Counted from the first letter of the stretch, positions 1 through 36,737 are shown. The stretch: DNA of 36,737 nt from a virus (IMGVR_UViG_3300027782_000181:1-36737); one strand, 5' to 3'. A program made the numbers and translations. Notes: generated from the sequence alone by a model not told the origin.

Positions 1-798
1 CCCAGCACCTGGTTGTCCACAACCGCCGCCGCCGCCAGTATTTGTTGCGCCTGCGGTCGCTTGTTGGCTACCACCGCCTCCGTGGCCACCTTGACCGCCA
101 GGAGTACCTGCGGGACCACCAATAAAATAACCGCCGCCGCCGCCACCGCCAGCATATGTTACTGATGGACCTGATATTGGCGAAGCTTTACCTGAACCGC
201 CTGCGCCACCTGCCGCATAGTTTGGATTAGAACCGCCGCCTGGAGGTGTTGAACCACCAGAGCCGCCAGCACCACCACCTCCGCCGCTTGCATATCCATT
301 CTTTGATGTGTGGCCACCGCCAACATTTCCGTAACCAGTTCCTGGTCCATTAGATGGAGAACTTGACTGAAGGCCTGCACCTTGGTCACTACTAGTCCAA
401 CTTGGATCAGATGATGGACCTGAACCGCCTGCGCCTGAACCGCCGCCTTTTAATGGTGAATTATTTCCAGCACCTGAACCACCACCGATTGCAGTTATGC
501 TACCAAAAACAGAATTTGAACCTGTTGTGCCAGAACCAACACTAGCACCGCCACCAACAGTAATTGTATAATTTTGGCCAATTGAAATTGTATTTGTGCC
601 CTCAATATATCCGCCTCCGCCACCGCCGCCTTGAACCATATCACTGCCACCATAACCGCCACCAGCAACTATAAGATATTCTACTGAAGTTGGTCCATTG
701 ACTGGTTGACCAATGTTACTTAAGCCAGCTGGAAAAGTATAACCAGCTGGTCTTACAAAAGAACCATTTTTAGTATTATTAAAATATTCTATCGCCAT
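1..798 (-). CDS. Glycine-rich tail fibre/adhesin protein, 3' end outside window
   Basis: This open frame starts with ATG at 798 and runs off the left edge without a stop (266 residues visible). After a short lead (MAIEYFNNTKNGSFVRPAGY) comes a conserved segment, PTSVEYLIVAGGGYGG. The rest is mostly Gly, Ser, Ala and Asn in poly-Gly runs. The same N-terminal pattern (GY.YPVGLS, then V-[DE]-YL[VI]VAGGG) occurs in the proteins at 9662-10570 and 10584-11453, so this is a third paralog. Glycine-rich domains of this kind are common in phage tail adhesins; T4-type gp38 also uses polyglycine loops to bind receptors. A receptor-binding tip role is inferred. It follows a 112-aa domain gene, as the copy at 10584 does. 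The C-terminal domain is not visible. Confidence 0.75.
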   Translation of the reverse strand, partial: MAIEYFNNTKNGSFVRPAGYTFPAGLSNIGQPVNGPTSVEYLIVAGGGYGGSDMVQGGGGGGGYIEGTNTISIGQNYTITVGGGASVGSGTTGSNSVFGSITAIGGGSGAGNNSPLKGGGSGAGGSGPSSDPSWTSSDQGAGLQSSSPSNGPGTGYGNVGGGHTSKNGYASGGGGGAGGSGGSTPPGGGSNPNYAAGGAGGSGKASPISGPSVTYAGGGGGGGYFIGGPAGTPGGQGGHGGGGSQQATAGATNTGGGGGCGQPGAG

Positions 799-812
799 AA
801 CATCCTAAATTG

Positions 813-1151
813 TTAAGATACTTCAACGCCGAAGGCTGAAATTGAGATACTTGAAGAAGATGCGTTTGCCGCCAATACAGCGCCAGGTGGCAAAGTTAAT
901 CCAATATTGAGAGTTCCTGTATCACTCGCTGGCGCAACGCCACCACGAATGACAAAGTATGTATTAGCTGCACTTGTTGAGAAGTTAGCAGAAGGCATTA
1001 CGATAATGCTATAAGAAGCATTACTTGTTGATTGATTGGCAATAATAATAGAACTTACAACCGCAGCTGTTGAACTAGGAACAACATACACATTACCTTG
1101 TGTGTTTGCAGTCGGATTTAATTGACCAAGAATTTTATATGCGTTTGCCAT
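813..1151 (-). CDS. Small beta-rich fibre-associated protein, ~110-aa family (copy 1)
   Basis: A 112-residue protein rich in Ser, Ala, Asn, Val and Ile, with no charged core and no signal peptide. It aligns by eye with the product of 11453-11791: both begin with a K-x-LG-x-[LI]NP-[TS]ANTQ pattern, continue with NVYVVP and an NQ-x(2)-SNASYS motif, then IRGGV.P..DT, and end with SSSSISI-x-AFG-x-EV. The second half of the 1151-1675 product and, more weakly, the 12470-12796 product are further relatives. The family is unnamed as far as I can tell. Its place directly before a glycine-rich adhesin, with start and stop overlapping the gene before it as TAATG, suggests a structural part of a fibre or its attachment. 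That function is inferred. Confidence 0.7.
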   Translation of the reverse strand: MANAYKILGQLNPTANTQGNVYVVPSSTAAVVSSIIIANQSTSNASYSIIVMPSANFSTSAANTYFVIRGGVAPASDTGTLNIGLTLPPGAVLAANASSSSISISAFGVEVS

Positions 1152-1675
1152 TATATTAACTCAACTCCGTATGCGTGAACTGAAACCCCAGCAGCAGATG
1201 TTGCCGCATTGGCACCGGTCGTATTGGCTGCAAGAATAGAATTTGCTGGTAATGTAATGCCTGGTTCCAATATCAATGTATCGGCTGCAGGTATTGTTAA
1301 ACCTTTAATTAGATAATGCTTTGTAGCAAGCGCTTCTGATGTAGGTCTAACTGCCAAATCAAATACAACTGCGTTTGGTGTGCCGTTACAAACAGTAATA
1401 GAATTCAATGATGTGTAAGATGTTGATGGAACAACATAAACGTTAGCAATAGAGTTTGCAGTTGTCGCAATTTGACCAAGAATTTTGTAACCAGCAAAAC
1501 TATTTGAGTTAACAGCAAGTTGCTGGCCAGACATTGTGAAAACGCCATTGGCAATAAACATCTGAGGCACACCAGCTGCATTTGTAGAAAACAAAGTTGA
1601 GCCAGTATTACTCAGAATACTAAATGTATTATCTGAATCTAGTGTTACTGACGATACTAAAATTGAACCGGCCAT
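1151..1675 (-). CDS. Fibre-like protein: MAG-type N-terminal anchor plus ~110-aa family domain
   Basis: A 174-residue two-part protein. The first ~60 residues (MAGSILVSSVTLDSDNTFSI, then a short-repeat stretch with NGVFTMSG) resemble the N-termini of the proteins at 1952-2677 and 2707-3810, a typical fibre shaft or attachment lead. From about residue 63 a copy of the ~110-aa family begins: YKILGQIATTANS, NVYVVPST, a middle LIKGLTIPAADT motif, and VHAYGVELI at the end. The stop overlaps the start of the next gene (TAATG), so the two are probably translationally coupled. It is effectively a fusion of modules found separately elsewhere in the window. A role in the adsorption apparatus is inferred from composition and context. 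Confidence 0.65.
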   Translation of the reverse strand: MAGSILVSSVTLDSDNTFSILSNTGSTLFSTNAAGVPQMFIANGVFTMSGQQLAVNSNSFAGYKILGQIATTANSIANVYVVPSTSYTSLNSITVCNGTPNAVVFDLAVRPTSEALATKHYLIKGLTIPAADTLILEPGITLPANSILAANTTGANAATSAAGVSVHAYGVELI

Positions 1676-1684
1676 ATTATCTCT

Positions 1685-1942
1685 TTAATTAAATTTAGAA
1701 GCTTGCTCTTCTTTGAAGGCAGTATAAGCGGCACGAACTTCAGTTGTCCATGCGGCATTAGCAATGTCTTTTACTTTTTGTTCTTGTGCAGAAATATCTG
1801 AATCGGGAGTTAATACCCAGCGATGAAAAGTTCTCGCTACTTGAACGCCATCTTTTTCAATGGTAGTTGCTTGGCGAACTTGGATATTCCAATCGTTTAC
1901 AACTTCAATTTGGTCAATTTTTGTAGATTCTGTAAGTGCCAT
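1685..1942 (-). CDS. Small tail-fibre partner/assembly-chaperone-like protein
   Basis: An 85-residue charged protein, quite unlike its low-charge fibre neighbours. It contains VRQATTIEKDGVQVARTFHRW and then VLTPDSDIS, with a helical C-terminus rich in Ala, Lys and Glu. From memory, short proteins of this type often sit next to phage tail fibre genes and are annotated as hypothetical or chaperone-like. A strong ribosome binding site (AAGGA, 6 nt before the ATG) sits between the stop of the 241-aa fibre gene and this start. By analogy with the other small partner genes in the array, it may fold or trimerise the preceding 241-aa head. That pairing is inference. Confidence 0.55.
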   Translation of the reverse strand: MALTESTKIDQIEVVNDWNIQVRQATTIEKDGVQVARTFHRWVLTPDSDISAQEQKVKDIANAAWTTEVRAAYTAFKEEQASKFN

Positions 1943-1951
1943 AATTAATCC

Positions 1952-2677
1952 TTAAGCTGCTGATTCATAAACAACCGATCCAACAATTCTTGCACTATTT
2001 CCAAGAACGCCAAATGAGTTATATTGTATAGTTGTTCCAGAAGTTGCACTATTTCCAACAAACAATGCGGTTGTAGCAGCATTTTGCATATAAAAACCTA
2101 GATAAACAAGGTTTGTTGTTAATGATGCCCAATATGAAGTTGAACCAGTATATGGAAATCCTGCGCCGGTTGTAGTGAATGGAAATCCTGATAATGTAGA
2201 TGTGCTTCCTGTACCAATAACATTTATAGTAAAGTCAAATGCAGCATAAACCATTCTTCCAACTTTTACATAAATTCCATATTGGTTTGTGTATGTAGCA
2301 TTTCCACCAACACTAGGTGTCCAAGTACCTTCTTCATAATCATCTAAGCAGTTACCATCACCTGAAGCAATCTGTGTAGCAGGAAACTGTAACTGACCAC
2401 CAGTTAAAATGAATGGTGCATTAGCAGTTGTAATCTGTCCGTTTGCAGTAATACCTAATGCAGTTGTACCTGTTGCAGTAACAAGGTTTGCACCAATAAC
2501 TGATGGTGTTGAGATAGAGTTATTTGAAGTAACAACAATTCTACCGCCACCAACATTCAATGAATTACCAACAATGGTCAATCCATTAGCATCAATAAAT
2601 GCCACATTGGCAGAAGCAATTTGTAACTTTAGGTTACTGTCTGCTTTTAGTGTATCTACATTAAGTGTACCGGCCAT
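1952..2677 (-). CDS. Tail fibre protein with EGTWTP-type C-terminal head
   Basis: A 241-residue protein. Residues 1-60 are a short-repeat fibre lead (MAGTLNVDTLKADSNLKLQI, NGLTIVGNSLNVGGG) related to the N-termini of the 367- and 174-aa proteins. Around residue 112 it carries LDDYEEGTWTPSVGG, a motif I know from the boundary of many phage fibre receptor-binding heads. The remaining ~125 residues are a Tyr/Phe/Thr-rich beta domain with GIYVKVGRMVYAAF and end in VVYESAA. It is preceded by a late-promoter-like element at 2701-2708 and followed by an 85-aa partner-like gene. A receptor-binding fibre is the most likely role; the target is unknown. Confidence 0.75.
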   Translation of the reverse strand: MAGTLNVDTLKADSNLKLQIASANVAFIDANGLTIVGNSLNVGGGRIVVTSNNSISTPSVIGANLVTATGTTALGITANGQITTANAPFILTGGQLQFPATQIASGDGNCLDDYEEGTWTPSVGGNATYTNQYGIYVKVGRMVYAAFDFTINVIGTGSTSTLSGFPFTTTGAGFPYTGSTSYWASLTTNLVYLGFYMQNAATTALFVGNSATSGTTIQYNSFGVLGNSARIVGSVVYESAA

Positions 2678-2700
2678 GTTATCTCTTTAATTTAATCTAG

Positions 2701-2708
2701 TATTTATT
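2701..2708 (-). promoter_or_regulatory. T4-type late promoter-like element AATAAATA
   Basis: Read on the minus strand the bases are AATAAATA, one mismatch from the T4 late -10 consensus TATAAATA and matching the looser NATAAATA form. It overlaps the stop codon of the S74 fibre gene and lies 23 nt before the ATG of the 241-aa fibre gene. An AT-rich octamer can occur by chance; its repeated position at gene junctions supports it. Confidence 0.4.
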
Positions 2709-3810
2709 ATGCTTCTAAAGCTTCAATACGAGCTTTGAGGTCAGAAATGATTGCTTGTTGTTCTTGGATAGCAGCAGTTAATGTTGCCACTAAGAATGAA
2801 ACATCAACACCTTGATATTGTGGATTCCCTTCATCATCAACCGCATCTTTTTGACCAGTTACGCAATCAGGTACAACAGCTTGTAATTCGTGAGCAATAA
2901 AACCTTGGCCATTAGAACCATCCACTTTCCACTTGTATGTTACTGGTTTTAACTGAGCTACTTTAGACAAAGCACCAGTCATAGGTGCAATATTTTGTTT
3001 TAATCTGTAATCAGAAGATGTGTTGTAAGCAGTTGCACTTAATGTGTTTGAAATAGTACCTACTTGGCTGCCGTTTCTATAAAAACGAACATAATTTTCT
3101 GTAGCAGAACTTGTTCGTAATTCATTAAAAAGCATATGCTCAACACCATTAGCTCCATTTGCATGAGTAACAATTCGTTGAGTACCGCTAGGGCTTGCGG
3201 TACCACCAATCTGCATACTACCAGAAGCATCAATACGCATAGCTTCTGTGTATGATGTTCCGGTACCAAAAGTCATATAACCTGACTGAATTTGCATTAA
3301 AGCTCTTGCATCAGATGCTCCATACAAATTTCGTAATGTAGCAATTGTGTAATTACTATCATCATGGTCCAACATAGTACCTGAAGTTCCACCAAGATGA
3401 ATTTGAGCATTTCCAGATCCTGTTGCAGAATAAACGTGCAACAATCTTCTTGATGCAGTAAAACCAGAACCGCCAGAAGGAGTAATTCCTCCAATTCCAA
3501 CATCTCCACCAGAAGTAACTCTAACCGCTTCAACGCCAGCAGTATGAACTCTTACTGTGTTAGCTGTTGCAGTATTAAAGCCTGTTGTGCCAGTAGAATC
3601 AAAATTTAAGTTGCCTGAAACAGTCGAAGAAGTAATTGTTGCACCAGAGATTGTGGAATTACCAATAGAACCATCAGTACCAATCATCTTAGCACCAGAT
3701 GATGAATAGATGCCTGAAGAATTCATGGTAGCAACTCGTGTGTTGCTGACATTCATCTGAAGAAATGAAGCTTCAGTTTGTATTGTGTCTGCTATAATTT
3801 TACCAGCCAT
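2707..3810 (-). CDS. Tail fibre with C-terminal peptidase S74 intramolecular chaperone
   Basis: A 367-residue fibre. The N-terminus (MAGKIIADTIQTEASFLQMN) is the same anchor type seen in the 241- and 174-aa proteins. The middle is a beta-rich shaft with GNSTISGATITSST-like steps. From about residue 266 comes a textbook S74 domain: SDYRLKQNIAP with the cleavage-site Ser266, then LKPVTYKWK, GFIAHELQAVVP, and a C-terminal coiled coil ending in ARIEALEA. In this family (endosialidases, T5 L-shaped fibre) the domain helps the trimer fold and then cuts itself off, which here would release about 102 residues. No small chaperone gene follows it, unlike its neighbours, as expected for a self-chaperoned fibre. 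Confidence 0.92.
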   Translation of the reverse strand: MAGKIIADTIQTEASFLQMNVSNTRVATMNSSGIYSSSGAKMIGTDGSIGNSTISGATITSSTVSGNLNFDSTGTTGFNTATANTVRVHTAGVEAVRVTSGGDVGIGGITPSGGSGFTASRRLLHVYSATGSGNAQIHLGGTSGTMLDHDDSNYTIATLRNLYGASDARALMQIQSGYMTFGTGTSYTEAMRIDASGSMQIGGTASPSGTQRIVTHANGANGVEHMLFNELRTSSATENYVRFYRNGSQVGTISNTLSATAYNTSSDYRLKQNIAPMTGALSKVAQLKPVTYKWKVDGSNGQGFIAHELQAVVPDCVTGQKDAVDDEGNPQYQGVDVSFLVATLTAAIQEQQAIISDLKARIEALEA

Positions 3811-3819
3811 ATTTTTCTC

Positions 3820-4242
3820 TTAAACTATTGTCCACGTTGAATTATTGGAAACCGTGACCACAACATTGTTGGCCAGCGTAAGTGGCCCGGCAGAGGACGC
3901 ATTATAGCCGGTGGTAATTGTGCAATTCTCTGTTAGAATATTAGCGTTAATTCTTACGATACCTTGTGAATCAGCAGAAAGGTATGGGTTGACCAAAACT
4001 CTTTCGCCAAGGTAAGTTAATTCGATATTACTGGAACCACTTGGTGGTGCTTCAGTAAATACGATTTGTCCGTTAATCAAAGCATACGAATCTGCTTTCT
4101 GCTTAACACCGGAAATACAAACGATAACAGATGATTCGTTACCTGTGCCATATGACAGCGAGTATGTGGTTTGACTTCCAGTACCAGAGAAATACTCTGT
4201 TCTGAACGAACCATTGATTATTTGATTTCCTAAGTATGACAT
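3820..4242 (-). CDS. Small fibre-associated structural protein, YLGN type
   Basis: A 140-residue beta-rich protein that begins MSYLGNQIINGSF, close to the MGYLGN start of the protein at 11795-12466. It shares with that protein a domain ending in INGQIVFTEAPPSGSSNIEL (there, LTFTEAPPSGTNNVYL). Its last ~45 residues (AGPLTLANNVVVTVSNNSTW, then TIV) resemble the end of the 92-aa protein at 9349-9627 (AGPLTI, then GSTWVIL). It is therefore a mosaic of two modules that occur separately in this window. It is probably a virion decoration or fibre tip protein; no enzyme motif is seen. Confidence 0.65.
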   Translation of the reverse strand: MSYLGNQIINGSFRTEYFSGTGSQTTYSLSYGTGNESSVIVCISGVKQKADSYALINGQIVFTEAPPSGSSNIELTYLGERVLVNPYLSADSQGIVRINANILTENCTITTGYNASSAGPLTLANNVVVTVSNNSTWTIV

Positions 4243-4249
4243 ATTCTTT

Positions 4250-4257
4250 TATTTATC
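4250..4257 (-). promoter_or_regulatory. Late promoter-like element GATAAATA
   Basis: The minus strand reads GATAAATA 7 nt before the ATG of the 140-aa gene and just after the stop of the 57-aa gene. It fits the NATAAATA late-promoter pattern. At this spacing the transcript would start almost at the ATG. Confidence 0.4.
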
Positions 4258-4259
4258 TC

Positions 4260-4433
4260 TTATTCGTCAGCGGGTTGTGGAGTATTGCCAGCAGCAACCC
4301 ACTTTAGATATTCTTGGTAGTCGGTGTTGGCTGGGTCAAAAGGAATAGACCAAACTTGTCCGTTTTCATCAGTTCTATTTACTGAGCAATCTTCACCAGT
4401 TCTTCTGTCTTTGTTTAATTTATAAGTAATCAT
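4260..4433 (-). CDS. Small fibre partner protein (57 aa), WVA-GNTP type
   Basis: A 57-residue protein reading MITYKLNKDRRTGEDCSVNR, then a middle NGQVWSIPFDPANTDYQ, and ending in LKWVAAGNTPQPADE. The last ~18 residues nearly match the end of the 52-aa protein at 5701-5859. Each follows one of two paralogous lectin-like fibre heads, so the small genes appear to have been duplicated with their heads. The ribosome binding site (GGAG, 9 nt before ATG) lies in the final codons of the upstream fibre gene. Small genes in this position often encode fibre assembly factors; that role is inferred. It falls below common gene-length cut-offs and is easily missed. Confidence 0.7.
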   Translation of the reverse strand: MITYKLNKDRRTGEDCSVNRTDENGQVWSIPFDPANTDYQEYLKWVAAGNTPQPADE

Positions 4434-4435
4434 TT

Positions 4436-5680
4436 TTATAACTCCGCACTCATGTATAAGTAATATGCGCTGGTTGTTCCACCATTCATTTGTGCAAAAT
4501 AAGGTCTGTATTGAGTTAAACCAGAGGCAACTATAAATCTAACTTCTGTACCAAAATAATTGCCATAAGTGGCTCCACTTCCCACAATAGTTGCCGCACC
4601 GTAACTTGCATTTTCGTCAACAATCCTAATGTTGTTTGCAGAATAACTTGGTACTGCTCTCATCTGGACAGGGTTAGTAACACAACCATAACAATCTGTT
4701 CCTGATGTTGCAATTAAAGGGCTAAAGTTAACATATTCATAGTTACCAGTTCCACCATATCTTAAAAAGTACCGCATACAAAGATTTAATTCCGTACCAA
4801 AAGGACGGAATTCAAAAGGTGTTGCCTGTGAACCTTTTTCCAATTGGACACCAGTGAGATACCAAGTAGCACCAGAAGTACCAACTACTGATGTTGCACC
4901 TGTAGCTGAAGTATAATTATTTAAAGACCAAGACCCAGCAGTTCCAACTAATGTAGAACCTGCACCCATACTAAAGTTAACATATGTACCAACACCATTA
5001 GTTGAACCCCAAGTTCCACTTGTTGGACCAGCAATAGTAATTACTTTTTGTTCCCAAGTATCGGCAGCAACAATTGTGTAACTGAATGGGTATGAATAAG
5101 CAGTTCCAACATTTCTTAATGAACCACCAAAAGTACCAGTTAATGAAGAACGAACCCAAAATGATAATGTAACTGTTTTAGCTGAAGCGGTACCCCAAGC
5201 TAAATCAGCAATATTAGAACCTTCAATTACTTGTGCAACATTGTATTGTTCGGCAGAACCTACTGTGTAAGCAGAAGAAGAAACAACCTTTAATGAATTG
5301 GCAAAACCAGCAACTGTATTTGCTGAAGAATCTCGTTGAACGGTAAATTTTGAATCAACTGAACCAAAAGCATACCATCTATCAAGTGTATATGGCGCTG
5401 AAGTTGTTGCAGTAACACTAGCACCATTACTCCGTTGGTCAATTGCCATAGAACCATTAATGATTTTATTACGGATACCAAATGATGTGCCTTGAGAACC
5501 CATATAATTCTCAACAGAACCTGTTTGAAATACTGTGTTGCTTAATGTATTACTAGCAATCTGTGTTGAAGTAATTGCACCATTAGCAATCAAATTAGCA
5601 GTGATTGAGTATTGAACAAGGTCAGCCGCAATAATGGTATTGTTTGCGATTGATGCGGTGTTTATTCTTGATAAAGGCAT
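4436..5680 (-). CDS. Tail fibre with lectin-like (carbohydrate-binding) head, copy A
   Basis: A 414-residue fibre. Residues ~1-55 are short repeats (MPLSRINTASIANNTIIAAD, then GAITSTQIASNTL). VFQTGSVENYMG leads into a head that begins RNKIINGSMAIDQRSNGASV, a start I recognise from many phage fibre heads. Further motifs are YTLDRWYAFG, VTLSFWVRSSLTGTFGG, a TSGTWGS region and GVQLEKGSQATPFEFRPFG. It is clearly paralogous to the 395-aa protein at 5859-7046, but the last ~90 residues differ, consistent with diverging receptor contacts. It ends in SAEL, whose codons supply the ribosome binding site for the next small gene. A glycan receptor is plausible but not shown. Confidence 0.82.
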   Translation of the reverse strand: MPLSRINTASIANNTIIAADLVQYSITANLIANGAITSTQIASNTLSNTVFQTGSVENYMGSQGTSFGIRNKIINGSMAIDQRSNGASVTATTSAPYTLDRWYAFGSVDSKFTVQRDSSANTVAGFANSLKVVSSSAYTVGSAEQYNVAQVIEGSNIADLAWGTASAKTVTLSFWVRSSLTGTFGGSLRNVGTAYSYPFSYTIVAADTWEQKVITIAGPTSGTWGSTNGVGTYVNFSMGAGSTLVGTAGSWSLNNYTSATGATSVVGTSGATWYLTGVQLEKGSQATPFEFRPFGTELNLCMRYFLRYGGTGNYEYVNFSPLIATSGTDCYGCVTNPVQMRAVPSYSANNIRIVDENASYGAATIVGSGATYGNYFGTEVRFIVASGLTQYRPYFAQMNGGTTSAYYLYMSAEL

Positions 5681-5690
5681 AGTAGTCTTT

Positions 5691-5698
5691 TATTTATC
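5691..5698 (-). promoter_or_regulatory. Late promoter-like element GATAAATA
   Basis: The minus strand reads GATAAATA 10 nt upstream of the ATG of the 414-aa fibre and just past the stop of the 52-aa gene. The surrounding bases (GAGATAAATAAAAGA) match those at 4245-4259, so the promoter and junction look duplicated along with the cassette. Confidence 0.45.
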
Positions 5699-5700
5699 TC

Positions 5701-5859
5701 TTATTCGTCAGCAGGTTCTGGAGTGTTACCTTCAGCAACCCACTTTAAGTATTCTTGGTAGTCACGGTTATTTTCCGACATAGGTATGTTTGCGTTATCA
5801 GATAAACGCAAAACCATATTTTGTCTGCCAGTTAAAGGTTCAAGTAGTAATTTATACAT
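5701..5859 (-). CDS. Small fibre partner protein (52 aa), WVA-GNTP type
   Basis: The start at 5859 (MYKLLLEPLTGRQNMVLRLS) is preferred over an ATG eight codons further upstream. It overlaps the fibre stop as TAATG and has GGAG 5 nt before it, within the last codons of the 395-aa gene. The C-terminus (DYQEYLKWVAEGNTPEPADE) nearly matches that of the 57-aa protein at 4260-4433, while the N-terminal halves differ. A common tail with a variable front would suit a chaperone family matched to individual fibres. The function is inferred only. Confidence 0.7.
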   Translation of the reverse strand: MYKLLLEPLTGRQNMVLRLSDNANIPMSENNRDYQEYLKWVAEGNTPEPADE

Positions 5860-7046
5860 TATAGCTCCGCGGATGCTTTCCATCCAGAATTAATTGCACC
5901 AGTTACTCCAGCCCAATACATATAAAACCCATGATAATTGTTGTATGACGTAGCACCAAAGCTTGGTAAATTTGTATAATTAAATGCTGTCATAGTTGGC
6001 TCTGCTCTCTTGTTAACTTTAAAAGATACATTTGCCAAACTATTTGAGCCATTGTAAATATGACCAAAAACAACTGGACCACTTGATTCGTTAAATCCTA
6101 AAGTTTCATAATAACGTTGGCACAAAGCTAACTCATTACCATATTGGCGATTTTCAAAAGGAGTTGCCTGTGAACCTTTTTCAATTTGAACACCAGTAAC
6201 ATACCAAGTAGCTCCGTTTGTACCAACTAATGAAACTGCTCCAGTGGCATTTGTGTAATTTCCTGCAACCCAAGCACCAGCAGTATTAGACAGAGTTGAT
6301 CCTGTTCCCAATCCAAATGTTAACCATACCGCACCAGCATTTGATAAACCAACCCATGTTCCTGATGTGTCACCAGAAACTGTAATTGTTTTCTTTTCCC
6401 AAGTATTAGCGGCTACAATAGTGTATGAGAATGGATATGACCTTGAAATGTCATAATTTCTTACACAACCACCATGTGTTCCAGTTAATGATGAACGAAC
6501 CCAAAATGATACTGTGATTGGTGCAGCGTTAGCTGTCCCCCATCTTAAATCGCCAAAATTAAAACCTTCAATTGCTTGATTAATATTAAATTCATCAGCT
6601 GATCCTACTGAATAAGCTGATAAAGAAGTTATCTTCATTGAACTGGTAAACCCAGCAACTGTGTTAGCGGATGTATCTTGTTGAACAGAAAATTTAGCAG
6701 ATGCTGCCATATAAGCAATCCATCTGTCTAGTGTATATTGTCCATTTGTTGGTGTTAGAGCTGCTCCAGCATTCCGTTGGTCAATCATCATGGCGCCGTT
6801 AATAATTCTATTACGACCACTCAATGAACCACCAGAAGCATTCAAATAGTTCTCAACAGAACCGGTCTGAAATTGGTTATTTGCTACTGAGTTTGCAGTA
6901 AGAGTAATTGCTGTGTTTGAAGCCGCAACAATAACACCAGAACCATCCACTTGAAATGATGGAATAGTATTAGCGGATCCAAATGTATTGGATGTAATAT
7001 TATTAGTTACTGCGATGACGGCAGGAACAACCTTAGTAATTGCCAC
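5859..7046 (-). CDS. Tail fibre with lectin-like (carbohydrate-binding) head, copy B
   Basis: A 395-residue paralog of the 414-aa fibre. The start codon is GTG at 7046 (GTG GCA ATT), with AGAGAG upstream. The N-terminal lead differs from copy A until QFQTGSVENYLN. The head then follows: RNRIINGAMMIDQRNAGAAL, YTLDRWIAYM, ITVSFWVRSSLTGTHGG, GVQIEKGSQATPFENRQYG and LCQRYYETLG. The C-terminal ~80 residues are unlike copy A apart from the terminal SAEL. Two closely related heads with different tips on one strand look like either two coexisting receptor specificities or a trapped duplication. Trimeric fibre assembly with the 52-aa partner is inferred. Confidence 0.82.
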   Translation of the reverse strand: MAITKVVPAVIAVTNNITSNTFGSANTIPSFQVDGSGVIVAASNTAITLTANSVANNQFQTGSVENYLNASGGSLSGRNRIINGAMMIDQRNAGAALTPTNGQYTLDRWIAYMAASAKFSVQQDTSANTVAGFTSSMKITSLSAYSVGSADEFNINQAIEGFNFGDLRWGTANAAPITVSFWVRSSLTGTHGGCVRNYDISRSYPFSYTIVAANTWEKKTITVSGDTSGTWVGLSNAGAVWLTFGLGTGSTLSNTAGAWVAGNYTNATGAVSLVGTNGATWYVTGVQIEKGSQATPFENRQYGNELALCQRYYETLGFNESSGPVVFGHIYNGSNSLANVSFKVNKRAEPTMTAFNYTNLPSFGATSYNNYHGFYMYWAGVTGAINSGWKASAEL

Positions 7047-7070
7047 TTTATGTTCTCTCTATTAATCTTT

Positions 7071-7078
7071 TATTTATT
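7071..7078 (-). promoter_or_regulatory. Late promoter-like element AATAAATA
   Basis: The minus strand reads AATAAATA and contains the TAA stop of the 54-aa gene. It lies 24 nt before the GTG start of the 395-aa fibre, with an AGAGAG ribosome binding site in between. Confidence 0.42.
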
Positions 7079-7238
7079 CTGCTGCATCCAACTGAGCTTG
7101 AGTTGGTTGTGTTAATGTTGGGTGATTCCAAGACTTGATGTAATCATCTCCACCATCATTCTGAAGATTAATTTTTACCATAAAATCTTCAGTAGTAAGT
7201 TCTGGATAAATTGATTTGATTTTTTCATATAAAGTCAT
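7074..7238 (-). CDS. Small XkdW-like fibre partner (54 aa)
   Basis: A 54-residue protein starting at ATG 7238, overlapping the stop of the C1q-like fibre gene as TAATG, with GGAG 6 nt upstream. It reads MTLYEKIKSIYPEL, then KINLQNDGGDDYIKSWNHP and TQPTQAQLDAAE. This resembles the XkdW family (PF09636) of small proteins found after phage fibre genes. The 59-aa protein at 8640-8819 is a clear paralog, and both follow a C1q-like head. Co-folding with the preceding head is inferred. Confidence 0.75.
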   Translation of the reverse strand: MTLYEKIKSIYPELTTEDFMVKINLQNDGGDDYIKSWNHPTLTQPTQAQLDAAE

Positions 7239-7801
7239 TATGCACTCCGAATCAAAGCAGCATTGAAATAGTTATATGAAGGATCAGCATTGTTAAAATT
7301 CAAAGAACCACTATATGTGTGATAAACATATCCTTGAAGATAATCAGATGTTCCATTCATATAAACAACACCAGTAGTAGTCATTTGCATTGAGTTTGTA
7401 CCATTCATTGGAATAGACCCACCAGCTCTATATTGACTACCATTTTTATAAATTTTTGTAAATGCATTACCAGATGCCGCTGTAGGTATCCAAAATCCAA
7501 CGGTGACTAGGTAATAACCAGCAATATTAGGTCCAAACGAATAAGCAGGAACAGATACTCCGTTTAATGTTGCTGTGGATCCAGTGGCATTAAAACAACC
7601 ACCAGTATCAAATTGTTTTGCATCGGCAACTAAAGCAGTATTTGTTGAAGCTGAGACAGTAAATGTTCCGTTATTATAAGCAGCAACACATGGTGCTAAA
7701 CCGTATGGCAATTGAAATCCAGTATTTGCTCCGCTGGAATTAAGGTTAGCCATAATAACGCCATTGGCCGTTTGTATTTGATTTAATTTTAAGACGCTCA
7801 T
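7238..7801 (-). CDS. Tail fibre/tip protein with C1q-like head, copy A
   Basis: A 187-residue protein. A short attachment segment (MSVLKLNQIQTANGVIMANL) precedes a beta-sandwich head. Its spaced motifs resemble C1q/TNF-like phage heads: GYYLVTVGFWI around residue 100, TKIYKNGSQYR, VVYMNGTSDYLQGYVYH and a final YFNAALIRSA. The 176-aa protein at 8819-9349 has the same order (GYYLVIGMARF, IFVNGSVYS, VYLNGSTDYVEF, FTGSLLRAA). Such domains trimerise and often bind surface glycans or proteins. No shaft repeat is present, so it may cap another fibre. The fold is assigned from pattern only. Confidence 0.7.
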   Translation of the reverse strand: MSVLKLNQIQTANGVIMANLNSSGANTGFQLPYGLAPCVAAYNNGTFTVSASTNTALVADAKQFDTGGCFNATGSTATLNGVSVPAYSFGPNIAGYYLVTVGFWIPTAASGNAFTKIYKNGSQYRAGGSIPMNGTNSMQMTTTGVVYMNGTSDYLQGYVYHTYSGSLNFNNADPSYNYFNAALIRSA

Positions 7802-7804
7802 AGT

Positions 7805-8107
7805 TTACTCTGGTTTTGGATATTTAGTCTTAACGGCCTGGCAGGCTGCAATATAGGCATCAATTTGTTCTTGGTCACCTTTCACTACACCGTCAAGGTA
7901 ATCTGTGTATGATGGGTATTCTAAAGCACGATTTCTTTGATATTGCTTGGCTTCGTATTCTGCTGTAAGACGAAGAAGTTCATTGTCAATCTGTTCGTTA
8001 GTTACTGGAGCAATAACAGGATTAACCCATTGAACATCATTACCATAAATATTGACTTGAGCATTTGGAACAAGAGATAAGATTGCTTTTATTTTAGTAA
8101 TAATCAT
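7805..8107 (-). CDS. Tail fibre assembly chaperone-like protein (100 aa)
   Basis: The start at 8107 (MIITKIKAILSLVPNAQVNI) is chosen over an upstream ATG. It overlaps the 178-aa gene stop as ATGA and has GGAG 8 nt upstream. The central helix NEQIDNELLRLTAEYEAKQY is followed by NRALEYPSYTDYLDGVVKGD, then AYIAACQAVKTKYPKPE. The arrangement (R-A-EYPS..D.LD...KGD, ending in AVK-x-[KR]YPKP) is the signature I associate with phage tail assembly chaperones of the PF16778 type. It directly follows the 178-aa head and is its probable partner. Confidence 0.75.
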   Translation of the reverse strand: MIITKIKAILSLVPNAQVNIYGNDVQWVNPVIAPVTNEQIDNELLRLTAEYEAKQYQRNRALEYPSYTDYLDGVVKGDQEQIDAYIAACQAVKTKYPKPE

Positions 8108-8640
8108 CCTGCAATCTCCATTAAAGTTAATGTGCTGGCACACTCTGTAAGTCCATCAACTGATGGACTCGCTCCTTCTGTTGAATTAAAAGAAACAGTA
8201 ATTGCTCCAGATGAAGGCAACCAAGAATAAATTTTATATGTTATACTACTTGTTGTTGAAGGACTATCTACAAATGAAACAGATGGTTTAGTTTGAAGCT
8301 GATTTCCTGATCCACCTCTATCGTAAGCTCTTAAATTGGTAAAACTTGCAGCTAGTTTTGTTCCGCTTCTATCTACAATTAAAAACGCAAGATTGTCGAA
8401 ACTTGAAACTCTATCTATTAACACACTAGGAGCAGCTATAACTAAAATCCTACTAGATGAACTTGTTGGTGTAATAGACGCTGAAATTCCACTATCTATC
8501 CAAGAGCCTGTGGTCGATGTTGTAGAGTATGTTCTTGTATTTGCACTCACAACTTGCAGCACTTCACCAGTTTGTCTGGATGAAAAACCACCAGAAGAAG
8601 CTAATCCTGTGATTGATGAACTATTGAGAACTAAAGGCAT
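8104..8640 (-). CDS. Virion tip/fibre head protein (178 aa)
   Basis: A 178-residue beta-rich protein. After MPLVLNSSSITGLASSGGF comes GEVLQVVSANTRTYSTTST, then SGISASITPTSSSSRILV, and it ends in STLTLMEIAG. This layout (a Q-V-x(3)-T-x(3)-S-T-x(2)-W start, an IxPxSxSSKILV-like strand and a TLMEI end) is common in short fibre-tip proteins of aquatic phages, from memory. The terminal MEIAG codons contain the GGAG ribosome binding site for the next gene. The receptor is unknown. Confidence 0.7.
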   Translation of the reverse strand: MPLVLNSSSITGLASSGGFSSRQTGEVLQVVSANTRTYSTTSTTGSWIDSGISASITPTSSSSRILVIAAPSVLIDRVSSFDNLAFLIVDRSGTKLAASFTNLRAYDRGGSGNQLQTKPSVSFVDSPSTTSSITYKIYSWLPSSGAITVSFNSTEGASPSVDGLTECASTLTLMEIAG

Positions 8641-8819
8641 TATTCTGTTACCTCATCGAGTTGAGCTTGTGTTGGTCTAGTTAAAGTAGGGTGTTCCCAC
8701 TTGGCGATATAATCACCTTTGCCATCTGAATCGTTTTGCAAATGAATTGTTCCACGAAAAGGTGAAAAATCATCATCAACTAATGATGGGTATAGGGATT
8801 TAATTTTTTCCATTAACAT
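8640..8819 (-). CDS. Small XkdW-like fibre partner (59 aa)
   Basis: A 59-residue protein starting at ATG 8819, overlapping the preceding C1q-like fibre stop as TAATG. GAGGG lies 7 nt upstream; a second Met two codons in is possible. It reads MLMEKIKSLYPSLVDDDF, then IHLQNDSDGKGDYIAKWEHP and TRPTQAQLDEVTE. It is paralogous to the 54-aa protein at 7074-7238 and resembles the XkdW family (PF09636). Its stop overlaps the start of the 178-aa gene by one base. It probably assists folding of the C1q-like head before it. Confidence 0.75.
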   Translation of the reverse strand: MLMEKIKSLYPSLVDDDFSPFRGTIHLQNDSDGKGDYIAKWEHPTLTRPTQAQLDEVTE

Positions 8820-9349
8820 TATGCTGCCCTCAACAATGAACCAGTAAATTTATAAGCTGTGTAGTAGTCGGTAGTTTGTGCTGAGCCAGAGTTTTGATAA
8901 GCATAAAATTCAACATAGTCAGTTGAGCCGTTTAGATAAACAATAGCTGAACATTGGTTATACGTATAAGATGATGAGCAAGAAGCTCCACTTCCCCTAG
9001 AATAAACGCTACCATTTACAAATATTGAACCAATAGTAAGGGTTGCTGTAATTGGACCAAACCGTGCCATTCCAATAACAAGATAGTAACCAGCTACAGT
9101 TGGGGTAAAGCGGCTAGAAGCAAAATTATTGTTTGTGTCAAAGTCCTCTGTTTGAAAAAGAACTTTTGTATCAGTGCCTGATGCACAAGATACTCCTGCG
9201 GTAGGATAAGCACTAAACGCTGGCATATTGCCACTAACCATTGCAGTACCAGTTGTTGCTGGAAATGTAACTGTTAAATCTGAAGCACCATCAGCACTTA
9301 CTAAGTTTAACGAACCGCCAGCAGGATTTTTTAATTTTAAATTTGCCAT
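8819..9349 (-). CDS. Tail fibre/tip protein with C1q-like head, copy B
   Basis: A 176-residue protein. The start at 9349 (MANLKLKNPAGGSLNLVSAD) is preferred over an ATG five codons upstream, because it overlaps the preceding stop as TAATG and gives the usual fibre-lead beginning. The lead continues SDLTVTFPATTGTAMV, a motif common before phage fibre heads. The C1q-like head shares spaced motifs with copy A at 7238-7801 (GYYLVIGMARF, NGSVYS, VYLNGSTDYVEFYAY, FTGSLLRAA). The last codons (LRAA) encode the ribosome binding site of the 59-aa partner gene. Confidence 0.7.
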   Translation of the reverse strand: MANLKLKNPAGGSLNLVSADGASDLTVTFPATTGTAMVSGNMPAFSAYPTAGVSCASGTDTKVLFQTEDFDTNNNFASSRFTPTVAGYYLVIGMARFGPITATLTIGSIFVNGSVYSRGSGASCSSSYTYNQCSAIVYLNGSTDYVEFYAYQNSGSAQTTDYYTAYKFTGSLLRAA

Positions 9350-9627
9350 TATAGAATTACCCAAGTAGAACCAGCATTCAATGTTACTGAGTATGGGGCA
9401 TCAATAGTGAGTGGTCCCGCAGTAAACGCATTTTGATTTGCTGATACAGTTAAGTTTGCTGTAACATTCTGTGCGTTATAATACATCACATGAACTGTTT
9501 GTGTATCAATAAATTGACCACCAGCACCTGCAGCTAACTTAGCAGAGGTAATTGAACCATCAGCAATATCAGCAGCAACAACTGCATTATCTGATATGAT
9601 TCCGGATGTAATCTGTTGAATTGGCAT
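9349..9627 (-). CDS. Short fibre-associated protein (92 aa)
   Basis: A 92-residue protein. The first half (MPIQQITSGIISDNAVVAAD, then DGSITSAKLAAGAGG) is the V.AADI.DGSIT lead typical of phage fibres, also seen at the start of the 414-aa fibre. The second half ends in AGPLTIDAPYSVTLNAGSTW and VIL, related to the end of the 140-aa protein at 3820-4242. It may be a minimal fibre or a decoration protein. Its gene follows a CATAAATA late-promoter-like element, with AAGAG upstream of the start. Confidence 0.6.
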   Translation of the reverse strand: MPIQQITSGIISDNAVVAADIADGSITSAKLAAGAGGQFIDTQTVHVMYYNAQNVTANLTVSANQNAFTAGPLTIDAPYSVTLNAGSTWVIL

Positions 9628-9653
9628 CTATATTTTTCTCTTATTAATTCTTT

Positions 9654-9661
9654 TATTTATG
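9654..9661 (-). promoter_or_regulatory. Late promoter-like element CATAAATA
   Basis: The minus strand reads CATAAATA immediately after the stop of the 302-aa glycine-rich gene and 26 nt before the ATG of the 92-aa gene. This leaves room for a normal leader with a ribosome binding site. Confidence 0.45.
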
Positions 9662-10570
9662 TTAGTTGATGGAGTAAGTTACATTTGCAGTAAATGTTCC
9701 ATCACCCGTAAATGTATGAATGGTGTTGCCGCCAGAACTTGTAACAGTACCACCAACTGCTCTCTGTGTACCAGAATAACGAATAATTACAACACCTGAT
9801 CCACCATTACCACCATAAGATGTTAAGCCGTCATCACTGCCTCCACCGCCACCGCCTGTGTTGGATGTGCCAGCTTGTCCGTTACCTGCTGGTGATCCAG
9901 CATTTGTGCTAGCAGTTCCATTACCACCGCCGCCAGTGCCGCCAGTACCAGCTGTGCCACCAGAGCGTGTTCCTCCGCCTCCGCCTCCACCATATGTTGA
10001 TGGTGATCCAGATAATGATGATGCTAAACCTGCGCCGCCATTTGGAGATGCACCAGTAGCACCAACATAACCTGCACCGCCACCTCCACCGCCATTGTAT
10101 GGCGATGAATTATAGTTAGCGCCGCCACTATTTCCTTGGCCAGCGGTTCCTGTTCCTCCAGATTTTGCAGAAACAGTTGAACCACCTGCACCACCGCCAG
10201 AACCACCGTTAGAACCAACAATATTGTTTGCACCACCGCCACCACCGCCAAGGGATGCTGGAATTGTTGCAAATTGTGAATTACTTCCACTAGCACCACT
10301 ACCTGCAGGAGATCCACCTAATGTGCCTGCACCGCCACCACCAACACTTACGCTATATGATGTACCAGCAACAATTGGATATGATAGTCCTGTTGCAAAA
10401 CCTCCAGCGCCACCGCCTCCGCCAGAGTAACTACCTCCGCCACCGCCTCCAGCTACTACAAGATAATCTATTTTTGTTACAAATGGTAAAGATGCACTTA
10501 ATCCTACAGGATATGAATATCCAGTTGGTCTGAAATTTGTTTGTGAAAATTGTTTAGTTGTATCACCCAT
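9662..10570 (-). CDS. Glycine-rich tail adhesin (302 aa)
   Basis: A glycine-rich protein. The N-terminal ~45 residues (a TNFRPTGYSYPVGLSASLPF lead, then KIDYLVVAGGGGGG) and the C-terminal ~55 residues (GGSGVVIIRYSGTQRAVGG, then SSGGNTIHTFTGDGTF) match the paralog at 10584-11453. Between them lie ~200 residues of Gly with Ser, Ala, Asn and Thr, arranged as poly-Gly runs. This is the phage glycine-rich domain architecture (PF21722-like from memory), related in style to T4-type gp38 adhesins whose loops bind outer-membrane receptors. It may act as a fibre tip. The repetitive DNA could recombine with its two relatives. Confidence 0.78.
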   Translation of the reverse strand: MGDTTKQFSQTNFRPTGYSYPVGLSASLPFVTKIDYLVVAGGGGGGSYSGGGGGAGGFATGLSYPIVAGTSYSVSVGGGGAGTLGGSPAGSGASGSNSQFATIPASLGGGGGGANNIVGSNGGSGGGAGGSTVSAKSGGTGTAGQGNSGGANYNSSPYNGGGGGGAGYVGATGASPNGGAGLASSLSGSPSTYGGGGGGGTRSGGTAGTGGTGGGGNGTASTNAGSPAGNGQAGTSNTGGGGGGSDDGLTSYGGNGGSGVVIIRYSGTQRAVGGTVTSSGGNTIHTFTGDGTFTANVTYSIN

Positions 10571-10583
10571 TGCTCAAATAACC

Positions 10584-11453
10584 TTAATTAATAGTATATT
10601 GACCGGTGATAAATGCACCATCACCAGTAAATGTGTGAATAGTGTAACCACCAGATGATGTTACTGTTCCGCCAGTTGCACCTTGTGTTCCCGAATAACG
10701 AATTATTACAATACCTGAACCACCAGTGTTTGCACCGGCGCCGCCGCCACCTGTATTTACTGTTCCAGCATTTCCGCCAGATGCACCACCTGCACCGCCA
10801 CCACCTGTGCTTGGAGTTCCAGCACCACCTGTCACGTTTGCATTGCCGCCAGCACCGCCAGCATAATATGTTGATGTGCCTGAATATGAAGATGTTGAAC
10901 CAATACCACCTGCACCGCCAGTTTGGCCATTAGGATTTGGAGCACTACCGCCAGCCCCGCCTGCGCCGCCACCGCCACCACCTGCTTGAACTGTTACACC
11001 TTGTGTACCTGCACCTGTGCCGCCATTATTTCCTTGACCTGGAGTTCCTGAACCACCTGGCCCAGCACCACTATTTCCACCGCCTCCTGATCCACCTGAA
11101 GCGCCAGAAAATTGTCCTGGATTAGTATCTCCACCGCCGCCACCTCCGCCACCGCCAATCGCAGTTACAGATGAGAAAGTTGAATTTGATCCGTTTAAAC
11201 CTCTAGCATTTAATAGATATGTTCCGCCAGCGCCTACTGTTACAGCATATGATGTGTTGTCTGTAACAGAAAAACTACTGCCTGTTGCAAAACCTCCAGC
11301 ACCACCGCCGCCTCCGTAATATCCAGCACCAGCAGAAGAACCACCTGCGCCACCACCAGCAACCACGAGATAATCAACTGAAGTTACTCCTCTACCTGAT
11401 AATCCCACAGGATAGTCATAACCAACAGGACGGCCTAATCTGCGGACACTCAT
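10584..11453 (-). CDS. Glycine-rich tail adhesin (289 aa)
   Basis: A paralog of the 302-aa protein. It starts MSVRRLGRPVGYDYPVGLSG, then TSVDYLVVAGGGAGG, and ends with GSGIVIIRYSGTQGATGG, SSGGYTIHTFTGDG and FITGQYTIN. The central region is glycine-rich with a different loop sequence and length. The start overlaps the stop of the 112-aa gene as TAATG, repeating the arrangement at 798-1151, so the pair (112-aa protein plus glycine-rich protein) exists twice in the window. A receptor-binding role is inferred from the architecture. Confidence 0.78.
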   Translation of the reverse strand: MSVRRLGRPVGYDYPVGLSGRGVTSVDYLVVAGGGAGGSSAGAGYYGGGGGAGGFATGSSFSVTDNTSYAVTVGAGGTYLLNARGLNGSNSTFSSVTAIGGGGGGGGGDTNPGQFSGASGGSGGGGNSGAGPGGSGTPGQGNNGGTGAGTQGVTVQAGGGGGGAGGAGGSAPNPNGQTGGAGGIGSTSSYSGTSTYYAGGAGGNANVTGGAGTPSTGGGGAGGASGGNAGTVNTGGGGAGANTGGSGIVIIRYSGTQGATGGTVTSSGGYTIHTFTGDGAFITGQYTIN

Positions 11454-11791
11454 TATACTACCTCAGTACCAAATGCACCAATAGAAATTGAAGAAGAACT
11501 TGTGTTAGCTGCTAAAACCATACCAGCATTTGCGGTAAGACCTAAAGTAATAGCAATTGTATCAGCTGCAGGAACAACACCACCACGAATGATGTATGTT
11601 GCAGTTGGAGCTGCTGCATTAAATTCCGAAGAATTCATTAATGCCAAACTATAAGAGGCATTAGAAGCTGTTTGATTACAAATAGTAATTGTTGAGATTA
11701 CTGCTGAAGTTGCTGCAGGCACAACATACACATTAGTCTGCGTATTTGCAGATGGGTTAATTGCGCCAAGTCGTTTAAATGATTGTGCCAT
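11453..11791 (-). CDS. Small beta-rich fibre-associated protein, ~110-aa family (copy 2)
   Basis: A 112-residue protein, the same length as the 813-1151 product and alignable along its whole length: K-x-LG-x-[IL]NPSANTQ, TNVYVVPAAT, CNQTASNASYSL, a middle YIIRGGVVPAADT motif, then VLAANTSSSSISIGAFGTEV. Cys and charged residues are scarce, and the pattern is strongly beta. It sits directly before a glycine-rich adhesin gene. No characterised family comes to mind. A structural connector between baseplate or fibre and adhesin is one possibility. Confidence 0.7.
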   Translation of the reverse strand: MAQSFKRLGAINPSANTQTNVYVVPAATSAVISTITICNQTASNASYSLALMNSSEFNAAAPTATYIIRGGVVPAADTIAITLGLTANAGMVLAANTSSSSISIGAFGTEVV

Positions 11792-11794
11792 TGA

Positions 11795-12466
11795 TTAAAT
11801 TCCTGATAACATTAAAATATTTGTTAGGGGTGAAACTGCCAATTTATTATCTGTTACACCGCCGTCTGCCAATTCAACTGTTCCTACTGAACCTGCGGCC
11901 AATGCCGTAACTGTCGTTGATGTTCTGAAGCCTAAATGTCTAACTGAAACATTAGAAGATGCAGGAGGTGCAGAAGTAAATGTAATTGTTGTACCAGTAA
12001 CACTATAATGCGCTGGTGAAATTTGATAAACACCGTCAACTGTTACCATAATGGAGTTTGCTGATGCAGGTGTTTCTTGTAATGTAAATGTTTGACCTGT
12101 ACCGTTTGCGGTAAAAGTATCTTGTGTGAATTGCTTAATGTTTGTAGATAACTTAGCGTAAGAAACAGAACCATCAGGTAACTGAACTTGTGCTGTGCCA
12201 TAGTTACGATATACCAAATAGACATTATTTGTACCTGAAGGAGGAGCTTCAGTAAATGTGAGTGCCGTACCAACAACAGTATATGCGACTGTTGGTTCTT
12301 GACGAACATTCTCTACAAATAAATCAATATCTGTTACATCATTAACAGGTCTTGATAGTGTGAAAGCAGTTGTGCTTCCATTACCACTAAAGCGCTCAGC
12401 ATCTAGTGGTTTGCCAGATGACCGTGTTGGGTCAAAAGGTAACGATGAGTTTCCTAAGTATCCCAT
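11795..12466 (-). CDS. Fibre-associated structural protein with tandem beta domains, YLGN type
   Basis: A 223-residue protein that begins MGYLGNSSLPFDPTRSSGKP. It then carries two related beta domains. The first has AERFSGNGSTTAFTLSRPV and LTFTEAPPSGTNNVYLVY. The second has DTFTANGTGQTFTLQETPA and ITFTSAPPASSNVSVRHLG. Both follow the pattern F.(G/A)NG.(T/G)..FTL ... (L/I)TFT.APP..(T/S)N, an internal duplication. The C-terminus (AAGSVGTVELADGGVTDNKL) is a fibre-lead repeat. Similar domains occur in many aquatic phage tail proteins. It could be a short fibre or baseplate adaptor. It is the larger relative of the 140-aa protein at 3820-4242. Confidence 0.68.
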   Translation of the reverse strand: MGYLGNSSLPFDPTRSSGKPLDAERFSGNGSTTAFTLSRPVNDVTDIDLFVENVRQEPTVAYTVVGTALTFTEAPPSGTNNVYLVYRNYGTAQVQLPDGSVSYAKLSTNIKQFTQDTFTANGTGQTFTLQETPASANSIMVTVDGVYQISPAHYSVTGTTITFTSAPPASSNVSVRHLGFRTSTTVTALAAGSVGTVELADGGVTDNKLAVSPLTNILMLSGI

Positions 12467-12469
12467 TTA

Positions 12470-12796
12470 TTATGCAATCTCTAGTAATGAAACGATGGTG
12501 TCAACTGCGTTGTTTGCACTAGTTGTGATTTTAATTGAATCAGCTGCCTGCAACACAACTTTTTGGTCGCCACCAATTGGAACTAAAGAAGAACCAGTCA
12601 GAATTGGTGCATTAGAAATGATTGAATAGTCAACAGACGAACGGCGCAAGAACACATTTGCGGTTACCGTGCCGTTGGACTTATTAGATAAAGTCATTCC
12701 AATCAGAGTTGTTTGTGTAGCAGACGGACAAGTGTAAACAGTATTTGAAGTAACTTCAATGTTCACATTAGCCGTTGATTTAAAGGTATTTGCCAT
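12470..12796 (-). CDS. Small beta-rich fibre-associated protein, ~110-aa family (divergent copy)
   Basis: A 108-residue protein (MANTFKSTANVNIEVTSNTV, YTCPSATQTTLIGMTLSNKS, SLVPIGGDQKVVLQAADSIK, VDTIVSLLEIA). The order of features (short lead, V-Y-x-[VC]-P followed by a T-x-[IL]-x(2)-[MI] strand, an NK/NQ turn, a GG-x(2)-V/P turn and a hydrophobic end) recalls the 112-aa proteins, but conservation is weak and homology is tentative. It starts after a doubled late-promoter-like element, with AAGGA upstream of the ATG. Proteins of this kind are often annotated as virion structural. Confidence 0.6.
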   Translation of the reverse strand: MANTFKSTANVNIEVTSNTVYTCPSATQTTLIGMTLSNKSNGTVTANVFLRRSSVDYSIISNAPILTGSSLVPIGGDQKVVLQAADSIKITTSANNAVDTIVSLLEIA

Positions 12797-12819
12797 GTTG
12801 TGTTATATCCTTGATATTC

Positions 12820-12835
12820 TATTTATCTATTTATC
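12820..12835 (-). promoter_or_regulatory. Tandem late promoter-like elements GATAAATA x2
   Basis: The minus strand reads GATAAATAGATAAATA, two perfect NATAAATA octamers in tandem. The upstream one contains the TAA stop of the 247-aa gene. The ATG of the 108-aa gene follows 23 nt later, with AAGGA as ribosome binding site. This is the strongest promoter candidate in the fibre array and would drive everything to its left. Confidence 0.5.
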
Positions 12836-13574
12836 CAAGTGCAATTGACAAAGCAACAGCGTTATCAATGGCTGTATTAGCTGTGGAAAATGCGCTATTC
12901 GCATAACTTGAAGAACTATTTGCCACCGCAAACGCACTATTACCATACGAGGCTGCGGAGTTAGCAGTATAACTTGGAGTGTTGGCCTGTAAGAAGGCCG
13001 CATTAGCATGAACAAATGCTGAGTTAGCGTATGAACCAGCAGAAGTTGCAAAGGCCTGTGCCGTTGTAATATTGCTATATAGTGCAGTATTGGCAGAGCC
13101 TGTTAAAATTGTGATATTGGCGGTTGAGAAATTACCATATGTTGCAGTTACATTACTGAGGGTTGTATTACCAGTAATGATTGTGAAACCACCAATCGAA
13201 AGATTGTTTGCAGCCGTTATAGAACCGTTGGCGATGATATCATCAAAACCAATTGAATCTAAAATAATGTTTCCTGATACTGTTACATTACCAGCAACAG
13301 TTAAGTCACCACCAATATAACCAGTAGTTGAAACATTCAGAGTGGTTACATTAGTAAAACCACCAAGGATTGTATTGTTTGCATACAGAGTATTGATACT
13401 GGCTGATGTGCGAACATTTAATTGAGCCTGTGAACCAGAAATGTCTAGTTTTGTGTTAGCAACAAACGAAGCGCCATTACCATCAGTAAGGGTATTGGCG
13501 GTTGCAATTAAATTTTGAGTTGCCGCTAACCAATGTTGAAAGGTATTGGCGGTTGTTAATTGATTAATCGCCAT
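12831..13574 (-). CDS. Fibre-like structural protein with short repeats (247 aa)
   Basis: A 247-residue protein. The N-terminus (MAINQLTTANTFQHWLAATQ, then LIATANTLTDG) is a lead found in tail proteins of T4-like aquatic phages, from memory. Residues ~65-160 are parallel-beta-like steps (IGGDLTVAGNVTVSGNIILD, IGGFTIITGNTTLSNV). Residues ~175-240 are degenerate heptad-like repeats of the type SYANSAF-x(2)-ANAA, seen at least five times. Such A-N-S repeats occur in phage fibre shafts. Its start overlaps the stop of the coiled-coil gene upstream (TAATG). It is likely to link the baseplate to peripheral fibres. Confidence 0.7.
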   Translation of the reverse strand: MAINQLTTANTFQHWLAATQNLIATANTLTDGNGASFVANTKLDISGSQAQLNVRTSASINTLYANNTILGGFTNVTTLNVSTTGYIGGDLTVAGNVTVSGNIILDSIGFDDIIANGSITAANNLSIGGFTIITGNTTLSNVTATYGNFSTANITILTGSANTALYSNITTAQAFATSAGSYANSAFVHANAAFLQANTPSYTANSAASYGNSAFAVANSSSSYANSAFSTANTAIDNAVALSIALG

Positions 13575-13804
13575 TATCCGTATTTCCTAATGTTAGCTAT
13601 ATCTTGCAATAGTGCTTTGATTTCAGACATTTCTTCTTCTATTTTGGCTAAGCGTTGTTTTGTTTCAAGTTTTTCAGAGATTTCTTTTTTTGCCATCTCT
13701 CTCTTTTGCATATAGTCTTGCAAACCAGCTCTATCTGTATTTAGAACAGCTTTGGAGTGCATATCTCTTACTAGATTGTCGTGGTCTTTTACTTTAGCAA
13801 ACAT
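13574..13804 (-). CDS. Small coiled-coil protein of the baseplate operon (76 aa)
   Basis: The start at 13804 (MFAKVKDHDNLVRDMHSKAV) is chosen because it lies one base past the stop of the DUF4815 gene. A longer frame starting at 13858 would overlap that gene and lacks a conserved-looking front. After LNTDRAGLQDYMQKREMA the C-terminal half is a charged amphipathic helix (KLETKQRLAKIEEEMSEIKA, then LLQDIANIRKYG) with heptad spacing. Its small size and its place between two structural genes suggest a connector or assembly factor. The function is unknown. Confidence 0.7.
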   Translation of the reverse strand: MFAKVKDHDNLVRDMHSKAVLNTDRAGLQDYMQKREMAKKEISEKLETKQRLAKIEEEMSEIKALLQDIANIRKYG

Positions 13805-13805
13805 A

Positions 13806-16800
13806 TTATGCACCGGCTGGTAAAGCAATTGCACGGAAATCACGAACCTTAGGAACATCAGTAGTATCAGTTCCAGTCAATACAATCTTAATAGCAAATG
13901 TTCTAAATGAATTATATGCAGTTGAACTAGTCGTATAGTTTACAGAATTATTGGCAGAACCACCAACACCTGGCGCATATGCAATTTCTCTGTAATCATC
14001 AGGACCAGCAGAAGCAAAGTTTGCATTACTTAACTGAGTCATCAATTGCCAAGTTTTATCATCAAATGTTGCAGTATCAGCAGCAGACAGTAACTTGTAA
14101 TATACACGAATGTTTGCAGCTGCAGGTTTGTATGCGGTCAAATAAACACGCAAGTCACCAGAATCAAATCCGTCAGCAAGAACCACTTTACGAGTTAGGT
14201 AACGAACATAAGAGTTACCACCAGATTTCTTATCTTCACCGTTATAGGTAATTGTTGCACCAGTACCCGGAGTTGTGTTAGCATCAACCAATGTAAATGT
14301 TGGAGATGTTTCATAACCAGAACCAGGATTTGTCAAGTAAATAGATGTTACCACATTAGCAGTAACAACGGCAGCCGCAGTTGCACCTGAACCTCCGCCA
14401 CCTGTAATAGTTACAACGGCGTTGGCGTTAGTTGAGTAACCTGTTCCACCACTTGTTAATGTAATACCAGAATTACTCAATGGCAAATCATTGATAATGT
14501 TTTCAACGGCAATTACACCATATCGTGATGTGTCTAAAAATGGAGAAATATCAGGATTGGATGTTTGTAATGTAGCCTTAACAATTAATGTTGTATTACC
14601 TGTTGCTGGGTTTAATACACGGCGGCCAAAACCATCATTCATTTGGAAGTCGGTTAATGGAGTAATGTTTTTATATCCAGTCATACCACCAGTTGATTTT
14701 TCAGAATTAAACTGGTAAGATAAAGAAGTATTAGCAACAGTAACATCTGAGGTAATCAAGTGTGTTAAGTCATAGACTGTATTTGAACTTGGATAATTAA
14801 TCTTAAATGTTGCTTGAACAGGATCGGTACTAAACACATAACGGAACAATCTAAACATGAGGTCTGAATTTTGGTCAGCAGTCCATGTAGAACCGTTTTG
14901 TGATAAGAACAATGAACCGCCATATGGTTGTTCAGAAATTTGACGACCACTTACTGTGTCAAGTTTACCAATTTCAGCAACATACACCTCATACTTGTTA
15001 GAGTTAGCCAACAATACAAATGAATGTTCACCTGGCTGCAAGTAGATTGGTGCATCAAACTCAAACTCTGTATATTTACTAGCAGTATCTAAGTTTGGAG
15101 ATGTAGTTGTATTAACTTTATCTGGTGTCAAAGTAACTGTTGAGTAAGGATAGATTATAGAAGATGATGGGTAACCATTTGTTGCAGGACGAACCTGTAA
15201 TGTAACTGGTACTGTTGTATCTTTCGATTTAAATGCAAAACGAGCCTTAGACAGGAAAATACCTTGTGGGTAATTTACTGGTGATATTAAGAATGTTTGT
15301 GCAAGTGGATCCCAATAACCAATCACAACTTGGCGACTTGTTGTAGAAGAAACAACACGATTGTCGGTTACAGAAGCTCTTTGAATTGTTGGTACAGTTG
15401 TAGAGATAATAGTATTCTCTGTTGACTGTAAAATGCCTTGTGCAAAGAATGTAGCGTCACCGTTTGTAGATGAAGAACCTAAATCGCCGGTTGAATTGTC
15501 AACCATTCTAAAGTTCTTTTCACCAACACGGAATGTTGCAGAAGGAATATTAAACACACCAGCAACATCGCCTGCCATGGTAGTTTTTAGATTACCAATT
15601 GAGTAGATAGAATCAGTAGATGGTATAGTTGTCCATGCACCAGAGATTGCTACATTTCGTGTAGCAGCTGTGTAAGTAGTAATTGTGCCTTGTTGGCCAG
15701 CACCAGTTCCACTAACAATATAGATTGGTGAACCAACATAATCAGTAGTATTATTAGCACCAAACGCATCAACATTCAATACAATAGTATTTCCAGTAGC
15801 AGAGGCTGCATTACCAGAGTAGTGGTCATAGCCAACAACACGAACAGTTGTTCCTGTTGAAGAACCAACCAAGTTCATTGTAGAACCGTTAAGTGCAGAA
15901 GATGGGTTAACACTAATAATAAATGCTTCAGTATTAGATGTGCGAACAACATATGCAGTAGCATTAGTTGTGCTAGTTGCAGTATTAACTACTGAAACTG
16001 TTTCTGGATTGCCAATCTCAGTTCTGAAACCAAGATTATTTGTGGCAATTTTAAATTTGTTAGCACGAGCAACATACTTGTCAATATTAACATTATCAAA
16101 GAAAGAATATAATGTGGTATCTGGTTTAAAATCAGAACCAGTAAATAACACATTACGATTTCTCATGTAAGGAATAATAGACACATCAACAACACGGTCA
16201 CCCAAAGATTGAGTAATTGTGGTTGGAACAACAGTTGTTTTAACACCAGTTCTTGTTTGTGATGATGATGTTGTTGTTGTTTCTGTACCGTAAACCACTT
16301 CATATCGGCCTGTTGCACCTAACCAACCACGATATGCAGGACTGTCAGTTGTTGTTCCAGTCCAATATGTTGACCAATCACCCCACTCATATGAGTAAGC
16401 GTTGGCAGTAATTATATTCCAAGCATCTTTGTCACCTTGCAGATTAACAAGAACATCTGGTTGTTTATTAGTGTCAATCCAAATATCAGACGCTGGGTCT
16501 AATTGAATTTTACCTAAGAAGTTAATCACATTGAATGGATTAACATTGATTGATTTGGAAGCTTTGTTTTGGTCAATAAATGCTGAGTGTGCAGCATTAG
16601 CAGTAACCAAAGGACCGTTCTTCATAAAGTTGCTTGAAGTGGCGGAATCAAATGTTAATAAATGTGAAGATATGTTAAATGATGGACGCAGTTCTTTGTT
16701 CTTAGGGTCAATAGACGATAAGTAATCATTTTTTGCCACATCAGCTACAGAGTGGCCATCAAATGCATCAACCAAAATACCATTCTTAAATCGTGGTAAA

Positions 16801-19748
16801 TTTGTGCTATCAAGTATTGTTAAATCTTGTTTGTTAACAGCAGATTGTTCTAGCAATGACAATGATGTATAATATTCTAAGTTTTCAACACGCTTGTCGA
16901 TTGCACCAATATCACGCATTGTATAACGGCGATTGTCTTTGTATTCAACTCTAATTAAAGATGTATTGGCAACATACGCAGGTTCACGCAAGGTATACAA
17001 AGTCATTGCCCCATCTTTGTCTTTTGGTTCAACAGGAGTTAGGGAAGGAATGCCTTGAACTACCTCAAATGTTCTGTCTTTGTTTAATACTACCTTGTCA
17101 ATTCTTGGTAAGTAGTATTGATAGTTTAGAATGATGTCGGAACCATTCTCAGGAATCTTAGGACCAGTCGTGGTTGAATCAACATCGAATGTGACGGTGT
17201 TTGCTGTTGTTGTGCTTGTTGGCGTTGCTCGGACAGGCCTAAAATCAAGGCAATCCGAAAGTTGGTAATTGTTGCCTGCACCAACAGATGAATATGTAGG
17301 AATAGAACCATAATCATACCCACTATAAGAATCAACATCAAAGAAACCAGCACCAGACGAACTGAATCGGTTATATTTAACGACTAGGGGTCCAACAGGA
17401 GTTGCTACACCAGCTTTCAAACTAATAGAAGCATGGTCATAATAAGAATCTCTTTGACCATTATCTAATGTATAGCGTGAAGTAATATCTGTTGCAATAG
17501 CAGCATTAGCAACTGTAATTTGATTGCCATTAAAATCTAATACTGAAGAAACGGCTACAACATCAGACACAAATAATGATTGTGCAGTTGCAGGTGTTTT
17601 AACAACAGTATTGGCCATAATGTGAGTTTGGCCTTGTGAAGCATAAAGAATTACGCCGTTATTAGCAAACAACGCTGTGCCGCCACTTGTTTGAACGGTT
17701 GCATTTGCAGTTGCAAAAGTTTTTGTTTTTGCTGATGGATTTGAAGAATCAATCGTTGCAACAATATTAGCAGTCATATTGTTACCAGAAGTAACAGTAA
17801 TTTTACGAGTGCCTGTATCTACTGTAAATAGATTAGAAGGAATAATTTGACCAACAGTATATGGCGAAGTACCAGAAGCTGTTACAACAACTGTATATTT
17901 TTCGTTTTTACTTGAAGTGCTTACAGCAGCAGAAATGGCTTCACCAGTACCTACTGAAAGTGTAGGTGATATTGAAGATGAAAAAGCTTGTGCTTCATAC
18001 ATTCTCTTATATGAGAAAGACAAATTACCAATAGTTCCACTAGCAACATAATTTTGACCAAGTGGCAATAATAGTGGCTCTAACTTAGTATCTGAAATAA
18101 ATGTGTCATCGTAAGTTGTTGCTGGGTCTTTAGAAGCACCATCAATATCAGCAGCTGCAACACGAGTTGTTCCGCTTGTAACAGCTAATGATTTAATATC
18201 ATTAACTTCAAAGTCAATAGACCAAGTTGATGTTGTATTTGTTGTAGCAATAAATTGTTGAGATAATGTGATAACACCAGTAGCGCCATTATAATTTGTA
18301 ATATATTTTGGAGTTTCACCAGCACCAGGACCAGCAATGATACGAAGTTTAGCACCAGTATATGCATTGTTCTGTGTAGAATAATATTGTCCAGCACCAG
18401 TATTGCCAATTGTAATTGTTGTGGTATTAGATGTTAATACATTACCTGTTAATGAAGAAACATTAACATCAAACAAATAAGTGCGATATTCATATGTAGC
18501 AGAGTTTGATGTGTTTGAAGCTGCTTCAAATTCAATACTTTTTACACGAGCAGTACCAATCTTTGTATTAGTAATTGTGTTTGTAGATGAAACATTAATT
18601 GAACCATTTGATACACAATGCAAATCAATAGTAGCTAAACTATTAATTGGAAATGTACCAAAGTGTGTATTTGAATAAACATAATAACCATAGTCAGAAG
18701 AAATGCGTTTATTAGAAACATTATCTGTTGTTCTTGGTTTATTAAATGTAATTGTTGTTGGTCCAATTGTTTCGTGTTCGTAACCATAGACATATGCTTT
18801 ACCTGGCGACAATACAACATTGGCTTTTGCGGTATTAGCAGCACTTGTGTCTAATGAAAGTTTAAATGGTCTTACTGTGTAGTTACCAGATTCATCGTAA
18901 GTTCTACGAGCAAGAGTATCTTCTAATACCGCATACAATGGGTATTTTACAGAATAGGTTAATGCGCCTTGTTCAACACGAGCAAGTTCAATAAATTGTG
19001 TATCATCGGTAGAATCTAAAGCACGAGTTGATAATACTAATGAAATTTTGTAGCGGTCGGAACCAGGTGCTTGAAAGTTTGAAGCATCTTGAGCAGGATC
19101 CAACAACGAAGTGTCTTGTGTATATTCTACAACAGCTTCAGTAACTTCAAAACCAATTCTTGCATTAGCTGTTGCGTTATTATATTTTGATGTGGCAATA
19201 GTTTGTGCATCGTTCTTAATGAAGAAACCATCGTAATAGAATACACCATCATTTACAGAAAATGTTTGGCCTGTTCCAACACCAGATGTTGAAACATTAG
19301 CATATGCAGGCGCAGTTTCAACTGTGGAAATTTTATCTCCAGAAGCAAAAGCAGTACCATAAATCTGTTTGACTAATAGTGTTTTTGGATCACCTGTACC
19401 AGAATCAGCATCATAAACAACAACAACTTCACCACGCTTTGTTCCTGTGGAATCAGTAATTGTTTTACCATTAAAATTTGTTACAGAAACAGCTAAACCA
19501 GAATAATCGGTATCTAATTTTAAGTATGTAGCATTTTGAAGAAAAGTTTGACCACCAGTTACAAGAGAACCATTTTTGAAAACATTATTACCAAAACGAC
19601 TAATTTGGCTCTGTAAAAGAGTTTGTAATTGTGTTAACTCACGAGCTTGAACAGCATAACCTGGCTTAAACAATAGACGAAGAAACTTTTTAGCTTCATC
19701 GAAGTCGTCATAGTATGGGTTGACATTAAAATTAGTATTTAACGACAT
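13806..19748 (-). CDS. DUF4815 giant baseplate/tail structural protein (1980 aa)
   Basis: The longest gene in the window. The N-terminus (NPYYDDFDEAKKFLRLLFKP, then GYAVQARELTQLQTLLQSQI and FGNNVFKNGSLVTGG) is the hallmark of DUF4815 tail proteins of T4-like aquatic phages. Near residue ~1140 the region DRVVDVSIIPYMRNRNVLFT, then DFKPDTTLYSFFDNVNID, is also typical. The middle and end contain beta modules, including GGTGYS and GSGYETSP repeats around residues 1790-1850 that also occur in gp6-, gp7- and gp8-like proteins. No enzyme motif is visible. By context it sits at the wedge periphery, perhaps where T4 has gp9/gp10, and may anchor the fibre array. That placement is inference. Confidence 0.85.
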   Translation of the reverse strand: MSLNTNFNVNPYYDDFDEAKKFLRLLFKPGYAVQARELTQLQTLLQSQISRFGNNVFKNGSLVTGGQTFLQNATYLKLDTDYSGLAVSVTNFNGKTITDSTGTKRGEVVVVYDADSGTGDPKTLLVKQIYGTAFASGDKISTVETAPAYANVSTSGVGTGQTFSVNDGVFYYDGFFIKNDAQTIATSKYNNATANARIGFEVTEAVVEYTQDTSLLDPAQDASNFQAPGSDRYKISLVLSTRALDSTDDTQFIELARVEQGALTYSVKYPLYAVLEDTLARRTYDESGNYTVRPFKLSLDTSAANTAKANVVLSPGKAYVYGYEHETIGPTTITFNKPRTTDNVSNKRISSDYGYYVYSNTHFGTFPINSLATIDLHCVSNGSINVSSTNTITNTKIGTARVKSIEFEAASNTSNSATYEYRTYLFDVNVSSLTGNVLTSNTTTITIGNTGAGQYYSTQNNAYTGAKLRIIAGPGAGETPKYITNYNGATGVITLSQQFIATTNTTSTWSIDFEVNDIKSLAVTSGTTRVAAADIDGASKDPATTYDDTFISDTKLEPLLLPLGQNYVASGTIGNLSFSYKRMYEAQAFSSSISPTLSVGTGEAISAAVSTSSKNEKYTVVVTASGTSPYTVGQIIPSNLFTVDTGTRKITVTSGNNMTANIVATIDSSNPSAKTKTFATANATVQTSGGTALFANNGVILYASQGQTHIMANTVVKTPATAQSLFVSDVVAVSSVLDFNGNQITVANAAIATDITSRYTLDNGQRDSYYDHASISLKAGVATPVGPLVVKYNRFSSSGAGFFDVDSYSGYDYGSIPTYSSVGAGNNYQLSDCLDFRPVRATPTSTTTANTVTFDVDSTTTGPKIPENGSDIILNYQYYLPRIDKVVLNKDRTFEVVQGIPSLTPVEPKDKDGAMTLYTLREPAYVANTSLIRVEYKDNRRYTMRDIGAIDKRVENLEYYTSLSLLEQSAVNKQDLTILDSTNLPRFKNGILVDAFDGHSVADVAKNDYLSSIDPKNKELRPSFNISSHLLTFDSATSSNFMKNGPLVTANAAHSAFIDQNKASKSINVNPFNVINFLGKIQLDPASDIWIDTNKQPDVLVNLQGDKDAWNIITANAYSYEWGDWSTYWTGTTTDSPAYRGWLGATGRYEVVYGTETTTTSSSQTRTGVKTTVVPTTITQSLGDRVVDVSIIPYMRNRNVLFTGSDFKPDTTLYSFFDNVNIDKYVARANKFKIATNNLGFRTEIGNPETVSVVNTATSTTNATAYVVRTSNTEAFIISVNPSSALNGSTMNLVGSSTGTTVRVVGYDHYSGNAASATGNTIVLNVDAFGANNTTDYVGSPIYIVSGTGAGQQGTITTYTAATRNVAISGAWTTIPSTDSIYSIGNLKTTMAGDVAGVFNIPSATFRVGEKNFRMVDNSTGDLGSSSTNGDATFFAQGILQSTENTIISTTVPTIQRASVTDNRVVSSTTSRQVVIGYWDPLAQTFLISPVNYPQGIFLSKARFAFKSKDTTVPVTLQVRPATNGYPSSSIIYPYSTVTLTPDKVNTTTSPNLDTASKYTEFEFDAPIYLQPGEHSFVLLANSNKYEVYVAEIGKLDTVSGRQISEQPYGGSLFLSQNGSTWTADQNSDLMFRLFRYVFSTDPVQATFKINYPSSNTVYDLTHLITSDVTVANTSLSYQFNSEKSTGGMTGYKNITPLTDFQMNDGFGRRVLNPATGNTTLIVKATLQTSNPDISPFLDTSRYGVIAVENIINDLPLSNSGITLTSGGTGYSTNANAVVTITGGGGSGATAAAVVTANVVTSIYLTNPGSGYETSPTFTLVDANTTPGTGATITYNGEDKKSGGNSYVRYLTRKVVLADGFDSGDLRVYLTAYKPAAANIRVYYKLLSAADTATFDDKTWQLMTQLSNANFASAGPDDYREIAYAPGVGGSANNSVNYTTSSTAYNSFRTFAIKIVLTGTDTTDVPKVRDFRAIALPAGA

Positions 19749-19760
19749 TAAATATTTTCC

Positions 19761-21311
19761 TTAGAATCTAATAACAAACTTAACATTTTCAGCTTGTCCT
19801 TCTGCTCTTTCAACTTTTTGTATATTTTCAGCATACATGATATCGCCACTATATGGTTGGAACTCTGGTAAATTTTGTTTAACAATTGTTCTGTTTACAC
19901 CAGAACTGGCACCAATCAAAATACCACCAACCGCAGCTTGACCTCTAACTTTAGTCAATCTAACTTGGTTTGAAGATTGTGCATTAACAAAACCATAAAA
20001 ATAGGCATTGTTTGCAGAACTACCTTGGTAGACAAATTCGTTCAATGTAAAATCAGTACCTGCGACCAATGTCAAATTGGTTGTTTGTGAGATAACAGTA
20101 TTTGCATTAGAACTTGTTACTGGTGATGTTTCACCATATTTATATGGGTCCCGTAGAAGGCCATATTGTCTAAATGCTGTGCTAGTGGAAATAAGTCCAC
20201 CTTCTGTTGAATCTACCAATCCAATCTTATCAGCAACCATTACATTTCCGCCATTCAATTCTTTAGCGGGATTGTATGCATGGCCGTATTGTGGAGGTAA
20301 AGCAACACGAACATTTGCTCCCGTTCCAGAACCATATACAATAGCATTTGCATATGTATATCCTGATCCTGTCACATCTACTGTAATCTTTGAAATGGCA
20401 CGACTGGCAATTGTTGCAGAAGCTTCTGTACCAGAACCATCACCACTAACATAAACTCTTGTTGTAAATGTTAAATTGTTTGCTACTGTTCCGCCACCGT
20501 TTGCGGTTGTGGCAGTAGAAATTGTAATTGTAGAGCTAATAGCATTAACTGCGGTAACTAAAGTGGATGTTGCAATACCTGTTCCACTAACATACATATT
20601 TGCAGCCACATTTGTTGTGTTGGCCAAATTAATTGATGTTACGCCTGGACCAAATGCAGTAGATAAAATAGAAGGTTCCGCATATCCAGTTCCACCATTT
20701 GTAACAATAATAGTGGTTAATTCACCATTTACAACATCAGCAGAACTCACATTGTAATCTAATTTTGATGTGGAAATTGGTGCTGGCATCCAATCGGTTG
20801 TCAAAAACTTATTAGAAGGTTTGACATTATACATATACTTCCAAATGTAACCGTCAGCAGTTTTAATTGTACCGTTTGCGGTGGTGTAATCACCAGTTGG
20901 CATAACAGTAGAATTAGCGGAAGCGTTGTTTGACAAACACTTATAGACATTTCGGTCTGTGGTAATAACATACATTGGTTTAACATTCAATGTTGTATTG
21001 CCGGTTGTCAAATCATCTATTGTAATTAAATCATCATATTGTTTGTATTTTGTGGATCCTGTCCAATTGACCCTAGGAACAACCAATTCCACATCGTTAC
21101 CAGTAACTTTTTTGGCTGCAAACATATTGTCCCAAACTGTCTTTTCATCGGATGTAGAATCAACGATGGAGTTTGGTGACGATTCGTTTGCATAAGGAAC
21201 ATGGTTTCCAATAAAAACATAACCAACTGTTGCAGCTGGTTCTGAGAACGATTCTTTGAATTGTTCTGCGTTATTGAACGAGAGTTTCTTTGAGGTATAA
21301 AAAGTTGCCAT
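19761..21311 (-). CDS. 8: Baseplate wedge protein, gp8-like
   Basis: A 516-residue protein against 334 in T4 gp8. The N-terminal half is recognisable: FYTSKKLSFNNAEQFKESFS, GYVFIGNHVPYANESSP, NMFAAKKVTGNDVELVVPRV, MYVITTDRNVYKCLSNN, and the strongly conserved TADGYIWKYMYNVKPSN. Extra length comes from a beta-rich insertion of about 150 residues (from about residue 205) with GGTGYAEPSI- and GSGYTYAN-type repeats. In T4, gp8 dimers bridge gp6, gp7 and gp10 in the wedge. Its place right after the gp7-like gene and before DUF4815 matches wedge order. A CATAAATA element lies just upstream. Confidence 0.85.
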   Translation of the reverse strand: MATFYTSKKLSFNNAEQFKESFSEPAATVGYVFIGNHVPYANESSPNSIVDSTSDEKTVWDNMFAAKKVTGNDVELVVPRVNWTGSTKYKQYDDLITIDDLTTGNTTLNVKPMYVITTDRNVYKCLSNNASANSTVMPTGDYTTANGTIKTADGYIWKYMYNVKPSNKFLTTDWMPAPISTSKLDYNVSSADVVNGELTTIIVTNGGTGYAEPSILSTAFGPGVTSINLANTTNVAANMYVSGTGIATSTLVTAVNAISSTITISTATTANGGGTVANNLTFTTRVYVSGDGSGTEASATIASRAISKITVDVTGSGYTYANAIVYGSGTGANVRVALPPQYGHAYNPAKELNGGNVMVADKIGLVDSTEGGLISTSTAFRQYGLLRDPYKYGETSPVTSSNANTVISQTTNLTLVAGTDFTLNEFVYQGSSANNAYFYGFVNAQSSNQVRLTKVRGQAAVGGILIGASSGVNRTIVKQNLPEFQPYSGDIMYAENIQKVERAEGQAENVKFVIRF

Positions 21312-21321
21312 ATTAATTCTT

Positions 21322-21329
21322 TATTTATG
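21322..21329 (-). promoter_or_regulatory. Late promoter-like element CATAAATA
   Basis: The minus strand reads CATAAATA and contains the TAA stop of the 832-aa gene (GCA TAA ATA). It lies 10 nt before the ATG of gp8-like, so a transcript from it would have almost no leader. Confidence 0.45.
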
Positions 21330-23823
21330 CCACTATTATTAAATCTTGAACATTTGATGTATATGTAAATGGTGTGGAAACTGTCAATAGGGTATTACTG
21401 TAAATGGCATTAACCGTTCTAATTTCAGAGTTAACCGCAATCTGTGAACCAACAGTAATGATTCCAGTAACCACATTAAACAATGTGCCTGTTCCCATCA
21501 CATACATACTGCCGTTTGTGTTTACAGTACCAGCAACACTATTGCTTATAGTTATGCTACTTCTGGAAAGATTGTTTGCGGCCACAACCTCATCAATTTT
21601 AAACTCCGCATATTCCACAAAACCTGCTGGATGAATAAGGTTTTTAAAGACATCTTTAAATTTACCAAATTCAACTTTAGAAGAAAGAACATAGGCATAA
21701 TCAATATAGAAATTACGACCTTGAATAACCCTTTCTGAAGCAGAAAGAATAGAATCGGATGTTGTCCAACGACCAGGAAATTCAACATAACTAGGTTCAA
21801 CTGAAGCATTGGCTCTTGCAGCTCTATTACCACTTCCAGTCAAATCAATTTCTGGTGGATATTCATATCCTTGACCAGCATCAACAATACGAATCTTTAA
21901 AATTTCACCAGGATTTTTGTCTGCCGTTGCAAATAGATTTTCACCATCACCAAGTATTCCTTGGACTGCAATATTAGCATTTGCACCAGATGTAGAAGAT
22001 ACTGTTACAGAAGGAAGTTTATCAAAAGCATAATTGATACCACCAATTGGCAACAATTCAAATTTACCAAGTTTTCTATTTGTTTCAGTATAACCAAAAT
22101 TTACATTGGTTGTCAATGAAGTATTAGAACTAATAGCATTAACCCAACTGATTTGGTTGTTAACCATAATCTGGTCACCAATCTCCAATTCTCTTTGAAA
22201 TAATGTGCCTGTTCCAGTAAGAGTGTTTAATGTTGAAGTAACATTAACTGTGCCAGTAAGTCTTGGTGGTTGTAATTGAACTTTAGTAATTGCACCACTT
22301 GTAGATACATTAGTTACAGCAGCAGCTGCACCAAAACCAAACGACATTGGTTGAGTTAATGTAAATACAAGTTCGTCACCAATGGCATAGTTTGTTCCGC
22401 CACTATTGATTGTTAATCTACCTAAAGAGCCTGTTGAATAAACGTGCTCAACTTCTCCACTTGCCGTGTAAGGTGCTGAATCAGCATCTAAAGTTGGAAC
22501 AGTAGAGAAAATTGCGTTAGCAAAAAGAATTGCCACATTGGTAATTGGACCAATACCAGTTAATGGTGCAAATGTAAAAGCGTCAATTAATCTTGTTGCA
22601 ACATTTTCCGTAACAGCACTTGGAAATCCATAGTTTGCATCACTAATTGTTTTTGTGGTATAGTCACCAATTTTGTCTGTATTAACAATAAAACTATTAG
22701 CTGCATTGGCACCTGAAGTATCAACTCCGTCAATTGCCAAAACTAATGAAGCATTTGCAGTTGTACCAACCAAGTTTACATTTGAACCAATTTTAAAACC
22801 TGAACCACCAGCAAGAACACGAATTTGATTAATGTAACCAGAGAATACTTCTGAAACCAATGCTTCAGCTTGTTTAACAGCATTACCACCAGTAATAACT
22901 ACGGGGTCACCAACATTATAACTTGCGCCACCATCAATAACATTAATAGTTCTTAAAATTGATAATCCTAAAACTTCAATATAAATTAATGTGGAATCAT
23001 CAGGATCAATAATAGTTAATGTTCCAACTTCACCATCGGCAAATTGACCAACCAAAGTTTTTGTATTTACATATAATTCAAATGAACCAACACCATTAAC
23101 CGTTTTTTGGCCAGTTCTTTCAACAATAGCATATGCATTAGATGTTGTACCAACAACTTTTCTATTGTTTAATAGTTCATAATTAAAATTATTATAAAGA
23201 ATTCTTATTTTAGCATTACTACTTGGTGCAGTATTGAATACAAGTTTGCGGCTTTCTTTACGAATTCTAAAATTAGTTGTCTGAATAACATCATCCACAT
23301 AAACAACAATTTCAGTAGAATCAACAACTTGTGCTAGTTTGAATATAGTTGTTGTACCGTTGCCTGTATAGGTGCTGTAAACATCTTGTGAAATACGAAA
23401 GGCTTTTTCAATTAACCACTTACCATCTGAAGCTTTAAGAACACTTGATTTGGGTTGAATAACTTCCACATCTTCATTGAAAAGAAGTCTGAATAGAAGT
23501 TTAAATGATTTTTCATTACCTTTAGCAAGATACAAAGGCAATAAATTTTTAATTAATAAAGCTTTATCAACAGCAACTGTTTTTGGAACTAAAGAAGCGT
23601 AAGTATTAAAAAAGTTATCTTCAAATTGAACAATAGATGAATCAACATCAGAAACATACCGCAAATCTTTAGCTTGCGATGTTAAATCATTATTTTTGCC
23701 GGTTTGTTTTGTTTCCAAAAATTCATAATATGCTTCCAAAAAAGCAATAAAATTAGGATATTCTTCCCGAACAAACTCCGGTACCTGACGATTAATCAGT
23801 AAGGAGGTCTTTTGATTGGACAT
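21325..23823 (-). CDS. Baseplate wedge protein, probably gp7-like
   Basis: An 832-residue protein. The N-terminus is helical and distinctive: VPEFVREEYPNFIAFLEAYY, then EFLETKQTGKNNDL, and LPLYLAKGNEKSFKLLFRLL. The rest is beta-rich with several G-G-x-[SN/GF/QGY] modules (DGGASYNVGDPVVITGG, GGSGFKIGSNVNLVG, GGTNYAIGDELVF, AGQGYEYPPEIDLTGSG). Two copies of a GTGTLF ... GDQI/GSQI-x-VN unit lie in the second half. Position between gp6 and gp8, and the TAATG overlap with gp6, argue for the gp7 role (the wedge scaffold in T4, 1032 aa). I cannot confirm sequence homology to T4 gp7, so the number is an inference from order. Confidence 0.6.
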   Translation of the reverse strand: MSNQKTSLLINRQVPEFVREEYPNFIAFLEAYYEFLETKQTGKNNDLTSQAKDLRYVSDVDSSIVQFEDNFFNTYASLVPKTVAVDKALLIKNLLPLYLAKGNEKSFKLLFRLLFNEDVEVIQPKSSVLKASDGKWLIEKAFRISQDVYSTYTGNGTTTIFKLAQVVDSTEIVVYVDDVIQTTNFRIRKESRKLVFNTAPSSNAKIRILYNNFNYELLNNRKVVGTTSNAYAIVERTGQKTVNGVGSFELYVNTKTLVGQFADGEVGTLTIIDPDDSTLIYIEVLGLSILRTINVIDGGASYNVGDPVVITGGNAVKQAEALVSEVFSGYINQIRVLAGGSGFKIGSNVNLVGTTANASLVLAIDGVDTSGANAANSFIVNTDKIGDYTTKTISDANYGFPSAVTENVATRLIDAFTFAPLTGIGPITNVAILFANAIFSTVPTLDADSAPYTASGEVEHVYSTGSLGRLTINSGGTNYAIGDELVFTLTQPMSFGFGAAAAVTNVSTSGAITKVQLQPPRLTGTVNVTSTLNTLTGTGTLFQRELEIGDQIMVNNQISWVNAISSNTSLTTNVNFGYTETNRKLGKFELLPIGGINYAFDKLPSVTVSSTSGANANIAVQGILGDGENLFATADKNPGEILKIRIVDAGQGYEYPPEIDLTGSGNRAARANASVEPSYVEFPGRWTTSDSILSASERVIQGRNFYIDYAYVLSSKVEFGKFKDVFKNLIHPAGFVEYAEFKIDEVVAANNLSRSSITISNSVAGTVNTNGSMYVMGTGTLFNVVTGIITVGSQIAVNSEIRTVNAIYSNTLLTVSTPFTYTSNVQDLIIVA

Positions 23824-25886
23824 TATTTGCTAATTTTTTCTAATGTTGTTGATATGGCAGTTGGATCATCCACATCAATAGTAAGAATTGTATCTCTTGT
23901 CGATTGAAGATAACCTTTTTCAATCTCAATTGATAGGCGAATTAATTCATCATTCGAATCAATTCTTATAAAACGAATATTATTAATAGTAACAATACCA
24001 TTATTGTAGTCAATTGTTCCAGCATTTGAATTAATAATCTGTCTTTGTGCTAATGTATCGTAGTAAATTGTTCTAAGTGTGCCTGTTCTACCATCAATAA
24101 CAGCTACAGCTTCTGCGCCGTAACCACTACCGCCTGTAATTGAAACAGTAGCACGAGTATAATCTGTACCACGATTTGTGATATTAATTGTTTGAATTCT
24201 TCCATTAACAATTACAGCTTCAGCAGTTGCACCAGTTCCATCACCATTAATTGTTACTGTTGGAGTTGTTGTGTAGCTTGAACCAGGATTTGTAATTTGA
24301 ATTTCCGAAACGCCTGTATAAGATTGTGGTGTTTCTTCAAACAACGCCGTTCTTAATGTTCCTGTTAAATCATATACTGCAAATTGTGTTGATGTTAATT
24401 TATTGGTAATTGTACCACGATGCAAAGGAACATTAAATTTAATTTCATAACTTACTGATTTATCTAATTGTGGTTGAAATCTTTTTTGAACTCTTGTTGT
24501 TGTTCTTACACCAACAACAGCATTAGGATTTACTTGATTAATGTCAGCCTCAACATCAGAAGCAACATATATTGTTCCAAATTTATTTAAATAAGTGGTA
24601 TTATAATTTAATATTGCTTGTTTAATAGATTGTTTTAATGCAGTTTCAGTAGATGTTGTTTTTCTTGGGTCATATTGGACATCATTTTCCAACAACAAAT
24701 ACAAATATTCGGCATCACGAATTTCAGTTTGTACCGAAATAATAGATTTTGGATTAATAATTTCCGATACAATTCTAGCTTTCTCTGTTTCAGAAATATA
24801 ATAATTTGCTTTTGGTTTTAAAGCTACATATACTTTACCATAAACTTTAGGAATCTCATCTTCTCCACCCCAAACAGAAATTGAATCGACACTTGGGTAA
24901 TGATTTTTAATATATGATTCATAATCTTTTACTGTAACCAAACGATTCTGTGTGGCATATTGTGCTTGTGCTGAGAATTTAATATTATCAACAGATTCAC
25001 GGTCTGAACCACCAGAAGCAGAAATGATTGGAGTAATTGTAAAATTTGTTTGAGAAACACTTAAAGAATCTGTTAGTGTAGCAGTTGCAATAAAATTATT
25101 TGCTTTATTGGCCGCAGTACCATTGGTAACCAAATATCTTACAGATACGGTTGCACCATCAGGCAAAGATTTACCTACATCATCGTTACCAAAATAAATT
25201 TCATATTTTCCGTTGCGACTTTCTTGTAAGAAATAAACTTCAGATGTATTAGAAACATCCAAAACATCAGTAACTTTGCTATAAGTGGAAGTTGCAGTAT
25301 TGGCAGATTGTGGTGTTACTACAACTTTAATTGTGTTAGTATCAATACCTTCATCAGGTAATGTAAAAATTTGTTTTGGATTTGAAGCTGCATTATATCC
25401 AAAGCTATAAGTAATTAATTGACCTTCACGAATTTCAAGGTTATCGAAATAATAACTTGTATTTGATTTGGTAACTGTTGTGTCATCCAAAACAACAAAA
25501 TTGTAGGACTTATTATCAATTTGATTTGATAAGAAAGCAAATCCTGATGGAATAGTTAATGTTGCTGGTGTTGTTGAACCAGATGCAACTTGAAAATCAA
25601 TAGTTGCAGTTGGTGCAGTAGTTGAATATGGTGTGTAACCCAAAGTCTTTGCGTGTGAAACGGCAGAATCACGCAACAAAGCGGTATCTAAAAATGACTC
25701 ATTTGCAACCATGTTAAGGTAATAAGCATTATAGTGGGTGTTGTATGCCAAGATATCCAACAAAACAGAAAGGCCAGACCCTTCAAAGTCATAGTCTGTA
25801 AACTCTGTTTGTTGATTTAAAAAGGTCTTTAAATTCGACTTGATTGTATCAAAATCAAGTTCGGTAACTCTTAAACGGTCTGCCAT
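23823..25886 (-). CDS. 6: Baseplate wedge protein gp6 (baseplate J-like)
   Basis: A 687-residue protein, close to the 660 of T4 gp6. Near residue 50 it has the characteristic LAYNTHYNAYYLNMVANESF, then LDTALLRDSAVSHAKTLGYT, a block conserved across gp6/J-type baseplate proteins. VKDYESYIKNHYPSVDSISV and WGGEDEIPKVYGKVYVALKP mark the J-like core around residues 310-355. Roughly residues 525-600 hold an insertion of GSSYTTTPTVTING- and TDYTRATVSITGGSGYG-type repeats. In T4, gp6 dimers form the continuous inner ring that holds the wedges together and changes shape at contraction. It follows gp25, as in other T4-like phages. Confidence 0.92.
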   Translation of the reverse strand: MADRLRVTELDFDTIKSNLKTFLNQQTEFTDYDFEGSGLSVLLDILAYNTHYNAYYLNMVANESFLDTALLRDSAVSHAKTLGYTPYSTTAPTATIDFQVASGSTTPATLTIPSGFAFLSNQIDNKSYNFVVLDDTTVTKSNTSYYFDNLEIREGQLITYSFGYNAASNPKQIFTLPDEGIDTNTIKVVVTPQSANTATSTYSKVTDVLDVSNTSEVYFLQESRNGKYEIYFGNDDVGKSLPDGATVSVRYLVTNGTAANKANNFIATATLTDSLSVSQTNFTITPIISASGGSDRESVDNIKFSAQAQYATQNRLVTVKDYESYIKNHYPSVDSISVWGGEDEIPKVYGKVYVALKPKANYYISETEKARIVSEIINPKSIISVQTEIRDAEYLYLLLENDVQYDPRKTTSTETALKQSIKQAILNYNTTYLNKFGTIYVASDVEADINQVNPNAVVGVRTTTRVQKRFQPQLDKSVSYEIKFNVPLHRGTITNKLTSTQFAVYDLTGTLRTALFEETPQSYTGVSEIQITNPGSSYTTTPTVTINGDGTGATAEAVIVNGRIQTINITNRGTDYTRATVSITGGSGYGAEAVAVIDGRTGTLRTIYYDTLAQRQIINSNAGTIDYNNGIVTINNIRFIRIDSNDELIRLSIEIEKGYLQSTRDTILTIDVDDPTAISTTLEKISK

Positions 25887-25890
25887 TTTA

Positions 25891-26295
25891 TTATCTAATC
25901 CGCTCTAAAAAGAAATTGATTGAAATTGGATTTGGGTTATTAATGATAAAAAACTCCAATAGTATTTTATATCCATTATCGTCTGGTGCTGCTGAGGCTA
26001 TTACTTTTGACACTTTAACTCGTGGTTCAAAATTGCTAATAGTTTCAACTATATCTCTCTCAATCTGTGCAGCTGTAACAGAATCTACTTGTTCAAACAA
26101 AAGACGGCGAATATTACTACCAATTTCTGGTTGAAATGGACGCTCATAATGATTAGTTAGAATTAAATTCTTAACTGAATTAATTACTGCGTATTCGTTT
26201 TTGTGAGTGTTAATGTCTTTACGAATTGGATGAATCGTAAACGCTAAATCCAAATCTTTAAACGACCTTGCACTTTCTATGTCTATTGTTGCCAT
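25891..26295 (-). CDS. 25: Baseplate wedge protein gp25
   Basis: 134 residues, nearly identical in length to T4 gp25 (132). Typical motifs are FKDLDLAFTIHPIRKDI, VKNLILTNHYERPFQPEIGS, IRRLLFEQ, and the conserved E-P-R in TISNFEPRVKVSKV near residue 92. It ends with ISINFFLERIR. gp25 is among the most conserved contractile-tail proteins. It sits at the base of the sheath, nucleates sheath assembly and binds gp6 and gp53; the same family occurs in type VI secretion and R-pyocins. It is placed between the spike and gp6 genes, with an AATAAATA element 4 nt before its ATG. Confidence 0.95.
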   Translation of the reverse strand: MATIDIESARSFKDLDLAFTIHPIRKDINTHKNEYAVINSVKNLILTNHYERPFQPEIGSNIRRLLFEQVDSVTAAQIERDIVETISNFEPRVKVSKVIASAAPDDNGYKILLEFFIINNPNPISINFFLERIR

Positions 26296-26299
26296 ATCT

Positions 26300-26307
26300 T
26301 ATTTATT
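26300..26307 (-). promoter_or_regulatory. Late promoter-like element AATAAATA
   Basis: The minus strand reads AATAAATA only 4 nt before the ATG of gp25 and 3 nt after the stop of the spike gene. Transcription starting the usual ~6 nt past the motif would begin inside the start codon, so here it may be a chance match. Confidence 0.3.
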
Positions 26308-26310
26308 CGC

Positions 26311-27372
26311 CTAAACTGGAGGGCCGGTGTTTCCACCTTGTGGATCCGAATGAGTATGTGTATGTAAACTTGTGCCTTGAGCAACTACATCACCTGTAAA
26401 CGAAGCGGAACCGTTGACTGTCATATTACCACCGCCGCCACCAGTTCCTGTTGTGATTCCTTGGCCAACTAAAATATTTTTACTTACTGTGGTTTGACCC
26501 GTAACATTCAAATCACCAGTTAAATTTAAGTTTGGTGTTGTAGCATTTACATCACCAGTAACATTCATATTCACGCCACCACCAATAATTGCCTTAACAT
26601 CACCTTTAATATCTGCGGTAACATTACCATTAACATAGATGGCAACATCACCCTTCACATATATTGAATCGTTTCCGATTACTACTGTGAACTTATCTTT
26701 TTCAATGCGTTCCGCTCTGTCTCCAGCAGGTCCCCATTCGATGTAAGAGCCCGAGCGATGATACAGATGAACTCTCTCTGCATCCTTCGTGTCATCGAAC
26801 TCCAAAGCGTGCCCACTTTCTGATTCATGGACATTATTATATGGGTATTTTGCCGCATAATAGGGGTCTGGTTCTACCTTGTCTGCCTTCTTTGCCTTCT
26901 TTAAGGAAACAATTGAATCATCTATCTTTTCATTTCTTGCCAAGCGTGATGTGCTTGGTTCATCTATTCTTCTTGGATAACCTGTTGCACTTTCATTTGG
27001 TTTAACTGGCGCAGAGGTTAATTGGTCACCTGTTCTTGGGTCTGCAAATGCTTCTTGTGCGTTTGCAGCCTTCAATGCAATACCAGGAAATACACCCATA
27101 ATAACTGGCTCTTGTGCCGCTTCTCCGTCTGTAAAGAATCCAATAACCATATCACCTTCTTTTGGTGCATACGGGTTTGTATTATTTACAGGTAACATAG
27201 GCATAGCCCATGGCAACTGGTCTGTTGGTAATTGCATTTTGTTATCAGCATTCCAACCAACAGCTCGCACACGCACACGACCCATCTTTAGTGGGTCTTG
27301 TCTATCTTCTACAACACCGACCCACCATGTGAATCCGTTTTTACCAGCAAAATCTTTATCGTTTTCGGCCAT
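26311..27372 (-). CDS. 5: Baseplate central spike, gp5-like without lysozyme domain
   Basis: A 353-residue protein against 575 in T4 gp5. The N-terminal OB-fold region is clear: TWWVGVVEDRQDPLKMGRVR, then RAVGWN, LPWAMPMLPVNNTNPYAPKE and GDMVIGFFTDG. T4 next has a lysozyme domain; here a linker leads directly to SGHALEFDDTKDAERVHLYH and then a needle-like beta-helix of G-[ND]-V steps (VKGDVAIYVNGNVTADIKGD). The extreme C-terminus has H337, H339 and H341 in SLHTHTHSDPQGGNTGPPV, like the metal-binding HxH tip of P2 gpV and phi92 gp138. The trimer would form the membrane-piercing spike below the gp27-like hub encoded just upstream. Confidence 0.92.
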   Translation of the reverse strand: MAENDKDFAGKNGFTWWVGVVEDRQDPLKMGRVRVRAVGWNADNKMQLPTDQLPWAMPMLPVNNTNPYAPKEGDMVIGFFTDGEAAQEPVIMGVFPGIALKAANAQEAFADPRTGDQLTSAPVKPNESATGYPRRIDEPSTSRLARNEKIDDSIVSLKKAKKADKVEPDPYYAAKYPYNNVHESESGHALEFDDTKDAERVHLYHRSGSYIEWGPAGDRAERIEKDKFTVVIGNDSIYVKGDVAIYVNGNVTADIKGDVKAIIGGGVNMNVTGDVNATTPNLNLTGDLNVTGQTTVSKNILVGQGITTGTGGGGGNMTVNGSASFTGDVVAQGTSLHTHTHSDPQGGNTGPPV

Positions 27373-27373
27373 A

Positions 27374-28705
27374 TCAATAATCTAAAATGTCAGCGTTTTG
27401 AGCAGAATCACTCGTTTCAACAAATTCTTTTTCTGTTGATGTAGTAGCAACTTCAATAATTGTTTCATGTTTTTCTAAACCAATAATTTGTCGAGAAGCA
27501 ATAATAATATATTTACCACTTAAACTATCATCGGTATTATCATCACCCATTTCTTTTTGTGCCATATTAGGTAACATAACATTAACATTTAAACCAGACG
27601 TCAATTGAAAGTTACCAGGCATTGCAAACTTAATTCTTTTTTCCATTAAATTAGCAAGAATAGCTTTTCTTTGAAACAAATAATTTTCATAATTCTCTTG
27701 TTTCTGTAATGAATATGGGTCGTTTTGTTTGATGTATGAACTTAACTGTTTAGCTGCACTAAAAATACTAACCGTTTTCTTAGAATCAAAAGCTTCTTGA
27801 TTACTTAAACCATCACGGTTTTTAATGTTAGTTATATTTGGTGTTTCATTACCGTGATCCATACTGTTATAGTGGTCACTAAATTTAATGTTCTTTTTGG
27901 CAACTGTTCTGGTCATTGGATCAAAACCAACAAATTGACCAGCATTAACACCTTCTCTTGTTTTTTTAATATTGTCAGACTGAGTTATAACTTCATAACC
28001 ACGAGCACTACTAATTTCATTTATTGCACCAGAATCACTTAAATTTTTAATTTGATATTTAATATCAAGCACTTCATCTTGTGTCAATAAAGTAGATAGT
28101 GAAGCAAAATTATATCCAATCATATTTTGAAAGAACATAAAATTAGGAGATTGTTTACTATCAACAGCTCTTTTTGCACACCATTCAATTGCTTCAAGTG
28201 GTCTTAAATTTGGTATAGTGATATTACGGATACCTGAAGTTAATTCGTAAACACCACCAGCATTATTTTGTGGTACTTTTAAATAATTTTCTAAAATCTT
28301 TTTAACAATATCGGAATAGGTGCCAGTAAAAGATTGATTAATTTTTTGTTGGTCAGAATACATAAACTCATCGGCAACAAAATGAAGAATGTAAGTTTCA
28401 GAACCACCATTTTCTTTTCTGTTGGATTGCTTATAAATTCTAAAAGCCTTCTTAAATTTACCAATATCAGAATTTTCATCCTTTGATATGTCAATTAGTA
28501 AGGCTTCAGAACCATCAAAAGATAATTTACTTGACAAACCAACGGCATCAGTAACTAAAACACTACCACTCATAACTGGCATAAGGATTGAATCATGGAT
28601 ATTCAATTCATCAAAAATTGATGTGATATCAATACCACCAGATTTAGTTACAATAACCAGTTCATTTATCGTAAACTGTGTTGATTTCTGTAAAGAAAAT
28701 TCCAT
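27374..28705 (-). CDS. 27: Baseplate hub protein, gp27-like
   Basis: A 443-residue protein against 391 in T4 gp27. It has a beta-rich front (TQFTINELVIVTKSGGIDIT, IHDSILMPVMSGSVLVTDAV), then SYIYLHF-like YILHFVADEFMYSDQQKINQ and the hub-type signature IPNLRPLEAIEWCAKRAVDS, then NFMFFQNMIGYNFASL. The C-terminal part has FQLTSGLNVNVMLPN and LSGKYIIIASRQIIG, matching the tube-like domains of gp27/gpD hubs. gp27 trimers adapt the sixfold tube to the threefold spike. The gene lies one base before the gp5-like spike, and its start overlaps the gp53 stop (TAATG). Confidence 0.85.
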   Translation of the reverse strand: MEFSLQKSTQFTINELVIVTKSGGIDITSIFDELNIHDSILMPVMSGSVLVTDAVGLSSKLSFDGSEALLIDISKDENSDIGKFKKAFRIYKQSNRKENGGSETYILHFVADEFMYSDQQKINQSFTGTYSDIVKKILENYLKVPQNNAGGVYELTSGIRNITIPNLRPLEAIEWCAKRAVDSKQSPNFMFFQNMIGYNFASLSTLLTQDEVLDIKYQIKNLSDSGAINEISSARGYEVITQSDNIKKTREGVNAGQFVGFDPMTRTVAKKNIKFSDHYNSMDHGNETPNITNIKNRDGLSNQEAFDSKKTVSIFSAAKQLSSYIKQNDPYSLQKQENYENYLFQRKAILANLMEKRIKFAMPGNFQLTSGLNVNVMLPNMAQKEMGDDNTDDSLSGKYIIIASRQIIGLEKHETIIEVATTSTEKEFVETSDSAQNADILDY

Positions 28706-29352
28706 TATTTAATCACTTTTTTAAATTCTTTTTCTACTGAAGAAACAAATTCAGGTTTAAGCAATTTAATTTCTCGCTTAGTATCATTTAAATCAACTTC
28801 ATATTGGTAATATGATTCTTTTTCTTTTGTAACAACTTGTGTAATAGTTGTGCCATCATTTAAGTTAAATGTGTTTGTGCTTTGAGTTACATTAGCATAT
28901 GTGTTGGAATCAACTTTTAATTTTTCAATAGTTTGTGTACCATCAAAAGATGTTCTTGTAACAATTTTATAGTAGGCATGAACATTATTTGTATCCATTG
29001 CCCAAGCTAATCCAGTTTGAACTTTAGTATTTGCTGAACCATTTGCCGTGTATTTGGCGTCAACATAATTTACCAATGTTTTTTCATTTAATGGCCAATC
29101 ATATTGTGCATCAAGAATATCATTGAACAGTAACACAATCCAATGTCTTTCAGAATTATCGTAAAATTTACGAGCAATAATTTCTGGAGTATCAGATTCT
29201 TGAATGTTATATTTGTAAAATGCCGATGAATTCTGTTTTAACGAGTTTTCAAAACCAAACCGAGCAGTAATATTGGTAACACTATCTAAACCAGTATTGT
29301 TATTGTTGGCACTATAAAATGTTTTAGGAAAATAATTAAAGTATTTTGCCAT
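28705..29352 (-). CDS. 53: Baseplate wedge protein gp53
   Basis: A 215-residue protein, close to T4 gp53 (196). It starts MAKYFNYFPKTFY, then the conserved DSVTNITARFGFENSLKQNS. The LysM-like segment follows at about residues 42-85: YNIQESDTPEIIARKFYDNS, then ERHWIVLLFNDILDAQYDWP. The C-terminal part is beta-rich and ends with a Lys-rich helix (IKLLKPEFVSSVEKEFKKVI). In T4, gp53 clamps gp25 and the gp6 ring and joins neighbouring wedges. It lies one base from the end of the gp48 gene. Confidence 0.9.
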   Translation of the reverse strand: MAKYFNYFPKTFYSANNNNTGLDSVTNITARFGFENSLKQNSSAFYKYNIQESDTPEIIARKFYDNSERHWIVLLFNDILDAQYDWPLNEKTLVNYVDAKYTANGSANTKVQTGLAWAMDTNNVHAYYKIVTRTSFDGTQTIEKLKVDSNTYANVTQSTNTFNLNDGTTITQVVTKEKESYYQYEVDLNDTKREIKLLKPEFVSSVEKEFKKVIK

Positions 29353-29353
29353 A

Positions 29354-30619
29354 TTAATTCTTAGCCTGTGAGTTGCCTTCTTTCCATCTAAAATCAGATT
29401 TTGTAAGGTAAGTGGTTTCTTTAAATGACAAACTAACTTTCATGGCTACTGGCATACCTGTGCGACCTAAAGACGGCTGCGACTCATTAGGCACTTCATA
29501 TGCCGAGAATCCGTTTGGTGCATAGTCAACATTAATTGTTTCCAAAACACAAGTTGAAATTGGAGGAATGTTGGGGTTTTGTGTGCCACCATAGTAGAAC
29601 TTAATATCAAATTCAGATGGAGGAATTAAAAATCCAGAAGCACCTTTTACTAATTCTGGCGCTTGGTGAAAACGCAAACGCTCTACTATTCGCTGAACTT
29701 CAAGAGCTTCTTTTTCATCTCTTGGATAAAATACAAAATCAAATGTAAATGTTCTAAAATTTGGTGACTTATAAATCATTTCAAGCATTGGATTTCTAAC
29801 TGCACCAGTAACAGCGGTAAATCCTAATCTTGCAGTATTTTCTCCAACTAAACCACCAACACCAGCTCGCACCACATCTGCACCCTCATAATACGCACTT
29901 TTACCAGCGCTTGCACCTGCTTTTCCTAAAGATTGTAATGCACCTTTGCCAGATTGAAAAGCTTCTTTTGCGGAACTACCAGCCGCTAATACTTTACCAC
30001 CTAATTCATTACCTAATTCCATTTGGTCATAGGATTGTGAATAAGTATAGGATAAAGAGTCTGGCATATACAGAGCAATAGCGTCTGTTGTCAAACTTGT
30101 AATTTTTAAAAAGCTTTGATTTGTAATGTTTTTGATTGAGGTATCAATAACTGATTTTGTTAGAGCAGAACTTCCACCAAATGTAACACCTGTTTGACCA
30201 AAAAGATTGTTTATACCACCAACAACACCATTGTATGCATCACCAAGAAATCCTGAAATTGTACCACCAAGATTGCTAGTATTTACTTTACTAAGAAGGT
30301 CACCGCCAATGGCAGTGTTTAATTTATTTTGTGCAGCTTGCAAACCACTTTGAATTTCTGCTTTTGCTTTGTTCTGCAAATTGTTAGCAGCTGCTGCAAA
30401 ACCAGCATTACCGGCAGCAAAAGGAGTAGTTTTAAATGAACTTCTATCCTGTTGGCGAATATAAATCATTAGGTAATGGCCTTTATCTGCATTACCAATA
30501 TCTAAAGGATAGCGATATGTGTTTTTTTCAAACTCACTACCAACAAGCTTGCCAAGAGGGCCAACTTTTGATACCACATTTTTATCAAAAGAAATATCGG
30601 AGAAACCGAAAAGTGACAT
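29354..30619 (-). CDS. 48: Baseplate tail tube cap, gp48-like
   Basis: A 421-residue protein against 364 in T4 gp48. The N-terminus contains YRYPLDIGNADKGHYLMIYI, a signature of T4-like gp48. A low-complexity Ala/Gly-rich middle (NAGFAAAANNLQNKAKAEIQ; KGALQSLGKAGASAGKSAYY) separates it from a tube-like C-terminal domain with NFRTFTFDFVFYPRDEKEAL, EVQRIVERLRFHQAPEL and TCVLETINVDYAPNGFSAYE. gp48 and gp54 top the baseplate and start tail-tube polymerisation. Here gp54 is encoded on the opposite strand. This is the first gene of the minus-strand run, preceded by a CATAAATA element. Confidence 0.85.
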   Translation of the reverse strand: MSLFGFSDISFDKNVVSKVGPLGKLVGSEFEKNTYRYPLDIGNADKGHYLMIYIRQQDRSSFKTTPFAAGNAGFAAAANNLQNKAKAEIQSGLQAAQNKLNTAIGGDLLSKVNTSNLGGTISGFLGDAYNGVVGGINNLFGQTGVTFGGSSALTKSVIDTSIKNITNQSFLKITSLTTDAIALYMPDSLSYTYSQSYDQMELGNELGGKVLAAGSSAKEAFQSGKGALQSLGKAGASAGKSAYYEGADVVRAGVGGLVGENTARLGFTAVTGAVRNPMLEMIYKSPNFRTFTFDFVFYPRDEKEALEVQRIVERLRFHQAPELVKGASGFLIPPSEFDIKFYYGGTQNPNIPPISTCVLETINVDYAPNGFSAYEVPNESQPSLGRTGMPVAMKVSLSFKETTYLTKSDFRWKEGNSQAKN

Positions 30620-30650
30620 ATATTTTCCACGGAAAGGGTTAACTAGATAC

Positions 30651-30658
30651 TATTTATG
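30651..30658 (-). promoter_or_regulatory. Late promoter-like element CATAAATA at the divergent junction
   Basis: The minus strand reads CATAAATA 31 nt before the ATG of gp48, a spacing that allows a normal leader with GGAAA as a weak ribosome binding site. It overlaps the ATG of the plus-strand gp4 gene (30656-30658). It is the best candidate for the main promoter of the minus-strand baseplate operon. Confidence 0.5.
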
Positions 30659-31087
30659 TCATATCGAGGATGGTTTAAACCAAAAAACCCACAAAAATAT
30701 AAAGGCGATGCTACAAATATCGTCTATCGGTCAACGTGGGAAGTGCGTGTAATGAAATGGTTGGATGAACATCCAAGTGTAATATGGTGGGGGTCTGAAG
30801 AATTACCTATCCCTTACATATCTCCAGTAGATAATAAGAAACACAAATACTTTCCAGACTTTATTGCAAAGATGAAATTGAAGGATGGAAAAGTGATGAC
30901 CTACATTATTGAAGTCAAACCATTAGCTCAAACCAAGATGCCCACGCAAAAGAAAAAGACTAGACGGATGATTCAAGAAATGGCAACCTTTGCGGTCAAT
31001 CAAGAAAAGTGGAGAGCTGCTGATATCTTCTGTCAGGAACATGGTTGGAAGTTCCTATTGGTAACAGAGAAGGAATTAGGTATCTAA
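30656..31087 (+). CDS. 4: Head completion protein gp4, TnsA-like nuclease fold
   Basis: A 143-residue protein, close to T4 gp4 (150). The start MSYRGWFKPKNPQKYKGD and NIVYRSTWEVRVMKWLDEHP are diagnostic of T4-like gp4. It keeps a PD-(D/E)xK type arrangement: WGSEELPIPYIS, then FPDF with D68, then YIIEVKP with E86 and K88, like the TnsA endonuclease. In T4, gp4 acts with gp50 on the packaged head before tail joining, and mutants make heads that do not join tails. Whether it cuts DNA is inferred from the fold. It diverges from gp48 with only 36 nt between start codons and has no clear ribosome binding site at normal spacing. Confidence 0.92.
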   Translation: MSYRGWFKPKNPQKYKGDATNIVYRSTWEVRVMKWLDEHPSVIWWGSEELPIPYISPVDNKKHKYFPDFIAKMKLKDGKVMTYIIEVKPLAQTKMPTQKKKTRRMIQEMATFAVNQEKWRAADIFCQEHGWKFLLVTEKELGI

Positions 31088-31110
31088 CTTAAAACCGGAC
31101 ACCGATACTT

Positions 31111-31158
31111 ATAAGGTTCCGCCATCAAAATCAAGGTAATCTTAAGCCTTATTTTTTT
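31111..31158 (+). terminator. Weak candidate terminator in gp4 - 192-aa intergenic gap
   Basis: ATAAGG (31111-31116) can pair with CCTTAT (31147-31152), followed directly by a run of seven T. The stem is only six pairs with a 30-nt loop, so this is weak. It lies between the gp4 stop and the TATAAATA at 31161, where separating two transcripts would make sense. Nothing else is seen in this gap. Confidence 0.25.
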
Positions 31159-31160
31159 AG

Positions 31161-31168
31161 TATAAATA
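31161..31168 (+). promoter_or_regulatory. Perfect T4-type late promoter TATAAATA
   Basis: An exact match to the T4 late -10 octamer, in the intergenic gap and 6 nt before the ATG at 31175. In T4, transcription starts about 6 nt past the octamer, so the message would begin essentially at the start codon. It is likely to drive the plus-strand gp54-gp26 run. Confidence 0.6.
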
Positions 31169-31174
31169 GACGAT

Positions 31175-31753
31175 ATGGCTTACTTAATCCAGCGAATCAA
31201 GGAAGAACTAGAGAAATCTGGCCATGAATCCAGAACTAGTGAAGCAAGAGATTGGCTAAAAGCAAAGGTTAAAGACTTGAGTCCTAACCGCACGGCATTG
31301 ATGAAAGACCGTGAGAAATTAAAAGATAAGTCCATATTGGGTCGGATGTATTTTTACTTCTATGACGCAAAAACGAAAGATATGTTGCCATATTACGACA
31401 GGTTCCCATTGGTTATACCAATTGAACGATACCAAGACGGTTTTTTAGGACTGAATTTACATTATATCAGTCCAAAGCAACGTGTCATTCTTTTAGACAA
31501 ACTGAGTCATTTTTTGAATAACCATAAGTATGACGAAACGACAAAGCTTCGATTAACTTATAATGTTCTTAAAAATGCCAGCACAATTTACGAAGGTCTT
31601 CCTTGTATTAAGAAGTACCTTTACAAACAAGTCAAAAGCAGATTCTTAGAGATTACTGCCGATGAGTGGGATATTGCCGCCTTAATCCCATATGAGTATT
31701 TTGACGGCGCAACGAAAAACAAAGTATGGACAGATTCTAGGAAAAAATTCTAA
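31175..31753 (+). CDS. Unassigned T4-like phage protein (192 aa)
   Basis: A 192-residue charged protein, soluble in character. The N-terminal helix (MAYLIQRIKEELEKSGHESR, then ARDWLKAKVKDL) precedes a segment GRMYFYFYDAKTKDMLPYYD, then RFPLVIPIERYQDGFLGLNL and HYISPKQRVILLDKLSHFLN. The C-terminal half is basic. I recall similar proteins, with the YYD.FPLV.PI..Y.DGFLG.N.HY block, in marine T4-like phages, where they carry no firm function. Context (between gp4 and gp54) suggests head-tail joining or tail assembly. No ribosome binding site is seen; translation may be leaderless from the TATAAATA promoter. The gp54 gene starts immediately after its stop. Confidence 0.75.
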   Translation: MAYLIQRIKEELEKSGHESRTSEARDWLKAKVKDLSPNRTALMKDREKLKDKSILGRMYFYFYDAKTKDMLPYYDRFPLVIPIERYQDGFLGLNLHYISPKQRVILLDKLSHFLNNHKYDETTKLRLTYNVLKNASTIYEGLPCIKKYLYKQVKSRFLEITADEWDIAALIPYEYFDGATKNKVWTDSRKKF

Positions 31754-32518
31754 ATGTCATTTTCACCAAATTTATTTTTATCGAATATAAGAGCAAAGGA
31801 CGGACTTGCAAAGCCTTCTCGCTTTGAGGTTATTCTTCCTATTCCACCATACATCAATAGTTTTGTTGGCAATTCAATCATTAATAAGATTTTGAATTTC
31901 CCTAACTCTGTATTCACCGATGTGAGTGATGCCATTGGTTCGGCGTTTGGTCGTCAAGGAACACAAGACGAATATTCAAAGACATCCAATTCTTCTTTGT
32001 CCAGATATTTAGCATTACAATGTGAAAACGCTGAATTGCCTGGTAAAACATTACAGACAGCTGATGTTAAGATTTACGGTCCCATATTTAAGGTACCATA
32101 TCAAACACAATACGCTGATACAGCACTTACATTTTTATGTACCAATGAGTTCTATGAAAGAAAGTTATTTGACCGTTGGATGGAATCAATTCATCCAGGC
32201 GATACAAATAACATGAGATTTCCAAAAGGTGCTCAATCACGGTACATGACAAACATTAAAATTATACAGTATGATGAGTTTATTAAACAGATTCATGCTG
32301 TCGAATTGATAGATGCTTTTCCAATTGGAATTGCACCACAACAGTTAAGTTGGTCAGAAGATGGGTTTCATCGTCTATCAGTCCAATTTGCTTATCAAAA
32401 ATACCGCACCATTTACGAGGGGTCTTATGACCTGGCTGCGGCTGCAACTGCGTTATTTGGTAGTGCTGCTGTGTCAGCATTGCCATTAGGTAGGGCGATT
32501 ACTAGTAGAATTTTTTAA
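31754..32518 (+). CDS. 54: Baseplate tail tube initiator, gp54-like
   Basis: A 254-residue protein against 320 in T4 gp54. It has AKPSRFEVILPIPPYI at the start, LQCENAELPGKTLQTADVKI and then YGPIFKVPYQTQYADTALTF, and a C-terminal block LIDAFPIGIAPQQLSWSEDG, then FHRLSVQFAYQKYRTIYEG. The block [AC]-x-[LI]PGK-x(3)-T, YGP-x(3)-[VI]PY plus the terminal beta-hairpin is the tail-tube fold shared by gp19, gp48 and gp54. In T4, gp54 binds gp48 and begins polymerisation of the gp19 tube. The start directly abuts the previous stop. Head genes are not in view, and gp19 is too small and too conserved to be confused with it. Confidence 0.82.
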   Translation: MSFSPNLFLSNIRAKDGLAKPSRFEVILPIPPYINSFVGNSIINKILNFPNSVFTDVSDAIGSAFGRQGTQDEYSKTSNSSLSRYLALQCENAELPGKTLQTADVKIYGPIFKVPYQTQYADTALTFLCTNEFYERKLFDRWMESIHPGDTNNMRFPKGAQSRYMTNIKIIQYDEFIKQIHAVELIDAFPIGIAPQQLSWSEDGFHRLSVQFAYQKYRTIYEGSYDLAAAATALFGSAAVSALPLGRAITSRIF

Positions 32519-32537
32519 TTATTAAAGCGAGGTTATT

Positions 32538-33269
32538 ATGCTACCAAAGTTAGACATTCCAACATATACGGTAAAACTGATATCATCTGGTAAAACTATC
32601 AGATATCGTCCGTTTCTTGTGAAGGAACAAAAATTATTTTTAATGGCTTCTGAGGCAGATGATGCTAAAGAAACCATTAATACTATCCGTCAGGTATTGA
32701 AGAATTGTATTTTGGATGAGATTGATGTTGACAATCTTCCAACATTTGATTTGGAATACTTGTTCATGCACCTGCGTGCTAGGTCAGTAGAAGAAGTTGT
32801 AGATTTAAAATACAAATGTAACAATGAGGTTGATAACGAAGAAGGTGTTAAGGTTAAATGTAATGGCTCAGTTTCTTTCAAATTGAATATCCTTGAAGTA
32901 GAACCAACAATCAATCCAGAACACACTAACAAGGTTCAGCTAACTGAAAATCTTGGTATTTGCCTAAAATATCCTACTTTTGAGATGATTCAAAGATATG
33001 ATACGATTAGCGAAGAAGAAGTTATGACTAAAATTTTGGTTGATTGTATTGATTACATTTATGATAAAGACCAAATCTACTATGCCAAAGATTCTACCAA
33101 AGAAGAATTGGAAGAATTTGTAGATAACCTACAACAAAAAGATTTAGAAAAGATTAAAAAATTCTTTGATACAATGCCTGAAATCAAAAAAGATGTCCAC
33201 TTCAAATGTCCAAAATGTGCATATGAAGAAGATATTACGATTAAGGGTCTCCAAAGTTTTTTCGTCTAA
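32538..33269 (+). CDS. 26: Baseplate hub assembly protein gp26-like, with possible frameshift extension
   Basis: A 243-residue protein against 208 in T4 gp26. It starts MLPKLDIPTYTVKLISSGKT, then IRYRPFLVKEQKLFLMASEA, and has FDLEYLFMHLRARSVEEVVD, the block I associate with the T4 gp26 family (PF12322). Cys94, Cys108, Cys224 and Cys227 (YKCN, VKCN, FKCPKCAYE) could form a zinc site. In T4, gp26 belongs to the hub assembly pathway together with gp51, gp27, gp28 and gp29. GAGG lies 6 nt before the ATG. The last codons contain T TTT TTC, and a -1 shift there would replace the final Val-stop with 64 further residues. Confidence 0.82.
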   Translation: MLPKLDIPTYTVKLISSGKTIRYRPFLVKEQKLFLMASEADDAKETINTIRQVLKNCILDEIDVDNLPTFDLEYLFMHLRARSVEEVVDLKYKCNNEVDNEEGVKVKCNGSVSFKLNILEVEPTINPEHTNKVQLTENLGICLKYPTFEMIQRYDTISEEEVMTKILVDCIDYIYDKDQIYYAKDSTKEELEEFVDNLQQKDLEKIKKFFDTMPEIKKDVHFKCPKCAYEEDITIKGLQSFFV

Positions 33270-33457
33270 TTTTTCGTTATGATACATTAGGTAACTACTA
33301 TCAGACAAACTTTGCTTTGATGCAACACCACAAGTATAGTTTGACTGAGCTTGAGAATATGTTACCTTGGGAAAGAAATATTTACCTGAGTTTATTGATG
33401 AAGTACCTTGAAGAAGAAAGAGAACGAATTAAATTGCAAAAACAAGCGAAACGATAA
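33245..33457 (+). CDS. Short frame without a good start; probable -1 frameshift extension of gp26
   Basis: This frame is open from 33245, overlaps the gp26 3' end in the -1 frame, and ends in a TAA that overlaps the ATG of the next gene (TAATG). Its first ATG is at 33320, with no ribosome binding site, and would cut off half the conserved-looking part. From the slip site it encodes 64 residues: RLIFRYDTLGNYYQTNFALM, then QHHKYSLTELENMLPWERNI, then a charged helix LMKYLEEERERIKLQKQ. A H-x(3)-S-x(2)-ELE-x-[ML]PWER pattern is typical of the T part of phage tail assembly chaperones, in which the downstream part is made only by frameshifting. It sits directly before the tape-measure-like genes, as in lambda G/T-H. 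Confidence 0.65.
   Translation, partial: GSPKFFRLIFRYDTLGNYYQTNFALMQHHKYSLTELENMLPWERNIYLSLLMKYLEEERERIKLQKQAKR
33257..33263 (+). other. Candidate -1 ribosomal frameshift site, T TTT TTC
   Basis: In the gp26 frame the codons read AGT TTT TTC GTC TAA. The heptamer T TTT TTC fits the X XXY YYZ rule exactly, so both tRNA-Phe can re-pair after slipping back one base. AAGGG at 33243-33247 lies 9 nt upstream, a spacing at which Shine-Dalgarno-like elements stimulate -1 slippage in bacterial dnaX. The gp26 stop follows two codons later. No obvious downstream hairpin was found by eye. Confidence 0.6.
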
Positions 33458-35250
33458 TGGCAAAAAAACCTATCCTCGAAGCTTTAGCACAAGAACTTGG
33501 TTACAAGGATGCTAAAGCCTTAAAAAAGAAAATGTCCGAAGGGCATGGTGATGACTTTTCGGGTAGTGTTAAAAGTCGTCTTGAGGAAGGTGCCGGTTTT
33601 GGTGAAGCAATTACGGGTGGGTTCTCTGATGCTAAAAAAGGACTTGAAAAGAAATTAGACCCAAAAAATATTAAGAAACAATTTATTAAGGGTGCATTTG
33701 GTGGAGATGATATACTCTCTGCCTATATGCGTGGTAAGTTTAGAGATAAGTCTAAAGATAATAAAGAAGGAGATGAAAACTCTCCTTCATCAGCAGGTTC
33801 AGTTGAATCTGGTAGTTTTTCCGAATTAAATTCTTTCCTAAAAATTATTGCTAAAAATGCCTTGTCATTACATTTGATGGCAAGAGATATGAATGTGCTT
33901 CGTCAAAACATAGTTAAACTTGTTAAGATGGAAGCAAAAGAATACAATAAAAATAAAAGTAAAAAAGACCAAATTGAAGCAAGAACTGGTGCAGATAGTT
34001 ATTTTCTTAAAGCTGATGAGGCTGAAACCAAATTAGAGGTTGATAGGCAAAAATATGCGCCTAAACCAGTAGCTAAAGAAGGTGAAAAGAAAGAACCAGA
34101 AAAAGAAAGTGGCATATTAGATACAATTCTTGGATTCTTTAAAAATGGATTACTTGCAGGAATTATGTCTATTTTTAGTCCGGCTAATCTATTAAAAGTT
34201 TTAGGTAGAGTATTTGTAATTGCAACGATATTTGCTGCTTTATTTCAAGGCATTACAGCTGCATTTGATAAGTGGAAAGAAACTGGTTCTATTAAAGATG
34301 CCATTATTGCAGGTCTAGGCGGCATCGTAGATTTCTTAACATTTGGCTTATTTGGTGAGGATAGTGTTAAGAAAATGTTTGATGCTGTTGAGGGTTTTAT
34401 TAACCCAATCATACAATCAATTTCTGAAACATTTACAGCAATTAAAGATTGGGTTGCCAATAATATTGGTATTCCTAAAATCTCTATTCCTATTCCTAAC
34501 GTTTTACAAAAACTTGGTGCACCAAAAGAGATTGCACTTGGCCCATTCTATCCATTTAAAAATGATCCAAAGAGTGAAGAACCCCAAAAGACAACAACAC
34601 CAGCTGTAGCTGATGTTAAGTCTGGTTCATCAACACCAGTTGCATCACCAACTCCATCTGGAGATACAAAAACTGGCAGTATGAGTGGATATTCCGCTGA
34701 CGCTAAAGCTTTGCAAGAAAAGTATGGTAATGAATCAGCTAATGATAATTCACCATCTTTTGAATTACCTAAAGATGCTAAAGAAGCTGAAAAATTAATT
34801 GTTGAACAAGCATCTAAACTTCTTAATATGCCATTGCCTGATCCACAAAAAATGGCAAAAGAAGGAACAACAGGAAGTCCTGAATTAGATAAGACAATTA
34901 AAGAACAAATTGAAAATGTAATAAAAGAAAAGAAAATAGAACCACAATCATCTGCACCGGCCGTTGGTGGTGGTTCTTCTGGTGGTTCAGTAGAATCTGA
35001 TGAAAAATCTGCTTCAGCTGCTAATGCAACTCCATCTCCAATGAATGCTGAACCAACAACAAGTGGTTCCGAATTGGATAAAGCCTCGGCTGATATTGCA
35101 GAACAGCAACGAATGGAATCTGCCGCTGATACAGGTAATCAAACCACAAATTCTTCAGTTACAAACAATAGTAGTTCAGCCGGTAAAGAACCAACTCCAC
35201 AAATTGTTGATGTTTACGATACCGAATTTGCAAAACTTTTAGCTGCGTAA
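33457..35250 (+). CDS. Tape-measure/hub-like protein with central hydrophobic segment (597 aa)
   Basis: A 597-residue protein. It has a Lys-rich N-terminus (MAKKPILEALAQELGYKDAK), then LKIIAKNALSLHLMARDMNV near residue 124 and a charged linker. A hydrophobic segment at about residues 246-272 (VLGRVFVIATIFAALFQGIT) is followed by FDKWKETGSIKDAIIAGLGG and IVDFLTFGLFG. The last ~230 residues are low-complexity Ser/Pro/Lys/Glu linker. A hydrophobic helix inside a long, mostly helical or disordered tail protein, directly after a chaperone-like frame, is typical of tape measures, and its length is close to T4 gp29 (590). The next gene is a paralog, which leaves open which of the two, if either, measures tail length. 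Confidence 0.6.
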   Translation: MAKKPILEALAQELGYKDAKALKKKMSEGHGDDFSGSVKSRLEEGAGFGEAITGGFSDAKKGLEKKLDPKNIKKQFIKGAFGGDDILSAYMRGKFRDKSKDNKEGDENSPSSAGSVESGSFSELNSFLKIIAKNALSLHLMARDMNVLRQNIVKLVKMEAKEYNKNKSKKDQIEARTGADSYFLKADEAETKLEVDRQKYAPKPVAKEGEKKEPEKESGILDTILGFFKNGLLAGIMSIFSPANLLKVLGRVFVIATIFAALFQGITAAFDKWKETGSIKDAIIAGLGGIVDFLTFGLFGEDSVKKMFDAVEGFINPIIQSISETFTAIKDWVANNIGIPKISIPIPNVLQKLGAPKEIALGPFYPFKNDPKSEEPQKTTTPAVADVKSGSSTPVASPTPSGDTKTGSMSGYSADAKALQEKYGNESANDNSPSFELPKDAKEAEKLIVEQASKLLNMPLPDPQKMAKEGTTGSPELDKTIKEQIENVIKEKKIEPQSSAPAVGGGSSGGSVESDEKSASAANATPSPMNAEPTTSGSELDKASADIAEQQRMESAADTGNQTTNSSVTNNSSSAGKEPTPQIVDVYDTEFAKLLAA

Positions 35251-35251
35251 T

Positions 35252-36737
35252 ATGGCAAATAAATCTCCAACAATAGATAGAACAGTCAGTTCTTCTCCAT
35301 CCGAATCCGTTATTTTAGCTAAAATAATTGCTAAAAGTTTTCTTAGTTTACCATTTATTGCTAGAGATTTAAATGTTGCTAGGCAGAATCTTCAAAAGAT
35401 GGTTAAGATGCGAGGTGGTAAAGCTGCAAAAGGTGCAGATACTCATTTCTTAAAAGAAGGTGAAGCTGAAAGAAAATTATCTGTTGAGCAAGAAAAAGGA
35501 ACTGCTAAAAAAGTAACACCAATTAAGAAAGAAGAAGGTACTGGTTTATTTGGCAAAGTTGGCAAGAAGATGTTTGACAAATTCAAATCAACAAAAGTTG
35601 GCGGTAAAGTTGTATCCATTGGTGAAAAACTTTTGAAAGGTTTCAAAGCAATTTTTAACCCTAAGAATTTTATGAAGATTCTTGGGCGCCTTGCATTACC
35701 ATTAATTATATTCTCCGCATTATTTGAAGGATTTACATCCGCTTTTGATACATGGAAAGAAACTGGTTCCATATGGGAAGCATTTAAGGCAGGAGTTGGA
35801 GGTATAGTTGAATTCTTTACTTTTGGTTTAATTGATAAAAAAATGGTTTCTGATTTTTATGATTGGGGATTAGGGGCAATTGAAAAAATTCTAAAATCTG
35901 TTGCTGAGTTTTTTGGATTTGGAGATTTATTTGTAGAGAAGTTTGATAAGGTAAAAAAATTCTTAGGTGTTGGTATTCAACCAAAAGCAGTATCGGTTGA
36001 AACTGAAACTAAAGAAGCTCCTAAGCAACCAGAACCAGCACCACAAGCGCCAGTTCAAAAACAAGAACAACCAAAACCTGCACCAAGTTCTGCACCAACA
36101 CAAACACCAGTAACAACTGAAAGTGGTGCAAAGACAAATATGGTAACTGAAGCGCCTGCAGCTGCACCAACAGCGCCAGCGCCAATGACTGCACCTACAC
36201 CAAAACCTTCGGGACCAAGCGCTCAAGCAGCTGCGCCATCATCTTTGAGTTCCGTGGTTAGTGTTTCTTCTGGTGTAGATATGAAATTTAATTCTGAATT
36301 TGAAAAACGCTTAGCCGCTATGGCTGCGGACTTCAAAGAGAAAACAGGTAAAAAATTAATTGTTACATCTGGTTATAGAAGCACGGAAGAACAAGCTAAA
36401 CTATACGCTAAGTATGGTTCGCCTCGAGCTGCTAAACCTGGCAGAAGTTTCCACGAAAAAGAATTAGCAATTGATATTGCACCGACTGCTGGGCCAAAAG
36501 GCACAGGCAGTCCAATGGGTTTCTTAAATGAATTAGCAGGAACAAGAACTGCTTCAACAGGATGGTTAGAGAAATTTGGTTTAACTAGACCTGTACCAAA
36601 TGAAGATTGGCATATTCAACCTACCGGTCTTGTTGGCACAGGAGATGCTCCAATTGTTGCCAATAAAACTGGAGAAGCCGTTGATGCTAGTAAGGGAACT
36701 AAAGACACCAAATTAACTGCCGAAGCTTCTGCACCAA
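35252..36737 (+). CDS. Paralog of the 597-aa protein with M15 (VanY-type) peptidase domain, 3' end outside window
   Basis: At least 495 residues; no stop before the window ends. Residues ~20-60 (LAKIIAKSFLSLPFIARDLN, VARQNLQKMVKM) and ~130-215 (ILGRLALPLIIFSALFEGFT, then FDTWKETGSIWEAFKAGVGG and IVEFFTFGLI) match the 597-aa protein. A Pro/Ala-rich linker (~235-330) leads to a D,D-carboxypeptidase-like domain: LIVTSGYRSTEEQAKLYAKY, SFHEKELAIDIAP with H401 and D408, and NEDWHIQP with catalytic-type E451 and H454. The zinc-ligand set (H, D, H) plus the Glu is complete, although the usual Gly of SxHxxGxAxD is Glu404. It would cut peptide bonds in the cell wall during DNA entry. Role inferred. Confidence 0.8.
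   Translation, partial: MANKSPTIDRTVSSSPSESVILAKIIAKSFLSLPFIARDLNVARQNLQKMVKMRGGKAAKGADTHFLKEGEAERKLSVEQEKGTAKKVTPIKKEEGTGLFGKVGKKMFDKFKSTKVGGKVVSIGEKLLKGFKAIFNPKNFMKILGRLALPLIIFSALFEGFTSAFDTWKETGSIWEAFKAGVGGIVEFFTFGLIDKKMVSDFYDWGLGAIEKILKSVAEFFGFGDLFVEKFDKVKKFLGVGIQPKAVSVETETKEAPKQPEPAPQAPVQKQEQPKPAPSSAPTQTPVTTESGAKTNMVTEAPAAAPTAPAPMTAPTPKPSGPSAQAAAPSSLSSVVSVSSGVDMKFNSEFEKRLAAMAADFKEKTGKKLIVTSGYRSTEEQAKLYAKYGSPRAAKPGRSFHEKELAIDIAPTAGPKGTGSPMGFLNELAGTRTASTGWLEKFGLTRPVPNEDWHIQPTGLVGTGDAPIVANKTGEAVDASKGTKDTKLTAEASAP

Follow-up and report, generated by a model that had tools for sequence, protein, structure and literature searches.

A probable modular tail-fibre gene array beside the baseplate genes of a T4-like phage, with slot-specific leads, exchanged heads and head-specific partner genes

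Several phage systems described earlier resemble, in part, the fibre array reported here. In the freshwater myocyanophage Pam3, the fibre gp24 has an N-terminal docking part and a TNF-like and glycine-rich head, while a separate chaperone, gp25, consists of an N-terminal, fibre-binding beta domain followed by a C-terminal helical assembly domain (PMC9608196; PDB 7YPX). The array analyzed here has comparable elements, but Pam3 docks a single fibre by an alpha-helical bundle, whereas we find several slots with a short tag each and partners that vary by head type. Likewise, the Alteromonas phages A5 and V22 carry a fibre and cognate chaperone as a module common to distant phages, with one fibre and a chaperone of 195-240 aa (PMC10579305); in our case the partners measure 85-115 aa, belong to one head type each, and accompany several slot-specific leads within one phage. 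The pelagimyophage host recognition cluster (PMC7029224) and the Methylophilales phage Melnitz (PMC9004378) are similar in being T4-like with variable fibre genes beside the baseplate, and in Melnitz the heads alternate with partners of the S3, S5 and S0/APC types that are discussed below. Melnitz lacks the MAG leads, however, and the passages concerned with these clusters do not describe a grammar of lead, slot and partner. Finally, reports on Klebsiella phage receptor-binding proteins (PMC8262889) and Ackermannviridae tail-spike complexes (PMC11414711) describe conserved N-terminal attachment with a variable specificity part, or several spikes per branched complex; those proteins are tailspikes or depolymerases, in contrast to the small fibres with a tag of about 13 residues considered here.

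The stretch analyzed (the window) comes from IMG/VR as a record of 36.7 kb and belongs to a freshwater-type, T4-like phage, in which a baseplate block is followed by a row of small tail-fibre-like genes up to the contig end. Homologues of gp6, gp25, gp53, gp5, gp8 and gp48 adjoin each other, as in a T4-like baseplate block. A sequence-only reading had proposed that three of the small proteins start with MAG and one type of lead, carry three different heads, and thereby share a module for docking at the same virion site. All three open reading frames were confirmed on the minus strand with ATG starts and MAG, their N termini being MAGKIIADTIQTEAS (2707-3810), MAGTLNVDTLKADS (1952-2677) and MAGSILVSSVTLDS (1151-1675). 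The heads do differ as proposed, comprising a Pfam S74 domain, an EGTWTP domain and a 110-aa domain akin to a 112-aa protein encoded next to it. The features are as follows.

813..1151, minus strand: stand-alone relative of the slot C head, 112 aa, 39% identity over 89 aa, E 2e-18
1151..1675, minus strand: fibre gene of slot C (174 aa), combining the C1 lead with a 110-aa KILGQ-type head
1637..1675, minus strand: slot C1 N-terminal tag, codons 1-13, MAGSILVSSVTLD; weak profile match, leader DNA in common with slot B
1685..1942, minus strand: S3, 85-aa protein paired with the EGTWTP head, phrog_6228 (E 2.8e-22); predicted beta-beta-beta-alpha-alpha
1952..2677, minus strand: slot B fibre gene, 241 aa, with lead, stem and EGTWTP head
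1955..2344, minus strand: EGTWTP head, aa 112-241, predicted beta domain (AF2; profile match to Dettilon tailspike)
2639..2677, minus strand: slot B N-terminal tag, codons 1-13, MAGTLNVDTLKAD
2707..3810, minus strand: slot A fibre gene, 367 aa, with lead, stem and S74 intramolecular-chaperone head
2860..3015, minus strand: S74 domain (Peptidase_S74), aa 266-317, Pfam, E 1.1e-14
3772..3810, minus strand: slot A N-terminal tag, codons 1-13, MAGKIIADTIQTE; changes in excess at third codon positions
3820..4242, minus strand: 140-aa protein (MSYLGN...), conserved gene directly upstream of slot A
7238..7801, minus strand: fibre gene of the C1q-like type whose start, MSVLKLNQIQTANG, was likened by eye to the tag MASKIKVDTLETANG of the tag-bearing set
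7805..8107, minus strand: S0, 100-aa protein paired with the MEIAG head, translated from the ATG at 8107, phrog_9114/2687
8104..8640, minus strand: MEIAG-head fibre gene (PDB 9efk orf22 residues 496-658, E 2.6e-7)
13806..30619, minus strand: T4-like baseplate block with DUF4815, gp8, gp7-like, gp6, gp25, gp5, gp53 and gp48

The Peptidase_S74 domain (PF13884) at the C terminus of the slot A protein scores 54.9 bits against a curated cut-off of 22, and on reading the sequence its SSDYRLK motif, the SxDxRxK autoproteolysis site of the family, is intact. The start of S0 overlaps the stop codon of the MEIAG head gene (ATGA). A fixed-register tag profile gave no support to the tag-like start of the gene at 7238-7801, a likeness that was seen by eye only.

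To keep the MAG start from driving the outcome, the leads were compared from their fourth residue onward. Under these conditions lead A (S74) matched lead B (EGTWTP) with an hhalign probability of 92.6% and an E value of 4.7e-7, and the pairs A-C2 (78%), B-C2 (66%), B-B2 (93%) and C2-B2 (78%) also stood well above control pairs taken from other lead families of the same array (at most 12%). In a shuffle test (p<0.01), recognition was complete for the A leads with the B profile (12/12) and nearly so for the B leads with the A profile (7/8); the controls were nearly all null, except for a few matches of the B2 and C2 profiles. Judged by these profile comparisons and shuffles, leads A and B are clearly homologous, with a similarity beyond composition, and A, B, B2 and C2 make up one family. 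The C1 lead is the part of the proposed common lead that proved borderline or failed by profile, with a probability of 3% against B and of 35% (E 4e-4) against A. The window C1 tag alone ranked 9 of 1690 control N termini (shuffle p 0.0125), while the first 13 or so residues of A, B, B2 and C2, taken alone, ranked far above the control N termini. Despite the weak profile, we count C1 as a probable, though not proven, relative because its leader DNA near the start codon matches that of slot B: in the window, 17 of the 20 upstream bases and the first 9 coding bases, ATGGCCGGT, are identical in the two genes, compared with 3-12/20 for other array and baseplate genes set against the slot B upstream DNA.

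To see how leads and heads travel, viral contigs were searched with the lead alignments. This gave 24 contigs including the window, or 23 distinct ones, since C_046343 and C_048572 have the same array and were counted once. Where several of the genes are present, they follow the order 140-aa gene, A, B or B2, with the last place taken by C1, C2 or a further B2-like lead; in C_046343, the stretch examined has no 140-aa open reading frame directly before slot A. Because slot names derive from the lead profiles, gene order is independent evidence for slots. Within slots, the leads have median identities of 53 (A), 58 (B), 75 (C1), 67 (C2) and 47 (B2) percent, compared with a median of 18-22 percent for the heads, and each of the head clusters S74, MEIAG, EGTWTP, AEL and C1q-like occurs behind more than one lead type. 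This sharing across slots is at the family level, no fibre pair with a common head at 55% identity or more having been found in the lead contigs under the criteria used. Outside the lead set, contig L082 carries the S74 head of the window, at 75% identity, on an unrelated N terminus.

The same pattern emerges from a gene-by-gene comparison with the closest relative of the window, IMGVR_UViG_3300032282_000149, in which most leads in several genes are of high identity and most tips fall to 20-40%. Thus, the MPLSRIN gene is 90-100% identical for about 300 residues and then 23-41%, the MSVLKLN gene drops from 90% to 33% past 30 residues, and slot B goes from 80-100% over 120 residues to 40% or lower. 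Identity varies along the slot A protein (93, 53, 90 and 66%, then 13-57%), and slot C1 is conserved along its whole length. Leads, then, are conserved in a slot-specific manner, slots keep a fixed order, and heads have been exchanged behind the leads. The idea of a common module bearing different heads finds support in the 23 distinct contigs with slots A, B and C and in 60 contigs with a related tag (see below). Its extension to the same virion site is not supported: the division of the leads into slot-specific subfamilies and the invariant gene order suggest neighbouring but distinct virion positions. Judged by sequence, we seem to be dealing with a single lead family that has a version for every slot rather than with one tag for one site.

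What is new here is that the type of head predicts the next gene. The EGTWTP, MEIAG and glycine-rich heads, which have no built-in chaperone, are each followed by a small gene of their own, and S0, S3 and S5 lie directly downstream of their fibre genes. In the slot contigs, MEIAG was followed by S0 in 19/19 cases, EGTWTP by S3 in 9/10 and cluster H8 by S8 in 3/3, and neither S74 nor C1q-like heads had a recurring partner (permutation p 0.0005); these counts come from partly redundant metagenomic contigs, in which heads were classed by single-linkage clustering and regular expressions. At 156 loci outside model building, which were fetched with the head proteins of the window and include near-duplicates, the pairing was EGTWTP-S3 75/87 and MEIAG-S0 15/17, compared with 1/20 for C1q-like heads with S0, 0/110 for a partner after S74 heads and 0/42 after AEL heads. 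Clustering the heads at 50% identity left 66/78, 13/15, 1/11, 0/15 (S74) and 0/37 (AEL), respectively. Among loci selected by tag, without regard to head or partner, glycine-rich tips were followed by S5 in 17/17 cases and MEIxG-type heads mostly by S0, both classes being read by their C-terminal letters. Four MEIxG-type heads without S0 precede a protein of about 127 aa with the C terminus YRQALRDIT...WPTKP, which resembles Phage_tail_APC as judged by eye for two of the four. Heads of the S74 family bring their own chaperone in cis, and the lack of a partner gene after them fits this. No single-ORF fusion of an EGTWTP head with S3 or of a MEIAG head with S0 turned up in the lead-contig search.

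We consider the families phrog_6228 (S3) and phrog_9114 (S0) to be probably head-specific assembly chaperones, on the basis of position, pairing and a joining event in Melnitz, where an S0-like N terminus is fused to Pfam Phage_tail_APC (E 1.8e-14). The APC-like protein that takes the place of S0 after some MEIAG heads points in the same direction. Together with phrog_2687 (also S0) and phrog_7759 (S5), these families are annotated as of unknown function. It is unlikely that the small partners are instead extra adhesin or decoration subunits that remain on the fibre tip. Such a role would be in line with phage Mu Tfa, which is reported to remain on the fibre tip, and with the proposal that chaperones act as transient caps (PMC10579305). 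It would also agree with S3 having no sequence match to known chaperones. PDB searches gave nothing convincing with the S3 profile and no clear match by fold with the S3 model, and S0 and S3 of the window have no Pfam match, and hence none to Phage_tail_APC (PF16778). Against a lasting place on the tip stand the Phage_tail_APC domain of the S0 relative in Melnitz and the absence of a partner (0/110) after S74 heads, in which the chaperone is built in. The predicted structure of S3 alone (AF2 pLDDT 92.7), with three strands in one three-stranded run and then two helices, may point the same way, as its order fits an N-terminal beta part followed by C-terminal helices and is similar in general outline, though in outline only, to the Pam3 chaperone gp25 (PMC9608196). 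For slot B and its partner, the stop codon was read through into the in-frame S3 gene as a modelling device, without any claim of read-through in vivo. In the resulting model, head and partner were confident and the lead was not, and since the pTM was 0.51 their relative placement is not interpretable. The EGTWTP head itself, with ten-residue pLDDT blocks of mostly 84-95, matches the C-terminal part of Dettilon tailspike by profile (6F7D/6F7K, E 5e-7), which was again the top Foldseek match (E about 1e-3).

The nature of the lead needs more care. The merged lead profile, run against the 156 other loci, matched N termini mainly via its first dozen positions, while positions of about 12-36 matched the interior of many S74 stems, in which a shaft repeat of the type xxTERMRIDSSGNVGI occurs. 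The lead is, from its sequence matches, a short N-terminal tag followed by the opening unit of a common shaft, and at most its first 13 or so residues are candidates for docking. The lead was of low confidence as a monomer in the AF2 model, and a PDB sequence search with the lead profile gave nothing convincing. One could go further and regard the whole lead as the first shaft unit or a trimerization cap, alike in all slots through the common repeat, and the weak C1-A match, which begins no earlier than the seventh residue past MAG, would agree with the internal matches on this point. Yet the first 13 or so residues match N termini, are slot specific and are enough by themselves to rank the tags of A, B, B2 and C2 far above the controls, and a shaft role does not predict an invariant slot order, so that we regard this possibility as unlikely. 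More improbable still, in our estimate, is that the leads are alike through tandem duplication, with the 5' end conserved for starting translation or for recombination and not for docking. The start-codon regions of slots B and C1 in the window, with 26/29 bases in common, could be read in this way, as could the homing-endonuclease-type genes that often lie directly before slot A in several contigs. However, third codon positions change most in the tags of A, B, B2 and C2, which argues for constraint at the protein level (C1 being the exception, without such an excess), and the tag DNA (codons 4-13) of A is only 11-23/30 identical to that of other slots within a contig, a poor substrate for recombination between slots.

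Our preferred explanation, which we hold to be probably correct, is that the tail-fibre (adhesin) genes next to the T4-like baseplate genes form a modular array, built from a slot tag of about 13 residues, a shaft, an exchangeable head and a head-specific chaperone. Each slot gene would encode an N-terminal tag that marks the slot, at least one shaft repeat and an exchangeable C-terminal head. The fibre would trimerize, its tag would direct it into a dedicated position at or close to the baseplate, and the head would bind a host receptor. The small downstream protein would act as an assembly chaperone specific for that head, a function that S74 heads would perform in cis without a separate gene. 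Recombination could then swap head and partner as one cassette while the slot tag stays in place. The docking step is the weakest link of this explanation, the tag being a candidate suggested by its sequence.

Related tags are not confined to this array. A degenerate DNA pattern (approximately MA[ST]xIKVDT[ILV][QE]) matched 60 viral contigs, all 60 of which encode a protein beginning at the match. A head profile matched 34 of these proteins (MEIAG, 22; S74, 8; EGTWTP, 2; C1q-like, 2), and the remainder have mostly glycine-rich YTA-type tips or are fibre-like, as judged by eye. Among isolate phages, tblastn with the slot A lead alone and with one tag-bearing sequence gave no match, and another tag sequence found one isolate, Pelagibacter phage HTVC023P, whose gp60 has a tag of the related type. 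This phage is 61 kb long, and no T4-like baseplate gene is named in the stretch examined. This counts against the docking explanation, in that the site would need to be common to a different virion, or else the motif has another role. Conceivably, the tag is an address code, each slot having its own tag for one virion position and any head being able to stand behind any tag, with related tags (MA[GS]xIxVDxI) in aquatic phages of different virion types and heads circulating as cassettes with dedicated chaperones. We put this forward tentatively, as a possibility that we think is rather less than even.

In aquatic T4-like phages, host-range variation lies in a hypervariable region in which almost every gene is annotated as hypothetical protein. 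A grammar of slot tag, shaft, head and head-specific partner makes this region readable from sequence and proposes a testable function for three orphan PHROG families; if the address-code reading is true, phrog_6228, phrog_9114/2687 and phrog_7759 would have one. The grammar also indicates which pieces nature has exchanged and thus offers a way to read how host binding changes in aquatic viruses.

The start of S3, the small gene that follows EGTWTP heads (a type of exchangeable fibre tip), lies in frame with its head in 38 of the 75 pairs, against about 25 expected (loci L003-L161). In L047, at about 6.5 to 7.0 kb, a 154-aa ORF that is HNH-like by eye separates the EGTWTP head from S3, as if inserted. 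The end of tail fibre gp63.1 of Escherichia phage St11Ph5 (MG208881.1, 61692-62054) shares 44.5% identity with the EGTWTP head; 217 bases separate it from the next annotated gene, and this phage is absent from the listing of the S3 search. For the MEIAG head of the window, coupled translation with its partner gene is suggested, since the stop codon of the former and the start codon of the latter overlap (ATGA, 8104-8107).

The 110-aa KILGQ-type family occurs in the window both as the head of slot C, one of the fixed fibre-gene positions, and as stand-alone genes, all three of which match phrog_1276:

Stand-alone KILGQ-type genes of the window
813-1151, phrog_1276 match
11453-11791, phrog_1276 match
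12470-12796, phrog_1276 match

Glycine-rich adhesin-like proteins are encoded here as well, and neither of the two complete ones has the S5 partner directly downstream:

Glycine-rich adhesin-like proteins of the window
1-798, cut by the contig end
9662-10570, complete
10584-11453, complete

In several contigs, slot A is directly preceded by a homing-endonuclease-type gene, as is slot B in two cases:

Homing-endonuclease-type genes near a slot
L106, 5354-5998, GIY-YIG, family search
L019, 4319-5089, motif only
L172, 4216-4995, motif only
L187, 1942-2583, motif only
L206, 2811-3566, motif only

The family search confirms both the GIY-YIG gene of L106 and an HNH-type gene of L171, while the remaining ones, including those of further contigs, were assigned by motif only. 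Genes of this type may promote the exchange of the fibre genes that they adjoin.
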